The translations under genes were made by a program, and so were the position numbers. Positions 1-64,000 of a stretch of DNA of 64,000 nt are shown in pieces. Source of the DNA: Dyella subtropica (GTDB lineage: Bacteria; Pseudomonadota; Gammaproteobacteria; Xanthomonadales; Rhodanobacteraceae); assembly GCF_026283965.1 (NCBI RefSeq), contig NZ_JAPDPD010000006.1, positions 1-64,000 on the forward strand, in the 5' to 3' direction. The notes under the pieces are model-generated. The model had not been told where the DNA came from, ran no database searches, and was given only the letters and a program-made list of their open reading frames with translations. Numbering within the stretch: the first letter of the stretch is position 1; every line of letters begins with the position of its first letter.

Positions 1-66
1 GCCTGCGGCCCGGGCGACGGCGAAGGCAGACTGGCTGTCTGTCGAGGCGGCGCCCGGGCCGCAGGC
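1..66. repeat. GC-rich inverted repeat
   Basis: Positions 1-16 and 51-66 are perfect reverse complements, separated by 34 bases. The left arm begins at the window edge and may extend further out. Together with the repeat at 109-206 and the shared element at 210-240 it makes a stack of palindromic elements with no gene between them. It could be a REP-type hairpin or a terminator-like structure of the upstream gene. Confidence 0.75.
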
Positions 67-108
67 GAGCTGACACAGCGGCCCCACAGGTTGATTCCAA
101 AGAAGGGG

Positions 109-206
109 TGATGTCCAGAAGGCTCGCGGTGCGTGCCGCGCGGCTTGGCAAGGCGGCCAGCCTTCTCTGCGCCACGCAACACGCACCGCGAGCCTTCTGG
201 ACATCA
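109..206. repeat. 27-bp perfect inverted repeat
   Basis: Positions 109-135 and 180-206 are perfect 27-base reverse complements around a 44-base centre. The right arm is followed directly by the element at 210-240. No open reading frame or transposase lies inside, so it is a non-coding hairpin element, perhaps a MITE or REPIN-like unit. I cannot name its family. Confidence 0.8.
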
Positions 207-209
207 TGC

Positions 210-240
210 CGCCTGCGTTGAATAGATCAGAGCATCCCTA
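210..240 (+). repeat. Dispersed 31-bp repeat, copy 1
   Basis: These 31 bases recur exactly at 20705-20735, and 30 of them recur in inverse orientation at 20658-20687. A 17-base part is found again at 20808-20824. The core reads GATCAGAGCATCCCTA. Identical copies 20 kb apart in intergenic positions show that this is a dispersed repeat. The rest of this gap (241-518) holds nothing I recognise besides the start of the next gene. Confidence 0.8.
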
Positions 241-518
241 AAGGCACTATAGAGTTGTATTGGGATAGAAGAACAGGGGGCTGTGCTGATTCGAGAACCC
301 CAATGGATTCAGTGCGCAGATCTCAATGTCCGCTGCGAGTTGGAATCGAACACCCCGCGCATTTTGCCAATAAGGGGACGTTGAGAATTAACTGAAGTGC
401 CACCTATTTTTGACGCGAGACTTTGAAAGAGGATAAGGCTTGGCGCCATTTGTCGTTTGTCGAGGAATCGTGAAGCACTATATGATGCCGACGGCCTTAT
501 GCGAATACAGGGGAAAGC

Positions 519-1052
519 ATGTCGGCATTGATCAAACGGCTGTTGGTCGCCGTACCGTTGTTACTGTCCGTCACCATGGCTCAGGCCGAAGTATCGCCTG
601 GCGATACGCCACCGGATTTTCTCGGTCAGACCCGCAAGGGCGACGACATCCATATCAGCACTATGCACGGGAAGGTCGTGGTGGTGGCATTCTGGGCATC
701 TTGGTGCGAGTACTGCCAGAAAGAGTTCCCTATCCTGGCAAATATCCAGAAGCTCGTCAGCTCCGCGCAACTACAGGTTGTTGCCGTGGATCAGGACGAG
801 CGCGAGGTTTTTGTCAGGCTAAATCGTGCGCTGGCGAGAACAACGCCCGACGTGATTTACACCTACGACCCCGGGGCGGTTGGCAAGGCATACGGTGCAA
901 AGACCATTCCGCGCACGATGCTGATCGATCGTGATGGCAAGGTGGCGTATGTCCATGTTGGCTACGACGACGACATTGTTAACGACCTCGCCCAAGAGAT
1001 AACCACCTTGTTGGCCAAGCCCGCCGGGCAAGCCGCACAGCCATCGTCGTGA
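519..1052 (+). CDS. TlpA-like periplasmic thioredoxin
   Basis: This 177-residue protein starts with a signal peptide (basic MSALIKR, hydrophobic core, likely cleavage after AQA near residue 23). A TlpA/ResA-like thioredoxin fold follows. The redox motif WCEYC sits in the usual FWASWCxxC context near residue 53-57, and the cis-proline loop is seen in TIPRT. Family members reduce or oxidise periplasmic disulfides, often for cytochrome c maturation or copper proteins, but no partner gene is adjacent. The AGGGGAA just before the ATG is a good ribosome-binding site. The last 12 residues are low complexity. The general function is secure, the substrate unknown. Confidence 0.88.
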   Translation: MSALIKRLLVAVPLLLSVTMAQAEVSPGDTPPDFLGQTRKGDDIHISTMHGKVVVVAFWASWCEYCQKEFPILANIQKLVSSAQLQVVAVDQDEREVFVRLNRALARTTPDVIYTYDPGAVGKAYGAKTIPRTMLIDRDGKVAYVHVGYDDDIVNDLAQEITTLLAKPAGQAAQPSS

Positions 1053-1065
1053 TGGAGCGGCATGC

Positions 1066-1110
1066 TTCTGCTCCCTCTCCTCTCTGGGGAGAGGGTTGGG
1101 GTGAGGGGCG
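1066..1110. repeat. Purine/pyrimidine hairpin repeat
   Basis: A CTCCCTCTCC arm is followed by a GGGGAGAGGG arm and then TTGGGGTGAGGGGC. I recall this type of dispersed intergenic hairpin from many Xanthomonadales and Burkholderiales genomes. It directly follows the TlpA-like gene and could act as its terminator or as an mRNA-stabilising structure. Confidence 0.55.
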
Positions 1111-1129
1111 GGTGCTCGCGACAACCTCT

Positions 1130-1160
1130 CATTGTCGTCACCCCGGCGCAGGCCGGGGTC
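1130..1160. repeat. REP-like element
   Basis: The sequence contains ACCCCGGCGCAGGCCGGGGT followed by CCAGT, a short palindrome in the same layout as the arms of the element at 16330-16443 (CATTCCGGCGCAGGCCGGAATCCAG). This is the common Xanthomonadaceae REP pattern, in which the inner bases vary but compensate. Confidence 0.7.
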
Positions 1161-1225
1161 CAGTGGCGTATCGCTTCGATGTTCGCGTTGTCGCGACCTG
1201 GCTCGCCTGCCGCGGGCTTTCGAAC

Positions 1226-1470
1226 CGCTGCCGCGGTCCGAGTCACTTTTCTCTGTTTGGCCAGAGAAAAGTAACCAAAAGAGAGGCCACCCCGGTTCCG
1301 CGCCCTCCGGCTTCGCCTGCGGGTCCGTGAGGGCTGGCCGGGCCTGCTCTTAGATGACATGGGGACACGACGTCCCTGTCGTGTCGAAAAGGAACCGCCA
1401 TCCATGGCGGTCCCCCTGCGGGGCCTGATCGTCCAGCCCTCACCGCTCCACAGGGGCCCCGAAGATCAAG
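1226..1470. repeat. Long intergenic repeat with hairpin
   Basis: The block contains an 11-bp perfect stem (1245-1255 with 1262-1272, loop TTTGGC) and then AACCAAAAGAG and GC-rich text (GGCTTCGCCTGCGGGTCCG). From memory this arrangement, a CTTTTCTC hairpin followed by GTAACCAAAAG, is a multicopy intergenic repeat in Xanthomonas and relatives. No plausible gene lies here. The remainder of this gap up to 1660 holds the Tn5-end-like site at 1541-1559 and nothing else I recognise. Confidence 0.55.
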
Positions 1471-1540
1471 AGCAAAACCATGGCTCGCTTGGAGGTAGTT
1501 GCATTCTGCTGGGTCGAAAGAGCAGCTCCTTGCCGACGCG

Positions 1541-1559
1541 AGATGTGCACAAGAGACAG
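1541..1559 (-). repeat. Tn5/IS50 mosaic-end-like 19-mer
   Basis: On the minus strand these 19 bases read CTGTCTCTTGTGCACATCT. They match the Tn5 mosaic end (CTGTCTCTTATACACATCT) at 17 of 19 positions and also share CTGTCTCTT with the IS50 inside end. No transposase gene or partner end is visible nearby. It may be a relic of an IS4-family element, a chance match, or an adapter trace left by library preparation. Confidence 0.4.
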
Positions 1560-1660
1560 GTTGCGACGAGGCGCGATCATGACGATCCTCGCCACCAAGC
1601 CCACAAGCTGCGCGCAAGGTATTGCCGCGACTCTCCATCCGCGCCCATGGGCCGTACCGG

Positions 1661-2023
1661 TTACGCCTGCTTCTGTGTATAGCCACCCAGCTGGCGCACC
1701 TCGCACTCCACCGTCCATTCAGTGCCGTGAGCGGCCAGAAAGCGCTGCATCCACTCCAATGCTTCTTCCCGCGACGTCGTCTCCAGCATGAAAAAGCCGC
1801 CAACCACTTCCTTGGTCTCGGAAAACGGGCCGTCAATCACTTTGGTCTTGCCGTTGTTGAGGTGAATCCGCGCACCTTCCGAAGTCGGCCGAAGCCCGTC
1901 GGTCTCCACCAGCACGCCAGCCTTCTTCATTTCGCCGATCAGCTTGTGCATCTCTGAGAGCAGCCGCTCGTCCGGCACCTTGCCGGAGTTCTCGTCAATC
2001 TTGATCAGTACTAGGTAGCGCAT
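1661..2023 (-). CDS. YCII-domain (DGPF) protein
   Basis: This 120-residue protein has the compact ferredoxin-like YCII fold. It opens MRYLVLIKID and has the signature DGPFSETKE near residues 64-72 and GGFFMLE near 75-81. These proteins are typically small cytoplasmic enzymes or accessory proteins, often next to ECF sigma factors, but none is present here. A GGAG lies just before the ATG. It is a single-gene unit flanked by repeat DNA. The exact reaction is unknown. Confidence 0.88.
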   Translation of the reverse strand: MRYLVLIKIDENSGKVPDERLLSEMHKLIGEMKKAGVLVETDGLRPTSEGARIHLNNGKTKVIDGPFSETKEVVGGFFMLETTSREEALEWMQRFLAAHGTEWTVECEVRQLGGYTQKQA

Positions 2024-2285
2024 GGGGTCTCCTCAGTGATCGCCGATAAGAGTCAGGGGGCTGATAGTTCGGCCTGGGTCTGGCTTTCATTGAGAGCAAC
2101 GAACGAGGGGCAGCTGGATCGACAGCACGTGGCAGATGTATTGACGGGAGCCTTATGCCACCTGCGGAATCATTGAGGGCGAAAGTGACTAAGTTTCCAT
2201 CAGGGCTATGGCAAGCTCGTGGTCGTTGGATGGTCAGTGGAACGGTCTTAGCTACACCACCTTCGCTCTCATATCAATTGGCTGA

Positions 2286-5200
2286 TCAGTCCATGCCTTC
2301 CAGTATTCGCCATACACGATGGTAGACGACTCCCGTGCGTTGTCCCAACGCGTCAGTCCAAGTTGCTGGGACAGACGCTCTCAGCGTCTTGCGAACATAG
2401 GCAACCGAGTGGTTTTCAGGATCGTGCAAGTGTTTGGATAGCGGGCCTGCGGCAAGGCGCGGTACGCCGAGTAAGCGAAGGGTTATCGCAGCATCGGTAG
2501 ACACGCCATAGAAAGCACGCGACGCCAAATTGTTTAAATCTTGGCGTTCCTCGTCCTTTAGTTCTCCGCCAGTAATGGATAGAAGAGCTCCAAGTCCCCA
2601 GGCCGCGGTTTGAGTTAGCTTTCCAAAAAGATTTTGCCCACAAACCGTGAGGGCAGTTATCTCATCACGCTTGTCGTTCTTGAAATGACACTCGGCGATT
2701 TCAGGCAGCGTCTTCCCGTTCACCCAGTCCTTGAGGATGAGCGCTAATTTTTGGCCATCTGTGGTGTTCTTTCCGGTGACTTCGGAAAGGTTGTCCCTCA
2801 ACTCTGGCACTTTCAAAAGAACTCCCATCATTTTTTGGAGATCATTCGATTGGTAGCCAAATAGAGCGTTGGCATTCCAGGATTGACTGCTAATGCCTTG
2901 TTCGTTCGCCGCGACCATGGCGGATTTTATGCTCTGTAAGGAGAATCCGGTGCTATCCACGAGCTTGAGTGGCTGATTGGGCCGTGTGAAGTAGTTGGAA
3001 TAGGAACGTATCCCTTCCAAAAGGCGATTCGCTCGCATCGGATCAGATGACCTGAGCTTCCCAAATCCGAAGGTGCCGCGCAATACGCGCTCAACGTCAT
3101 CAGCAAACGCTTCCGGCTTACCCATCTGCTGATAGGTGTGAGTTAAATACTGAAGAAAAGCGGACCACTCCGGCTTGTGATAAACGATAGCCCCTAAGTC
3201 GCCAATTAAGTCACCCGCCTCACTCACTAGGCGAACTAAAGAGGAGTTAAGGTCGCCAGTCTGTTTGTTTATGAATGTCTTTAATGCCCGTGCACGCTCA
3301 TCGTTTGCCGCAGCAAGAGCGATTACACCTAGACTCCCCTGGTCCACGCGTCCAGCCCTTCCGGCTACATTCCAAAAATCTGCAGCCGGCATTTCCACGG
3401 GGCCGGCACCTCTCTGGAAGTAAGTGTTTGCAGCCATCACCACCCCAGATACCGGAAAATTAACTCCTTGGGCGATGGTCGTTGTAGCAACAAGGAAGCT
3501 CAATTCCTCATTCTCAAAGAGCCACTCCATGAGCGCCCTAGTGTCGTCCGACAGTCCAGCATGGTGGACGCCAATGCGGTAGGAGAGGAGATCGATGAGG
3601 GGGAATTCATCTCCCATTTCGAGCTTGAGGAAGTCCTGCACAAGCTGGATTCTTTCAGAGGGGCCTGCTTTGTGTGCGACCTTCTCCTTAATTTTCTCAG
3701 CCAATGACCAGACAAAGTCCGGCCGTGAGTGCATAACAATCACTGGGCCGCGCTCAGCCAGTTTCCTAGCTGTCGCCGCCGCAACTTCCGCAGTATTCGA
3801 CATCTCAGAGAAGGTCCCCCCGCAATGAGTGGCGTCTGCCAAGACGACTGTGTCATCAATGGCCAAAGTGGCACGAGTTGTATGTACAGTCTCCATTACA
3901 AGATGGCAGCTGTTACTCCTTCTGCTGAGGGCCTCCCCTTTCTCCGGTTTCACCACTCCAATGACGCGATCATTGGGCTGCCAATCCATGGATAGACTGA
4001 TGTCGTCGGAATTGGCGTCACCTAACCATCGAGCAACTTCGCGCGCGTTATTTATGAATGGAGTAAGGAGAAGGAACTGTGCGTTCTGACATTCGGCGTT
4101 GATTGTCGCCAATAGTAGCTCGAGTTTGAGACCGCGCGCTCCTTCTTCGATATTGTGCGCCTCGTCAACGACGACCAGCGTAAGGGGGCGCCCAATCTTC
4201 TTCTCCCACCCTTGGCGAAGCATTAAATCAAGTTTCTCAGGTGTTGTTACGAGCACCCTAAATTCATCGTCGCTTCTATCATTTAGCAACTGGGCTTCAA
4301 CACCATCAATCTCAAGCGCGGGACTTACTTGTTCAACTGCGACTCCAAGCGGTTCAAAGTCCCGACGCAGCCGGCGAGCGACCTGCCGCACAAGTGTCCG
4401 AGTCGGCGCTAGATAAGCTACCCAGCCCTTCTGATCGTCGTACTGATTCAGCGCTTGCAGAATTCGAAACTGCGCGATTAGCGTCTTGCCGCTTGACGTG
4501 GGAAGGCTTACTACAACGGCACGACGACTTGAGCCAAGAAGCCCCTGTTCTGCTAGTGCTCTGCGTTGCGGTGGTAAAACGTCAAAAATGGCTTGGTTTC
4601 CGCGACCGCGGTTCACTAAACTTTGAACGAATTTCGTTACGCGTGAGTTGACGGCGCGCGTCACGGTCCAAATGGCATTCTCTGCCAGCTGCCGGGCTGC
4701 GGCGGCAAGGAGTCGAGCCAACGGCTCAAGTGACGCGTTGTGTGTGAGAGCGCAAGCTGCAATCGCTCGATCGAAATGCATATCGAGGAGGCTGTTGATT
4801 TGGAAATGTCCCTCAACCGCACCGTCAGTAATGTAGAGCGCGAGTATTTCTGCAGCTTTGGCCAGGTGATACAGGGTTACTAGTTCAAGCGCCGCACCCT
4901 TGGATTGGGATGCATCAAGATCAGAAAGATACTCTGCTTCAAATGCATTTTGGGATGCGCGAAGGCGCGCGACGCCATCAAGGACGGCGTCGCGATCAGG
5001 CCAGCCTTGCTTACGGATGAGCCTCAACCATACGTCAATGATTGTGCTAAGGGTCCTCTCATGCCATTGCTCAGACTCCAGGCGTAATGGGGGCCATCCT
5101 TCCTCTCGAAGATGACGAGCTGCATCAGCACCCAAGTCACCCAAGACAGCTAGAGCACTCGCTCTCAAGCGAAGTTCTGCATTCTGCAGAGCGTCAGGTT

Positions 5201-5459
5201 TGGGTGAAAGCGCTTGATACAGGCGATAGGCATCGGCAGCGCAGGTCCGTGTGGTGCGGAGTTGTTCCTCCCCCTTTGCCGTTCCCGCTAGCAAGAGATC
5301 CATGACTGCAGTTTCGAGAGCCTGTGCTGCACTCTCGATAAGAAGTTCATTTGTGTCTTGTCGATCTAGTGCCAGTTCTCCGAGGATCTTGACGCGCGCA
5401 GCTTCACGCAGCGCTTCAGCGCGCGTGAGGCCAAGAGCTTCGATCATCCAATGGCTCAT
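2286..5459 (-). CDS. Ski2-like SF2 helicase, HamB-like
   Basis: This large cytoplasmic ATPase has 1057 residues. An N-terminal helical region of about 290 residues precedes the helicase core. Walker A is SLPTSSGKT (Lys325) and Walker B/motif II is DEAH at 432-435. The later core reads IGVHHAGL, ATTTIAQGVNFP and WNVAGRAGR, the order typical of Ski2/Hel308-type helicases. It starts inside the nuclease gene upstream (4-base ATGA overlap at 5456-5459), so the two are surely co-translated. A nuclease of HamA size directly upstream of a roughly 1000-residue Ski2-like helicase is the layout of the Hachiman anti-phage system. The GC content is lower than in the flanks, which suggests transfer. Helicase is certain; Hachiman is probable. 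Confidence 0.85.
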   Translation of the reverse strand: MSHWMIEALGLTRAEALREAARVKILGELALDRQDTNELLIESAAQALETAVMDLLLAGTAKGEEQLRTTRTCAADAYRLYQALSPKPDALQNAELRLRASALAVLGDLGADAARHLREEGWPPLRLESEQWHERTLSTIIDVWLRLIRKQGWPDRDAVLDGVARLRASQNAFEAEYLSDLDASQSKGAALELVTLYHLAKAAEILALYITDGAVEGHFQINSLLDMHFDRAIAACALTHNASLEPLARLLAAAARQLAENAIWTVTRAVNSRVTKFVQSLVNRGRGNQAIFDVLPPQRRALAEQGLLGSSRRAVVVSLPTSSGKTLIAQFRILQALNQYDDQKGWVAYLAPTRTLVRQVARRLRRDFEPLGVAVEQVSPALEIDGVEAQLLNDRSDDEFRVLVTTPEKLDLMLRQGWEKKIGRPLTLVVVDEAHNIEEGARGLKLELLLATINAECQNAQFLLLTPFINNAREVARWLGDANSDDISLSMDWQPNDRVIGVVKPEKGEALSRRSNSCHLVMETVHTTRATLAIDDTVVLADATHCGGTFSEMSNTAEVAAATARKLAERGPVIVMHSRPDFVWSLAEKIKEKVAHKAGPSERIQLVQDFLKLEMGDEFPLIDLLSYRIGVHHAGLSDDTRALMEWLFENEELSFLVATTTIAQGVNFPVSGVVMAANTYFQRGAGPVEMPAADFWNVAGRAGRVDQGSLGVIALAAANDERARALKTFINKQTGDLNSSLVRLVSEAGDLIGDLGAIVYHKPEWSAFLQYLTHTYQQMGKPEAFADDVERVLRGTFGFGKLRSSDPMRANRLLEGIRSYSNYFTRPNQPLKLVDSTGFSLQSIKSAMVAANEQGISSQSWNANALFGYQSNDLQKMMGVLLKVPELRDNLSEVTGKNTTDGQKLALILKDWVNGKTLPEIAECHFKNDKRDEITALTVCGQNLFGKLTQTAAWGLGALLSITGGELKDEERQDLNNLASRAFYGVSTDAAITLRLLGVPRLAAGPLSKHLHDPENHSVAYVRKTLRASVPATWTDALGQRTGVVYHRVWRILEGMD

Positions 5460-6238
5460 GATGAGCCACCCTGCTTGACGAGATCAGGGAGGCTTTGGAC
5501 AGTACATGGAAGATAGAGGGCTATCAGATCGCAAGCTGTAGGTGAAGCAATAGTCCTGCCGAGCTTTGTGGCGCGCTTTTTGAGGTCGAGTTCGTTCGGT
5601 TGAGTGTCTCTCACAAGCACTCCGAACAATGCAATCGCTTTGTTGCCTGATTCTAGAAGGTGTCGGATGGCTGCATCGAAATCCGTCTGCACAGCCGTTT
5701 GGTGGCAACGGGCTTGAAGCCATCGAACGAGCGTATACAAAAGTGAGAGATTGGCAATCAGCGCTTCAAGTTGTTGAGTCATCCCTTTGCGGCCGTTCAT
5801 GACATTTGGCGGCGTGGATGTGTCAGACGAGCTCTTTACCTCACCTAGGGCTAGGCAGGTCCTGTTATCAACCGTCACGAAACCGATCAAATCGGCTCCA
5901 GGTAGGCTGGCCTTAGGCGTTCGCTTATCGCGGTCCATGTTCCAAGGCCATACGACACCATGTTGGTTAGTGAGCCAAGCCTCCGCGAGCGCCTCGCCAA
6001 CCGCCCAGTCGCGCTCTTCGGGGCTTTCAGCTCCCAAGATTCTGCCTAGGCTCTCAATGGCAAACCCGGTGGATGCTAAACCAGTCAGATGGGTCGCGAA
6101 GCTAGTTTTGCCGGTTTCATCGTTGAGGCGAGCAGATACCTCGCCAGCCAAGAAGGAGCTGAACGCATCCCCGGCAGAAAGGCTAATTCCAGTCCAGCGG
6201 GCGCATCCGCTCGCACTGTTATAGGCAATGGTGTGCAA
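5456..6238 (-). CDS. HamA-like PD-(D/E)XK nuclease (DUF1837-like)
   Basis: This 260-residue cytoplasmic protein is the first gene of the two-gene operon. The region GADLIGFV (Asp116) followed by LALGEVKSS (Glu133, Lys135) fits the D...ExK core of PD-(D/E)XK nucleases. In Hachiman, HamA is a DNase held in check by the HamB helicase and released when damaged or phage DNA is sensed. The size, order and overlap agree. I do not recognise strong sequence identity to HamA, so a divergent member or a related nuclease-helicase system is possible. The start used is a TTG with a poor ribosome-binding site; no in-frame ATG lies near it. Confidence 0.65.
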   Translation of the reverse strand: MHTIAYNSASGCARWTGISLSAGDAFSSFLAGEVSARLNDETGKTSFATHLTGLASTGFAIESLGRILGAESPEERDWAVGEALAEAWLTNQHGVVWPWNMDRDKRTPKASLPGADLIGFVTVDNRTCLALGEVKSSSDTSTPPNVMNGRKGMTQQLEALIANLSLLYTLVRWLQARCHQTAVQTDFDAAIRHLLESGNKAIALFGVLVRDTQPNELDLKKRATKLGRTIASPTACDLIALYLPCTVQSLPDLVKQGGSS

Positions 6239-6868
6239 TTTGTACGCTCACAGTCCTAGTAAGCCCGGTTTGCCCAGCAGGAACTTGCTGGCCCCCAAAT
6301 CATCGCGACGGACATATTAGCGTGTAGCCTCCCTGGCGCCAAAACCCTGGGCATCCTGCTTTAGAGGGCATATGGCAATGGGATCGCAATCTCTGGCTTA
6401 CAGAGGCTTCGAATTGCCGAAACTGGCCGGTGATCTGCTCGGGCTGCGGCTGGCCTATCTGGGTCAAGTAAGGCGAACGTCAGGTGTGTTGACGTCCCCG
6501 CTGTATGGCTCCTGTTAGAGGTAGAGGGCAAGAGTGAGCGTTCTTGGAGTGGCTAAGCCTGCCGCATCCTCAGCGCCTTGCTTCCTCCACGTGAGCCCGC
6601 AAGGCACTCACAAAAACTTTGACCTTGAGCGCACGCCGAGTCGGAGCAGGGAAGACCGCATAGATGCCTCCCTGCTCAGTGAACGCGTTGAATGTCCCCT
6701 ACTGGCCAATACACACCTGCTGCCCCGGACGTCCAAGACCTGTCCGCGGACAGCGACTCACCTGCTACGGTGTCGCGCAACCCATTGGGCCAGCTCAATT
6801 CAACGGCCATCCCCAACTGGCACACGCTTTGCACTCTCTAACCCCAGCGCCTTCACTGGAGAGTACCT
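6239..6868. other. 630-bp gap with gene debris
   Basis: Between the defence operon and the hydrolase I see no intact gene. A short open frame (6371 to about 6520, 49 codons) has no recognisable product. The one identifiable piece is the LysR 3' remnant at 6569-6676. The gap probably records insertion and loss of mobile DNA. Confidence 0.5.
6569..6676 (-). pseudogene. LysR regulator 3'-end remnant
   Basis: About 107 bases align with 10511-10618, the last 35 codons of the intact LysR gene on the same strand, at roughly 83% identity by eye. The shared stretch includes GAGCCCGCAAGGCA and CACAAAAACTTTGACCTT. Only the C-terminal end survives, and nothing upstream of it (beyond 6680) looks like LysR. 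The divergence is too high for a recent copy, so this may be the remnant of a paralogue rather than a fresh duplication. Confidence 0.75.
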
Positions 6869-8026
6869 ATGCGTCCTGGATTGCTATCGCTCATCGCTGC
6901 GTTTGGTCTGTGTGTCAGTGCGTCATGCCTGCGAGCTGAAGAGCCGCCATCGCCAAGCAGCCGGGCCGAGGCCGTGAAGATCATCGCCGACATGCGACGC
7001 ATCGTGACTCCCGATGGCGTGGAGCGGCACGAGAAGGTTCGCATTGGCGGGATCGATCAGTGGGTCAGCATTCGTGGCAACGACAGGCGGAATCCCATCC
7101 TTCTCATGGTGCACGGCGGGCCGGGTTGGGTGTCGATGCCGACGAGTTGGTACTTCCAGCGAGGCTGGGAGGAATACTTCACGGTGGTGCAGTGGGATCA
7201 ACGCGGCGCTGGGAGTACGTATGCGGCCAACGACCCCGCAGCCGTTGCACCGACGATCACGCCGGAGCGCATGGTCGCCGACACCGAAGAGATGGTTGGC
7301 TGGCTGAGGAAGGAGTTCGGCAAGGAGAAGATCTTCGTGCTTGGCCATTCATGGGGTTCGTATCTTGGGCTCGAAGTGGCCCGGCGGCACCCCAACTGGT
7401 TGTACGCCTATATCGGCATCGGCCAGATGACCAACATGCCGGAAAGTGAGCGCCAAGGCTGGCAATTCGCGATGGAAGAGGCGCGCAAGGCGGGCAATGC
7501 GGAAGCGATAAAGGAGCTGGAGTCCATTGCTCCCTATGCCAAGGGAACGACGCCTGTTCCACTCACCAGTTTGATGATTCAGAGAAAGTGGCTCAATCAG
7601 TACGGCGGGATGGTGTACCGCAGGACGGGTGGCCAGGCCGAGAGCGCTGCCATGGCGCTATCGCCGGAATACACCGATCGCGATGTCGCTCTGATTGGCG
7701 AGGCCAGCGGCTATTCGCTCGACAAACTGCTCAGTCATGCGCTCACGCTGAATCTCAGTGATAGCGTCAAGCGTCTTGATTGTCCTCTGATCCTGTTCCT
7801 GGGCAGGCACGATCACAACGTTTCATCCAGCCTCGGCGAGGCCTGGTTCCAGAAGGTTCAAGCGCCCTCGAAGCGGCTGGTCTGGTTCGAGAACTCGGCG
7901 CACGAGGTGATGAATGAGGAGCCTGGCAAGACGTTGATCTCGTTGGTGCAGTACGTGCGCCCGCTTGCCAACGAAAGCCTCGACGAAGCGAAGGCTCGAG
8001 GTGTTTTGAAAGCCGGCTCACCGTGA
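6869..8026 (+). CDS. Secreted alpha/beta hydrolase, proline iminopeptidase-like
   Basis: This 385-residue protein has a signal peptide (hydrophobic core LLSLIAAFGLCVSASC, probable cleavage after LRA at residue 23). The S33-type alpha/beta fold shows HGGPG at 82-86 (oxyanion hole), WDQRGAGST, and the nucleophile elbow GHSWGS with Ser161. The acid is probably in GRHDHN and the catalytic His in NSAHEVMNEE. Family members release N-terminal proline or hydrolyse small amides and esters. The export signal suggests scavenging of periplasmic peptides. A broken near-copy lies at 8752-9258, and a LysR remnant lies just upstream. Confidence 0.85.
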   Translation: MRPGLLSLIAAFGLCVSASCLRAEEPPSPSSRAEAVKIIADMRRIVTPDGVERHEKVRIGGIDQWVSIRGNDRRNPILLMVHGGPGWVSMPTSWYFQRGWEEYFTVVQWDQRGAGSTYAANDPAAVAPTITPERMVADTEEMVGWLRKEFGKEKIFVLGHSWGSYLGLEVARRHPNWLYAYIGIGQMTNMPESERQGWQFAMEEARKAGNAEAIKELESIAPYAKGTTPVPLTSLMIQRKWLNQYGGMVYRRTGGQAESAAMALSPEYTDRDVALIGEASGYSLDKLLSHALTLNLSDSVKRLDCPLILFLGRHDHNVSSSLGEAWFQKVQAPSKRLVWFENSAHEVMNEEPGKTLISLVQYVRPLANESLDEAKARGVLKAGSP

Positions 8027-8187
8027 CCGCTTAACTTCCACCGTCCCGATGTCCCTGATAGATATCGCGAATTGTGTCTTTGTCCTTGTGCGGACGGAAA
8101 CCCCGTTCTGCACCGGTAGGGCCGCTTGGCGTCAAAGGCAAGGCCGACTAGGATGCATTTCGTGACTATGGATTCCAGGGGGCGCCA

Positions 8188-8670
8188 TTGACTGACCAGC
8201 ACTTTTACGAGTCTGCCGAGAAAGAAGTCCTTATGGGGCATATTGATCAGGTGCTATGGTCCAAAGTCGAAAGCGATTTGCCTCGCGCCGACAAAACCGC
8301 GCACCAAGCGAAATACATTCAGCTGCGCGCGGAGAAGCTCAGAGATAGTTATTTTCGTGCGGAAAACCTGAGAGGCCGTCAAAAGACGTCGCGGCGAACG
8401 GCGTTCGTACAAACATCGGTCGACACGGCGCGCGCTAAATGGCCACTCGGCAAAGGGTTGCTCGTCTTATTATATGCTTTGAATTTCATTGCCATGTTGG
8501 CTCTTGCCATCTATGTCCACAACTTGCGTGATGATTCGTCTCTAAGGACGTTGGCCGTTGGCATACCTGGGGTTGTAATTTTGATTGCGATTTCCCACTA
8601 CGTCAGTCGCGCACTTGGCTGGTCTGGACGTAACTACATCGGTAGATCCAGCGACATCGACTCATTTTGA
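8188..8670 (+). CDS. Hypothetical two-helix membrane protein
   Basis: This 160-residue protein belongs to no family I recognise. A charged N-terminal half (about 90 residues, probably helical) is followed by two hydrophobic segments, LLVLLYALNFIAMLALAIYV and VGIPGVVILIAISHYV, with a charged tail. The start is a TTG with AGGGGG six bases upstream. An in-frame ATG lies at 8233, 15 codons later. GC content is lower than in the flanking hydrolase copies. It is sandwiched between the intact hydrolase and its decayed copy, which suggests it came in with the rearrangement. Confidence 0.6.
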   Translation: MTDQHFYESAEKEVLMGHIDQVLWSKVESDLPRADKTAHQAKYIQLRAEKLRDSYFRAENLRGRQKTSRRTAFVQTSVDTARAKWPLGKGLLVLLYALNFIAMLALAIYVHNLRDDSSLRTLAVGIPGVVILIAISHYVSRALGWSGRNYIGRSSDIDSF

Positions 8671-8751
8671 TGCGCGTGCGTGATTGGATTTCTTACGTCA
8701 AAACAGCACTGGCCTCAAGGCGCGGCCGCGTAGCGGGACTCGCGCTGGTAT

Positions 8752-9258
8752 GGGCATCGGCCAGATGACCAACATGCCGGAAAGCGAGCGCCAAAGTTGA
8801 CGAATCGCGATGGAAGAGGCGCGCAAGGCGGGAAATGCGGAAGCGATAAAGGAGCTTGATTCCATTGCTCCCTACGCCAAGGGAGCGACGCCATGGCGCT
8901 CTCGCCGGAATACACCGATCGCGATGTCGCACTGATTGGCGAAGCAAGCGGCTATTCGCTCGACAAGCTGCTCAGTCATGCGCTCACGCTGGATCTCAGT
9001 AACAGTGTCAAGCGCCTCGATTGTCCTCTGACCCTGTTCCTGGGCAGGCACGATCACAACGTTTCATCCAGCCTCGGCGAGGCCTGGTTCCAGAAGGTTC
9101 AAGCGCCCTCGAAGCGGCTGGTCTGGTTCGAGAACTCGGCGCACGAGGTGATGAATGAGGAGCCTGGCAAGACGTTGATCTCGTTGGTGCAGTACGTGCG
9201 CCCGCTTGCCAACGAAAGCCTCAACGAAGCGAAGGCTCAGGATGTTGGCTCACCTTGA
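8752..9258 (+). pseudogene. Truncated, frameshifted hydrolase copy
   Basis: This stretch repeats 7415-8026 of the intact alpha/beta hydrolase almost base for base but lacks the signal peptide, the HGGPG and the nucleophile. Early on, CGCCAAAGTTGA introduces a stop where the parent reads through. About 97 bases matching parent positions 7555-7651 are missing, which shifts the frame. The 3' end, including the catalytic-His region, is intact, but the product could not be an active enzyme. Confidence 0.9.
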
Positions 9259-9506
9259 TAGCGGACTTTATCGAGCGCATCGGCGATAGGGAGTTCGTTT
9301 GTCAGAAGGGCAGCGGCCCTGCGCGATCCTGGCTTTGAGAGCGCTACGTCACCGGCACAGCACTCATTGATCCGTTCGCTTCGATCGTTTCCGATCATGC
9401 GAACGGCAGCTGAGAACCGGCGTTAATCAAGTATCAGAATAGAACATCGTCCATTCCGACGACCCTGTGTAGCTTGCAACCATCCCTGTAAAGGTCTTCA
9501 TATTCA

Positions 9507-10274
9507 ATGAAAGTTGTTCTTACCCTGATTGGCGGCCCGACCGCCTTGATCGAAGTTGCGGGCACGAGGCTCTTGACCGATCCAACCTTCGACGAGCCGC
9601 AGGCCTATGATGCGGGGACTATCACCTTGGTCAAGCAGACGGGGCCGGCAACGGATCCGGCGTCGCTGCTGCCCATCGACGCCGTGCTGCTCAGCCATGA
9701 TCACCATTGGGACAATCTCGATCGTTCGGGGCGAGCCTTTCTCGCGCAAGCACCACGCGTGCTGACAACGCCTGCGGGTGCGACCCGGCTTGGCGGCAGC
9801 ACCGAGGGGCTGAAGACATGGGAAAGCGTCGTGGTTCACGGGCCTGAAAAGAACAGCGTGCGTGTGACGGCGACGCCTGCGCGACATGGTCCCGTGGGCA
9901 TCGAGCCCGTCAGCGGCGATGTCGTGGGTTTTGTGGTGACGCCTGAGAATTCCAGCGGCAGCATCTACGTGTCGGGCGACACCGTTTGGTACGAGGGCGT
10001 CGCTGCGATCAAGGACAAGTTCGACATCCGGCTGGCGATCCTCTTCACGGGGGCGGCGCAACCGCGAGGCACGTTCCACATGACCATGGGCAGCAACGAC
10101 GCTATCGAGTTTGCGCACGCGTTCCCGCAAGCCCATATCGTCGCCATTCACAACGAAGGCTGGGAACATTTCATGGAGAGCCAGAGCGAACTCGCCCGAT
10201 CGTTCGCAACGGTGGGTCTTGCAAGCCGGCTGACGAGTCTTGAGCGAGGCGTTCCGGTCGCGTTCGAGGTCTGA
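9507..10274 (+). CDS. MBL-fold metallo-hydrolase, UlaG-like
   Basis: This 255-residue cytoplasmic protein has no signal peptide. The metal motif is SHDHHWDN (His64, His66, Asp69). Later metal ligands are probably in ATPARHGP, YVSGDTVW and IHNEGWEHF. This spacing fits the UlaG-like branch of the metallo-beta-lactamase superfamily, which includes lactonases and phosphodiesterases rather than antibiotic hydrolases. It converges on the LysR gene at 10512 with a strong hairpin between them. The substrate cannot be predicted. Confidence 0.85.
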   Translation: MKVVLTLIGGPTALIEVAGTRLLTDPTFDEPQAYDAGTITLVKQTGPATDPASLLPIDAVLLSHDHHWDNLDRSGRAFLAQAPRVLTTPAGATRLGGSTEGLKTWESVVVHGPEKNSVRVTATPARHGPVGIEPVSGDVVGFVVTPENSSGSIYVSGDTVWYEGVAAIKDKFDIRLAILFTGAAQPRGTFHMTMGSNDAIEFAHAFPQAHIVAIHNEGWEHFMESQSELARSFATVGLASRLTSLERGVPVAFEV

Positions 10275-10350
10275 TGCAGGTGAACGGTCCTGGCAGTTCA
10301 GGGCCACGAGGCCGCGTCGCATAAGGGCGGCACCGATCGTTGCCGCTAAC

Positions 10351-10378
10351 GATGGTCTTCCGGCAAAGGAAGACCATC
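10351..10378. terminator. Bidirectional terminator hairpin
   Basis: A perfect 11-bp stem (10351-10361 with 10368-10378) and 6-base loop are followed by TTCTGCTCT on the plus strand. It lies between the convergent MBL and LysR genes, the expected place for a shared terminator. The U tract is weak. Confidence 0.65.
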
Positions 10379-10511
10379 TTCTGCTCTAGGGTCCGCCCCG
10401 GTAGGTAGGGGCGGATGTAGCTAAGCCATTCAAAGCCGTTCCGCTCATCGAGCGATCAGCAGAAGTTGCCTGCGCTTCACTGTCGCCACCCTCCGCTGCC
10501 TTCCCGCGCGC

Positions 10512-11423
10512 TCAGCGCCTCGTGCTCTCCACATGAGCCCGCAAGGCATCCACAAAAACTTTGACCTTCAGCGCCCGCTGCGTCGACGCGGGGAACACCG
10601 CATAAATGCCTCCCTCGGGCAGCTTCCATTGCGGTAGCACGCGAATCAGCCGGCCAGCATCGACGTCCTGGCTTACGGCGAAATCGGTCAGCACGCCAAA
10701 GCCGGCCCCGGCCAGCACGACCTGCTTCATCGCGACCACCGAGTCGGCGGTAAACACCGGGCTGAAGTAGACCTCCTCGGCTTCGCCCTGTGGTCCAACG
10801 AACGTCCGGTGGAGTGGTTTATTGAGTACCGAGAACGCCGCCATCGGTCGTCCCGACAGGTCCTGCGGGGACTGCGGCACGCCACCTGCGCGCAATAGAC
10901 TCGGGCTGGCGACCAGCCACAGGGAAAAACTGCCCAGTTTCACGGCTTGATGGCTGGAGTCGGCCAGCCAGCCAAGACGGATGCCTACGTCGAGACGTTC
11001 GGCGACCAGATCCAGCACGCGATCCGCGGTGATGAGTTCGATGTGTAGCGATGGGTGTACCTGGGCCAGTGCGGCGGCGACCGGTGCGACGACGGTCGCG
11101 GCATAGTCCATCGGCGCGGTGACGCGCAGAGTGCCGGTGACTTCGCCGACATGGGAGCGAGCGGATTCAATCGCCGCTTCGGCTTGCTCGACAATGGCGC
11201 GGCTCGCCTCGTAGAAAGCTCTGCCGGCCTCAGTCAGGTTCAGGCTGCGAGTGGTGCGCACCATCAAGGTGGCGCGAAGTTCGGTCTCGAGCTTTTGGAT
11301 ATGCGTGGTGACCAGTGCCTTGGCCACACCGAGCCGTCGCGCGGCGCCAGCCAACGTCCCCGATTCAACCACGGCGACGAACACCTCCAGCCGGTTGAGG
11401 TTGATACCGCTGACTTCGCTCAT
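10512..11423 (-). CDS. LysR-family transcriptional regulator
   Basis: This 303-residue protein has an N-terminal winged helix-turn-helix (about residues 8-66: NRLEVFVAVVESGTLAGAAR, then LGVAKALVTTHIQKLE). A CrgA/AaeR-like effector domain follows (about 90-300). It is a DNA-binding regulator that senses a small molecule. No clear divergent target gene exists because 445 bases of non-coding DNA lie upstream. A diverged remnant of the same 3' end is found at 6569-6676. Confidence 0.9.
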   Translation of the reverse strand: MSEVSGINLNRLEVFVAVVESGTLAGAARRLGVAKALVTTHIQKLETELRATLMVRTTRSLNLTEAGRAFYEASRAIVEQAEAAIESARSHVGEVTGTLRVTAPMDYAATVVAPVAAALAQVHPSLHIELITADRVLDLVAERLDVGIRLGWLADSSHQAVKLGSFSLWLVASPSLLRAGGVPQSPQDLSGRPMAAFSVLNKPLHRTFVGPQGEAEEVYFSPVFTADSVVAMKQVVLAGAGFGVLTDFAVSQDVDAGRLIRVLPQWKLPEGGIYAVFPASTQRALKVKVFVDALRAHVESTRR

Positions 11424-11868
11424 TTCGTCGTTCGCTTTGGGGGAGTGGGTTAGTTGGCGGCGGGCATCTTACGGGCAATGGGCATGCTCACCAGCATGCC
11501 CGCTGCTGGATGCGAATGAACTCTGCTCATGAAAGTCGTATGAGGCGGCGCTTTGTTCGCTCGTGATGAATACTGCATTCATCGACGAATGTCTTATAGG
11601 CGTCGAGGTGCGCGCTTCCTGGAGATCATGCCGCTCGCGTGGATGGATCAGAGGGTACCTGGATTGAATAGCATGGCAATGAATGGTGACAGGTCCAATC
11701 ACACCAAAATTGACGGGTCCATTCACGCCGAAATCGAAAAATAGTGGAGAACATCAACGATGCGATGCCGCTAAGCGTCAATCAGGGGTTTGTCCGGCAT
11801 CTCAAGCGTCCAGTACGTCCGTCAAGTGACTTACCGTAGAGACGTACGCCTGTCGACATTGATGCTGC
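11424..11868. other. 445-bp intergenic region
   Basis: A 9-bp palindromic hairpin lies at 11480-11501 (GGGCATGCT CACC AGCATGCCC), shortly upstream of the LysR start. It could be an operator or a chance hairpin. Two imperfect 24-base direct repeats lie side by side at 11688-11711 and 11712-11735 (19 of 24 matching). No convincing gene is present. Confidence 0.5.
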
Positions 11869-12633
11869 TCAGCCCTTGGCGTACTCGTCGTGGCGACGCC
11901 ACCAGACGCCGGTCTCGTTGCGCCCAAGAGGTGCGCGATCGAGCCACTGATACATGCCCCATATGCCATCCACGCCGCGCGCGTAGGCGGAATAGGTATG
12001 GTAGACGACGCCGTCCTTGAGCACGAACGCACTCAAGCCCGGCCTGTCGCGCGTGTACGTAAACGCATCGGTTCCGCATGAGGCCGCGAACTGGGCGACA
12101 GGCTCCGGGACCGACGTGGCGTCCATCGAGTGGCCGTCGCGCCGGTAGTTGTATTCGATGCTCCCCTCGCGTTGCTGCTGCTCGGTGAAGGTGACGTCGA
12201 AGTCAAAGTTGAAATCGGTGTCGGTCGAGGACGCCCAGGGGAACGTCCATCCCATCCGCTGCTTGTACGCCTGCAGCTTCGCCAGCGACGCCCGCGACAC
12301 CGCCGAAAATGCGACGTCGTGGTTCTGCAGGTGAGTGACGATGCCATTGAAGCCATCCGCGATCGCTGAGCAGGACGGACACCCTGCCTTGTAGTCGGGC
12401 CCGAACATGAAGTGATAGACAAGCAGCTGCGAGCGGCCTCCGAAGAGGTCAACCAGCGAAACGCTTCCCTGCTCGGTCTCGAATCGATACGCCTTGTCGA
12501 GCCGAACCCATGGCAGCTGCTGTCGCTGCCGCGCCAGCTCGTCGCTGCGCCGCGTGAGTTCTTTTTCGGCCTCCAGCAACTCGAGTCGCGCTTTCAGCCA
12601 CTCTTCGCGTGTTGCGGTCTTGTAGTCAGTCAT
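11869..12633 (-). CDS. DUF899 thioredoxin-like protein
   Basis: This 254-residue cytoplasmic protein carries the DUF899 pattern: an N-terminal TREEW...LLEAEKELTR helix, the VDLFGGRSQLLVYHFMFGPD strand region, and GCPSCS (Cys85, Cys88). The C-terminal DGVVYHTYSAYARG...YQWLDRAP is also typical. The fold is thioredoxin-like; a redox role is inferred and no substrate is known. The ATG at 12633 is chosen because AAAGGAGAG precedes it. An upstream in-frame start at 12660 lacks this. It lies 35 bases downstream of the GST gene, so they form one operon. Confidence 0.88.
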   Translation of the reverse strand: MTDYKTATREEWLKARLELLEAEKELTRRSDELARQRQQLPWVRLDKAYRFETEQGSVSLVDLFGGRSQLLVYHFMFGPDYKAGCPSCSAIADGFNGIVTHLQNHDVAFSAVSRASLAKLQAYKQRMGWTFPWASSTDTDFNFDFDVTFTEQQQREGSIEYNYRRDGHSMDATSVPEPVAQFAASCGTDAFTYTRDRPGLSAFVLKDGVVYHTYSAYARGVDGIWGMYQWLDRAPLGRNETGVWWRRHDEYAKG

Positions 12634-12668
12634 GGTTGCTCTCCTTTGCATGACCCGCATGTAAGAAC

Positions 12669-13322
12669 TCAGGCCGCGACCGGTTCATTGCGCGCGTAAT
12701 CGGCCAGTTGGTCGCGCAAGGCGGCCTGGAACGCTGGCCGCGCCTCGCAGCGTTTGACGTAGGTGTCGAGCCGGGGAAATCCGGCCACCAGATCCGTATG
12801 CTGAACAAACCTCAGCACGGTGGTCATCAGAATGTCGGCGGCTGTGAAGCGACCCAGCAGATAGTCACGACTGTCGAGCCAATCGGACAGCGCGGCCAAT
12901 CGAAGCTTCACCTCGTCAATGACGCCTGGACGCCGAAGCTCTACCCATGCTTCTTCATGCTGTTGCAGATCCATCACGGAAAGCGTCCAAATCGGCGGCT
13001 CGACGGTATTGAGTGCAGCAAACATCCAGGCGAGCGTTTCAGTGCGCCGATCGGAAGGCATGAGCGCCTCGCAATGTTCGGCGATGGCATAGACGATCGC
13101 GCCCGATTCGATCAAGGTGCCGTCGCCGGATTCGAACGCCGGCACCATGCCAAAAGGATGTATGTGCCGATAGGTATCGGATTGCCGTTCTTCGGTGCCG
13201 ATCAACCGGCTTTCATAGGCTAGCCCCGCTTCTTCGAGTGCCCAACGCACGCGTAGATCACGCACCAGACCCTGCGCAAAAGGCGGCACCCAGCGAAAAC
13301 CCCACACGGTGATCTTGTTCAT
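12669..13322 (-). CDS. Glutathione S-transferase family protein
   Basis: This 217-residue cytoplasmic protein has an N-terminal thioredoxin-like domain (MNKITVWGFRWVPPFAQG, then HPFGMVPAFE with the cis-Pro, and SGAIVYAIAEHC for glutathione gamma-Glu binding). An all-helical C-terminal domain follows (YLLGRFTAADILMTTVLRF is the usual N-capping box region). It probably conjugates or reduces electrophiles. The start at 13322 follows GAGGGAAACGAT; a longer upstream frame is unlikely. The 133 bases to the divergent gene at 13456 probably contain both promoters. Confidence 0.88.
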   Translation of the reverse strand: MNKITVWGFRWVPPFAQGLVRDLRVRWALEEAGLAYESRLIGTEERQSDTYRHIHPFGMVPAFESGDGTLIESGAIVYAIAEHCEALMPSDRRTETLAWMFAALNTVEPPIWTLSVMDLQQHEEAWVELRRPGVIDEVKLRLAALSDWLDSRDYLLGRFTAADILMTTVLRFVQHTDLVAGFPRLDTYVKRCEARPAFQAALRDQLADYARNEPVAA

Positions 13323-13455
13323 ATCGTTTCCCTCTTCACGTCTTGTCGGCACCGGTTGTCTCCGGCGTACGGTTGGTGGTCGTGAGATAGACTGCAACCG
13401 GGGGATCGAGGGGTGGGAGTGACAAGTGTGGCGCGATTGAAATGAGCTCGCTCCG

Positions 13456-14670
13456 ATGGACTCGCTGATCACAGCCGCGGCTCGCGCACTCGCTGCGGGC
13501 GATCCTCTCGGCGCACTGAACCGGGTCGCGCTGCGTAACGACGCGCCCGCGCTCGCGCTTCGAGGCATTGCGATGGCTCAGCTCGGCGATCTCGTTCGGG
13601 CGAAGGCGCTCCTGCGCAGTGCGGCGCGCGCCTTCGGTCCGAAAGAGGCCGTGGCGCGAGCGAGGTGTGTCGTCGCCGAGGCCGAGATCGCACTCGTCTC
13701 ACGCGACCTGGGCTGGCCTGCGAAGGCGCTCGACGCAGCGCGGGCGACGCTCGAAGCGCATGGCGATCGGGTGAACGCCGCGCATGCACGGTATCTCGAA
13801 GTCCGGCGCCTACTTCTGATCGGGCGCCTCGACGAAGCCGAGCGTACGCTCGCCCAGCTCGACCCCGAACCCTTTCCGCCCGCGTCGAGGGCCGCCCACG
13901 AGCTGGTCGTCGCAGGAATAGCGATGCGGCGCCTACGGGCGAAGGCAGCGCGCGCTGCGCTTGCTCGGGCCGAGCGCGCCGCGCAGCACGCAGCTATCCC
14001 TGCGCTGATGGCCGAGGTAGAAAACGCATCCCTCGTTCTGAACACGCCCGCGGCACGCCTGATAACACGTGGCGAAGAGCGACTCCTCTTGCTCGAGGAA
14101 GTTGAAGCGCTACTGGCGTCGAAGGCGCTTGTCGTAGACGCGTGCCGTCATGTTGTGTGTGACGCACGCACAGTGATCTCGCTCGCAAGGCGTCCGGTGT
14201 TGTTCGAACTCGCACGCGCGCTGGGCGAAGCGTGGCCCGGTGACGTGTCGAGAGACACGCTCGTCGCATTGGCCTTCCGAGCGAAGCGCGCCGATGAATC
14301 GCATCGCGCGCGGTTGCGGGTCGAAATAGGGCGGCTTCGCATCATGCTTCAGCCGTTCGCTGAAGTGAGCGCGACGAAGCGAGGTTTTGCGCTGGCGCCG
14401 CGCGGCGCACGCGAGGTCGTTGTGCTGGCGCGGCCCGTCGAAGAGAAGCATGCGGCCGTGCTCGCCTTTCTCGCTGATGGCGAGTCGTGGTCGAGCTCGG
14501 CCCTGGCGCTGGCGCTTGGTGCCAGTCAGCGCACCGTGCAGCGGACACTCGACGTGCTTGCGGCCGCAGGCAAGGTGCAGTCGTTGGGTCGCGGGCGAGC
14601 GCGTCGTTGGATGACCCCGCCCGTACCGGGATTCACGACGACCTTGTTACTCCCTATGCCACTGACGTAA
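13456..14670 (+). CDS. Helix-turn-helix regulator with helical repeats
   Basis: This 404-residue protein is rich in Ala and Arg. Residues 1-200 look like TPR-type helical hairpins (AALARAER and LLEEVEAL repeats). A winged-helix-like stretch follows (about 235-300) and a second one at the C-terminus (about 335-390: SWSSSALALALGASQRTVQRTLDVLAAAGKV). The last helix-turn-helix is convincing. It probably controls the adjoining beta-propeller gene, 16 bases downstream, and perhaps the divergent GST operon. The very high GC and Arg use is unlike neighbouring genes. I know similar unnamed regulators next to glutaminyl-cyclase-like propellers. Confidence 0.7.
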   Translation: MDSLITAAARALAAGDPLGALNRVALRNDAPALALRGIAMAQLGDLVRAKALLRSAARAFGPKEAVARARCVVAEAEIALVSRDLGWPAKALDAARATLEAHGDRVNAAHARYLEVRRLLLIGRLDEAERTLAQLDPEPFPPASRAAHELVVAGIAMRRLRAKAARAALARAERAAQHAAIPALMAEVENASLVLNTPAARLITRGEERLLLLEEVEALLASKALVVDACRHVVCDARTVISLARRPVLFELARALGEAWPGDVSRDTLVALAFRAKRADESHRARLRVEIGRLRIMLQPFAEVSATKRGFALAPRGAREVVVLARPVEEKHAAVLAFLADGESWSSSALALALGASQRTVQRTLDVLAAAGKVQSLGRGRARRWMTPPVPGFTTTLLLPMPLT

Positions 14671-14686
14671 TGACTAGGATGGACGC

Positions 14687-15319
14687 ATGAAGAAATCAGC
14701 CGCCGAAATCGTCCGTGAATATGGCCCCTTTCCGGGTGTCGACAGCGTGGGTGGGGTCACCTATGACGGTCAGCAAGTCTGGTTTGCCGGCGGAGGCAAG
14801 TTGAACGCCTTCGATCCAGCAAGCGGGAAGACGTTGCGCTCGATCGATGTCGCCGCGCATGCCGGAACGGCCTTCGACGGCCAGCACCTGTTTCAGCTCG
14901 CCGAGGATCGCATCCAGAAGATCGATCCGAACACCGGCCGCGTGCTCGCCGCGATCCCGGCGCCCGGTGGTGGTGGTGACTCGGGGCTCGCGTGGGCCGA
15001 AGGGTCGCTATGGGTCGGGGAGTATCGGGGAAGGAAGATCCACCAGGTCGATCCCCAGACAGGGACGATTCTCCGCACTATCGAATCCAACCGCTTCGTT
15101 ACCGGCGTCACCTGGGTCGACGGAGAACTCTGGCACGCCACCTGGGAAGGCGACGAGAGCGAGTTGAGGCACATCGATCCGCAAACGGGAGAGGTCCTGG
15201 AGAAGCTCGAGATGCCGCTTGGCGTCGGCGTGTCGGGGCTCGAGTCCAATGGCGACGATCAGTTCTTCTGCGGAGGCGGAAACAGCGGCAAGGTGAGAGC
15301 TGTTCGCCGGCCCAGGTGA
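14687..15319 (+). CDS. Beta-propeller protein, glutaminyl-cyclase/Vgb-like
   Basis: This 210-residue cytoplasmic protein consists of repeated blades with the pattern GxxxFDGQxLFQLAED...IDPNTGRVLAAI, LWVGEYRGRKIHQVDPQTG and LWHATWEGDESELRHIDPQTG. Such short propellers are often annotated as glutamine cyclotransferase or Vgb-like, but without a signal peptide a catalytic role is doubtful. It follows the regulator by 16 bases and is likely co-transcribed. The C-terminal CGGGNSGKVRAVRRPR is a recurrent ending in this family. Confidence 0.75.
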   Translation: MKKSAAEIVREYGPFPGVDSVGGVTYDGQQVWFAGGGKLNAFDPASGKTLRSIDVAAHAGTAFDGQHLFQLAEDRIQKIDPNTGRVLAAIPAPGGGGDSGLAWAEGSLWVGEYRGRKIHQVDPQTGTILRTIESNRFVTGVTWVDGELWHATWEGDESELRHIDPQTGEVLEKLEMPLGVGVSGLESNGDDQFFCGGGNSGKVRAVRRPR

Positions 15320-15395
15320 AGCTCTGCGGCCGGCAGCGGCCCGAGCCATCGATCCCAAGATCAAATCCGGGAGCGCCCCAAACTCACCATGCCGT

Positions 15396-16238
15396 TTAGC
15401 GCCGTGTCGCCAGGACGCCGTCCAGCGCCAGTTGCGTCTTGAAGCCCGCTTTCTCCAGACGTTTCGCCACTTCGCGCGGGACGTCGCGGTCGCTGGTGAG
15501 CTTGTTGGGGCTGCCGGTGTAGTGGAACAGGCGTCCGCCGCGGCGGAGCACGCGCGCGAGTTGATCGTAGAACACCTGCGAATAAAGCTCGCCAGCGATG
15601 CCGAAGCGCGGCGGGTCGTGCAGCAGCGCGTCCACCGATGCGTCGGCGAACTGCGCGATCGCCTGTGACACGTCGGCATGGGTGAGTTGCAGGCGTCCGC
15701 CGTTGGCGGGCGCGTCGGGATCCGGTGACCAAGGGTTGAGTGTGCGCAACCACAACACGTCGGGGTTCTTCTCGAACGAGTGGATGCGCGCCACACCAGC
15801 CTCCAGGCAGCAGGCCGCGAAATAGCCAAGGCCGCCGCAGGTATCGAGCAGCACCTTGCCGCGCGGCTCGACCAGTGCCACCTTTCGGCGCGCATCCTCA
15901 AACGGTGATTCCTTCGACGTAGGCAGCATCTTGATGCCGTCGATCTCGAAGGTGGGCGCGCCCCACTCGGTGGGCACCAGCTTGATCAGCGAACCGGAAA
16001 AGCGCGACACCGGCGCGAACTCGTCGCCGTCCCAGTAATAGATCGTGCGGTCTTTCAGCTTGTGCGGATACGGGTAGCGCTGACCCTTCCATTGCCAAGC
16101 GTCCGTCTGCAGCGGCGCGCTGCCGTTTGAGCGGCCCAGATCCAGCGACCCGATCCATTCACCCGCACTCGCATCGCGAGCGGCCAGCAGTGTCTCGGCG
16201 ATGGGGCGCGTAAGCAGGGGGCCGGAATAATGCGACAC
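15396..16238 (-). CDS. Class I SAM-dependent methyltransferase
   Basis: This protein of about 280 residues has the Rossmann methyltransferase core: KVLLDTCGGLGYFAA (SAM motif I), SFEKNPDVLWL (acidic end of strand 2), and DALLHDPPRFG (motif IV, DPPR). The long N-terminal part may bind substrate. The GTG at 16238 is chosen because CAGGAGA lies 8-14 bases before it. The upstream in-frame ATG at 16334 would start inside the REP element. The DPP motif favours an amino group or nucleobase as target, but this is open. Confidence 0.8.
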   Translation of the reverse strand: MSHYSGPLLTRPIAETLLAARDASAGEWIGSLDLGRSNGSAPLQTDAWQWKGQRYPYPHKLKDRTIYYWDGDEFAPVSRFSGSLIKLVPTEWGAPTFEIDGIKMLPTSKESPFEDARRKVALVEPRGKVLLDTCGGLGYFAACCLEAGVARIHSFEKNPDVLWLRTLNPWSPDPDAPANGGRLQLTHADVSQAIAQFADASVDALLHDPPRFGIAGELYSQVFYDQLARVLRRGGRLFHYTGSPNKLTSDRDVPREVAKRLEKAGFKTQLALDGVLATRR

Positions 16239-16329
16239 GACGGGAGTCTCCTGGAGTAACGGCGAAAAACGAAGGTGAGATGGCCCAGGTTGGGCGGACA
16301 CTATGGGCACCTCGAAAGCTTCTTCGCTC

Positions 16330-16443
16330 GTCATTCCGGCGCAGGCCGGAATCCAGTAGAAGTGCCGTGCGTAGCACTCAAAACAGTTTTTGTGTACTTC
16401 GCACGGCTTATTAAAGCTGGATTCCGGCTTTCACCGGAATGAC
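16330..16443. repeat. REPIN-like nested inverted repeat
   Basis: Two inverted REP arms (16330-16356 and 16417-16443) each contain a CATTCCGG...CCGGAAT palindrome, and together they form a long hairpin. Inside are a further 8-bp inverted pair (16364-16371 with 16400-16407). The arms resemble the single REP at 1130-1160 with compensating base changes. This is the typical Xanthomonadales REP doublet, mobilised in trans by a RayT transposase that is not in this window. Confidence 0.8.
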
Positions 16444-16526
16444 GGCTCAAAACGAGGGATACCTCAGCACCCGGGGCAGGTTTGTGCGAGCCGGATGACT
16501 TGGGTGGCGAATGGGTGCCCCCCGAC

Positions 16527-19022
16527 TCACATCATCCGTTCCGGATCCTTGATGTAAGTCCCCGAGAACTCCACCCGGATCCCGATGATGTCCGCTTTCA
16601 GCTTTCCGATGTCCACGGTGTCGGCGTCGCCCGTGGCCACCTTCGGTATCGAGAGGATCCAGTCGGCGTAGAGCGTGGGTTCGCTGTAGGACGTGCGGAA
16701 CGCCTCGGCGATGGCCGCGCGCACGCGCACCGCGTCGCCCGGCTGGTCGGCGGGCGTGCCGGCGAGGTCGTAACGGAAGGTGAGGTCCAACGGCGCGCCA
16801 TGGAAATGGAAGGCCTTGGATTCGCGGCCCACCAGTCGCCGGTCGTCGTACGCCCCTCCGGTCCGCACGGTGAACTCGACCACCCCGCGGCTGGGCCGCT
16901 TGCCCGGCGCCCATTCCACCCAGACGTGGATCTCCGTTACGCGTACGCGGCTGGTCAGGCCCCAGCTCGACATTGGGCTGTTCGCGGGGCTTAGCTGCAG
17001 GCCGATACGCTGGCCGTCAAGCAGCGCTTCGCGCAGCGCGGCCGGCACCGCGTACGCTGCGCGGCGATATTCCTGCGGCGCTGGCTTGAAGCTTTCCAGC
17101 GCGCGCGCCTGCATCTGCTTGAGGTCGGCGACGGCCTTGAGGTCGCCGGCCAGATCGGCGATGCCGCGATAGTCGTCGCGGGCGACGACGGTGTCGTCCA
17201 GCGCCCAGTAGCGCCACGCGGCGTCGAACTGGCGCAGCGCAACCATCAGCGAGCGCTGCATCGTGCGGTAGTTGCCCCACAGCATCACCATGGCCTGAGT
17301 CGACAGGACCTGCTGCTGCTTCAATCCGGCGATCTCGCGCGCGACGGCGTCGTGCTGCCGCGTGGCGATCTCTATTTGCAGCCGGTTGCGCGCAAGCTCC
17401 TGAATCAGCGGCGGCAGGGCGGCTTGCGCGGTGGTCAGGGCGCGGCCGTAGATCACCAGGATCTTGAGTTCCTTCAGGTACTCCTCCGCGCCGCCCACGC
17501 CTTCCTTGATGGCGGGGGCGAGCTGCGTCTCCACTTCGACCCACAACTGATCCCAATAGGCAGCGGCCGAAGGCGCGCCCTTCGCGTCGTCCGACAGGGC
17601 CTCGCGGCTGATGGCGGAGAGGTCACTGGCGAACCGGCCCGCATCGGCGATCTTGTCGGCGGCCGCCACGATGGCCAGGCACATCTTCACGATCTTCTCG
17701 ATGGCCTGGCCGACCTTGACCAGCTTCTTCATGATCTCGGCCAGCTTGGCCGCGGTGCTCGCCACATCCGCCGCCGCCTTGGCCGCACCGGCGGCGCCGC
17801 TGGCATTGCCTGCGAACATCGAGCCCACGCCGGACACGAAGGTGAACACCGCGCCGACGATCGCCCACGCCGCCTCGGCTTTCTTAGCGGCCTCCCACGC
17901 CGCCAGGCCGTCCTTGAACGCGGCTTCGGCACGGCGGACGTTCTTGCTCTGAGGCTCGATCGCGTCCTGTGCGCGCTTGACGTTGGCCGTCGCCAGGCGG
18001 AGGTTCTCGGCCAGCTGTGCGGCGACCAATTTTTGGAACGCGCCGGCATCGTCCTTCTCGCCCAGCACCCGCCGCGCCGCCTGCTTGCGCGCTTCCAGCT
18101 CGAAGGTTCGGTCGGCCAAGCGCGCGTAGCTGCCGGCGTAGGCCTGGAGGGTCGGCACATGTTCCCGCGCCAGGTCGCCAAAGAAGGACGCGCTCAGGTA
18201 CGGCACCTGATCAGGATGCAGACGCACGGGCTGCAGCAACTCATGCAGGTTCGCGCAGGCCAGCGCCAGCGGCTGCCATTCGATCCGGTTCGGCAGCAAG
18301 GCCAGCATCTGCTGCAGGCGCCCGCACAGCTCGAGAGCGAGTTCGCCCTTGCCCTGCGCGCCCAGTTCCTGCGCAGCCAGCAGCATCCGTTCCAGCAGTG
18401 GCTGGCAGGCGGCCATCGGCATCAGGGAGAAGTCCATCGGCAGCGTCGTGAACGGCAGCAGCTTTACTTCGTAGAGGCCCTCGTGTTGGAAATCCGAGAA
18501 GACCACCTGGGGCGTCAGTGGATCGGCGAGGTTGTCCGTCAGGCTAACCGTATGGGTGGTGCCGCCCTTATCCATCCAGTCCATCAGTCGCGTCAGTTGC
18601 CCCTTGCAACTGGCGGACGTCATCGTCCGCACATAGGCGCCGAGCAGGGTGAGGCTGCGTGACCGGTAGTGCAGCGTCGTGTTGGTCTCCAGCCGCCTGG
18701 CGACGACCACCACGCAATCGATCCATTGGCATTCGATGGGGCTGGCCGTCTCGTGCCGGGCGTCCACGGTGTCGGCGAACACCAGCAACCGATAATGGCT
18801 GTAGCTCGCTATCGCTGCTTCGTCCGCGCGGCGAATCACGTCCGCCAGGTTCACGTGCATCCCGGTCACGACCTGCCACCACTCACCTGGCCGGACCACG
18901 CGCTCGAGCGGCCCGGTCGGGCCGGCCTGGTCGATGATCGCGTCCCAGTCGGGACCGGCGGCTTGGAGCGTGTTGGAAGTCGCTGCCGATGTGTCCGGCG
19001 AGGTCGTGAAAATAGTTGCCAT
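16527..19022 (-). CDS. Putative alpha-helical pore-forming toxin-like protein
   Basis: This 831-residue protein has no signal peptide. Residues 1-230 are mixed. Residues 230-630 are almost wholly helical with long amphipathic stretches (AARRVLGEKDD..., NVRRAEAAFKDGLAAWEAAKKAE). In the middle is a small-residue hydrophobic hairpin, AIVGAVFTFVSGVGSMFAG (about 384-402), followed by Ala/Lys helices and KIVKMCLAIVAAADKI. A beta-rich C-terminal part (about 690-831) contains VRVTEIHVWVEW and LDLTFRYDLAG. This plan resembles alpha pore-forming toxins (Hbl/XaxA/MakA-like) with a membrane-inserting tongue. I recognise no named family, so the function is inferred. AGGGGGCGG precedes the ATG. It stands alone as a monocistron. 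Confidence 0.55.
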   Translation of the reverse strand: MATIFTTSPDTSAATSNTLQAAGPDWDAIIDQAGPTGPLERVVRPGEWWQVVTGMHVNLADVIRRADEAAIASYSHYRLLVFADTVDARHETASPIECQWIDCVVVVARRLETNTTLHYRSRSLTLLGAYVRTMTSASCKGQLTRLMDWMDKGGTTHTVSLTDNLADPLTPQVVFSDFQHEGLYEVKLLPFTTLPMDFSLMPMAACQPLLERMLLAAQELGAQGKGELALELCGRLQQMLALLPNRIEWQPLALACANLHELLQPVRLHPDQVPYLSASFFGDLAREHVPTLQAYAGSYARLADRTFELEARKQAARRVLGEKDDAGAFQKLVAAQLAENLRLATANVKRAQDAIEPQSKNVRRAEAAFKDGLAAWEAAKKAEAAWAIVGAVFTFVSGVGSMFAGNASGAAGAAKAAADVASTAAKLAEIMKKLVKVGQAIEKIVKMCLAIVAAADKIADAGRFASDLSAISREALSDDAKGAPSAAAYWDQLWVEVETQLAPAIKEGVGGAEEYLKELKILVIYGRALTTAQAALPPLIQELARNRLQIEIATRQHDAVAREIAGLKQQQVLSTQAMVMLWGNYRTMQRSLMVALRQFDAAWRYWALDDTVVARDDYRGIADLAGDLKAVADLKQMQARALESFKPAPQEYRRAAYAVPAALREALLDGQRIGLQLSPANSPMSSWGLTSRVRVTEIHVWVEWAPGKRPSRGVVEFTVRTGGAYDDRRLVGRESKAFHFHGAPLDLTFRYDLAGTPADQPGDAVRVRAAIAEAFRTSYSEPTLYADWILSIPKVATGDADTVDIGKLKADIIGIRVEFSGTYIKDPERMM

Positions 19023-19213
19023 GCTTACCGCCCCCTGATTGGTCCTTCGCGAGATATCGGTGTTACGGCAGCGGATGCCAGGCCGGAGTGCATTCCGGAA
19101 TGGAGGCCGCAAGCTGGGCGAGTATAGGCGGCTGCCGGCGTGCGGCCAGCTAGCTGCGCTGCTGTGTCGTTGGCCCATGACGTGGTCTTTCATCAGCCAA
19201 CTGCACAAGCGTT

Positions 19214-20611
19214 TCAGCATTGAGGACTGATTGGGCTCACACTTTTGACGAGCCTGCTCTTGCCGAGTCCGCATACGTGGTACAGCACAGCAAGCAATAC
19301 GAGCCAGAGCGGACCGACCAGCAAGGCGACGCGCGTGTCCGGGAAATACGCCATCAATCCGATAACCAGCAACAGAAACGCCAGTGCCAGCCATGAGGCA
19401 TAGGGATAAAACGGCATGCGGAAGACCAGCCGCTGACCTTCGGCCTCGCTCAGGCATCGCCGAAATTTCATCTGCGTGATCAGTATCACGGCCCAGGTCC
19501 AGATGGCACCGAAGGTCGCGATCGAAGTCACCCAGACAAAAACTTTCGCCGGTACCAGATAGTTGAGCAGCACGCCGAACAACAACGTGACGATGGATAC
19601 CTGAATCGCCCGATGCGGTATACCGCCTCGCGAAGTCGCCGCGAACATGCGCGGCGCCTGGCCTTGTTGAGCAAGGTTGTAGAGCATGCGGCCGGTGCTG
19701 TAGATGCCGCCATTGCACGATGACAGCGCGGCGGTGAGCACCACGAAGTTGATGATGCCCGCGGCCGATTTGATGCCCAGACGCTCGAATGTCATCACAA
19801 AGGGGCTGCCGTGCGTGCCAAGTTCGTTCCAGGGATAAATCGACAGGATCACGAATAGCGCGCCGACATAGAAAATCAGAATGCGCCAAAACACCGAGTT
19901 GATCGCGTCGGGAATCGACTTGTTCGGATTGTCCGCCTCGCCGGCGGTGAGGCCGATCATCTTTACGCCGAGATAAGCGAACATCACCATCTGCAACGCC
20001 ATCAACATGCCTTGGGCGCCATTAGGCAAGAAACCGCCGTGCGTCCACAGATGGCTGATGCCCGTCGCCACCCCGTGATTGCCCAGGCCGAACACGATCA
20101 TGGCGCTGCCACCCACGATCATCAGCACAATGGTCACTACCTTGATCATGGCGAACCAGAACTCGAACTCGCCGTAGGCTTTGACGGTGGCCAAATTGAC
20201 CGCGCCCATCGCCGCTAGCGCCGCCAGCGCCCAGATCCACTGCGGCACATCCGGAAACCAGATGCCCATATAGATGCCGACCGCGGTGATTTCCGCTACG
20301 CAGGTCACCAGCCACATGAACCAGTAGTTCCAACCGGTCAGGTAACCAGGCAGCGGACCGAGGTAATCCTGCGCATAGCGGCTGAAGGAGCCGGCTACCG
20401 GGTTATGCACGGCCATTTCGCCGAGCGCGCGCATGATGATGAAGATCGCCAGGCCGCCCATGATGTAAGAAAGAAGAATCGCCGGCCCAGCGAGCTTGAT
20501 CGCGTTGGCCGAGCCCAGGAACAGGCCCACGCCGATGGCCGAACCCAAAGCCATGAGGCGAATGTGGCGTTCTTGCAGGCCGCGCTTCAATTCTTGTTCG
20601 TTCGTGTGCAT
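19214..20611 (-). CDS. Amino-acid permease, APC superfamily
   Basis: This 465-residue inner-membrane protein has about 12 hydrophobic segments. The N-terminus LKRGLQERHIRLMALGSAIGVGLFLGSA is the family's first-helix signature (GSAIGxGLF). The sequence around GEADNPNKSIPDAIN and FWRILIFYVGALFVI is also characteristic of the proton-coupled AAT group (ProY, CycA, GabP-like). It probably imports an amino acid; the specificity cannot be read. The hairpin at 20658-20734 lies just upstream of the start. Confidence 0.9.
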   Translation of the reverse strand: MHTNEQELKRGLQERHIRLMALGSAIGVGLFLGSANAIKLAGPAILLSYIMGGLAIFIIMRALGEMAVHNPVAGSFSRYAQDYLGPLPGYLTGWNYWFMWLVTCVAEITAVGIYMGIWFPDVPQWIWALAALAAMGAVNLATVKAYGEFEFWFAMIKVVTIVLMIVGGSAMIVFGLGNHGVATGISHLWTHGGFLPNGAQGMLMALQMVMFAYLGVKMIGLTAGEADNPNKSIPDAINSVFWRILIFYVGALFVILSIYPWNELGTHGSPFVMTFERLGIKSAAGIINFVVLTAALSSCNGGIYSTGRMLYNLAQQGQAPRMFAATSRGGIPHRAIQVSIVTLLFGVLLNYLVPAKVFVWVTSIATFGAIWTWAVILITQMKFRRCLSEAEGQRLVFRMPFYPYASWLALAFLLLVIGLMAYFPDTRVALLVGPLWLVLLAVLYHVCGLGKSRLVKSVSPISPQC

Positions 20612-20657
20612 GGTTGTCCCGATACGAATGGCGTAGTTGGTTTGTTCGTGAGTGCCC

Positions 20658-20734
20658 AGGGATGCTCTGATCTATTCAACGCAGGCGTCACCGCTGTGTC
20701 GGCTCGCCTGCGTTGAATAGATCAGAGCATCCCT
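20658..20734. repeat. 30-bp inverted repeat built from the 31-bp element
   Basis: Positions 20658-20687 and 20705-20734 are perfect 30-base reverse complements around a 17-base loop. Each arm equals the element at 210-240. It lies about 50 bases upstream of the permease start, so it may affect that promoter or be an insertion relic. Confidence 0.85.
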
Positions 20735-20795
20735 AGCCATGGGTTCGGCCCACCGGACCACAGGGGGCCTTATGCGGAAAGGCTCAAGCTGCCGG

Positions 20796-20990
20796 TTAAA
20801 CCAGCTGGATCAGAGCATCCCTAGTGTATTCGAGCTGAGCCGAGCGATGGGCCGCAGGCTTGGCTACACCATGGCACTTGATACCTCGCCCCTTGAGCCA
20901 TCGCACATCGGCCGCGATGTCATGGGTCATCAAGGCCGTCACGTTGGTTTCAGTTCTGAACACGGCTTTTGGGATAGGTGTGCGGGAGGC
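20796..20990 (-). pseudogene. Possible VOC/glyoxalase-family 3' remnant
   Basis: The last 65 codons of an open frame read PIPKAVFRTETNVTALMTHDIAADVRWLKGRGIKCHGVAKP in part, which resembles the C-terminal half of VOC/glyoxalase-like proteins (xxxFxTxDIxADVxxLKxRGIxF). No N-terminal half or good start is present, and the upstream frame runs into the glycosidase-like gene on another frame. Its 3' end contains a 17-base part of the dispersed repeat (20808-20824). The rest of the 20612-21033 gap contains only the repeats. Confidence 0.3.
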
Positions 20991-21033
20991 GGCGACATGA
21001 GTTCTAAGCGTGGTTGAGCGCTGCCAGCCATAC

Positions 21034-22416
21034 TCAGTCATCATCCGTTTTCGCTCGGCCAGGACGCTCAGGTGGTCTTGCCGCAGCAGGTCGCTCCAAG
21101 GCGTTCCCAGTCGTTGGTTCAACCGCCCCCGTCCCGTTATCCGCGTCTTCCGGCAATTGCGCGGGATCGTAATGATTGTGGGGATTCCATAGCATCCAGC
21201 CGTCGGTGCCTTCGGCTTCGGCGGCATCGACCTGGAGGCGAATTTCTTCCGCGCCGAAGACACGATGATCGAACGCATAGTCGGGAAATGCCTGCAGCCA
21301 GGGCCTGAATCGTGTGCTTGGCAACCCGCTACGCGCCACAGCATTCGCCAGGGAGCGTCGGACAATGTCGCCGGGTGTAGCGGTCGGATGAGGGTAGTCC
21401 GGTATGCCCCAGGTAAAGCCTGACGGGTAGAGCATCGGTGACAGATAGTCGACGGACGTACTGATTAGCTCCAGCTGCTGTCCGATCGCTGTGTCATTTG
21501 TGTTCCAGCAGACATAGCCAAAAATATCCGCCGCGACGAAAACGTTGTACGGGGCGAGGCGAGATTGCGCAGCCCGCAGAAACCCGTCGATCGCCTGCGT
21601 ACGGCTGGCTTCCGTACTGGGGTGCATGAAACGCAGCCCTTGTGCGTCAGGAAAGCGGACATAGTCGAACTGGATTTCGTCGAAGCCCAATTGGGCTGCT
21701 TCCTCGGCAAGGGCGATATTGTGGTTCTGCGCATCACTGGAGAACGGATCGATCCATTGCAGGTGCTCACGGTCTCGCCAGAGCGAACCGTTCGTGGTGT
21801 GCACGGCCCATTGAGGATGGGCACTGGCGAGTGGATCGTCTTTGAAGACGACGATGCGGCCGATCAAGTAGAAGCCCCGGCGATGCAGGTTCGATAGCAG
21901 TTCGGCGAAATCGGTTAAATGCGGCGCTTTCACGGCGTGCCCGGTAGCGCCATCGCTGTCGCGCGCCTTGCTCTGGTAGGGAGTGACGCCACGATCCCCC
22001 TTTACGTCGATCACCAGCGCGTTGATGCCGTTAGTCACCTGAAGTTGCACAGCGGCCTCACGAAGCGCAGCGTTCGTTATGCCAAATGCAGAGAGGTAAA
22101 CCGCCTTGGGCCGAAATGGCGTCAACTCCAGATGCAGTTGCGCATCACCGTTCGGCGCCACATCGACTTTGCTGCGCAGATAGCCCGGAGCACGGGCAGA
22201 AACGCTATCAACGGAACCGCTGTAAACGAATGCGCCACCCGCATCAACCGGCAGCACCTGTCCGTTGATGGTGACGATCGCTCCGGGCACGGGGCGTTGG
22301 GTAAGTTCGTCGATGACAACGCCGCGGACTTCATGCGATTCCTCTGCACGCACCCAAGCGCTCATGGTCGCTGCCCATGCCACCGCGCAGATCGCTAAGC
22401 GCCAGGCTGCCGTCAT
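21034..22416 (-). CDS. Putative glycoside hydrolase (DUF4015), PgaB C-domain-like
   Basis: This 460-residue exported protein has a signal peptide (hydrophobic stretch to about AWVRA, residue 24). A carboxypeptidase-regulatory-like beta domain follows (VRGVVIDELTQRPVPGAIVTI). A TIM-barrel-type domain comes next (KAVYLSAFGITN, ALVIDVKGDRG, FDEIQFDYVRFPD, YVCWNTNDTAIGQ, YLSPMLYPSGF). That domain is DUF4015-like, related to the glycosidase half of PgaB. The first ATG overlaps the deacetylase stop by 4 bases (22413-22416), so the two are translationally coupled. Probable role: cleavage or modification of a secreted, partly deacetylated polysaccharide. The C-terminus is a proline-rich charged tail. 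Confidence 0.75.
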   Translation of the reverse strand: MTAAWRLAICAVAWAATMSAWVRAEESHEVRGVVIDELTQRPVPGAIVTINGQVLPVDAGGAFVYSGSVDSVSARAPGYLRSKVDVAPNGDAQLHLELTPFRPKAVYLSAFGITNAALREAAVQLQVTNGINALVIDVKGDRGVTPYQSKARDSDGATGHAVKAPHLTDFAELLSNLHRRGFYLIGRIVVFKDDPLASAHPQWAVHTTNGSLWRDREHLQWIDPFSSDAQNHNIALAEEAAQLGFDEIQFDYVRFPDAQGLRFMHPSTEASRTQAIDGFLRAAQSRLAPYNVFVAADIFGYVCWNTNDTAIGQQLELISTSVDYLSPMLYPSGFTWGIPDYPHPTATPGDIVRRSLANAVARSGLPSTRFRPWLQAFPDYAFDHRVFGAEEIRLQVDAAEAEGTDGWMLWNPHNHYDPAQLPEDADNGTGAVEPTTGNALERPAAARPPERPGRAKTDDD

Positions 22417-23261
22417 GGTAGAGGACCGCCAGACGCCTGATTCCGAGGCTGCGGTTCGCCAAGGCGACGCGCCAGTCGGTCGGGCGTATCTTCGTCAAGG
22501 ATGAGATAGCGCGGCAGCGCCAACATCGCATCATCGCGGCGCACCGCGCGTGCAACCAGGGTGAAGCCCGCACGGTAGTTGGCCTGCGCAGCGAGTGCCG
22601 TCAATTCGTCGTCGTAGATACCAAATGGCCAGGCCAGCATGTCCACCGGTTCGCCCAGCTCTTGCTCGATCCGCTCGCGTGAACGAGTCAATTGCGCCAA
22701 CACGAACCGCCGAAACTCAGTTGGGGCCAGACGCCGACGTTCGGTCTTGAAATTCGGATGCCACCACGTATGCGACTGCACGTCGAACAGCCCGGTATGG
22801 CGCAGCGCACGCAGCTGATCCCAGGTCAGGGCATAGGAGGCATTCGAAATGGCCGAGGGGTAGATGAATAGCGTGACGGGTATGTTCTCGCGCTTTGCGA
22901 TCGGCAGCAGGATCTCGTGCACAGAGCGATGGCCGTCGTCGGCCGTCAGCACAACAGTCTTGGGTGGCAAGGTGGCAGAGGGATCGCTGCGCCAGCGTAT
23001 GACGTCGCGCAGTGGCGTGAATTGGAAACCATGATCGCGCAGGAATTTGAGTTGCGCTTCGAAACGCTCGGTGCGCACCGTCATGGAGTCAACCGGCGTG
23101 GCTGCGAACCGGTGATAGACAAGAATGACAACCTTAGGGCTCGCCGTCTGAACGGGTTGCGCAGCCCCGAGATTTAAGAGGGTATACGCGAGGCAAAGAA
23201 ATATCCCGGCGATCAAATCAGGTAATCGCCTGCCCAGACGCCATGAAGATGAGGTTGGCAT
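22413..23261 (-). CDS. Polysaccharide deacetylase, CE4 family
   Basis: This 282-residue protein has an N-terminal signal or anchor (LIAGIFLCLAYTLLNLGAA). The catalytic domain opens VVILVYHRF. The metal-site motif TADDG is a variant of TFDDG, and SHTWWHPN supplies the two histidines. AWPFGIYDDE follows. All three metal ligands are therefore retained. It would remove acetyl groups from poly-N-acetylglucosamine or a similar polymer in the periplasm. It is the first gene of an operon with the glycosidase-like gene, the two halves that PgaB carries in one chain. Confidence 0.85.
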   Translation of the reverse strand: MPTSSSWRLGRRLPDLIAGIFLCLAYTLLNLGAAQPVQTASPKVVILVYHRFAATPVDSMTVRTERFEAQLKFLRDHGFQFTPLRDVIRWRSDPSATLPPKTVVLTADDGHRSVHEILLPIAKRENIPVTLFIYPSAISNASYALTWDQLRALRHTGLFDVQSHTWWHPNFKTERRRLAPTEFRRFVLAQLTRSRERIEQELGEPVDMLAWPFGIYDDELTALAAQANYRAGFTLVARAVRRDDAMLALPRYLILDEDTPDRLARRLGEPQPRNQASGGPLP

Positions 23262-23648
23262 GGACGAAAGGACTATTCGTGGTTGTTGAAATCCACCGTT
23301 CTGTATCGGACGCCGTGCAAGCCTGATCAGACTTGCCGTGGAACTCTATGACCGAAGCGAGTTGCGGAGCGCATCGCGAATGACCGGGGCCCGTGCAACA
23401 AGCGATCCCCGCCACTCCAGCATCCTGTCCGACAATCGACAGCTCCGTCCGCCCGGCGTCGATAGCCACGACCCGGCCCGTCGACATTAGCGTTGGGGCG
23501 AATACGGAAAATTCAATAGGGGATGGCGAGCTGCTGGCCCGGCATAGCTTCCACGTTCATCGGATAAGCCGACAAGGAGAGAGGAGGGTCACAATAAATA
23601 ATTCCATAGCTCGTACCATGCGGTCCAAATTCTGGAGCGAGCCATAGC
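23262..23648. other. Divergent intergenic region before the NRPS
   Basis: This 387-base region separates the deacetylase operon (minus) from the NRPS (plus). An AT-rich stretch (ACAATAAATAATTCC, about 23591-23605) follows AAGGAGAGAGGAGGG and probably belongs to the NRPS promoter or leader. No small gene, MbtH-like or otherwise, and no clear operator is visible. Confidence 0.4.
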
Positions 23649-26600
23649 ATGTCATTAGAAGATAGGAATGAATGGTTGTTGCAGGGTATGAATATCCACC
23701 CTCTTTCAAGTCCGCAACTGGACATCTACCACGACCAATTGCTGAAGGGCGGCGCTCCGACCTATAACATCGGTGGATATCTAGATTTCTTTGGTGCGTT
23801 GAATGCCGAAAATTTTGAAAAGGCGTTTAATTTTGTCATTAAAATGCACGACTCTCTCAGAATCAGGCTGGTAGAGAGAGGGGGCGAAGTTCCTGGGCAA
23901 TATATCGCGCAAGAAGTCTGGAGTTCGCTGCCATTTTTTGACTTTTCCGGTCGCGCGGCACCGCACGATGATGCGCAAACGTGGATTCGCGAAAATATCA
24001 ACACCCCATTTGATCTGATAGGGCGCCCGCTTTTTCGATGCGCTCTGATAAAGCTTGCCAAAGATCGCTTTTATTGGTTCATTTGCGCTCACCACCTGGC
24101 CGCAGATGGTTGGTCGATGGATACGATCTTCCAATCTTTCGCAAAAATATATAGCGCCATGGAAAGGCAGGAAGAGCCTGGCCTTGAGGCGCCATCCTAT
24201 ACTAGGTTCATTGAGTCGGATAAAAGTTACCTAAAATCCAAGCAATTCGATAAAGACAGGAAGTATTGGCTTGGGAAATATAGTGATATCCCCGACCCGC
24301 TTCTGTCTCCACGGCATCAAGATCATTTAATAAACCAAGCGGCAGCCAGTGGCGAATGTCGATGGAGGCTTTCGCCTGCTTTGGATAAAAACATAAACGC
24401 GCTGGCCGCCAAGCATGAGTCGACACGATTCCAGGTCATGCTTGGCGTTCTTTATGCATTTTTCTTAAGGCTTGAGCAGCGCGATGAACTGACCATCGGG
24501 CTATCCGTACTGAACCGAAAGGATGCCGATTTCAGAAAAACATCCGGAATGTTCACGAACGTTGTGCCGATGAGGCTGCCATTCGATGCGAACGGATCTT
24601 TCATCGATCTGCTCAAGTTGATCGCTCCTTCGCTAAGACAGGACTATCGACACCAGCGATTTCCGATTGGCGAATTGAATAAGAGTCTCGGCTTATTCAA
24701 AAGCCATCGATCCCAGATTTATGACCTATCCATATCGTACGAAAACGGCGGGGGCGCATTGATCTTTGGGGACACCTCTGCTTTCGGTGTGAAGTGTACC
24801 AACGACTACGAGAGCACGCCCTTAAGGTTGTGCATCAGAGATGACCTGCATCGTAAAGAGACGACGATGTATTTCATCTTCAGCCGATCCTATTTCAATG
24901 ATGAGGAGATCAAGGAGCTTCAGGACCGATTTACCTGTTTCACGGATGCGTTGTTGTCGAACCCGCACTGCCCGCTTGCGTCGCTGTCGATCGTCACCGC
25001 CAAGGAGATGGAACATTTCGCGTCCTGGAATGCAACCAACGTTGCCTTCCCTAGCGACACGTGCATCCACGAACTATTTCAGCGCCAGGTGGAGCAGCGA
25101 CCGAACGCCGTAGCCGTTCTACAAGGTCGTGCATCGCTTACGTATTCCGAGCTCAACGCCCGAGCCAATCGTTTGGCTCATCACCTGATAGCGCTTGGAG
25201 TGCGCCCCGACGACCGCGTTGCCCTATGTGTCGAGCGCAGCCCGTCCATGATCGTTGGCTTGCTGGCCATCCTCAAGGCCGGCGGCGCCTATGTGCCGAT
25301 GGATCCGGCTTATCCCGCCGAGCGCCTGACCTATGTGCTGCAGGATGCGCAACCTGCGCTCTTGCTGGCCGACAGGTCCGGTCGACTGGCTTTGGGGGCA
25401 CTGTCCGCGCCACCGGCAACGCTTGATCTCGATAACGCCTCCTCGGAGTGGGCGGAATTACCTGCTCACAATCCTCGGGTCGGCGATCTGTGTTCGCAGC
25501 ATCTCGCTTACGTTATCTACACTTCCGGCTCGACCGGACAGCCCAAGGGGGTGATGGTCGAGCATCGCAACGTCTGCCATCAGGTCGTCGCGCTACAGCA
25601 GGCATTTCGCCTGCGTGCCGAAGATCGCTTGCTGCAGTTTGCGTCGCTGGCGTTCGACATGTCGGTGGAGGAGGTCTTTCCCGCTTTGCTCACTGGCGCC
25701 ACGCTCGTGCTGCGAACCGACGAGTGGCTGAGCTCGCCTTCCGCGTTCGTCGCGTTCTGCGCCGAGCACCAACTGACGTCGCTCAATCTTCCCAGCACGT
25801 TCTGGGCCCAGCTGGCATTGGCGCAGCCCGAGCTTGAACTCCCACTCACGTTACGCCAGGTGAGCGTCGGAGGCGATGCGATGAGCCTATCGGCGGTCTC
25901 CGCGTGGCTAAGCCGAACCGGCCATCGACCTCAGCTCTTCAATGCTTATGGCCCCACGGAGGCGACCGTCAACGCGACCTTGCTACATGTAGAGCGGGCG
26001 CTTCAGGCGTCGTCGATCGGTCATCCGATCTCGAACACGCAGATTTACCTGCTCGACGCTCACCGCCAGCCGGTCCCGATCGGGGCTGTTGGCGAGTTGT
26101 ATATCGGCGGTGCCGGTGTGGCCCGTGGCTACCTCAACCGCCCCGAGCTGACGGCTGAGCGTTTCCTGGTCGACCCCTTCTCCTCCAGCCCAGACGCACG
26201 CATGTATCGCACCGGCGACCTCGCTCGCTATCTGCCGGATGGCCATATCGAGTTCCTCGGCCGCAACGACAACCAGGTCAAGATCCGCGGCTTTCGCATC
26301 GAGCTCGGCGAGATCGAGGCCCGCCTCGCGAATCATCCCGCTGTAGGCGAGACCGTGGTGCTCGCCTTGGGCGAAGGACACGACAGGCGCCTGGTGGCCT
26401 ACGTGGTTGCACAGCCCGATGCTGCCGGCGATTCATCGCTCGTCGGCGCCTGGCGCACCTATTTGTCCGCCGAGCTGCCGGACTACATGGTTCCTGCTGC
26501 CTTTGTCCGCCTCGATGCCTTTCCGCTTACCCCCAATGGCAAGCTGGATCGCAAGGCGCTGCCTGTTCCGGATGATCAGGCGTTTGCCCGCCGCAGCTAC

Positions 26601-29600
26601 GAGCCACCTCTCGGCGAGGTCGAAATCGCGTTGGCCGCGCTGTGGCGTGAACTGCTCGGTATCGAACGGATCGGTCGCCATGATCATTTCTTCGAACTCG
26701 GCGGTCATTCGTTGATCGCCATTCGCCTGCTTGGCAGGGTTGGCCAGACATTCGACGCCGCGCTGCCGCTGGTCAGCTTGTTCAATCATCCAACGCTCGC
26801 CAGCTTGGCCAGCACGATCGACGCATCGCGCAAGAGCGGCGAGCGGCCAAAGCTGCCGCCGATTCTGCCTGTCGTTCGCGGCGAGACCGTACCGTTGTCA
26901 TTCGCGCAACAACGGTTGTGGTTCATGGCTCAGCTCGACAACGCCAGCGCGACGTACCACGTCTCGCTGGTGCTGCGCCTGGACGGTGAACTGGATCATC
27001 GTGCGCTTCGCCGCAGCCTCGACCGCCTGCTCTCGCGCCACGAGGCCTTGCGCACCGTTTTCCGTTCGATCGATGGAGATCCGTACGCGACCTTGCTGCC
27101 CGCCAGCACGCCGTTCCCTCTCACCGAATACGACGCACGCGGAGCCGGCGATACGGACGCGCTGCTGGCTCACCATACCTACGAATATGCCCATGCGCCG
27201 TTCGATCTCGAACGCGGTCCATTGATTCGCGCAGGCCTGATCCGCTTGTCCGATCGGCAGCATGCGCTGTTGCTCAGCATGCACCATATCGTCTCGGATG
27301 GCTGGTCCATCAACCTGCTGGCGCGGGAGATCAGTGCGCTGTATGTGGCGTTTTCGCAGCAGCGCCCTGATCCCTTGCCGCCTCTGCCCGTCCAATATCC
27401 CGACTATGCCAGCTGGCAGCGCACGGCACTGACGAGCGAGCGGCTGCAAAACCAGACTGATTATTGGCGAAACGTGTTGGGCGGCGCGCCCGAACTGCTG
27501 AACCTGCCGACCGACAGGCCGCGCCCTCCGCGCCAGTCGTTCGCCGGTGCCGTGGTTCCGGTGCAGATCGATCCCTCACTGACGCTACATCTCAAGCATC
27601 TTTGCCATCAGCACGGGGTTAGTCTGTTCATGCTGCTCACGGCCGCCTGGGCGAGCGTGCTGGCGCGTTTGTCCGGCCAGGACGATGTGCTGATCGGTAC
27701 GCTCTCGGCCAACCGCGAACAACGCGAGACCGAACAGCTGATCGGATTCTTCGTCAGCACGCTGGCTTTGCGCCTCGACCTGTCTGGCGAGCCGGACATC
27801 GCCGAGTTGCTGGCTCGGGTACGTCAAACGATATTGTCCGCTCAGGAAAATCAGTACCTGCCTTTCGAGCAGGTCGTGGAGATTGCGCGTCCTTCACGGC
27901 GGCTGGACCATTCGCCGTTGTTTCAGGTGCTGTTCGCTTGGCAAAGCAATGACAAGAGCACGTTCGATCTGCCGGGCATCGAGGTCGTGCAGGCCGATAT
28001 GTCGCTGGATTCGATCCGCTACGACCTGGAGCTGCACCTGTACGAGAAGGGCGACACGGTCGTCGGGGGCTTGGGCTACTCCACGGCTTTGTTCGACCAG
28101 GCGTCGATCGAACGGCATCGCGGTTACCTGATGGCGATGCTCGATGCGATGGTGGCCAATCCAGGGTTGCTGCCTGAGCAGGTGCCTCTAGTAGGACCTG
28201 ACGAACAGGCGCTGCTGGCGCGCTGGAACGACACCGCGGCGGCCTATCCTCAAGATGATGGCATTCATCGATTATTCGAGCGACAGGCCGAACGTTTGCC
28301 GCAGGCTATCGCGCTGATCCATGGCGAGCAGCAGCTGACCTATGCCGAATTGAACACCCAGGCCAATCAGTGGGCACATCATTTGCGTGCGCTTGGTATC
28401 GGTGCGGATGGATGTGTCGATCAACGCGTCGCGCTATGCGCGGAGCGTGGCTTTGGGATGGTGACTGGCCTGCTGGCTATCCTCAAGGCAGGTGCCTGTT
28501 ACGTACCGCTGGACCCTTCCTATCCGAGCGAACGGTTGCTGCAGATCCTGGCCGAAGCCGGCACCAATTTAGTGCTCTGCGACGCCGCCGGGCGCCATGC
28601 CCTCGGCCCGCAGTCGCTTACTCAGCACCATGTGCTTGACCTGGATGCGTTGCCGAAGCACTGCAGCACGCTTCCGAAAGACGACTTGGCGTCGCCCCAT
28701 GATTCGACGCCGGACCATCTTGCTTACGTCATCTATACCTCCGGCTCCACCGGCACGCCGAAGGGCGTGGCCATGCCTCACCGGCCGTTGCTCAATCTTG
28801 TCCACTGGCAACGGAGGGAGACCGAACGAGCCGGCATGCCCGCACCGCGTACCTTGCAGTTTGCCGCGCTGGGATTCGACGTGGCCTTCCAGGAGATTTT
28901 CACCAGCCTTTGCGTGGGCGCGTCATTGGTTCTCGTCGACTCTCAAACGCGTATGCAGTTCGACCGGTTGATCGAGGTGCTGCGCCGGCAACGCGTGCAG
29001 CGGATGTTCCTTCCCTACATCGCCCTCCAAACACTGGCCGAGACAGTCGACGACCTGCCAGGCGACGCTCCTGACCTATTGCCCGATCTGCGCGAAATCA
29101 TCGTCGCCGGAGAACAACTTCGCCTCACTCCGCAGATCCAGCGCCTTTTCAAGCGGCTGCCGGCCTGTTGTCTGCACAACCACTATGGGCCTACCGAGAC
29201 CCATGTGGTCACCGCGCAGGCATTGTCGCCCGAGGCCATTGCTGACTCGCCAAGTCACGTGCCCATCGGCCGCCCCATCGCCAATTCCCGCGCCTATGTG
29301 CTCGACCGATATGGCTTGCCTGTCCCGCTGGGAGCCGTTGGCGAATTGCATATAGGCGGCGTCGGCATCGCGCGCGGCTATCTTGGTCGAGCCGAGCTCA
29401 CGGCCGAGCGCTTCCTCGACGATCCGTTCGGCACGCACGTCGACGCGCGCATGTATCGCACGGGCGACCTGGCGCGGTATCTGCCAGACGGTCGGTTGGT
29501 ATTCCTGGGCCGCAACGATCATCAGGTCAAAGTTCGAGGTTTTCGCATCGAGCTCGGAGAGATCGAGGCGCGCCTTGCCGAGCACGCGAGCCTGCGCGAA

Positions 29601-32600
29601 TGCGCCATCGTCGCCCGCAACGATGCACGGGGCGAAGTACAGCTGGTCGCTTACGTGGTTCCGCTGGGTCGTTCCGATGATTTGCCGGCAACGCTGCATG
29701 CGTATCTTGGCAGTGTGTTTCCCGCATACATGGTGCCGGCCGCGTTCGTGACACTGGATACGATCCCCTTGACCGCGCACGGCAAGCTGGATCGCCACGC
29801 CCTACCTGCTCCGGATGAGCAGGCCTTTGCCCGTGCCCTCTACGAACCGCCGCAGGGCAAGGTCGAGATGGAACTGGCCAGGTTATGGCAGACCCTGCTT
29901 GGCGTAACGCAAGTCAGTCGGCACGATCATTTCTTTGAACTCGGCGGGCACTCGCTGATTGCCGTGCGGCTGCTCAGCCGAATCGCGCAAACTTTCAACG
30001 TCGAGCTACCACTGGCGACGCTGTTTGCGCAGCCTGTCCTGAGTCGCCTGGCCGAAGCGCTGATCGAACATCGCAGACCAGGCAGCGATGCGGGCTTGCC
30101 GGCCGTTCCGGTGATTGCCCGAGACGGCGTGCTGGCGCTCTCCTTCGCGCAGCAGCGGTTGTGGTTCCTCGCACAACTCGATGGCGTGAGCGCGACCTAT
30201 CACCTGCCGATGGCCCTGCGCCTGCATGGCGCATTGGATGTGACCGCACTGCGCCGCAGCCTCGACCAGTTGTTCGCACGCCACGAGGGCTTGCGCACAG
30301 TGTTTGTCACCGTCAACGGCAAGCCGCAGGTCGAGCTGCTGCCGGCCGACCAAGGCGTGCCGTGGATCGAACACGATGTGTGCGGATCGATCGATGCGCC
30401 TGCCGAGCTGGCACGTATCGTCGAGGAAGAAGCCAGCACGACCTTCGACCTCGCCGCTGGACCGCTGATCCGTGCGCGCCTGATCCGCGTTGACGAACAG
30501 GAACATGTCTTCCTGCTCACGCAGCACCATATCGTTTCCGATGGCTGGTCCATCGGCGTGCTGACGAACGAATTGAGCACGCTGTACGCCGCCTTCCTTG
30601 ACGGGCTTGCCGATCCGTTGCCGCCACTGGACATCCAGTATCCCGACTATGCCGCCTGGCAACGCCAGTGGCTCGCGGGCGAACGCCTGCACGCGCAAGT
30701 CGACTACTGGCGTCGCACGCTAGGTGATGCGCCTACCTTGCTGGCCTTGCCCACCGACCGGCCGCGTCCGCCGCAGCAGCGCTTTGAAGGCCAATTCCTG
30801 CCGGTGATACTGGATGCCGAACTGACCCAGGACCTGAAGCGACTCAGCCAGCAACATGGCACCACCTTGTTCATGACGTTGATGTCCGCATGGGCGATCG
30901 TGCTTGCGCGCTTGTCCGGCCAGGACGACTTGGTGATCGGCACGCCTATCGCCGGCCGTGGCCGTCAGGAGATCGAGCCGCTGATTGGCTTCTTCGTCAA
31001 CACGCTGGCTTTGCGCATCGACATGTCCGGAGCGCCCAAGGTGAGCGACCTGCTTGCTCGCGTTCGCCAGCTCGCGCTGGATGCGCAAGCCCACGCGGAC
31101 CTGCCGTTCGAACAGGTCGTAGACCTCGTACAGCCGCCGCGGCGCATGGATCACACGCCGCTGTTCCAGGTGCTGTTTGCGTGGCAGAACAACGACGAAG
31201 GCGTATTCGCTCTGCCGGGGTTGCGCGTGGAAGCGGAACCGGAAACGTTCGGTTGGGTGAAGTTCGACCTGGAGCTGGCCTTCGGTGAAGCCGACGGCAC
31301 CATCCAGGGCGGATTCAACTACACCACGGCGTTGTTCGACCAGGCCACGATCGAGCGTCATCGCGACTACCTGATCGCGGTGCTCAAGGCGATGGTCGCC
31401 GATGCACGGCAGCCCATCGCACGGATTGACCTGTTGGCGGCCGAGGAACGCCGTTTGCTGCTCGACACCTGGAACCAGACGGAGGCCAGTTATCCAACCG
31501 AGCTGTGTCTACATCAACTGTTCGAGCAACGCGTCCGCGAAGCGCCTGATGCCATTGCTGTGGTGCATGACGGGCAGTCGCTGAGCTATGGCCAACTCAA
31601 TGTGCGGGCGAACCGTTTGGCGCATCGTTTGCGGGCCTTGGGTGTGAGGCCGGATGACCGAGTAGCGCTTTATGTGCAGCGTAGCCTCGAGCTGATCGTG
31701 GGCATGCTGGCCACGATCAAGGCCGGCGGCGCTTATGTGCCGCTGGACCCGACTTATCCCGTTGAGCGCCTGGCGCACATGCTCAGGGATAGCGCACCGG
31801 TCGCCGTGCTTTGTCATGGGACGGCATCGGCCAGCTTGGCGCCTTATGTGGGAGCCAACGTGCCGATGCTGGACCTGCAAGCGGATAGCGAAAGCTGGAG
31901 CTCGATGCCGGCCTGCAATCTCGACGCTACAAGCGTGGGCGTCGGTGCGCGACATTTGGCCTATGTGATCTATACCTCGGGTTCCACCGGTTTGCCTAAG
32001 GGGGTGATGATCGAACACGCCAGCGTGGTCAACGAGGTCAGCGCGTTGAAGGATCATCTCGATCTGCGCGCCACGGATCGGGTACTGCAATTTGCCAATC
32101 TTTCCTTTGATACATCGGTCGAAGAAATCTTCGCAAGCTTGACCAGCGGTGCTGCCCTGGTCTTGCGCACCGACGAGTGGCTGACAGAAGCCGGAGCGTT
32201 CTGGGCGCTGTGTGAGGCGTATCAAATCAGCGTTGTGGATCTACCCGCGCAGTTCTGGGGGCAACTGGCCCTGGCACGCTTCGCTGTACCGTCCGGTGTG
32301 CGCTGGGTGGTGAGCGGCGGTGAAGCAATGAGCGAGCAGACAATCCAGGCGTGGGCTTCCGGCAGCGGCCATCGTCCACGCCTGTTGAACACCTACGGGC
32401 CGACGGAAACGACGATCGGTGTCACCGCGCATGAAGTGACGGCGCGACCTGGTGAGGGCCGGGTGATCGGGCGTCCGATGGCCAACACGCGGATGTACGT
32501 GCTCGACGACATGTTGCGTCCGGTGCCGCAGTGTGTAGCCGGCGAGCTGTATATCGGCGGCGTGCAAGTAGCACGCGGCTATCTCCATCGTCCGGATCTG

Positions 32601-34436
32601 ACGCAGGAACGGTTTCTCACCGATCCGTTTCGTCCGGGCGGGCGGCTGTACAAGACCGGCGACTTGGCGCGTTGGCAGGCGGACGGCACGTTGGAATATC
32701 TTGGCCGCAACGACTTCCAGGTGAAGATTCGAGGCTTTCGCATCGAACTGGGCGAGATCGAGGCGCAGCTGGCGAAGGTGCCGGCGGTGCGCGACCTCGT
32801 GGTGCTCGCACGCAACACTGCATTGGGCGAAAAGCAGCTGGTGGCGTATTACACCGGTGATGCATCGGTGCCGGCCCTGCGCGAGCAGGCGGTGCAACAG
32901 TTGCCGGCATACATGGTGCCGGCCGCGTACGTGCAACTGGATGCTTTGCCGCTGACGCCGAACGGCAAGTTGGACCACAAGGCGTTGCCGACACCGGACG
33001 ACGCCTCGTATGCGCATAGCACCTACGAAACCCCGCAAGGCGAGTGCGAGGAAATTCTGGCACGCCTTTGGGCGGAGCTACTGGACGTCGAGCGTGTGAG
33101 CCGCCACGACAATTTCTTCGAACTCGGCGGCCATTCGTTGCTAGTCGTGCAATTGGCGGCACGCATGCGCGAGATCTTCGAGAGGGAAGTGGCGGTACGC
33201 GACGTGTTCCGCTGCCCGGTATTGAAAGATATGGCGAACCTCGTTTCTTCCACTGAGGCCGCTCCGCCGAGCGCGCTCGATCTCAATGCGGAACTCGTAC
33301 TCGACGAAGCCATTCGCGCCTCCGCGCCTACTCAACACGGCACTCGGCCGGCGCATATCTTGTTGACCGGCGCCTCGGGTTTCCTCGGCGCTTTCTTGCT
33401 GTCGTCCTTGCTGAAGCGTACCCGCGCGACCGTCCATTGCCTGATCCGCTGCACCGACGCGGCAGAAGGCCGGTCCAGGCTCGACGCGAATATGCGCCTG
33501 CTCGGGCTGGCTGACTATGACCACTCACGCGTGTCGGTGATTGCGGGTGATCTTGCCCAGCCTCAGCTTGGTTTGAACGATGACCGCTTCAATCACCTCG
33601 CCAGCCTGATCGAAGTGATCTATCACAACGGCGCCTGGGTAAATTCGCTACACACCTACGCGAGCTTGAAAGCCGCCAATGTGCTTGGCACCCAGGAAAT
33701 CCTGCGCCTGGCCGGCCAGGGGGCGCCCAAACACATCCACTACGTTTCCACCCTGAGCACGATCCCTCCGATGGAATCGGCGAGTCCCGATATCACCACC
33801 GAAGCGCAATTGATCGAACATTGGCCCGGCCTGCCTTCCGGCTACGCGCAAAGCAAATGGGTGGCCGAGCGCCTGCTGCGCATCGGCGGCGAGCGAGGCA
33901 TTCCTTTCACTATCTACCGGCCGACGCATATCGCGGGCGCAAGCAGCAACGGCGCGAGCAACGCCAGCGATACCTGGAGCCTGTTCGTGGATGCCTGCCT
34001 GATACTCGAACGGGTACCGAACATCGAAACCAGCATCAACTCCCTACCGGTCGACTACATGAGTGACTGCATCGTGGAGCTATCGCTGCGGAAGGATATG
34101 CACGGTAAAAGCCTCAACCTGGCCAGCCCGCAGTCGTTCATGCTGAGCGAGCTGACCCGGCAGATAGCGGCCATCGAAGAGCTGGCCGTCGAAACTATCG
34201 ATTACCGTCAATGGCGACAGCTGTGTAGTGAGCATCCAGCGACCCGACGATTGGCGTCGGTCATGCCGGCCGAACTTTCGGCACATTCGACTGGACAGCC
34301 GGCATCTTCCCGGATCGAACTGAGCAATGCCGTGATCGAACTCTCCGGCGAAGGCATGCTCTATCCGCCAATGTCAGTCCATCTGCTACGGAAATTCGTA
34401 GATTGGCGCTATCGGCGATGTGTGCAACCCGCTTGA
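23649..34436 (+). CDS. Three-module NRPS with terminal thioester reductase
   Basis: This 3595-residue synthetase has the order C1 (HHLAADG at 148-154), A1 (YTSGSTG at 624), T1 (Ser1021), C2 (HHIVSDG at 1212), A2 (1696), T2 (Ser2102), C3 (2293), A3 (2775), T3 (Ser3163) and a reductase domain (from about 3236; TGASGFLG for NAD(P)H, Tyr3399 and Lys3403 in YAQSK). There is no epimerase or thioesterase. Specificity residues read by eye against GrsA are DMENSGAVNK (A1, near the Orn code DMENLGLINK), DVQFIAHVVK (A2, near Pro DVQLIAHVVK) and DTEDVGTIGK (A3, acidic pocket, basic residue likely). A C domain at the start suggests N-acylation. Expected product: an N-acyl tripeptide aldehyde or alcohol. 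An in-frame ATG at 23688 is an alternative start. Confidence 0.95.
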   Translation: MSLEDRNEWLLQGMNIHPLSSPQLDIYHDQLLKGGAPTYNIGGYLDFFGALNAENFEKAFNFVIKMHDSLRIRLVERGGEVPGQYIAQEVWSSLPFFDFSGRAAPHDDAQTWIRENINTPFDLIGRPLFRCALIKLAKDRFYWFICAHHLAADGWSMDTIFQSFAKIYSAMERQEEPGLEAPSYTRFIESDKSYLKSKQFDKDRKYWLGKYSDIPDPLLSPRHQDHLINQAAASGECRWRLSPALDKNINALAAKHESTRFQVMLGVLYAFFLRLEQRDELTIGLSVLNRKDADFRKTSGMFTNVVPMRLPFDANGSFIDLLKLIAPSLRQDYRHQRFPIGELNKSLGLFKSHRSQIYDLSISYENGGGALIFGDTSAFGVKCTNDYESTPLRLCIRDDLHRKETTMYFIFSRSYFNDEEIKELQDRFTCFTDALLSNPHCPLASLSIVTAKEMEHFASWNATNVAFPSDTCIHELFQRQVEQRPNAVAVLQGRASLTYSELNARANRLAHHLIALGVRPDDRVALCVERSPSMIVGLLAILKAGGAYVPMDPAYPAERLTYVLQDAQPALLLADRSGRLALGALSAPPATLDLDNASSEWAELPAHNPRVGDLCSQHLAYVIYTSGSTGQPKGVMVEHRNVCHQVVALQQAFRLRAEDRLLQFASLAFDMSVEEVFPALLTGATLVLRTDEWLSSPSAFVAFCAEHQLTSLNLPSTFWAQLALAQPELELPLTLRQVSVGGDAMSLSAVSAWLSRTGHRPQLFNAYGPTEATVNATLLHVERALQASSIGHPISNTQIYLLDAHRQPVPIGAVGELYIGGAGVARGYLNRPELTAERFLVDPFSSSPDARMYRTGDLARYLPDGHIEFLGRNDNQVKIRGFRIELGEIEARLANHPAVGETVVLALGEGHDRRLVAYVVAQPDAAGDSSLVGAWRTYLSAELPDYMVPAAFVRLDAFPLTPNGKLDRKALPVPDDQAFARRSYEPPLGEVEIALAALWRELLGIERIGRHDHFFELGGHSLIAIRLLGRVGQTFDAALPLVSLFNHPTLASLASTIDASRKSGERPKLPPILPVVRGETVPLSFAQQRLWFMAQLDNASATYHVSLVLRLDGELDHRALRRSLDRLLSRHEALRTVFRSIDGDPYATLLPASTPFPLTEYDARGAGDTDALLAHHTYEYAHAPFDLERGPLIRAGLIRLSDRQHALLLSMHHIVSDGWSINLLAREISALYVAFSQQRPDPLPPLPVQYPDYASWQRTALTSERLQNQTDYWRNVLGGAPELLNLPTDRPRPPRQSFAGAVVPVQIDPSLTLHLKHLCHQHGVSLFMLLTAAWASVLARLSGQDDVLIGTLSANREQRETEQLIGFFVSTLALRLDLSGEPDIAELLARVRQTILSAQENQYLPFEQVVEIARPSRRLDHSPLFQVLFAWQSNDKSTFDLPGIEVVQADMSLDSIRYDLELHLYEKGDTVVGGLGYSTALFDQASIERHRGYLMAMLDAMVANPGLLPEQVPLVGPDEQALLARWNDTAAAYPQDDGIHRLFERQAERLPQAIALIHGEQQLTYAELNTQANQWAHHLRALGIGADGCVDQRVALCAERGFGMVTGLLAILKAGACYVPLDPSYPSERLLQILAEAGTNLVLCDAAGRHALGPQSLTQHHVLDLDALPKHCSTLPKDDLASPHDSTPDHLAYVIYTSGSTGTPKGVAMPHRPLLNLVHWQRRETERAGMPAPRTLQFAALGFDVAFQEIFTSLCVGASLVLVDSQTRMQFDRLIEVLRRQRVQRMFLPYIALQTLAETVDDLPGDAPDLLPDLREIIVAGEQLRLTPQIQRLFKRLPACCLHNHYGPTETHVVTAQALSPEAIADSPSHVPIGRPIANSRAYVLDRYGLPVPLGAVGELHIGGVGIARGYLGRAELTAERFLDDPFGTHVDARMYRTGDLARYLPDGRLVFLGRNDHQVKVRGFRIELGEIEARLAEHASLRECAIVARNDARGEVQLVAYVVPLGRSDDLPATLHAYLGSVFPAYMVPAAFVTLDTIPLTAHGKLDRHALPAPDEQAFARALYEPPQGKVEMELARLWQTLLGVTQVSRHDHFFELGGHSLIAVRLLSRIAQTFNVELPLATLFAQPVLSRLAEALIEHRRPGSDAGLPAVPVIARDGVLALSFAQQRLWFLAQLDGVSATYHLPMALRLHGALDVTALRRSLDQLFARHEGLRTVFVTVNGKPQVELLPADQGVPWIEHDVCGSIDAPAELARIVEEEASTTFDLAAGPLIRARLIRVDEQEHVFLLTQHHIVSDGWSIGVLTNELSTLYAAFLDGLADPLPPLDIQYPDYAAWQRQWLAGERLHAQVDYWRRTLGDAPTLLALPTDRPRPPQQRFEGQFLPVILDAELTQDLKRLSQQHGTTLFMTLMSAWAIVLARLSGQDDLVIGTPIAGRGRQEIEPLIGFFVNTLALRIDMSGAPKVSDLLARVRQLALDAQAHADLPFEQVVDLVQPPRRMDHTPLFQVLFAWQNNDEGVFALPGLRVEAEPETFGWVKFDLELAFGEADGTIQGGFNYTTALFDQATIERHRDYLIAVLKAMVADARQPIARIDLLAAEERRLLLDTWNQTEASYPTELCLHQLFEQRVREAPDAIAVVHDGQSLSYGQLNVRANRLAHRLRALGVRPDDRVALYVQRSLELIVGMLATIKAGGAYVPLDPTYPVERLAHMLRDSAPVAVLCHGTASASLAPYVGANVPMLDLQADSESWSSMPACNLDATSVGVGARHLAYVIYTSGSTGLPKGVMIEHASVVNEVSALKDHLDLRATDRVLQFANLSFDTSVEEIFASLTSGAALVLRTDEWLTEAGAFWALCEAYQISVVDLPAQFWGQLALARFAVPSGVRWVVSGGEAMSEQTIQAWASGSGHRPRLLNTYGPTETTIGVTAHEVTARPGEGRVIGRPMANTRMYVLDDMLRPVPQCVAGELYIGGVQVARGYLHRPDLTQERFLTDPFRPGGRLYKTGDLARWQADGTLEYLGRNDFQVKIRGFRIELGEIEAQLAKVPAVRDLVVLARNTALGEKQLVAYYTGDASVPALREQAVQQLPAYMVPAAYVQLDALPLTPNGKLDHKALPTPDDASYAHSTYETPQGECEEILARLWAELLDVERVSRHDNFFELGGHSLLVVQLAARMREIFEREVAVRDVFRCPVLKDMANLVSSTEAAPPSALDLNAELVLDEAIRASAPTQHGTRPAHILLTGASGFLGAFLLSSLLKRTRATVHCLIRCTDAAEGRSRLDANMRLLGLADYDHSRVSVIAGDLAQPQLGLNDDRFNHLASLIEVIYHNGAWVNSLHTYASLKAANVLGTQEILRLAGQGAPKHIHYVSTLSTIPPMESASPDITTEAQLIEHWPGLPSGYAQSKWVAERLLRIGGERGIPFTIYRPTHIAGASSNGASNASDTWSLFVDACLILERVPNIETSINSLPVDYMSDCIVELSLRKDMHGKSLNLASPQSFMLSELTRQIAAIEELAVETIDYRQWRQLCSEHPATRRLASVMPAELSAHSTGQPASSRIELSNAVIELSGEGMLYPPMSVHLLRKFVDWRYRRCVQPA

Positions 34437-34550
34437 GCAGCGGCAGTTGCGTAGCCGGTACTGTGGAGTACCCGCAATGTCTTCGTTATTGGGGAATGAT
34501 GGCGGTGACGAAGGGGCGTCTTAAGCCTGGTAGATCGAAGAGAACACACA

Positions 34551-34581
34551 CCGGCCTAGCACCTCAGCGTGCTAAGGCCGG
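34551..34581. terminator. Hairpin between NRPS and efflux operon
   Basis: A 12-bp stem with one bulged base (CCGGCCTAGCAC with GTGCTAAGGCCGG, loop CTCAGC) lies between the convergent NRPS and MFS genes. It probably ends both transcripts, although no U run follows. Confidence 0.45.
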
Positions 34582-34654
34582 GCAAACTTGGCGAGAGTTA
34601 CCAACATGCTTCTGAGGTGCCACCGCAGGCCTGGCGGGCGCGGCACGCGGCGAG

Positions 34655-36184
34655 TCATCGGAAAACCTTTTGCACCAGCGTGACCAGCACGCCAAGGATG
34701 CCCAGCACGGCGATCAGCTTGAAGTGGTCGATGTTTGCCAGCATGGATGCTTGCTGCGCAAGCATCTGCGCGACCTGTGCCGTCGCCATGGCAGCGGCCT
34801 GGCCTGCGTCGACGGTGCTGGCCAGTGCATCCTGCAGGCGCTGAACGGTCGCGGCGTAAATCGGGTTGTCGGGGTTCACCTGCGCGTTGAGCACGCCGTA
34901 GTGCACGGTGGTACGCCACTGCTGGCCCAGCGTGGCCAGGGTTACGCCCAGCGCGATACCGGCCTGCGAGAGCATGCTCTTCACTTGCTGGGCATTGGAG
35001 AATACCGACTCGTCATCTTCCATTTGCCGGAACGTCTGCATTGCGGTTACCGGCAGCACGGTCAGCACGAAGACGCTGTTCATCGCCAGCGCCGGAAGCA
35101 CGTCGAGCCAGAGATTGGCCGAGGAAGTCTGGCCAGCCAATAGGGCGCCGAAAGTGGCCAGCCCGATAAAGCCTGTCACGATGTATTTACGCGGCGACGG
35201 GTATCGAGGCAGGATTTGCGACATGACCGCCCAGGTCACCACGGCAAAGCCCAGTCCCAGCGTCTGGAAGTATCCCGCCGTCTCCCATGAGTAACCCAGC
35301 GTTCGCTGCAACATCATCGGAACGATGTAGTTATTGGCGCCGAGCATGACGTAGGCAAACATGAAGAGCGCAAGGCCGGCCAGGTAGCGGGTATGCAGCA
35401 TCTCGCGGACGTGCAGCAAGGGGTGGGCGCTATCGCGCTGCCGTTGGAAATAGATCATCAGCGCCAGAACGGCCGCGCCGATCGCCACGGCGAGTGAGGC
35501 GGTGTTGCTGTAGAAGTCGTAATACACGCGCTGCAGTGCGTAGAGCAGGACGAAGCTGCCGCCTGCAAGCAGCAGCTGAAGCCACGGATTCGATGCGGAT
35601 CGCTGCTCCGGAATGGTGATGGGAGCGGCCGGTAAGGCGATGCTGCCCAGGGCGAAAGCAAGCAGGCCCAGCACGGCCAGCAGCCAATAAATGGCACTCC
35701 ATGTTTCATGAGAGACCGCCAGCGAAGCCAGCCATGGCGCAGCGGCGGTGCTCAAGGCCAGGCCGGTTGCGAGAAACTTGATGCCGACAAGGCGCTTGGG
35801 GCCGGCAAGCCAGTGATGAATCATCATGCGGGCCGCGGTGAATAGGGGGCCGCCGCCCAGGGCCATCACGATGCGGCCGATCAGGAAGGACTGGAAGTCG
35901 TCGCTGGTTGCGCACAGGACCGAACCGATCACCGAGATCGCCGTGGCGCATTGGATGAAACGGTGTCCGCCGAGCCGTTCGACGAGCCAGCGTTGCATGG
36001 AGATCACCAGGATCGCCACGCTCGCATAGACCGCGGCGATAAGGCTGAAGTCTTCCGGGGTAATGCTCACCTCGCCCATGATCGGGCCGGCAGCGAAGGC
36101 GGTCATGCCCGATTGCAGGTACTCGATCGCAGTGAGCACAAAAATCGTGGCGTAGAGCAGGTGGCCTGGGCTACGCGGAATCAT
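34655..36184 (-). CDS. MFS multidrug exporter, EmrB/QacA (DHA2) type
   Basis: This protein of about 509 residues has 14 hydrophobic segments, the normal length for DHA2 drug:proton antiporters. The start region is MIPRSPGHLLYATIFVLTAIEYLQSG. The motif-C-like GPLFTAARMMIHHW and a long periplasmic loop before the last helix (QRLQDALASTVDAGQ) fit EmrB. AGGAGA lies 8 bases before the ATG at 36184, whereas the in-frame ATG at 36214 has no ribosome-binding site. It is the last gene of an OMF-MFP-MFS operon that would form a tripartite pump across both membranes. It faces the NRPS, so export of the peptide is possible but unproven. Confidence 0.9.
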   Translation of the reverse strand: MIPRSPGHLLYATIFVLTAIEYLQSGMTAFAAGPIMGEVSITPEDFSLIAAVYASVAILVISMQRWLVERLGGHRFIQCATAISVIGSVLCATSDDFQSFLIGRIVMALGGGPLFTAARMMIHHWLAGPKRLVGIKFLATGLALSTAAAPWLASLAVSHETWSAIYWLLAVLGLLAFALGSIALPAAPITIPEQRSASNPWLQLLLAGGSFVLLYALQRVYYDFYSNTASLAVAIGAAVLALMIYFQRQRDSAHPLLHVREMLHTRYLAGLALFMFAYVMLGANNYIVPMMLQRTLGYSWETAGYFQTLGLGFAVVTWAVMSQILPRYPSPRKYIVTGFIGLATFGALLAGQTSSANLWLDVLPALAMNSVFVLTVLPVTAMQTFRQMEDDESVFSNAQQVKSMLSQAGIALGVTLATLGQQWRTTVHYGVLNAQVNPDNPIYAATVQRLQDALASTVDAGQAAAMATAQVAQMLAQQASMLANIDHFKLIAVLGILGVLVTLVQKVFR

Positions 36185-36216
36185 GGCGAGGTTCTCCTGG
36201 GTCACATCGGCCATCG

Positions 36217-37401
36217 CTACTGGTTGGCCGCGATGATCTTGTCGACCAGGGCATCCGCGCTGACCAGCTCGCGGGCGAATACATCGGTCTGGTAACCGTG
36301 CCCGGGCGAGCCAGGGGTGACTAATCGGCTTCCATCGCGCTTCCCGGTATCGACGTTGACCTTCATCGACAGGCCGAGCTGTAGCGGGTGCTGGGCGACT
36401 TGGCGCGGATCGAGCGCGATGCGGATCGGCACGCGTTGCACGATCTTGATCCAGTTGCCCGTTGCGTTCTGCGCAGGGAGCAGGGAGAAGGCGCTGCCGG
36501 TGCCGGCGTCCTGGCCCATCACGGTGCCTTGGTAGACGACGTCGCCGCCGTAGACGTCGGCGACCAGCGTGACGGGTTGGCCGATACGGATATGCCGCAG
36601 CTGGGATTCCTTGAAGTTGGCATTGACCCACAGATGATCCAGCGGCACGACCGACATCAGCGACATACCCGGATTGATCTTTTGGCCCACCTGCACGCTG
36701 CGCTTGGTCACCACGCCCGTCACCGGCGCAGGGACGGCCGTACGGTAGGCGGCGACATAAGCGTCCCGTACCTGCGACGCCGCAGCGAGCACATCGGGGT
36801 GGGAGGCGATCGAGGTCCGGTCGATCAGGGCCTGGCTGCCGGCTAACTGCTGGCTGGCAACGCCTAGTCCCGCGGTGGCCGCGCGAACCGCTTCCTCGGC
36901 GTGCTTGACCTCTTCGCCGGAGATGGCGCCGCTGGCCACGAGTTCCTGCCGGCGGATCAGGTCCGCCTTGGCTTTGGCGAGCTCGACCTCGCGCAGCTCC
37001 AGGTTGGCGCGCGTCTGTCCCGCCGTAGCGTATTGAGCGCGCACCTGTCGCACGGTTCGAGCGAGCTGGGCTTCGGCCCTGGACAGGGCGAGTTCGGCGT
37101 CGACATCGTCCAGCTTGACCAGGATCGTCCCGGCATGGACGAAGTCGGTGTTGTCCGCGCCGATGGCCGTCACGACGCCATTGACCTGGGACGTCACCGA
37201 GACCACGTTGCCGTCCACGTAGGCATCCTCGGTGGATTCCCGATACTGTCCCGCGGTTGCCCAGTAGATGGCAGCGCCGATAACGCCCAGAGCCAGCACA
37301 GCGGCACCCGCGGCTTGCTGCCAGCGCGAGCCGCGGATTGGGTTGGGGGCAATGGGACTCGGGCTTTCGCTGGCCGGTGCTTTGGCTACTACAGCATTCA
37401 T
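36217..37401 (-). CDS. HlyD/EmrA-type membrane fusion protein
   Basis: This 394-residue protein has one N-terminal membrane helix (AAGAAVLALGVIGAAIYWAT). A lipoyl-like half follows (DAYVDGNVVSVTSQVNGVVTAIGADNTDFVHAGTILVKLD in part), then a coiled-coil hairpin (about 100-200) and a beta-barrel domain (VTGVVTKRSVQVGQKINPGMSLMSVVP). It links the MFS pump to the outer-membrane channel. The start at 37401 follows GGAG and overlaps the upstream stop by 4 bases (37398-37401). It ends just before the MFS gene. Confidence 0.92.
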   Translation of the reverse strand: MNAVVAKAPASESPSPIAPNPIRGSRWQQAAGAAVLALGVIGAAIYWATAGQYRESTEDAYVDGNVVSVTSQVNGVVTAIGADNTDFVHAGTILVKLDDVDAELALSRAEAQLARTVRQVRAQYATAGQTRANLELREVELAKAKADLIRRQELVASGAISGEEVKHAEEAVRAATAGLGVASQQLAGSQALIDRTSIASHPDVLAAASQVRDAYVAAYRTAVPAPVTGVVTKRSVQVGQKINPGMSLMSVVPLDHLWVNANFKESQLRHIRIGQPVTLVADVYGGDVVYQGTVMGQDAGTGSAFSLLPAQNATGNWIKIVQRVPIRIALDPRQVAQHPLQLGLSMKVNVDTGKRDGSRLVTPGSPGHGYQTDVFARELVSADALVDKIIAANQ

Positions 37402-38906
37402 GACTTGGCTCCGTCGGATGTCAGGATGGGTTGACGCTGCCTGGATCCGGCACGCCATGGTGCATACCCGCCGCCAAGCGCTCGTATGAGGTTCAGTCGC
37501 AGTTCGCGCTGACGTGTCTGCGACTCGATGGCCAGCCGCTTCTGCGCGAGCACCTGGCTTTCGGCCGAGAGCACTTGCAGATAGTTCGCGAGCCCGCTGC
37601 GATAGCGATTCGTGGCAAGGTCGTAGGCGTGCTGGGTCAGGCGGAGCGCGTCATCCTGTTCCTGGATTTCCTGCTCCAGCCAATGCAGCGATACCAGCTG
37701 ATCGACCACGTCGTGGATGGCGGCGATGACGGTGGCGTTGTATTTCTCCACGGCCGCGTCGTATTCGGCTTGATGCGCACCCAAGTTGCTGCGCAGGCGA
37801 CCGCCCTCAAAAATAGGCAGCGAAATGGCCGGGCCGATGCCCAATACTCGACTGCCGCCGGACAGGAACTCACTGAGCCCAAGGCTCTGCGATCCGACGA
37901 ACGCGTTGAGGCTGACATTGGGATAGAACTGCGCCTTGGCGACCGTGATGTCCTGCCGGGCCGCTTCCACTCGCCAGCGTTCGGCGACGACATCTGGTCG
38001 GCGTCCGATCAGCTCGGCGGGCAGGTTGGTCGGCAAGGCGACCGGGCCTACCTGCGCCAGGTGCGGCCGCTGAATGGTCAATCCTGCGTCCGGCGCTTTT
38101 CCTTCCAGCGATGCGATCTGGTTATTGATCAGGGCGATCGACTCGTGGATCGATGCGATGCGCTCGCGTATCTCGGGCAACGCAGCTTCAGCCTGGGTCA
38201 GCTCCAGTTGGGAATCGATTTGCGCGGCCACGCGCTGGCGGGTCAGCTCCAGCGTTTTTTCGCGCTGCGCCAAGGTGTCTTGCGCGAGATCCAGCTGCGC
38301 GTACGCCAGATCCAGCCGCAGGTAGGTTCTGGCCAGCGTGGTCGTGAGAATCAGGCGTGCTGCCTGAAGGTCGACCTCGGTAGCGCTGGCCCGATCGAGC
38401 GCGGCATCGACCGCCGCGTGATTCTTGCCCCAGAAGTCGAGTTCGTAGTTCACGCCCAGCGAAGCGTCGTTGACCGAATCCCAGGTGCCGGCGATGGGCC
38501 TGGGCACCAGCGCGTGTTCGCCAAAGCGCTGCCGAGTGCTCTTCAGGCTGCCGTTGATCTGGGGGTAGAGCGTCGACTTGACGATGCCGGCTACGGCTTC
38601 GGCCTCTCGCACTCTGGCCTCGGCGATACGCAGGCTGGGTTGTCCGCGCAAGGCCTCGCTCATCAGCCGGTCGAGCTGGTCGTCGCCAACGTCCGCCCAC
38701 CACGCATCCCTCGGCCAGGTCGCCGCCGAAAGCGTGGTGGAGGACAGGCTTTCGGCGACAACCAGTTGATCGGCGTCGATCGGTTTCGCGCGGGTAGGTT
38801 GGCCGCCCGAACTGGCGCAAGCCGCCAGCGTAGTGATGATGAGCGCCGACAGCGCACGCCGGCTGAATCGCGCGGCGGAGGGCGGGTGTTGAACAGGATG
38901 GAACAT
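37398..38906 (-). CDS. NodT-family outer-membrane efflux lipoprotein
   Basis: This 502-residue protein has a lipoprotein signal (LSALIITTLAACAS; lipobox LAAC). Two OEP repeats follow (DDQLDRLMSEALRGQPSLRIAEARVREAEA, and later RRPDVVAERWRVEAARQDITVAKAQFYP), the TolC/OprM fold. NYELDFWGK and ISLPIFEGGRLRSNL are typical signatures. It forms the outer-membrane channel of the tripartite pump and is the first gene of the operon. The start at 38906 is chosen from the lipoprotein signal and an AAGGG upstream; the longer frame to 39149 lacks homology. Confidence 0.92.
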   Translation of the reverse strand: MFHPVQHPPSAARFSRRALSALIITTLAACASSGGQPTRAKPIDADQLVVAESLSSTTLSAATWPRDAWWADVGDDQLDRLMSEALRGQPSLRIAEARVREAEAVAGIVKSTLYPQINGSLKSTRQRFGEHALVPRPIAGTWDSVNDASLGVNYELDFWGKNHAAVDAALDRASATEVDLQAARLILTTTLARTYLRLDLAYAQLDLAQDTLAQREKTLELTRQRVAAQIDSQLELTQAEAALPEIRERIASIHESIALINNQIASLEGKAPDAGLTIQRPHLAQVGPVALPTNLPAELIGRRPDVVAERWRVEAARQDITVAKAQFYPNVSLNAFVGSQSLGLSEFLSGGSRVLGIGPAISLPIFEGGRLRSNLGAHQAEYDAAVEKYNATVIAAIHDVVDQLVSLHWLEQEIQEQDDALRLTQHAYDLATNRYRSGLANYLQVLSAESQVLAQKRLAIESQTRQRELRLNLIRALGGGYAPWRAGSRQRQPILTSDGAKS

Positions 38907-39285
38907 CGTGGCGACCCTTAGGCTTGCGTGGACATAACGACTGGATACCAAGGGCGTCGCTCCCCTAGTGACTGACGACTTTCGGCAAGAGCGCGCCTTG
39001 CATGGACACGGCCGGCAGCGGGAGCTTGATCGGTTCGCTTCCCCGCGATGGCCCACACGAGCCGTTGGGCCGGCTTGATTGCGCCGGCATGCTTCGAGAC
39101 CAGATGATGGGCATGCGGCGGCTCGTACCAGCTTTCGCCTTGCGTACAAAACACCATCCCGCCGAGGAGACCGCAGTGCAGCGTCCGACTCGCGTTGGTC
39201 GGTTGTATTGACGCAGCCCTGTCTTTAACCCGGAGATGCCCCTCTCCGGATGAAAGACAGGAGCATGCAGAACATCACGCGGGCG
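38907..39285. other. 379-bp gap between efflux and PHB operons
   Basis: It contains the efflux-operon promoter and the tail of the PHB transcript. The only structure I see is the hairpin at 39218-39261. No regulator gene for the pump is present. Confidence 0.4.
39218..39261 (-). terminator. Two-part hairpin downstream of phaB
   Basis: An outer 9-bp stem (39218-39226 with 39253-39261) encloses an inner CCGGAG/CTCCGG stem (39230-39235 with 39244-39249). It lies 25 bases past the phaB stop and probably ends the five-gene transcript. There is no strong U tract. Confidence 0.5.
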
Positions 39286-40029
39286 TCATTGCATATGTTG
39301 GCCACCGTTGATCGCAATATTCGCCCCCGTGATGAAAGTGGCCTCATCCCGGCATAAATAAGCGATCAGTCCCGCAACCTCTTCTGGCTTACCCAGCCGA
39401 CCCATCGGGATTTGCGGCAGGATCTTCGTCGCCAATAGATCAGGCGGAATCGTCGCGACCATCTTGGTGTCCAGGTAGCCAGGCGAAACGGTATTGACCG
39501 TCACGCCCTTCCTGGCGACCTCAAGCGCCAGTGCTTTCGTGAAGCCATGCATGCCGGCTTTAGCGGCGGCGTAGTTGGCTTGCCCGAATGCGCCCTTCGA
39601 GCCGTTGACCGAAGAGATGTTGATAATTCGCCCCCACCCGCGCGCGACCATGGCATCGCAAACCGGCTTGGTCATATGGAAGACCGAGTCAAGATTGGTG
39701 CTCAATACGGCATCCCATTCCGCCTTGCTCATTTTTCCGAAAGCCGCATCACGCGTAATGCCGGCGTTGTTTACCAGGATATCGACGGAGCCCATGTCCA
39801 TCTGAATGCGCGCGATACATTCCTGACAGCTTTCGTAGTCGGTCACATCGACGCCATAGGCAACAAAGTTCCGGCCGTGAACTTTCATTGCCTCTAGCCA
39901 GTCGCTTGCACCTGTGTTGGACGGCGAATGGGCAACAGCCACCGTGTGACCTTCATCATGAAGCTTGATGCTGATCGCCTCGCCCAGCCCGCCCATGCCC
40001 CCAGTGATCAAAGCAACCCTCTTGGTCAT
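39286..40029 (-). CDS. phaB: Acetoacetyl-CoA reductase
   Basis: This 247-residue SDR oxidoreductase converts acetoacetyl-CoA to (R)-3-hydroxybutyryl-CoA with NADPH for polyhydroxybutyrate synthesis. It has TGGMGGLG (nucleotide binding), NNAGITRD, the catalytic INISSVNG serine and YAAAKAG (Tyr, Lys). The sequence after it, GVTVNTVSPGYLDTKMV, matches PhaB closely. A GTG one codon upstream of the ATG at 40029 is an alternative start. It is the last gene of the cluster. No PHB synthase gene is in the window, so phaC must lie elsewhere if the pathway is complete. Confidence 0.92.
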   Translation of the reverse strand: MTKRVALITGGMGGLGEAISIKLHDEGHTVAVAHSPSNTGASDWLEAMKVHGRNFVAYGVDVTDYESCQECIARIQMDMGSVDILVNNAGITRDAAFGKMSKAEWDAVLSTNLDSVFHMTKPVCDAMVARGWGRIINISSVNGSKGAFGQANYAAAKAGMHGFTKALALEVARKGVTVNTVSPGYLDTKMVATIPPDLLATKILPQIPMGRLGKPEEVAGLIAYLCRDEATFITGANIAINGGQHMQ

Positions 40030-40056
40030 CACTTCGTCTTTCTCTCGTTCTTGAAC

Positions 40057-40578
40057 TCACTGCGCCCGAGGGCGAGCGGAGGCGTGTGCATCCTCAGTCT
40101 CCGAAGCGTGCGCAGCCGGTTGCGTGAACATGTGTCGCCAGTTAGCGCTGAGCGGCTCCCAAGTCAGGCTCGCCGCATCGACCCATGGCCTATAGGCGTG
40201 CGCGACCCACGGGTGATCGGCGAGACTGTTCATCGAATCCGCACAACTGGCCTGCCACTCGCGTGCAGCGAGGCGCAAATCATCGACAGCCGTGGATTGA
40301 CTGTTTTGCATCTCGGCTACAACGGCCTGCCAGAAATGGGTGAACTGAGCGATCGGTTCGTGCATCAGTTCGGCTTGTAGCGGCATCAGCGCCGACAGAT
40401 TCCGGTTGGCAGCGAGCGTCGCGGCAGCCTTCCGAGTCGATGCCGTGTAGTCCTTAGCCGCTTTCATGGCAAGCGCTTGGGTTCGATCCAGCTTCTCCAA
40501 CCACAGGTTGGCGATGCTAACGCCGAGATTGACGTTGACTGGATAGATGCCGAACAGGGCATTTGGGTCATACAACAT
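40057..40578 (-). CDS. Phasin-like granule-associated protein
   Basis: This 173-residue helical protein has a hydrophobic-amphipathic N-terminus (VNLGVSIANLWLEKLDRTQALAMKAAKDYTA in part) and the QAELMHEPIAQFTHFWQAVVAEMQNS region typical of phasins that coat PHB granules. The charged, disordered tail (HASETEDAHASARPRAQ) is also usual. It lies between the patatin gene and phaB on the same strand, which strongly supports a PHB role. AAGGA precedes the ATG. Confidence 0.75.
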   Translation of the reverse strand: MLYDPNALFGIYPVNVNLGVSIANLWLEKLDRTQALAMKAAKDYTASTRKAAATLAANRNLSALMPLQAELMHEPIAQFTHFWQAVVAEMQNSQSTAVDDLRLAAREWQASCADSMNSLADHPWVAHAYRPWVDAASLTWEPLSANWRHMFTQPAAHASETEDAHASARPRAQ

Positions 40579-40666
40579 AGCGGGTCCTTATCCTTATAGT
40601 TGTCCACCGGCCGCGAGGGCAGCCATGGAGTGCGGCATGGTGAAGTCGAAACATCGACCCGGCTTG

Positions 40667-41914
40667 TTACGTGGAACTATCTAACTTCGCCTTCGGTTTG
40701 ACGCGGTGAACGTCATGCGTGACGAAGCCGGCGTCGTTGTCCGGCAGCTCCAGCCACGATCCGTTGGCGAGCGTGCGTCGGATATCATTCAATCCCGCCG
40801 CCCAGTGGCTGTTCATCGTTGATGAGCCGAACTGATAATCCTTGTAGTCTTGCTCGAACGTTTGCTGCTGATAGATCAGGTGCTGCACGTTGTACCGTTT
40901 CCCGCACGAGAGTTCGTCTGCGAGACTGAACAATGGATCATCCTTGCGCATCGCCTCCGGCACCCTTTCGAGCACCCTGCGCAACACGTTCCGATAGCGC
41001 TGCTCGCCTTGCAGCGCATCGGTGACAAAGCGTGTGCGGCTGGAATACTGGATGTCCTTGGTGCGTTGGGCGACATTCGCCAAGTTGTCCGGCATCGGCC
41101 CGTGCGCGCTCCACAGGTCGATTTGGAATGCCAGCGTGTCGCGGCGCGGCGAAGCGCGCAGCACTTCCTGTAACGGCGTGTTCGATACGATACCGCCGTC
41201 CCAAAAGAACTCGCCATCGATCTCGACCGGCGCGAAAGCGGGCGGCAATGCGCCAGAGGCCATGAAGTGCTCTGCACGCAGCGTGGTGCGGTTGGTATCG
41301 AAATACGAGAAGTTGCCGGTTGCAACATTCACCGCGCCCACCGACACGCGTGTTTCGCCCGCGTTGATTCGGTCGAAATCGCAAAACCGTTCCAGCGTGG
41401 CCTTAAGTGGCGACATGTCATACCAGCTCTTCGCGCCAGATGCGCCCGCGAGCCACGGCACCGGGATGGGAAAGCGCGGATGAAAGAAGCCGAATTGTCC
41501 CTGCATAGCAGCGCTGGCGGCCTGGAAAAACGAAAGTGCCGTGCGCGTGACCTCGGAGCCGTTGAACAGCGCATGCTCAAAGGCACGCGGCAGCGTTGGC
41601 GTGATCGCGGGCGCGCAGATGGCGTTCCAGAACTGGCGCAATCGCTCGACGCGTACCTCAGGTGCATTGCCGGCGATGACCGCCGCATTGAGGGCGCCGA
41701 TCGAAATGCCGGCGATCCAATCGAGGGATATATCCGCTTCGTGCAGCCCCTCGTAAACACCCGCTTGATAAGCGCCCAGTGCACCTCCGCCCTGCAACAC
41801 GAGTGCAATCGTTTCGTAGGGCGGCATCCGCATCCGCTCTTCGCCAGACAGCGTCGTCGGTCCGCCGCTGGTCGGGCCATCCGTCGGACGACGGACCTTC
41901 GTGCGAGGCTTCAT
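40667..41914 (-). CDS. Patatin-like phospholipase, DUF3734
   Basis: This 415-residue protein has the patatin catalytic dyad set: [16 protein letters not shown] (oxyanion loop), GISIGA (nucleophile Ser) and WDGGIVSN (catalytic Asp). The C-terminal extension is the DUF3734 domain. Such proteins are often found in PHB clusters and have been proposed as lipases or intracellular depolymerase-like enzymes. There is no signal peptide. The ATG at 41914 overlaps the dehydrogenase stop by 4 bases, showing coupling; the longer upstream frame is not used. Confidence 0.88.
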
Positions 41915-42696
41915 TGCATATACCAGCCGTGGCTGACAATGAACGACTGGCCGGTTAGCGCGGCCGTCGGGAAGGTGCACAGGAACAGCACCGTCTGCGC
42001 AACGTCGTCGACCGTGGTAAATGTGCCATCCACGGTACGACCCAGCATCACGCGGTTGACCACTTCCTCTTCGCTGATGCCGAGCTTGGCGGCCTGCTGC
42101 GGAATCTGCTGGTCAATGAGCGGCGTACGCACGAAGCCCGGACAGACCACATGTGATCTTACGTTCTTCTGCGCGCCTTCCTTGGCCAGCACGCGCGCGA
42201 GGCCGAGCAGCGCATGCTTCGCGGCGACGTAGGCGCATTTGAGCAGCGATGCCTCATGCGAATGGACGGATCCCATATAGATCACCACTCCGCCGCGGTC
42301 GTCCTTGTACATGTGCTTCAAGGCCGCCTTGGTCGTCAGGAATGCACCGTCTACATGAATCGCCTGCATCTTCTTCCAGTCGGAGAACGCATAGGTTTCG
42401 ATCGGACTGACGATCTGGATGCCGGCATTCGACACCAGGATATCGATCGGGCCGAATTCGGCGGCCACTTTGTCGATGCCCTGATTGACCGCCTCTTCGC
42501 TGGTGACGTCCATGGCTACACCCATGGCCTTGCCACCCAACTTCTCGATTTGATCGGCGACGGCTTGCGCCCCCGCGAAATTCAAGTCGGCAATGCCAAC
42601 GGCGGCGCCTTGCGCTGCCAACGTCATCGCGATTTCCTTGCCAATGCCGCTTGCGGCCCCGGTCACAACGGCCGTCTTGCCAATCAGTGTTGTCAT
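41911..42696 (-). CDS. bdhA: 3-Hydroxybutyrate dehydrogenase
   Basis: This 261-residue SDR enzyme is the usual length for BdhA, which interconverts (R)-3-hydroxybutyrate and acetoacetate with NAD. It shows [32 protein letters not shown] and the catalytic YVAAKHA. The sequences [19 protein letters not shown] and [17 protein letters not shown] are highly characteristic. Placed between acetoacetate decarboxylase and patatin, it would feed acetoacetate from PHB breakdown. The start at 42696 is supported by homology; the longer frame to 42882 is spurious. Confidence 0.93.
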
Positions 42697-42725
42697 GCTT
42701 CGGTTATCCGAGAAAGAGAATGGGC

Positions 42726-43472
42726 TCAACGGTGGCTTGCAAGGTAGTCGTGGACGACCTCGCCAAGCCCCAGGGTGAGATTTGCGATCAAGTGGCGCGT
42801 CTCGACGATCTCGAGCACCGGAAGGTCGGCGACCGGCGCGAGCGCATGCGGCGACAGTTGGAGCGAGGACGGTCCCGTCCATGCGCCTTTCATGACGATA
42901 TCCTGCAAGTGATAGCGCACGAGTTCGCAGACACGTGGCGAGCCATCCACATGGGGAACGATCTTCAATAGATAGTTGGGGCCGGCAAGCCGCCGCGTTT
43001 GTTCTGCAACGTCCAGTTCGCGGTGCTTGTAGCCCATGGTGGCCGTGGCGACGCGCACGGGGCCGTAATCGAGCGTGCCGACCAAGGTATCGGTGTGGAC
43101 TTCGAGCGTCGGCTTTGCCAGCTTCTTTGGAAAGCCCCAGAGCTCCCGTCCACCGGCGATGGGCGGATGGTCGTCGAGATACATGGCCAGCGTGTAGCTA
43201 CCCGGCTGTCCGTTGAAGGTGACCGGTATGACCTGACCGCTTTCCGTGTAGTCGCCGAAGCCGGTGGAATCCGGCATGCGAATGAATTCGTAGTGGACCA
43301 GTGGTTCGGTGATCGCTAGCGGCTCCGGAACAAGCTCGCGCAAGCGATCGAGATCAGTTCGGTAGGTGATGATGAGAAATTCGCGATCGTAGAATTTGTA
43401 CGGTCCCATGGGAAAGGCGGGACTCGTCATTGGCATGGCGAAGGCTTTCAGTCGTACACGTTCTGCGCTCAT
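42726..43472 (-). CDS. adc: Acetoacetate decarboxylase
   Basis: This 248-residue enzyme converts acetoacetate to acetone and CO2. The Schiff-base lysine sits in [10 protein letters not shown] (Lys116). [42 protein letters not shown] in part, and the C-terminal [17 protein letters not shown] are family-typical. It is the first gene of the ketone-body/PHB operon, 29 bases before bdhA, and is transcribed divergently from the LysR gene at 43631. Confidence 0.93.
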
Positions 43473-43630
43473 CTAAGCTCCGGTGAAATGTTTCCGTGTA
43501 AGCTCGCGTTTCCTGTCCCCGTCCTAGCTGCGCCACGATCAGGGCCTCAACAGAGCGCCACATTCTAGGTATCGCAATCACGCTCAACTACGCAGTGAAG
43601 CGATGAAACAGTTGTGAATCGAAGGAACAA

Positions 43631-44593
43631 ATGAAAACTAGCAACAGCGGTTCGATCGATCTGCTCAAAGCTGTGAAGATGTTCACTGCAACCTACGAAT
43701 CAGCGAGCTTTTCGGCGGCAGGCCGACAGCTTGGTCTGACCCCGGGTGCGATCAGCAAACAAATCGGCATGCTTGAGTCGCTGCTTGGCTGCCGGCTCTT
43801 TCAGCGCACGACGCGCAATCTGTCTATCACCGAGGAAGGGCGGCGGCTGTATGCGCTGGTCCAGCAACCCGCACAGCAAATCGAGGACGCGATTGAAGCG
43901 CTATCGTCCGCCGAGACCCGCGCGAGTGGCGTTGTTAAGGTCTCGCTGCCGATCGCGTTCACACGCGTCACCTTGCTGCCCGTGTTACGCAAGTTTCGGG
44001 AACAGTTCGGCCTTGTCACGCTCGATTTGCGTTTCGAAAACCGTCATGTCGACCTGATTTCAGAGGGGTATGACTGCGCCATCGGCAGCTTGCCGGACAT
44101 CGATTCCAATGTCGTTGCCCGCAACCTCTCACCGTCGCTGCAAGTGGTGTGCGCGGCGCCTTCCTATCTGGAGCGGCACGGCGAGCCGCGCTCCATCGAA
44201 GAGCTGGAGCGACACGAACTCATAGCGTTTCGCTCGCCGAGTTCGGGAAGAATTCAGGCATGGAAACTTCAAGGGAAAGATAAGGAAGTCGCCATCCAGC
44301 CTCACTCACGGCTCATCGCAACCGATACCGAAGCGTTGGCGGAACTAGCCGTTGCGGGGTGTGGCATCGTACTGCTGGGCGCCCATCATGCGTTCCCGCT
44401 CATTGACGCAGGCAGGCTTAAGCACGTGCTGGAGGGCTTTGTTGAACGGCGGGCTGATATCTGCATTTACTATCCGACACGAAAGCATCTGCCGCCGCGT
44501 GTCGCAGCGTTTGTGGAGTTTGTGATCGGAGAGGTTCGGCAAAGCGAGGTCGTCAAGCGTTCCGAACGACTACTTAGCCAGCAGATGGGTTGA
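43631..44593 (+). CDS. LysR-family regulator, likely of the adc operon
   Basis: This 320-residue regulator has an N-terminal winged helix-turn-helix (about 14-72: KMFTATYESASFSAAGRQLG, then TPGAISKQIGMLESLLGCRLF in part) and a CrgA-like effector domain. It is divergent from adc across 158 bases, the classic LysR arrangement, so it probably controls the acetoacetate/PHB operon and itself, perhaps in response to acetoacetate or 3-hydroxybutyrate. The effector is inference. Confidence 0.9.
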   Translation: MKTSNSGSIDLLKAVKMFTATYESASFSAAGRQLGLTPGAISKQIGMLESLLGCRLFQRTTRNLSITEEGRRLYALVQQPAQQIEDAIEALSSAETRASGVVKVSLPIAFTRVTLLPVLRKFREQFGLVTLDLRFENRHVDLISEGYDCAIGSLPDIDSNVVARNLSPSLQVVCAAPSYLERHGEPRSIEELERHELIAFRSPSSGRIQAWKLQGKDKEVAIQPHSRLIATDTEALAELAVAGCGIVLLGAHHAFPLIDAGRLKHVLEGFVERRADICIYYPTRKHLPPRVAAFVEFVIGEVRQSEVVKRSERLLSQQMG

Positions 44594-44619
44594 ATATCGG
44601 GTCGCTCTTCTATCCAAGC

Positions 44620-44645
44620 GCTGCGTGGCAGTCGCGCCACGCAGC
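44620..44645. terminator. Bidirectional terminator hairpin
   Basis: A perfect 10-bp GC-rich stem (44620-44629 with 44636-44645, loop AGTCGC) lies between the convergent LysR and reductase-like genes. It is followed by CTGTTTG. Confidence 0.6.
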
Positions 44646-44655
44646 CTGTTTGCGA

Positions 44656-45285
44656 TCAGTGGCGCAAGAGTTGCGCGCTGATGTTTACCCCCATGCCCTG
44701 TCGATAGGCGAGTTGCACCATCAGCATGCCCAAGGGCTCCAGGAAGCGCGCACTGGTTAGTGGGCCGGCATCGACGGGGTCAAGTCCCAGTTCGCCGATG
44801 AGCGTTGCCACCATGCGCTTGGCATCGACATCGTCGCCGCAATAGAACTGCGTGGGCCGCTGCCCACCGGACTGCAATTTACCGGACTGCAACTGCTGAG
44901 CGAACGGGAACAACACTTCGACCACTTTGGCGGTCGGCGCGAGCCGCGCGACTTCTTCCGCGGCGGAGGTGTTAGTGCCCAGCGAAAGACCGCTCAAATC
45001 CGCGTTCAAAGGATTGTTGCAACTGATGAGGATTTTACCGGCGAGCGCGGGAGCAGCATCCTTGAGTGCGATGTCGATCGCGGCCCAGGGCACGGCGACT
45101 AGCACCACATCGCCAAACTGAGCTGCATCGATCGCCGTGCCAGTGCGTCCGCCGGCTGAAGCCGCCGCTTCATCGAGCGCCTTGGGGTCCTGCGTAAAGC
45201 TGAACATGACTTGGTGGCCTGTGCTCGACCAGAGTTTGCCGAGACAGCCACCCATATTGCCCGAACCGATAATGCCGATCTTCAT
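44656..45285 (-). CDS. NADPH-dependent F420 reductase-like protein
   Basis: This 209-residue protein has an N-terminal Rossmann domain (MKIGIIGSGNMGGCLGKLW) and the VVLVAVPWAAIDIAL strand typical of F420-dependent NADP oxidoreductase-like proteins. The conserved CNNPL motif and KVVEVLFPFAQQ follow. Most bacteria carrying such genes lack F420, so a plain NADP-dependent role is more likely. It is monocistronic, with a terminator 11 bases downstream. Confidence 0.85.
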   Translation of the reverse strand: MKIGIIGSGNMGGCLGKLWSSTGHQVMFSFTQDPKALDEAAASAGGRTGTAIDAAQFGDVVLVAVPWAAIDIALKDAAPALAGKILISCNNPLNADLSGLSLGTNTSAAEEVARLAPTAKVVEVLFPFAQQLQSGKLQSGGQRPTQFYCGDDVDAKRMVATLIGELGLDPVDAGPLTSARFLEPLGMLMVQLAYRQGMGVNISAQLLRH

Positions 45286-45695
45286 GCAGGCTTCTTATTC
45301 CGTGGGAGATACGATCTGAGAGCGCGATTCACCGGCCGTGCCGAGGTTTCAGCACTGCCTTGGTCTGGATAGCTTAATGCGCTACGCACTGCATCGGCTT
45401 TAACTGCTTGGCACAACAGTTTCTACCTGAAGCGTCTCCGAGGTTGAGTGCCACGGGCTTTAGCATTCCCTCCCAAAGTCATGGAGATTGGACGTGAAGA
45501 AGCGATGCGAGATGGCGGCTGTTCAAGTGTCGTCACGAGATGGGTGACATCGGGGTAGCGCGCGCCCAAGGATGCCCGATGCATCGATCCGCGAAGTGTA
45601 GGCAGTCGCGTGCTTTGAATGTAGCCATGATTATTCTTCGCCTTTGATGGATCGTCGCTTATCGACAGACTGGATAGGAGCCGCGAAGGGGGCAC
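45286..45695. other. 410-bp region without a recognisable gene
   Basis: It contains the promoter of the reductase-like gene and the tail of the small gene at 45696. Short open frames exist (for example 45423-45695, minus) but have no ribosome-binding site or recognisable product. No repeats or hairpins stand out. Confidence 0.4.
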
Positions 45696-46001
45696 TCAGT
45701 ATTCGGCTAGCGAGAGAGCCTGCTCGTGCATTTCATTGATGTGGAAGCCGTTGGTCGATGTCGTGAGCTTTGCCAGTTCGTCGTCCAGCCATGCACGCAA
45801 GGAAGGGTCGCGTATTTCAAATAGTTCAAATACGCCAAGCGCGCGTAGTGCAGGCAATTGCGCGAGCAGTTTGGGCTCCATCAAGCGCAGCACTGACTCG
45901 GGAGTGGCTGGGTCGAGCATCTGATGAGCACAGGCAACAAAGGTCTGCAGCGGACACAGGCTGGAGGCGGGTTTCAAATTGATCAGCTCAATCGGGGACA
46001 T
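45696..46001 (-). CDS. Small hypothetical protein
   Basis: This protein of about 101 residues is of unknown family. It is soluble and mostly helical: PASSLCPLQTFVACAHQMLD, then LRLMEPKLLAQLPALRALG and SLRAWLDDELAKL. An AGAGAGAT stretch supports the ATG at 46001. In-frame ATG codons at 46025 and 46112 would lengthen it by 8 or 37 residues. It follows the glycosyltransferase by 149 bases on the same strand and could share its transcript. Confidence 0.5.
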   Translation of the reverse strand: MSPIELINLKPASSLCPLQTFVACAHQMLDPATPESVLRLMEPKLLAQLPALRALGVFELFEIRDPSLRAWLDDELAKLTTSTNGFHINEMHEQALSLAEY

Positions 46002-46150
46002 GTAGTCATCTCTCTGAATCAACATGCCATCAGCAGCGATACGCGTTGCTGATGGAGACCAACAAAGACCTTGGCGGAGGCTGATCTGTCCTGTGTGGGT
46101 GAGGGTAAGCACGGGACGTCAGCGGCCTTGATGGCAGGCGGCGAACCGAA

Positions 46151-47383
46151 TCAGTCAAGCACGAGCTTTTCGATGAAGGCGACCGCGTTGACTAGGCCTT
46201 CTTCAGCCCTCATTTTCTTGCTGAGGGCGCGCGCGCGTGTGCTGACCGTGTCCGTTTTCGCGAATTCGATGTGGCTGGCCAATTGACTCGCATCCAGGCG
46301 CTTCCAGCTCCGGGCATCCGCTGCGACGCCTGCTTGCCGCAGCCGGTTCGCCCAGAAAAATTGGTCGCCGGCAAACGGCACCACCACGGAAGGAACGCCC
46401 GCTCGTGCCGCGGAGTGAGTCGTGCCGGAGCCGCCGTGATGCACGACGACCGAGGTTCTAGGGAATAACCAGTCGTGCGGTGTCTCTTCAATGACAAAGA
46501 AATTGGCTGGCAGCATGGAGGCTTCCACACCACTCCATCCTGAGTAGAACAATGCCCGGCGGCCAGCAACAGCCTTGATCATTTCCTTCAGCAGTTTCGG
46601 CCTGTCGAAGCCCGCCATGCTTCCGAATCCAACATAGATCGGTGGCTCACCCGATGCGAGGAAGTCACTAAGCGCGGAAGGCGGCGACCATTCCCGCTCT
46701 GGCTGCATCCACTGGCCGCATAGGCAAGCATTCGCCGGCCAATCGCTTGGTGGGGGCAACAGGCTTGGCGACACGCCGTAGAGCATGGGGTGCTGCGTCC
46801 ACACGCGTGCCCGCGCGGGTAATCCGCACACCTTTGAACGCGCTGCGTTGGTGGACTTTCGGAACGCACGCCACAACATGCCATTCACAAACTGGTGAGT
46901 GGTGCGGTTCAGCCATCGCGGGACGATTCCCGGGGGCAAGAAAGGGGATGGGAACGTCGCCGTTGGCGTGATGGGGATCATGCCGGAGCCGATGGCTTGC
47001 ACGCCCAGGTATTCGGCAGCCGACAAACCTGCAAACGCGGCCAAGCCCCCGACGATGATGGCATCGCAGCCTTTGGCGACGGTCACGATCTGCCTGAGCC
47101 AGGATTCCGCATTGACGTTCGCAATGCGTGCCAGCACGTTCACCGTGCTGCGAAACCGGTCACCCTCCGCAACGACGCCAGAAATCGAATGGTGGGGTTG
47201 CAGAGTCCCCCTGATATCCCCGGTCAGCGCGGCCGATGGCACACCAAGAGCCTTGGCACTGCCAAGCGTGGAGGCATCAGCCAGCAACCGTGTTTCATGC
47301 CCAACGTCCATCAGCGCACGACATAACGCGGCAAGGGGGCGCGTATCGCCTTCCGTGCCATAGGTCACGACAGCAAACTTCAT
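46151..47383 (-). CDS. UGT-like glycosyltransferase (GT1/GT28 fold)
   Basis: This 410-residue cytoplasmic GT-B enzyme opens MKFAVVTYGTEGDTRPLAAL, the glycine-rich N-terminal motif of sterol, macrolide and rhamnosyl transferases. The donor-binding region is IYVGFGSMAGFD and VVHHGGSGTTHSAARAGVP, then VPFAGDQFFWANRL. It would move a sugar from a nucleotide donor to a small lipophilic acceptor. The ATG at 47383 is preceded by AGGAA; a GTG two codons earlier overlaps the TetR stop. It is co-transcribed with and presumably repressed by the TetR protein, suggesting detoxification or modification of an inducer. Confidence 0.88.
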   Translation of the reverse strand: MKFAVVTYGTEGDTRPLAALCRALMDVGHETRLLADASTLGSAKALGVPSAALTGDIRGTLQPHHSISGVVAEGDRFRSTVNVLARIANVNAESWLRQIVTVAKGCDAIIVGGLAAFAGLSAAEYLGVQAIGSGMIPITPTATFPSPFLPPGIVPRWLNRTTHQFVNGMLWRAFRKSTNAARSKVCGLPARARVWTQHPMLYGVSPSLLPPPSDWPANACLCGQWMQPEREWSPPSALSDFLASGEPPIYVGFGSMAGFDRPKLLKEMIKAVAGRRALFYSGWSGVEASMLPANFFVIEETPHDWLFPRTSVVVHHGGSGTTHSAARAGVPSVVVPFAGDQFFWANRLRQAGVAADARSWKRLDASQLASHIEFAKTDTVSTRARALSKKMRAEEGLVNAVAFIEKLVLD

Positions 47384-47385
47384 GT

Positions 47386-48024
47386 TCACTTCCTGGGCTT
47401 AGAAATTTTCACCGGGGCCGAAGCTGCGCCTTCGACGAACAACTGGACGACGCTGGCAAATTCCTTACCCAACTTCAGGCCAGGAATGTCCAGCCAGCGC
47501 AGCAATGCGCTGAGATAGAGATGGTGGAACATCAAGGCCAGATGCTCGGCACTCAGATCCGTGCGCATCTCGCCGGCTTGCTGGCTGTTGAGGATCAGCC
47601 ATCTGAAGGCGCTGGTCATGTCACGAGCGCTATCGCTTTCAACGTTGGGTGCTGTTCCGATTTCCAGAAACCGAAAGCGTAGGTACGGCGGCAGATAGTC
47701 CCGATGACGCTCGCACCAGTCAGCCGAGGCCGCCAGTATGTGCGTGATTCCATCGGCAAACCTGGTTTGCGGCCCGATAACACCGGCCAGGTGCCCGAGG
47801 TCCTTGGCCAGCTCCATATGGATCCAGTGTGCGAGTACCGCTTCTTTGGTGGGGAAGTGGTTGTAGAGCGTGCCCTTGGCGACATCGGCTTCGGCCGCAA
47901 TCCGCTCCATCGTCACCGCTTCAAAGCCATGCGCTTCGAACAGACGCGCAGCTGTTCCGGCAAGGTGATCCAGGGTTTGTGAGCGCTTTCTATGGCGGCG
48001 ACCGCTGGTTTCGGGAGAGGTCAT
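47386..48024 (-). CDS. TetR-family transcriptional repressor
   Basis: This 212-residue protein has an N-terminal helix-turn-helix (about 18-62: AARLFEAHGFEAVTMERIAA, then EADVAKGTLYNHFPTKEAVL in full register) with the near-invariant GTLYNHFPTKE. An all-helical ligand-binding C-terminal domain follows. It stands first in an operon with the glycosyltransferase and is preceded by a perfect palindrome at 48040-48054, a likely autoregulatory operator. The start at 48024 is chosen from homology and the operator position. Confidence 0.92.
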   Translation of the reverse strand: MTSPETSGRRHRKRSQTLDHLAGTAARLFEAHGFEAVTMERIAAEADVAKGTLYNHFPTKEAVLAHWIHMELAKDLGHLAGVIGPQTRFADGITHILAASADWCERHRDYLPPYLRFRFLEIGTAPNVESDSARDMTSAFRWLILNSQQAGEMRTDLSAEHLALMFHHLYLSALLRWLDIPGLKLGKEFASVVQLFVEGAASAPVKISKPRK

Positions 48025-48570
48025 CGCGTCCTCATAAATTTGAACGACGTTCAAGTTTAGTCGTCGTTTAATGCGTGGCGCAAGGGGGGGCTTGATAGCG
48101 CACCCATCATCGCCGGCGCTGGATGCGCTCGAGCTCGTGACTCTTGCGAGGAAGCTCGAGAAGGTGCGCGAAGCCTCGCATGGCAGCGTCGGCCATGACG
48201 GCCTATTTCGGAAAAGTGGATTCCACTGTCGAATACCTATACCTCGATGGCACGCCAAATCAGAGGTGATCGGGTCGTTCTGAATTCGAAAATCGGTGAG
48301 AGATCAACCCACCGAGGCTGTCATGAGGGATCTCGCGGTTGTGGTCGGTCAACCAACCTCAGCTCGAATGCAATTCTTTGACCAGCGCCCTTTTTTAAGA
48401 AGGGGCCTCAAGAGGTCCTTTCGGCTGCAGCGTCAATATCTAAGACTTCCACTGCTTCGCAGATATTGGCCTTTCAAAGCCGGGGCAAACAATGCTCTAC
48501 GCGAAATCACAAGTTGGCCAAAACGGACAACTTATGCTTTCAGCCACAGAGATGTCTTGAGAGCAATAGA
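48025..48570. other. 546-bp region between TetR and the tRNA
   Basis: Apart from the operator at 48040-48054, I see no gene. GC content drops in the middle (about 48240-48560), and open frames running into the tRNA (such as 48296-48628, plus) are artefacts. It may be degraded foreign DNA beside the tRNA. Confidence 0.4.
48040..48054. promoter_or_regulatory. Putative TetR operator
   Basis: TTGAACGACGTTCAA is a perfect 7-bp inverted repeat around a single central base. It lies 15 bases upstream of the tetR start. The form matches many TetR operators, and this one would overlap the promoter of the tetR-glycosyltransferase operon. Confidence 0.75.
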
Positions 48571-48646
48571 TGGTGGGCCCACCAGGATTCGAACCTGGAA
48601 CCAAAGGATTATGAGTCCTCTGCTCTAACCGTTGAGCTATAGGCCC
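48571..48646 (-). tRNA. tRNA with CAU anticodon (Ile2 or Met)
   Basis: The 76-base gene includes the 3' CCA. The acceptor arms GGGCCTA and TGGGCCC pair, the D arm reads AGCTC...GAGC, and the T arm has GGTTCGAATCC. The anticodon loop is CTCATAA. The anticodon stem GGACT and the TTTGGT variable region resemble tRNA-Ile2, whose C34 is changed to lysidine by TilS. Elongator tRNA-Met shares the anticodon, so the identity needs a TilS-determinant check. It is certainly not the initiator type. Confidence 0.93.
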
Positions 48647-48809
48647 TTGCTGGCGCCGGGCACGTTGCGTGTCCGGGCGAGGCGAAGCTGGTCATGTTAG
48701 CGGCGTGGGGTAGGAGCGTCGAGGGGCAAAGGTTGGTGAGGGAGGCATATTTTTCCATCACATAGGCAGGCGTACGCTCGCGGTTCCTTTGGGCGTGCGG
48801 AGGCGTGTC

Positions 48810-49181
48810 ATGAGCACTGAGGTGGTTGCGAAGCGGTTGGTGGCGCTGTGTCGTGAAGGCAAGTACGAGGAGGCGCAGCGAGAACTCTATGCGAAGGATG
48901 CGGAGAGCATCGAGCCGGAAGGTTTACCGCCGGGGGCGTTGGGCAATGTGAAGGGATTGGATGCGATCTTTGAGAAGGGTCGCAAGTTTCAGGAGTCGAT
49001 CGTGGAAGTCCACGGTGGCGAAGTCAGCGAGCCAGTGGTAGCGGGGAACTGGTTCAGTTGCGCGATGACGCTGGACGTGACCATGAAGGAATATGGGCGC
49101 GTGAAGATGTCTGAAATCTGCACGTATCACGTGAAGGATGGGAAGATTAATAGGGAGCAGTTTTTTTACGATATGGGGTGA
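48810..49181 (+). CDS. SnoaL/NTF2-like domain protein
   Basis: This 123-residue cytoplasmic protein has the cone-shaped SnoaL-like fold: VAKRLVALCREGKYEEAQRELYAKD, then VKGLDAIFEKGRKFQESIVEVHGG in part and KMSEICTYHVKDGKINREQFFYD. Members bind or isomerise small polar or polycyclic ligands; no substrate can be assigned. GGAGG lies 6 bases before the ATG at 48810, so the TTG 7 codons upstream is not needed. Confidence 0.85.
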   Translation: MSTEVVAKRLVALCREGKYEEAQRELYAKDAESIEPEGLPPGALGNVKGLDAIFEKGRKFQESIVEVHGGEVSEPVVAGNWFSCAMTLDVTMKEYGRVKMSEICTYHVKDGKINREQFFYDMG

Positions 49182-49360
49182 GGGTGCTTGCTGCGCTTGG
49201 AGGAATGAGGGCGCGAGTTGTGGAGAGGGTGGCTCAAGGGCTCACCCCTTCCCAGCCCTCCCCTGTCCCACGGGACTAGCTTCGCGTCGCAAGGAAGGGG
49301 GCAGGCCTCGCAAGATTTTGGCTTTGTTTCTTTGCTGAGGCGTGGACGAAGCCCATAAAA

Positions 49361-49386
49361 AAAGCCCCGCGATGCGGGGCTTTTTG
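49361..49386. terminator. Intrinsic terminator of rpoD
   Basis: A 10-bp GC-rich stem (49361-49370 with 49374-49383, loop GAT) is flanked by an A run on the left and a T run on the right, so it works in both directions. It lies 22 bases past the rpoD stop. Confidence 0.9.
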
Positions 49387-49407
49387 TTGAAGCGTTTGAC
49401 GATGCGA

Positions 49408-51261
<1,854 letters not shown>

Positions 51262-51426
51262 ACCTACCGCCGCATATGCAGGAACCGATCAGTATAGCGA
51301 TGTGATGCTTTTTTGACCAGTTTTCAAGTGAAAAATGTGAGGACGGGTACACGCAAAAAGCGCGCCAAACAGGCACTGATGGAAGAACATCGATGGGTTT
51401 TATGAGTGCGTTGCGTGGCGACGCGG

Positions 51427-51882
51427 TCATGGCACTTCGAGCCAGAACGTGACCGGTCCGTCGTTGACCAGATGCACCTTCATATGGGCACCGAAGCGCC
51501 CAATTTCCACCCTTGGATGTGCCGCGCGGGCCAATTCAACCAGGCGGTCGAACCAATACCGGCCATGCTCGGGAGAGGCGGCGCTGGTGAAGCTGGGACG
51601 CATGCCGGAACGGGTGTCGGCGGCCAGGGTGAACTGGCTGACCAGCAGCAACTCGCCGCCGGTGTCGGCCAGTGAGCGGTTCATGCGGCCCTGTTCGTCG
51701 CTGAACACGCGGTAGCCGAGCAGGCGCTCCAGCATGCGGCGGGTGCGCGGCTCGTCGTCTCTCGGCTGTACTGCGACCAGGGCCAGCAGGCCGGGGCCGA
51801 TGGCTCCCACGGTTTCCTGTTCTCCATGGGGATGTTCGACATCGACACGGGCGGATTGGACACGCTGGATGAGGGAGATCAT
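51427..51882 (-). CDS. dtd: D-aminoacyl-tRNA deacylase
   Basis: This 151-residue protein is close to the usual 145. It hydrolyses D-amino acids from mischarged tRNA. The active-site SQFTL ([21 protein letters not shown] in part) and the cross-subunit GxPxT-like [11 protein letters not shown] are both present. A small insertion near residue 17 (EHPHGEQE) accounts for the extra length. The start MISLIQRV at 51882 is fixed by homology; the longer frame upstream is not used. It is read toward rpoD. Confidence 0.95.
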
Positions 51883-51906
51883 TTGGGAGCAGTGAGTAGG
51901 TAAGTC

Positions 51907-52005
51907 GGCGGCTGCGCCGCCTGGTAAGGGGCAAGGGTAAAGGCAAACAACGCGGCGCGGGATGGCGCGCTTACTTCTCACTTCTTATCGGGCGGCGCAG
52001 CCGCC
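51907..52005. repeat. 15-bp inverted repeat in the dtd/acyltransferase gap
   Basis: GGCGGCTGCGCCGCC at 51907-51921 and its reverse complement at 51991-52005 flank an 69-base spacer in the divergent intergenic region. Each arm is itself nearly palindromic. It may influence the divergent promoters or be a short intergenic repeat. Confidence 0.55.
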
Positions 52006-52038
52006 AACTTCCCCGCTTCTAGCTACACTGCGCCGCTC

Positions 52039-52920
52039 ATGCGATTCGATATCTATCTTCTTTATCTCCTGCTTCGCCTGCTCGGCCGGCTGCCTCTCCG
52101 GGTGCTGCACGGCATCGGTGCCGGCATGGGGCGTTGGTCACTGCGGCTTCACGGCAAGGCGGTGCGCAACACCGACGCCAACCTCGGCATCGTGCGACCG
52201 GAGTTGGACGAGGCCGGGCGTGCGGCGCTGTTGCGCGAGGTGATGATCGAGAGCGGCAAGTCGATCACCGAGATCGCCAAGATCTGGGGCAACGATGCGG
52301 AGCGCGCGCTTGGACTGGTGCGCGAGGTGAAAGGCGAGGCGTTGTTCGATACCGCGCTGGCAGCTGGCAGAGGGGTGATCATCGCCGCGCCGCATCTGGG
52401 GTGCTGGGAGTTGCTCAACTATTGGTTGTGCCGCAAGACGACGATGGCGATTCTCTATCGCCCGCCGCGTATTGCAGCGGTGGAGGGCCTGCTGCGCAAG
52501 GCGCGCGGCGCGCTGGCGCCGGAGCAGGTGAGGGCCGAGGGTGCGGGCGTACGGACCTTGTTCAAGCGCCTGGGGGCTGGCGGTACGGTCGGTATCCTGC
52601 CGGACCAGAAGCCGCGCGAGGGCGAGGGCCAGTTCGCGCCGTTCTTCCGCCGTGATGCGCTCACCATGGTGCTGTTGCCGCGGTTGGCCGCGCGTACGGG
52701 GGCGACCGTGTTGTTCGCTTTTGCCGAGCGGTTGCCGCGAGGTGAGGGCTACCGCATTCACCTGCTGCCGGCGCCGGAAGGCTTGGCAGATGCCGATTCG
52801 AGCGTTGCCTGCGCCGCGTTGAATCGGGGCGTGGAGGCCTGCGTGGAGCAGGCGTTCACCCAGTATCAGTGGCATTACAAGCGCTATACGGCTGGCGATC
52901 GGCCGAGCCCGTACGACTGA
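52039..52920 (+). CDS. Lipid A lauroyl/myristoyl acyltransferase-like
   Basis: This 293-residue protein belongs to the LpxL/HtrB family, which adds secondary acyl chains to lipid A at the inner membrane. The catalytic HX4E motif is HLGCWE (His119, Glu124). An N-terminal hydrophobic anchor (IYLLYLLLRLLGRLPLRVL), GILPDQKPREGEG and the C-terminal QYQWHYKR are typical. It opens the cell-envelope region of the window and is divergent from dtd. Confidence 0.93.
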   Translation: MRFDIYLLYLLLRLLGRLPLRVLHGIGAGMGRWSLRLHGKAVRNTDANLGIVRPELDEAGRAALLREVMIESGKSITEIAKIWGNDAERALGLVREVKGEALFDTALAAGRGVIIAAPHLGCWELLNYWLCRKTTMAILYRPPRIAAVEGLLRKARGALAPEQVRAEGAGVRTLFKRLGAGGTVGILPDQKPREGEGQFAPFFRRDALTMVLLPRLAARTGATVLFAFAERLPRGEGYRIHLLPAPEGLADADSSVACAALNRGVEACVEQAFTQYQWHYKRYTAGDRPSPYD

Positions 52921-53030
52921 TGGTTTGCACGACATAAGCCGCCCGCAGGGCGAGGGTCATGAATGGCCCGAGTGAAACGGCCTGATAGGGCCGCGCTTTT
53001 TTCGACAGCGGTCCTGCTAACGTAGGGCTT

Positions 53031-53054
53031 TCGCGCACAGGGTGCGCTCCTACG
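53031..53054. repeat. REP-like element at a gene end
   Basis: CGCGCACAGGGTGCGCTCCTACG is the short palindromic sequence I know as a frequent REP in Pseudomonas and Xanthomonadales (GTAGGAGCGCACCCTGTGCGCG). It overlaps the stop codon of the TPR gene. The 53-base stretch before it also carries short GC-rich hairpins. Confidence 0.7.
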
Positions 53055-53370
53055 GCTTTTCCAGCCGGCGCAAGAACACCGTCATTTCCTTCTCGGCCTG
53101 CTTGTCGCCGCGCTGGCGCGCAGCTTCGATGCCGTGGCGCCAGGCATCGGCGGCATCTTCACGATGCTCCAGAGCCTGGCAAGCCTTGCCCAGCAGTTTC
53201 CACGCCGCGGAGTAACTGGGGTCGAAAGCCACGGCACGACGCAGTTCTTCGGCAGCAGCAGTCATCTCGCCGATGCCCAGCAGGGCGTTGCCCAGTGAGA
53301 AGCGCAGCAACGCACCATCGCGCGGTCCGCCGCACTGGGCACGCAGGCTGGCGATCAAGGCTTCGCTCAT
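53050..53370 (-). CDS. TPR-repeat protein
   Basis: This 106-residue protein has about two and a half TPR units: LRFSLGNALLGIGEMTAAAEELRRAVAFDP in part and YSAAWKLLGKACQALEHREDAADAWRHGIE in part. It probably acts as a scaffold or binding partner. Its ATG overlaps the ArnT-like gene's stop by 4 bases (53367-53370), so the two are made together. The stop lies within a REP. Confidence 0.88.
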   Translation of the reverse strand: MSEALIASLRAQCGGPRDGALLRFSLGNALLGIGEMTAAAEELRRAVAFDPSYSAAWKLLGKACQALEHREDAADAWRHGIEAARQRGDKQAEKEMTVFLRRLEKP

Positions 53371-55073
53371 TGCAGCGAGCGGAAGCGCCACGCATCGACC
53401 TGGTAGACGCGGGTCGGGTGTGGCGGTTCCGGCGGCGTGTGGCCGGCGCGCTGCTCGGCCAGTGAGGTGGCCGGCCAGATCACCACCCAGCTGGAACGGA
53501 ACGGCTGTACCAGCAGCGGGTAGCGCAAGTCGTTGGCGTCGAGCTTTTCGGGGCGGGCGACGATCAGGCCATCGGGATGTTCGCGAGCAAATGCCTGGAG
53601 CGACTCGCCTTCGCTGAGGCGTTCGATCGGATGGGTCAGGCGGCCTTCGAAATGGAACTGGCCTTCGTAATTGCCCAGGTAGCCAATCGCCCTGCCTTCG
53701 GCATCGGCTGCACCCAGCAAGTGTGCCGACGGGCGCAGATCGAAGTTCTGCCACATGGTGAGGGTGAACAACGTGTTGAGCGACAGCGTGCCGATCAGCC
53801 CGGCCAGCGCCAGGCGGCGCATTTCGCCGCGGCCGCGCAGCAACAAAAAGGCGCCAAGCAGCACGAACACGATGCTGAAGAAACGGCTGTAGTGCGAGCT
53901 GTTGTCGAGGTATTCGCCGTGCATCACATTGTGGCTGACCAGCACTGGCAGCACGAACAGGAACACACCGAACAGGATGCCACCCACACCCAGCGGCCAC
54001 GTGCCCAGCCAGGCGCTATCGGCCAATGCGGGACGCTTTTCGCGCAGCACGGCAATGGCGCCGGCCAGCAGCAGGGTGGCGCCGGCGAACTCCGGTAACG
54101 GGTAATACAGCTGCTTGCCACTGATCAGTGAGAACGCCACCAGGATCGGCAGCAGCCAGCACAGGCAAAAGCGCAAACCCGGTTCCAGCGGACGGCGTAA
54201 TGCCGCCAGGGCCACCCAGGCGCGCGGCCAACCACTGAACGGGAACAGCAGCGCCGGGACCATCGGCAGGTACCACCAGAACGGGCGGGCGTGATCGAAC
54301 GCATCCACCACGCGGCCGGCGGTCTGGGTGAAGAACAGGCGCTGGCGGTACGCCTCGCCGCCGCTGAAACCGGCCGGCAATGCCCAGGCGAGCAGGATGG
54401 TGCCGCCCAGCAGCATCGCCAGCACACCACGGCCGTACCAACGGCGGCGGTTGCGATTAGCCCAGTCGCTCCACAGCGGACCCAGCAACCAGGGGAAAAC
54501 GATGTGCAGCAGCATCACCGGGCCCTTGGTCATCAGGCCGGCGCCGATGCACAGGCCGAACCACAGCCAGCGCGGTTCCTCGCGCTGCGCCTTGGGCGTC
54601 AGGCACAGCAAAGCCGCCAACACCCATACGGCCAGCAGCACCTCGTACATGATCTGCGTGCCGAACAGGAACGCGTAGCCCAGCGCCAGCAACATCCACG
54701 GCGCGCCCTTGGCTACCCACGGACGGTTGGGGAACAGGCGCCGCGCCAGGGTCGACAGCAAAACCAGCTGGGCGCCGCCGAAGATCACCTGGAGTACGCG
54801 CGGCCAAATGTCGCTCACGCCAAACACGAACCAGCCGGCGTGGATCAGCCAGAACAGCAGCGGCACCTTTTCGCTATACGGCTGGCCGTTGATATGCGGC
54901 ACCAGCCAATGACCGTGATTCCACATCTCCCAGGCCACCGCGAGCGTGCGGGTGGAATACAACGGCATCGGTCCGTGCGAAAAGATCGCCAACAGGGCCA
55001 CCGCAGCCCATAGCGGGAGCCATGGCCACAGGGATCGCAGGTGTTCGGAACGGCTGTAGGCGCTGGATGGCAC
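53367..55073 (-). CDS. ArnT-like lipid-linked glycosyltransferase
   Basis: This 568-residue inner-membrane protein has about 11-13 hydrophobic segments and a periplasmic C-terminal domain. The first loop reads YSTRTLAVAWEMWNHGHWLVPHINGQPYSEKVPLLFWL (in part), the GT83/PMT-type DxD-like substrate region where Glu/Asp binds the polyprenyl-phosphate sugar. AGLMTKGPVMLLH is another signature. It would move a sugar such as aminoarabinose from undecaprenyl phosphate to lipid A or another envelope acceptor. A second relative sits at 62879. Confidence 0.88.
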   Translation of the reverse strand: MPSSAYSRSEHLRSLWPWLPLWAAVALLAIFSHGPMPLYSTRTLAVAWEMWNHGHWLVPHINGQPYSEKVPLLFWLIHAGWFVFGVSDIWPRVLQVIFGGAQLVLLSTLARRLFPNRPWVAKGAPWMLLALGYAFLFGTQIMYEVLLAVWVLAALLCLTPKAQREEPRWLWFGLCIGAGLMTKGPVMLLHIVFPWLLGPLWSDWANRNRRRWYGRGVLAMLLGGTILLAWALPAGFSGGEAYRQRLFFTQTAGRVVDAFDHARPFWWYLPMVPALLFPFSGWPRAWVALAALRRPLEPGLRFCLCWLLPILVAFSLISGKQLYYPLPEFAGATLLLAGAIAVLREKRPALADSAWLGTWPLGVGGILFGVFLFVLPVLVSHNVMHGEYLDNSSHYSRFFSIVFVLLGAFLLLRGRGEMRRLALAGLIGTLSLNTLFTLTMWQNFDLRPSAHLLGAADAEGRAIGYLGNYEGQFHFEGRLTHPIERLSEGESLQAFAREHPDGLIVARPEKLDANDLRYPLLVQPFRSSWVVIWPATSLAEQRAGHTPPEPPHPTRVYQVDAWRFRSLQ

Positions 55074-55112
55074 GGGCGAGCTTCTTGGCGGAGGTGGGGC
55101 GATTCTAGTCTG

Positions 55113-55333
55113 AGAGCCTGTTCAAGGTCTCCGCGTAGCCCGCGTTGAGCCGCAGAGCGCGACAGGTGGTGGGGCGTGGCGCGCTCTGCGGCTCAACCCT
55201 CCGGGCCGGGTCTGTTTGCCCGCATGCCGGCGTCATCACTCGGTTGTGTACCGACGTACACGCCCTCGTTCTTCCTTGGCCTGCGAGCAAACAGCTCCCG
55301 GCGCGGGCTACGCGGAGACCTTGAACAGGCTCT
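55113..55333. repeat. Nested 221-bp inverted-repeat element
   Basis: Outer arms of 32 bases (55113-55144 with 55302-55333) are perfect reverse complements. Inside them lies a perfect 18-bp pair (55144-55161 with 55180-55197). It has no coding capacity. It fills the gap between the ArnT-like and CDP-glycerol-transferase-like genes. The long perfect arms suggest a MITE or a REP-cluster transposed as a unit. Confidence 0.85.
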
Positions 55334-55381
55334 GGGCTTTCCCGAAGCTTGGGTGAGCGCGGTTCGGGTCACGCTAAGGGT

Positions 55382-56410
55382 TCAGGCAGGACCCCAATAG
55401 CCGATCCGGCGGCGCAGTTTGAGCTTGCGCCACAGGTTGAGCGGCTTGCGCCGGCGGTTGCGGCCACCGGCGGCGATGAAGGCATCCACCGCTTGCAGCA
55501 CGCGTTCGCTGGAGTGGCCGTCACGATAGGGATGAATGGCGTCGGCGTACTCGCGGATCGCCTGCATCAACTCCGGTGGCCGTGCCAGCGCGCGCTGGAT
55601 GGCCGGTTCGAATTGTGCCGGGTCGTCGATGTCGATCAGCTGCGGTCCCGGGCGGCGATTCTTGAACGTCACCACGGGCTTGCCGGTGAGCAGGAATTCG
55701 TTGAGCGCCGATGAGGTGTCCGAGCACATCATGTCGACCTGCGGGAACAGCTCGAGGATGTTGTCGTTCTCGGCGAACGTCAGGTGCTCGTTCTGCAGCG
55801 CCTTGTATTTGGCCGTCGTCTCCGGGTCCATCTTGGGATGGAAGGTGACGATCCAGCGCCAGCGACCATCGCGCGACAGGCGCTTCACCTCTTCGTACAG
55901 CGTCTCGGCAGCGCTCCAGGAGGGTGAGAAAGTGGAGTGATAGAGGATCACCGGCTTCTCGCGCACGGGCGGCAGCGGGCCGGCGATCTCCTTCATGAAG
56001 GGGTCGAGCTTGGGCCAGCCGGTCTCGGCCACGGCGAAGTGGCCGAGCTTGTCGGCGATGGCCTGGAATTTCGCGGTATCGCGTGGACCGGTGGTGCAGT
56101 ACAGGTCGAAGAAGCCGCGGATATAGATATGCCGAGGCTTGCCGGCATCGAAACCGTGGAAGGTTTCCACTTTCACGCCAGGGAAAAAATGCGGCACGGC
56201 ATTGCTGGAGGTGATCACGGCGCGCGGCTTCCAGCGACGGACCTCATCTACCGTAAGCAGGCGCTCGCCCTCCGCCAGATCCTCGGCGCCGGGGCCGTCG
56301 AAGAACCAGGCCGCCTCGCCACCACGCGCGCGAATGGCATCCTGCACCGGGCGCAGGATAGCCAGCGCGTAGCGCTCGGAGCCATAGAGTAGGTAGTGCT
56401 GTTTGCTCAT
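55382..56410 (-). CDS. CDP-glycerol glycerophosphotransferase-like protein
   Basis: This 342-residue GT-B-type protein shows the TagF/TagB C-terminal-domain pattern: ETFHGFDAGKPRH (catalytic-base His region), VILYHSTFSP, DMMCSDTSSALNEFLLTGKPV in part (donor phosphate binding), and YRDGHSSERV. Family members polymerise glycerol phosphate; in Gram-negatives they act on LPS or capsule. It overlaps no neighbour but lies 3 bases before the GT2 gene on the same strand, suggesting one operon. Confidence 0.85.
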   Translation of the reverse strand: MSKQHYLLYGSERYALAILRPVQDAIRARGGEAAWFFDGPGAEDLAEGERLLTVDEVRRWKPRAVITSSNAVPHFFPGVKVETFHGFDAGKPRHIYIRGFFDLYCTTGPRDTAKFQAIADKLGHFAVAETGWPKLDPFMKEIAGPLPPVREKPVILYHSTFSPSWSAAETLYEEVKRLSRDGRWRWIVTFHPKMDPETTAKYKALQNEHLTFAENDNILELFPQVDMMCSDTSSALNEFLLTGKPVVTFKNRRPGPQLIDIDDPAQFEPAIQRALARPPELMQAIREYADAIHPYRDGHSSERVLQAVDAFIAAGGRNRRRKPLNLWRKLKLRRRIGYWGPA

Positions 56411-56413
56411 GGA

Positions 56414-57229
56414 TTAACGATCGAGTCCGTGGCGGTTCAAGGCGTTAGCCGCGCTTTCGCACGAGGCCGGATTGTGGCGCATCTCGTAATAGCGCATGCG
56501 CTTGTACACGGCGTAGGAGGCCGCCGTCTGGGCGATGGTGTAGCCGCGCCAGCCGTCCAGGAAGGCCAACCGGAAAACGTAGTCTTTGATAAAAGCCAGC
56601 ACGAAAACGAACGGGGTTTGCCACATGCGCACCGGCTTGCCCTTCTCCAGCCAGTCGCGGCACTTCAATTCGGCGTAACGCAGCACCTTCAGCTGCTTCT
56701 CCGGCAGGCTGGGGTTGTTCTCGTGATTGAAGCGGGCGCTCAAGGTGACCGAGCCGCCGTCGAAGCGCAGCGATTCGTGGACCCGTACGTCGGCCCAGCG
56801 AGCACGATCGCGATGATAGAGCCGCGCCATCTTCTCGCCCATGGAAGGCAGGTACCAGCGCATCGGCGCGCCCATATAGATGGTGGCGCGGCGCAGAAAA
56901 ATGGCGCAGATGTCGCTGGCCATCAGCGCGGGCAGGCGCTGCTCCAGCTCCGCCGCCAGCGCCGGGGTGAGGTACTCATCGGCGTCCAGCGCGAGAATCC
57001 AGTCATGGCGGGTCTGGGTGGTGGCGAAATTGCGCTGCGGGCCGAACCCCAGCCAGTCCTGGTGCACTACCCGTGCCCCGTGCGCCTGCGCAATGGCCAC
57101 GGTGTCGTCGGTGCTGCCGCTATCCACCACCACTTTTTCGGCGGCAAACGGCACGCTGTCCAGGCAGCGCGCAATATTCTTCGCCTCGTTGTAGGTCATC
57201 ACGACGAGGGTAAGCGGGAAGGTCTGCAT
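56414..57229 (-). CDS. GT2 glycosyltransferase, WaaE/KdtX-like
   Basis: This 271-residue GT-A enzyme has the nucleotide-sugar site TLVVMTYNEAKNIARCL, VVDSGSTDDTV and WILALDADEYL (DxD). The region GFGPQRNFA and the C-terminal FIKDYVFRLAFLDGWRGY are typical of LPS-core beta-1,4-glucosyltransferases (WaaE/KdtX/LgtF-like). A single predicted amphipathic C-terminal segment would bind the membrane. It starts an operon that continues with the glycerophosphotransferase-like gene. Confidence 0.9.
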   Translation of the reverse strand: MQTFPLTLVVMTYNEAKNIARCLDSVPFAAEKVVVDSGSTDDTVAIAQAHGARVVHQDWLGFGPQRNFATTQTRHDWILALDADEYLTPALAAELEQRLPALMASDICAIFLRRATIYMGAPMRWYLPSMGEKMARLYHRDRARWADVRVHESLRFDGGSVTLSARFNHENNPSLPEKQLKVLRYAELKCRDWLEKGKPVRMWQTPFVFVLAFIKDYVFRLAFLDGWRGYTIAQTAASYAVYKRMRYYEMRHNPASCESAANALNRHGLDR

Positions 57230-57324
57230 GCGCGGATTCTAGCCGATGCCTGTGATGCGGCTGGCGTGGATGCCTGGGGCGCCCGCCGAGCCCGGTGGTT
57301 GGTGCCTGCAATTATTTACAAAGC

Positions 57325-59565
57325 ATGACCCGTTCGCGCCACGCCATACGGGCTGCGAGTATCCTTTCGCGTCGTCGTGCGTTGTCCGGTGTCGACGTCC
57401 GCGGGCATGTTGCTCCGGTGAATGAGGGGCTTGCCTCGAGTCTGTGGAATGAAAGCTTGAAAGAAGTTGCGTACATCGGGGTACCGGAAACAGGACGGTC
57501 CGCTTACTTCAAGCGGAGCTGGGCCGCCTTGCCGAAATGGTTTGGGTACTGGCTCATGCTGGGCATGTGGTGGCTGCTGGTTGGCCTGGCTGGCAGCCCC
57601 ACGGGGCACAAGGCCTGGAACCCCGGCAAGCCCTACCACGACAGTCTGCTGTTGCTGTTTCTGGCGCCGTCGCTGTGGCTGATCTGGAAGTGGCGCCGCG
57701 AGCTTGTACGTGGCTTGATGCAACCCATGGAGGGCCTGCTGCTGCTGGCCTTCCTGAGCTGGGCCACGCTTTCAGTGGCCTGGGCTCCGCGCGGCAAGCT
57801 GGGCGACGCCTTGATCGTCGTGCTCTATGTGCTGATCTTCGTAGCGGTATGGGCCAGCCTGTTGGCCGGGCAGCCGCGGCGCTTTCGCCAACTGCTGTTT
57901 TGGGCCGGCGTAGGGCTCGGAGCCTCCGCCCTGGTGGCCATGGCCGTGTTTCCGCTGCGTTCGAACATATGGCAGGCGCAGGATCGCCTGATGGCGTTCG
58001 GCACCCTCAACAATCCCAACTTGGCGGCCTTCGCGTTTGGGGCGGCGCTGGTGTGGATGACACAGCTTTCAGTCGGCGTGCGCTGGCAGCGTGTGCTGCA
58101 CGTGCTTTCGATGGTGATGTTGACGCTGTTCGTCGTGATGACGTTCAGCCGTTCGACGTGGCTGGCCCTGATTGTGAGCCAGGCCGTCATGTTGCTCGCC
58201 ACTTCGCACCGTCGTATTCGGCGACGTGCCGCCGTGATGCTGGCGCTGGCGCTGGTGGTCATCGCGCTGGGTGGCTGGCAGTACATGCGGGAGCGCGGGC
58301 TTTCCTACCGGCCGCAGATCCTGGAGCAGTCGCTGGCGCTATTCAGTGTGCATCCGTGGCTGGGGTTGGGCATGGGTGGTCGCTATACCATCCAGGTGGG
58401 CGACCAAGTTTTGGAGCATAGCCACAACATCTTCAGTCACTTGGTGATTGTGTTGGGATTGCCGGGTGTAATGATCTTTGCGGCATTGTGGCTGGTGGTG
58501 GGCTGGCGCGCCTGGCGCTATCGCCACGTGGTCATCGGGCGCGTCCTGCTGGCGCTGTGGATCTATGCGAGCGTCGCCTGGCAGTTCGATGCGCCGCAGC
58601 TGTTGCGCCGGCCGGACGTGGAGTGGCTGTTGGGTTGGCTGCCGCTGGCGATGAGTGTGGGCCTGGCCTGGCGTATCCGCGATCACCATCAGCCAGCCAC
58701 TGGCAACGCGTTGTCGAAGCCAGGAAAAGTGTCGCTGGTGGTACTGACCTACAACTGGCCCGATGCCTTGGCCAAGGTGTTAGCCAGCATCCCCACGCAG
58801 AGCCGTCTGCCGGATGAGGTCATCGTGGCCGATGATGGTTCGACGGAGGCGACGCGCGACGTCATCGAGCGTGCGGCCGCGAGTTTCCCGGTGCCGATCC
58901 GGCATGTGTGGCAGGAAGATCTCGGTTTCCGTGCCGCCCGCTGCCGCAACCGGGGCATGGCGGCGAGCCGGGGCGATTACATCGTGCTGATTGACGGCGA
59001 CATGGTGCTGCATCCCCAGTTTGTGGCCGACCACCTGGCTTTGGCCGAGCCAGGCTACTTCCTGCAGGGCGGACGTTTCAAAACGCATCCGCGGGAAACC
59101 GTGCGATTGCTGGCGGGGGGGCGTCCGGTGTTTGCGCCCTGGGCCGACGTTGATTTCAATGTGTTCGACGGTATCAAGCGCTTGTACGCGTTTCGCTCCT
59201 TGCCGCTGGCGCGCTGGAAATCACGCGCCCGCAACGGCGGTCGCGTGATGAGCTGCAATATGAGTTTCTGGCGCGACGATCTTCTGCGCGTGAATGGATT
59301 CGACGAGCGCATGGAAGGCTACGGTGCGGAAGACCGCGAGCTCGCCGCCCGCCTGGGCAACGCCGGCGTGCGTCGCCGCCAGCTCAAATGGGCTGCGCTG
59401 GCCGCACACCTGGATCACCCCACGCGCGCGCAGCCTGATGTGAATGACATGAGCCTGCCGAACAATCGCCTGTTCCGCGCCACGGTCGTCGAACACATCA
59501 CGCGCTGCGAGCACGGCATCGACGCTCATCTGGCGGAGCTGTCACCCGACCAGCCCTCGAACTAG
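57325..59565 (+). CDS. O-antigen ligase fused to GT2 glycosyltransferase
   Basis: This protein of about 746 residues has an N-terminal half (to about 455) with around 12 hydrophobic segments and the WaaL/Wzy pattern: TLNNPNLAAF, MTFSRSTWLAL, LGLGMGGRY and the conserved EHSHNIF (His in the large periplasmic loop). From about residue 467 a cytoplasmic GT-A domain follows (VSLVVLTYNWPDALAKVL, VADDGSTEATRD, YIVLIDGDMV, and C-terminal SFWRDDLLRVNGFDERMEGYGAEDRELA in part). Ligase and transferase in one chain is unusual. The ATG at 57325 is tentative; a GTG at 57295 or a later codon is possible. It overlaps the convergent GT9 gene by 4 bases. Confidence 0.85.
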   Translation: MTRSRHAIRAASILSRRRALSGVDVRGHVAPVNEGLASSLWNESLKEVAYIGVPETGRSAYFKRSWAALPKWFGYWLMLGMWWLLVGLAGSPTGHKAWNPGKPYHDSLLLLFLAPSLWLIWKWRRELVRGLMQPMEGLLLLAFLSWATLSVAWAPRGKLGDALIVVLYVLIFVAVWASLLAGQPRRFRQLLFWAGVGLGASALVAMAVFPLRSNIWQAQDRLMAFGTLNNPNLAAFAFGAALVWMTQLSVGVRWQRVLHVLSMVMLTLFVVMTFSRSTWLALIVSQAVMLLATSHRRIRRRAAVMLALALVVIALGGWQYMRERGLSYRPQILEQSLALFSVHPWLGLGMGGRYTIQVGDQVLEHSHNIFSHLVIVLGLPGVMIFAALWLVVGWRAWRYRHVVIGRVLLALWIYASVAWQFDAPQLLRRPDVEWLLGWLPLAMSVGLAWRIRDHHQPATGNALSKPGKVSLVVLTYNWPDALAKVLASIPTQSRLPDEVIVADDGSTEATRDVIERAAASFPVPIRHVWQEDLGFRAARCRNRGMAASRGDYIVLIDGDMVLHPQFVADHLALAEPGYFLQGGRFKTHPRETVRLLAGGRPVFAPWADVDFNVFDGIKRLYAFRSLPLARWKSRARNGGRVMSCNMSFWRDDLLRVNGFDERMEGYGAEDRELAARLGNAGVRRRQLKWAALAAHLDHPTRAQPDVNDMSLPNNRLFRATVVEHITRCEHGIDAHLAELSPDQPSN

Positions 59566-60656
59566 GCCTCAGCTTCCGCGAGGATGCTCAGGATCTCGCG
59601 AGCGACGTCCGCGGGCGTCCGCTCATAGGCATGGATGGTTCGGTTGCGCGCGCCATAGGGGCCCCACTCGTCGGCGCTGGTCCGGGTGAAGATGCCCATG
59701 GTGGGCACGCGCGAGGCGCAGGCCAGATGCATGATGCCGCAATCCGCGCTGGTATAGGCGGTCAAGGCGGACAGCACGCTGGCCAGCTTGCGCAGATCGG
59801 TCGAGAAGTAGGTCGGATAGCGCGAATCGAGCATGGAGCGGCCGAACATCGGCACGATTTCCACGATGTGATAGTCGGCGCCCGCCGACTCCAGCGTTTC
59901 AAGGAAGGGGGACCACCAGTCCGTGCCGAGCAGCTTGTCGCCGGTAGCGTTCGCAAAGATGCCGATGACGCCCTTCTTTCCTGGCGTCGAATCCACCGAC
60001 GCCAACACGCGATCCAGTGCCTCGCGTCCCTGCGCCCGTTCTTCAACGGTCAAGTGAATATCTGGAACGGGCCAAGGAGTTTCGGTGGTTTTGCCGATGG
60101 CACTACGCAACAGGAAGACCGGTCGCTTGCCTTTGCTTCCCGGCGCGGCGTCGACCGGAACGGCATGGGTCACGTTGCCACTCTTCTTGGGGCTGTCGAA
60201 ACCGAGCTTCCACCTGCCCTTGGCCATCAGCAGATACAGGCGGCCAGTCTGGGATTGCGGATCCGGGTCGATCACGAGGTCATAGCGGCCCTTGCGCAAG
60301 CCGCGAAGTTCACGCATGAGCTGCAGTGGATGGCCGACGCCATGAGCGGGCAGCCGAAAGATGCGGCTGACGCTGAAGTACCTGCCATAGATGGCCTGCG
60401 CCACGCCGCTGCGCGTGACGATGTCGATCTCGGCGCCAGGATAAGTCGCTTCCAGATCCTGGATCAGTGGCGTCAGCAACAAGGCGTTACCCAGCGTATG
60501 ACTGACGTGGCAGATCAGAATTCGGTGGATACCGACCTGCGGTAGCGGCTCGCTGCTCTGCTGTGCGGGCTTGCCGAAAAGCAGGCGCATCAGCCGACGT
60601 GCAACACGACGTCGCAGGCTGTTGATGTCGAGAGAGCGGCGAAGAGGAGTAGACAT
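59562..60656 (-). CDS. GT9 heptosyltransferase-like protein
   Basis: This 364-residue GT-B enzyme of the ADP-heptose:LPS transferase family reads RILICHVSHTLGNALLLTPLIQDLEATYPG in part, YDLVIDPDPQSQTGRL and TSADCGIMHLACASRVPTMGIF (donor-binding loop). The basic N-terminus (RRSLDINSLRRRVARRLMRLLFG in part) is probably a membrane-contact helix. It fits inner-core LPS assembly with the surrounding transferases. Confidence 0.88.
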   Translation of the reverse strand: MSTPLRRSLDINSLRRRVARRLMRLLFGKPAQQSSEPLPQVGIHRILICHVSHTLGNALLLTPLIQDLEATYPGAEIDIVTRSGVAQAIYGRYFSVSRIFRLPAHGVGHPLQLMRELRGLRKGRYDLVIDPDPQSQTGRLYLLMAKGRWKLGFDSPKKSGNVTHAVPVDAAPGSKGKRPVFLLRSAIGKTTETPWPVPDIHLTVEERAQGREALDRVLASVDSTPGKKGVIGIFANATGDKLLGTDWWSPFLETLESAGADYHIVEIVPMFGRSMLDSRYPTYFSTDLRKLASVLSALTAYTSADCGIMHLACASRVPTMGIFTRTSADEWGPYGARNRTIHAYERTPADVAREILSILAEAEA

Positions 60657-60768
60657 GAATCGACCTATGCTAAAGCAGGTTCTTGACGCGACGGCCTGGA
60701 CTGGTAGTGAGAGGGCAAAGAAGGGCCGGCTGCCGAAGTGCGGGTAGCCGCATCAATGGATAGGATGC

Positions 60769-61791
60769 TCAAGCCCCCAGTTCAGCAAGCGCCGCGCGTA
60801 CGCGCGGGACAAAATTCGCGCTGTTCTCCAGAAACCACTGCCTCGCGTTTGCGCGCATGTCGGCGATCGCTTCATCCGGAAGCACCAATGCTTGCGTCAC
60901 AGCTGTTTCCAGGGATGCCTCGTCGAAGGCATAGGTGGTTGCCAGCCCCATCCGCCCGGTCCCGGCATAGCTGACCAGAAGACCGCGTTCCGACGTCACC
61001 AATTCGTTCATAGGCGGCGCGTCCGCCACGAAGCTAATCGCGCTGACGCCAAGCGCCTCGACGATGTAGTGTCCCCATCCCTCGATTTCCGATGTACAGA
61101 CGTGAAACAGGTGGCTGTTTTGTAGGCGACTGAGTTCCGCGTACTGCGCCGGAATGTTGCCGTCGAGAAAGTAGCGAAGATGACATATGTTCGAGGTGCT
61201 GTGATCGACCGGTGCGCAATCGGGGTGCTGAAGTACCGTGAGTACGGGCCACTCAGGATGGCGGCGCCATACGGCAAGCAGCCGTTCGGTGCCTCGAGTC
61301 ACACTGCCGCCGGCGAGGTGGAAGAATGAGCGCTCTCGCGGAATGGCGGCATCGAATCGGTCTTCACTGTCGAAGCCTATCAGCGAAGTGGCCTTGCCCA
61401 ACGCGTCAAACGCCTCGACGGCATCCATTGTTTTGCACCATACGCGTGTTACGCGATGCAGGTGGCGCAGGTCCCTGGTGTCGAACCATGCTGTGTTCGG
61501 TAGCGCGATGGTACGGCGCGCCAGTCCAAAGTGTGCGGGCCAGAGATGCTCGAACATAATGTTGAGATCGAAGCGCGGCGGTTCGCGATGTTGCAGGGCA
61601 TGGCGCAAGCGGCGCAGGGCTCCGCGCCATCCGCCGCGGCCCAGGCGCCAACGCACGCGCTCGTCCGCCTCGGTAAGGCGGGTGAAATGGACCGTGCAGC
61701 CACATGCTTCCAGCGCTGCTGCTGTCAGTTGCAGGTCGCGACTCAGGCCGAGACCATTATCGGGTGCTATGAGGTTGATGCTGAGGCTCAT
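60769..61791 (-). CDS. GT-B glycosyltransferase, paralogue A
   Basis: This 340-residue protein with a GT4/GT1-like C-terminal half (FHVCTSEIEGWGHYIVEAL, then PPMNELVTSERGLLVSY) carries the E-x7-E type donor site. The N-terminus SINLIAPDNGLGLSRDLQL resembles acceptor loops of the family. It is clearly related to its neighbour at 61804 over its whole length, a tandem duplication that has diverged. Probable role: sugar addition to LPS or another glycan. Confidence 0.8.
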   Translation of the reverse strand: MSLSINLIAPDNGLGLSRDLQLTAAALEACGCTVHFTRLTEADERVRWRLGRGGWRGALRRLRHALQHREPPRFDLNIMFEHLWPAHFGLARRTIALPNTAWFDTRDLRHLHRVTRVWCKTMDAVEAFDALGKATSLIGFDSEDRFDAAIPRERSFFHLAGGSVTRGTERLLAVWRRHPEWPVLTVLQHPDCAPVDHSTSNICHLRYFLDGNIPAQYAELSRLQNSHLFHVCTSEIEGWGHYIVEALGVSAISFVADAPPMNELVTSERGLLVSYAGTGRMGLATTYAFDEASLETAVTQALVLPDEAIADMRANARQWFLENSANFVPRVRAALAELGA

Positions 61792-61803
61792 GAAGCGATG
61801 CTA

Positions 61804-62823
61804 TCAATGGCGATGGGGGAGATGGGTGCCTAGGGCAGCGATCGCATCGAGCAATAGCTTCGGGAAGGTCTTTTGATTGCCTTCATACCAATGCCGGGCG
61901 GCCCGGCCGAGAAGCGCTTGTTCTTCGTTGGGCATGCTGATGCAGCGCTCGACGGCTTGACGCATGGAATCCATGTCGAAATCGTAAAGCGTGGCTAGTT
62001 CCTGGCGGCCGGTTGCATGAGCGGCGACCAACACCCCGCGATCCGGTGTGATCAGTTCATTCATCGGCTCACCGTCCACCGTAACGGTGACGGCGCCAAG
62101 GCTCAGGCTCTCCACCAGCGAATGGCCGTAGCCTTCGGTTTGCGACGGACAAAGATGGAACGCGTGTGCATTCTGCAGGCGCCGCAGTTCCTGCTCCTCC
62201 ATGTAATGGCGGATCAGTCGCACATTGGGCGGCAGCTCCGGAATGTTCACCCGCTTGCGCCGCCAAACCACGGTCAGCGTGGGCCATTCCGGATGCTTGG
62301 ACCAGAGCTCAATCAGCGGCAGCGTGCCTTTGTTCCCGCTGCGCCCTGGGCCATGGAAGAAGCCTGGCTGGCGCACCACGCCGGCGAGGCGGCAATCCTC
62401 GCTGGTGAAGCCTATATAAGTGGTCTTGCAGTTGAGCTCGCCGAAGATGCGCTCGGCATGACGGGTTTTCGCGAAGACGCGATCGAAACGCGGCAAGTGC
62501 GGCAGCCATTCCGAGTGAAACCATTCGGGATTGGGAATGAGCACATTGTGGTGGGCATGCCGGAACAGTTCCGGCCGCACGTGCTCGATCATGATGTTGA
62601 TGTCATAGCGCGCGTTGAGCACGCCGCGCATCCACCCGCGCCACAGGCGGCGCACACGCGCATGCAACCGCCGCAGGCGGTTGCTTAGCCGACCGCGATG
62701 GCCAAGCTGGGTCAGGGTGATGTCGTAGCCGGCGCCGCGCAGGATGCCAGCCAGCAGCTGCATGTCGCGGGTGAGGCCGGCGCCATTGCTACGAACGATC
62801 AGGTTGACGCTGCGTGTTTGCAT
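61804..62823 (-). CDS. GT-B glycosyltransferase, paralogue B
   Basis: This 339-residue protein matches paralogue A in length and layout (SVNLIVRSNGAGLTRDMQLL, DINIMIEHVRPELF, GFTSEDCRL, HLCPSQTEGYGHSLVESL, PMNELITPDRGVLV). The duplicated N-terminal pattern NGxGLxRDxQL and the C-terminal donor site are conserved. It begins at 62823, chosen because the longer frame to 62913 does not align with paralogue A. The two genes are 12 bases apart and surely co-transcribed. Confidence 0.8.
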   Translation of the reverse strand: MQTRSVNLIVRSNGAGLTRDMQLLAGILRGAGYDITLTQLGHRGRLSNRLRRLHARVRRLWRGWMRGVLNARYDINIMIEHVRPELFRHAHHNVLIPNPEWFHSEWLPHLPRFDRVFAKTRHAERIFGELNCKTTYIGFTSEDCRLAGVVRQPGFFHGPGRSGNKGTLPLIELWSKHPEWPTLTVVWRRKRVNIPELPPNVRLIRHYMEEQELRRLQNAHAFHLCPSQTEGYGHSLVESLSLGAVTVTVDGEPMNELITPDRGVLVAAHATGRQELATLYDFDMDSMRQAVERCISMPNEEQALLGRAARHWYEGNQKTFPKLLLDAIAALGTHLPHRH

Positions 62824-62878
62824 GTCGTTTCGCGTGGATGAAATCAGTATCTGTACGGTTGGCTGTTGGACAGCTTGC

Positions 62879-64000
62879 TCAGTCGGTGGTGCTGGTGGGG
62901 GCCTGGTCCACATCCTCGCTCGGCACGCAGCCCTGCACTACGGCGTCGGCCTTGAACAGCCACCACTCGCGGCGGTTGGCATGACCGAGGCTGACGGCCT
63001 TGGCGCGGTCCACGCAGTTACCGATCGCGGTATCCAACGCGAATAGCCAGCGTTTGGCGGGGGACTGCGCTTGCCATGTCACGGCGGCCGTGTATTGCTC
63101 GTGCGTGGGCACTTTGAAGCCGAAATCGGTGGCGGGGCGATCGAGCATCAGCAGGTTCTGCTCTTTCCAGGCGATCATGCCGAGCTCGTCATTCGCGGGG
63201 ACGCGTTCGCGCACCTCGCGCATCAGTCCGGCGGAGGAGCTGGAGTCGTTGAGCAGCGGATAACCCCATAGGCTCCATGCCAGCCAGATCGCCGCCATGC
63301 CGCCGGCCACGGCCCATGCGGCATGACGCATCCGCAGGGCGGCGACGAGGATGAGTTGCACGGCGCCCATGGCAATGCACATCCACCAGAGCGAATGCTC
63401 GCCTTCGCCAAAGCCGCGCGTCGTCGCAAGGTTCGTGGCGAATGCCGGGTGCGCGATCAGCGCGTAGGCACCTGTCAGCAGAAGTGCTGCGCCCAGCACG
63501 CCGATGAACAGCAAGCCCGCGCCGCGTAGCCAGCGCGTCTGCAGGAGTTCGCCAAGGAACGGCGCGGCGGCCAGTGCCGCCATGGGCAACATGGGCAGGA
63601 TGTATACATCGCGCTTGCCGGGCGAGGCGCTGAAGAACAACAGGACCAGTACCAACCAGCCCAACAGCAAGAGTTGCCGCGCATCTTTCGCTTTCAGCTG
63701 CTGCCACCAGCGTGGTATCGCACCTGGATAGACCAGGGAGAACGGGAGCCAGCTGAACGCGATGATCGGGATGTAATACAGCGGAGAATGAATATGATGC
63801 CAGGCGTTGCTGTAACGCTGCGCCGTCTGACGGAACAGGATGTCGTTGACGTAGGCGGCGTAGGCGGGGTCGCTGCTATGCGCTTTGGCACTCAGCAACA
63901 TCGGCACCAGCCATAGCGCCATCGCGGCGAGCAGTGCCACCAAGCCCAGCAACCAGCGCCACCACGCACCGGCACCCATGTGCGAGATGCCTTCCCATCG
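62879..64000 (-). CDS. ArnT-like glycosyltransferase, partial at window edge
   Basis: This is the C-terminal part of a multi-spanning GT83/PMT-type protein. The frame is open to the window end, and the residues before the internal ATG at 63979 (RWEGISH) show that the N-terminus lies outside. At least five membrane segments (WWRWLLGLVALLAAMALWLV, LLLLGWLVLVLLFFSAS) and a soluble C-terminal domain are visible. SASPGKRDVYILPMLP matches the family's conserved late loop. It probably moves a sugar from a polyprenyl carrier. It precedes the paired GT-B genes on the same strand. Confidence 0.85.
   Translation of the reverse strand, partial: RWEGISHMGAGAWWRWLLGLVALLAAMALWLVPMLLSAKAHSSDPAYAAYVNDILFRQTAQRYSNAWHHIHSPLYYIPIIAFSWLPFSLVYPGAIPRWWQQLKAKDARQLLLLGWLVLVLLFFSASPGKRDVYILPMLPMAALAAAPFLGELLQTRWLRGAGLLFIGVLGAALLLTGAYALIAHPAFATNLATTRGFGEGEHSLWWMCIAMGAVQLILVAALRMRHAAWAVAGGMAAIWLAWSLWGYPLLNDSSSSAGLMREVRERVPANDELGMIAWKEQNLLMLDRPATDFGFKVPTHEQYTAAVTWQAQSPAKRWLFALDTAIGNCVDRAKAVSLGHANRREWWLFKADAVVQGCVPSEDVDQAPTSTTD

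Follow-up and report, generated by a model that had tools for sequence, protein, structure and literature searches.

The window, by which we mean the whole 64,000-nt stretch of DNA that was analysed, opens contig C43 of the host genome (G000; a draft assembly of 4.95 Mb in 46 contigs) and carries a long NRPS gene at 23649..34436 on the plus strand. The gene raises two questions: what the encoded assembly line would release, and whether its last module belongs to the family in which the rest of it is found. The 10.8-kb ORF is intact, with an ATG start and no internal stops, and encodes a 3595-aa protein of the order C-A-T-C-A-T-C-A-T-R. A Pfam scan revealed three copies each of Condensation, AMP-binding, AMP-binding_C, and PP-binding, one NAD_binding_4 (thioester reductase) domain at the C-terminal end, and no thioesterase domain. 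The C, A, and T motifs HHxxxDG, YTSGSTGxPKG, and FFELGGHSL are each present three times. The A10 lysine is found in all three A domains, in two by pattern search and in the second (HGKLDR) by reading of the translation. Both GASGFLG and YxxxK are kept in the R domain, so that the last T is followed by a terminal thioester reductase (GxxGxxG, YxxxK) without a thioesterase, as in reductively released NRPSs. Pfam and the motifs thus match the domain order given in an earlier note, which was made from the sequence alone, and support the reductive release that it predicted.

Modules 1 and 2 and the T3-R part showed dN/dS values of 0.14–0.22 when compared with four orthologs; the gene is therefore under purifying selection and more than a chance ORF. 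The first condensation domain (C1, approximately 23685..25000, plus strand), recognised by its motif, has 7c1k/7c1h as its best solved relatives, which we take to be starter C domains; the acyl start proposed earlier is consistent with this. The best solved relative of C3 is Txo1. Since the Pfam domain count includes no extra epimerisation unit, an all-L product is expected. Candidate carrier-protein activating enzymes are present in the host genome. The TIGR03443 model (Lys2-type L-aminoadipate-semialdehyde dehydrogenase) scored 1049 bits against a cut-off of 1030, a sum over seven stretches of the three-module protein; Lys2 has a single A-T-R unit, and a Lys2-type identity was rejected for this reason.

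To delimit the family, we used T3-R (33096..34433, plus strand), which is orthologous throughout it. Strong relatives (E ≤ 1e-80) were found in 6 of 233 family genomes, the host included; the other five (G007, G032, G024, G203, and G150) are 66–82% identical to the window NRPS in this part. None was found at this threshold in five congeners, and among 369 genomes drawn from across the class the host alone gave a match at E ≤ 1e-90. Four relatives are single ORFs of 3591–3624 aa. The one in G032, a draft of ~230 contigs, is split into two overlapping frames, each of which was read separately; upstream of it (G032:C169; L014, L020) lies another NRPS frame, of 3339 aa, with the codes DVWHRSLVD, DAEEVGTVY, and DATHVGEVG. 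The host 16S was found in four of nine genomes, at 98% identity in congener G001, 97% in G203, 93% in Rudaea (L082), and 90% in Xanthomonas (L061). These identities place the host in Xanthomonadales and likely in Rhodanobacteraceae. None of 122 records in a plasmid search covered 80% of the query.

The surroundings of the relatives differ. Ten scanned neighbours are unlike in kind, and the search for a neighbour gene common to the NRPS loci yielded generic LysR/SDR-type matches only (29–35%), apart from a single partial pair linking G203 with G024. Since there is no convincing common flanking gene and the ten neighbours are unlike, the NRPS family has the look of a one-gene pathway that stands alone and is patchy in its distribution. 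At single loci, an AMP-binding ligase gene ~0.8 kb downstream of the NRPS in G203 (L023:7000-8691, plus strand; not common to the other loci) could load a starter acyl group, a MatE efflux gene not common to the other loci stands beside the G032 copy, and a Tle1-like type VI secretion phospholipase gene lies a few kilobases from the G024 copy (L012:15138-16520, minus strand).

In the window, EmrB/EmrA/outer-membrane channel efflux genes (34655..39149, minus strand) converge on the NRPS gene and possibly encode the exporter of its product, a link that conservation does not support. EmrA relatives of these genes occur in all five congeners (67–69%), and a clean empty site at the efflux genes was not found in these five genomes. 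On the other side, a DUF4015 putative glycosyl hydrolase gene beside a PgaB-like polysaccharide deacetylase gene (21034-23261, minus strand) is divergent from the NRPS; the pair is also present in congener G005. A ketone-body/polyhydroxybutyrate set (39286-43472, minus strand) comprises an acetoacetyl-CoA reductase-like SDR, a weak phasin match, patatin/DUF3734, 3-hydroxybutyrate dehydrogenase, and acetoacetate decarboxylase, with a divergent LysR gene at 43631. The 52039-62913 stretch, where a lipid A acyltransferase gene is followed by glycosyltransferase genes and an O-antigen-ligase-like gene, is probably a surface polysaccharide region. A 1120-aa minus-strand frame at 16527-19889 overlaps plus-strand frames 17352-18662 and 18669-19127, with no Pfam match in any of the three.

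The substrate codes are DMENSGAVN for A1 (approximately 25077..26560), DVQFIAHVV for A2 (approximately 28203..29816), and DTEDVGTIG for A3 (31404..33068, right limit approximate), all on the plus strand; their nine variable letters are identical to those read by hand in the earlier note, whose tenth letter, K, is the A10 lysine. Of the six family NRPSs, four carry the A1 code DMENSGAVN and the other two DMENIGAVN, and the A2 code is DVQFIAHVV in all but G150, which has DVQFAAHVV. In a quickly built tree with 103 A domains, 58 of 100 inner branches were well supported and 27 open; A1 and A3 both fell within a basic clade. The A1 code resembles that of hydroxyornithine, DMENLGLINK. A siderophore (hydroxy-Orn) reading is less likely, as the only hydroxylase match was a partial one barely above the cut-off (27 bits against 21, over 66 positions). 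The sister rows of A1 include the code DVESIGGVT, reported for Arg/homoarginine in an excerpt of PMC12283262. Overall, A1 looks specific for a basic residue, with Orn the likeliest. A2 was read as Pro because its code fits the Val236/Gln239 pattern that the same excerpt describes as typical of Pro codes.

The A3 code agrees at 7 of 10 positions with the Arg consensus D-(A/V)-E-D-(I/V/L)-G-A-(V/I)-(T/D)-K, and at 6 of 10 each with DGEDHGTVVK (Lys) and DMEDVGSVDK (Orn, also Lys), all as printed in that part of PMC12283262. In a section of PMC3207962, DGEDHGTV, predicted there for Lys without biochemical proof, is paired with the bacitracin Lys code DAESIGSV; A3 matches the former at 5 of 8 positions and the latter at 3 of 8. 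For neither A1 nor A3 was a matching code found in the text of the open-licence PMC papers searched. By letters, the nearest code among the best 80 of 589 loci is DTEDIGTIV of L070 (7 of 9), a domain that the tree placed in a separate, cyanobacterial clade. The window A3 belongs to a 19-row clade (support 97) whose labelled members are all basic-residue A domains, and within it groups (88) with four Pseudomonas domains of code DAESVGTI(I/V) and with DMENMGAVN of P. mediterranea. One Pseudomonas line, L079, reads DAWPLGNVV, DLKNVGSDV, DLEHNTTVS, and DAESVGTII, followed by two thioesterase domains, which fits the tolaasin end printed as Ile-Hse-Dab-Lys in the portion of PMC3039948 consulted if codes and residues are paired in order. 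Since the last domain of this line, with its tolaasin-like Lys end, groups with A3, Lys is the best single guess for A3, which looks to be of the basic type, with Arg or Orn as alternatives. The basic-Pro-basic order proposed earlier thus agrees with the codes and with the clade of A1 and A3, and its Lys/Arg/Orn call at the third position is supported as a class.

Given these assignments, A1-T1 would load a basic amino acid, probably ornithine, and C1 would acylate it; C2 would couple the acylated residue to proline on A2-T2; and C3 would add the third residue, again a basic one (Lys, Arg, or Orn), supplied by A3-T3. NADPH-dependent reduction of the thioester by the R domain would then free acyl-Orn-Pro-(basic)-al, and the aldehyde may be reduced further to the alcohol or cyclise onto an amine or guanidine of a side chain. 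The earlier note allows for aldehyde and alcohol in its text, though its title names the aldehyde alone. We put the aldehyde as the mature product just short of an even bet. It is also possible, if doubtful, that the R domain of the same line carries out a four-electron reduction, giving an acyl tripeptide alcohol with a lysinol, argininol, or ornithinol end. The closest solved reductase to the window R domain is MxaA; the myxalamid and myxochelin A synthetases are given as alcohol-forming in an excerpt of PMC2835699, and Nodularia aeruginosins are known in both argininal and argininol forms according to a part of PMC3765200. However, the nostocyclopeptide, lys2, and saframycin R domains are aldehyde-forming in the former excerpt, with identical conserved motifs, so that the outcome is not decided by sequence. 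It is unlikely that the aldehyde is only an intermediate on which the P1 side chain or a free Orn amine closes to a cyclic imine, an aminal, or a 12-membered macrocyclic imine (ring sizes by our own reckoning): A1 and A3 both look basic, so amines can be near the aldehyde, and condensation of NRPS aldehydes with amines is described in a passage of PMC7586950, but the starter-like C1 implies that the alpha-amine is probably acylated, and no cyclising partner gene is common to the loci.

The third module sets the window NRPS apart from its family. In contrast to DTEDVGTIG of the window, the A3 code is DAFTIAAVC in four of the five relatives and DAFSVVAVC in the fifth. The canonical Phe code is DAWTIAAVCK, and because of their likeness to it all five were read as Phe-type. 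To locate the departure, we compared the window protein block by block with the orthologs in G007, G024, G203, and G150. Over residues 1–2100, window-ortholog identities (68–80%) were similar to ortholog-ortholog ones (65–76%), and the same was true of T3-R (66–81% and 61–78%). In C3, the window was 58–63% identical to the orthologs, which were 71–81% identical to each other; in A3, the respective values were 51–52% and 70–84%. In 50-residue steps, the median identity was 76% before residue 2100, 56% to residue 3150, and 75% after it. Nonsynonymous distances between the window and the orthologs reached 0.24–0.26 in C3 and 0.34–0.35 in A3, compared to 0.10, 0.15, and 0.18 (C3) and 0.09, 0.14, and 0.18 (A3) between G203 and G007, G024, and G150, respectively; in the remaining blocks, the window-ortholog and ortholog-ortholog ranges overlap. 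Judging from this comparison, C3-A3 of the window NRPS is foreign to its family, while the orthologous T3-R has been kept.

A probable source for C3 was found in the host genome, which is rich in NRPSs. A second reductase-ended NRPS is encoded on contig C44 (G000:C44:20392-40812, minus strand; loci L015-L017). It has 6806 aa and six A domains, with codes DVENVGAVD, DALVIGGVC, DFWNIGMVH, DSALLGEVW, DVQFIAHVV, and DALVIGAVC, the fifth of which is Pro; its R domain is 55% identical to that of the window NRPS. The A3 domains of the five relatives form their own clade (100), which adjoins A2 and A6 of the C44 NRPS. At its N terminus, the C44 NRPS seems to have a C domain without the first half, and it may continue from another gene. 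From the LGGHSL motif of T2 (~29919) through C3 to the C3-A3 linker (31403), the plus strand of the window shows 87–100% DNA identity, in 45-base steps, with the T5-C6 part of the C44 NRPS. C3 itself (~29.92–31.40 kb) shares ~96% DNA and 97% protein identity with C6, the last C domain of that protein. The next best among the 17 matches listed was C5 of the C44 NRPS (70%), with the other 14 at 59–68%, three orthologs of the window NRPS (62–63%) among them; this search scored at most 7 candidates in each genome. Over 474 codons, 41 synonymous and 22 nonsynonymous changes separate C3 from C6 (dN/dS 0.17), as would be expected of a fairly recent, yet constrained exchange. Because it is the window NRPS that departs from its orthologs here, the comparison favours the C44 NRPS as the donor of C3, across the Pro junction common to both.

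The A3 block begins at the linker, ends shortly before T3, and could not be matched to either the orthologs or the C44 NRPS. A donor was sought among the 31 A-domain matches of the host genome, several of which may be fragments belonging to a single domain, in the 233 family genomes, with at most 6 candidates scored in each, and in the best 80 of the 589 confirmed loci from genome contigs. None was found: apart from A3 itself, the highest identities were 56%, 56%, and ~57%, respectively. By these matches the foreign stretch has two origins, C3 one and A3 another. That the mosaic is an assembly artefact fusing pieces of two NRPS genes is very improbable, even though the draft is in 46 contigs and has many NRPS stretches that resemble one another. 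The two copies of the C block must both be real, as they are told apart by ~63 differences over 474 codons; the return of T3-R to orthologous sequence requires two joins; and nothing else in the host genome exceeds 56% identity to A3.

Together, the codes and the mosaic make it probable that an acyl-Orn-Pro-Phe-al/-ol line has been naturally re-specified, by rebuilding of its third module, to acyl-Orn-Pro-(Lys/Arg/Orn)-al/-ol; the relatives would still make the Phe analogue. The earlier note missed this point: with five other family members Phe-type at A3, both C3 and A3 are non-native in the window NRPS. Pro-Phe suits chymotrypsin-/subtilisin-like enzymes and Pro-basic suits trypsin-like ones, so that P1 of the product would have changed from Phe, with chymotrypsin/subtilisin-like targets, to a basic residue with trypsin-like targets. 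More tentatively, and at somewhat under even chances, the two-donor rebuild of the last module switched the reactive P1 of a peptide-aldehyde family and thereby re-aimed the inhibitor from the former proteases to the latter. If the re-specification is true, the reductase accepts a new last residue once the preceding C and A domains are exchanged. Re-engineering of reductase-ended NRPSs is hard, with no general approach deducible according to a passage of PMC7586950. Here, the last residue was apparently changed by nature ahead of a kept T-R, with readable exchange points at the T2 LGGHSL motif, in the C3-A3 linker, and just before T3, and the five Phe-type relatives are ready controls for R-domain tolerance and for the link between P1 and target protease.

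Among known systems, the MxcG (myxochelin) and AusA (aureusimine) NRPSs are reductase-ended like the window NRPS, and their NCBIfam models match it below the curated cut-offs (1875 of 2300 and 1994 of 2500), the best stretch of the MxcG model being residues 2162-3587, the whole last module. Both have fewer modules and other starters. Leupeptin, to which the product was previously likened, is acyl-Leu-Leu-argininal. It would share with the predicted product an acylated tripeptide aldehyde with a basic P1, but neither A1 nor A2 has a Leu-type code and P2 is Pro. No peptide aldehyde of Rhodanobacteraceae was found among the matches listed from the open-licence PMC literature. More than leupeptin, the predicted layout resembles the nearest described one that we found, that of the reductively released fatty-acyl aeruginosins (acyl-Tyr-Choi-argininal/argininol) and spumigins (Hpla-Hty-Pro/mPro-Arg or Lys derivative) of Nodularia spumigena, as given in a part of PMC3765200. 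As described there, these are N-acylated short linear peptides with Pro or a Pro-like residue at P2, a basic P1, and reductive release, as predicted here. However, their P3 is Tyr or Hty, whereas residue 1 of the window NRPS is basic (DMENSGAVN); their cyanobacterial clusters are multigene and include Choi/methylproline genes, while the window line is a single gene of a gammaproteobacterium with no such genes among its Pfam-scanned neighbours, as judged by family names. The likeness is one of layout.

The rebuilding itself also has precedents. According to the portion of PMC8097286 consulted, NRPS recombination is mostly confined to the A-core, the C-A linker and Asub being retained, and C-A exchanges are exceptions. 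As in the cases described there, replacement of an A domain would have altered one residue of a conserved peptide line. In contrast to A-core-limited recombination, the window NRPS differs from its orthologs in C3, in the linker, and in Asub alike, with two sources for the replaced stretch, and it is, on this comparison, an unusual example of a known recombination process.
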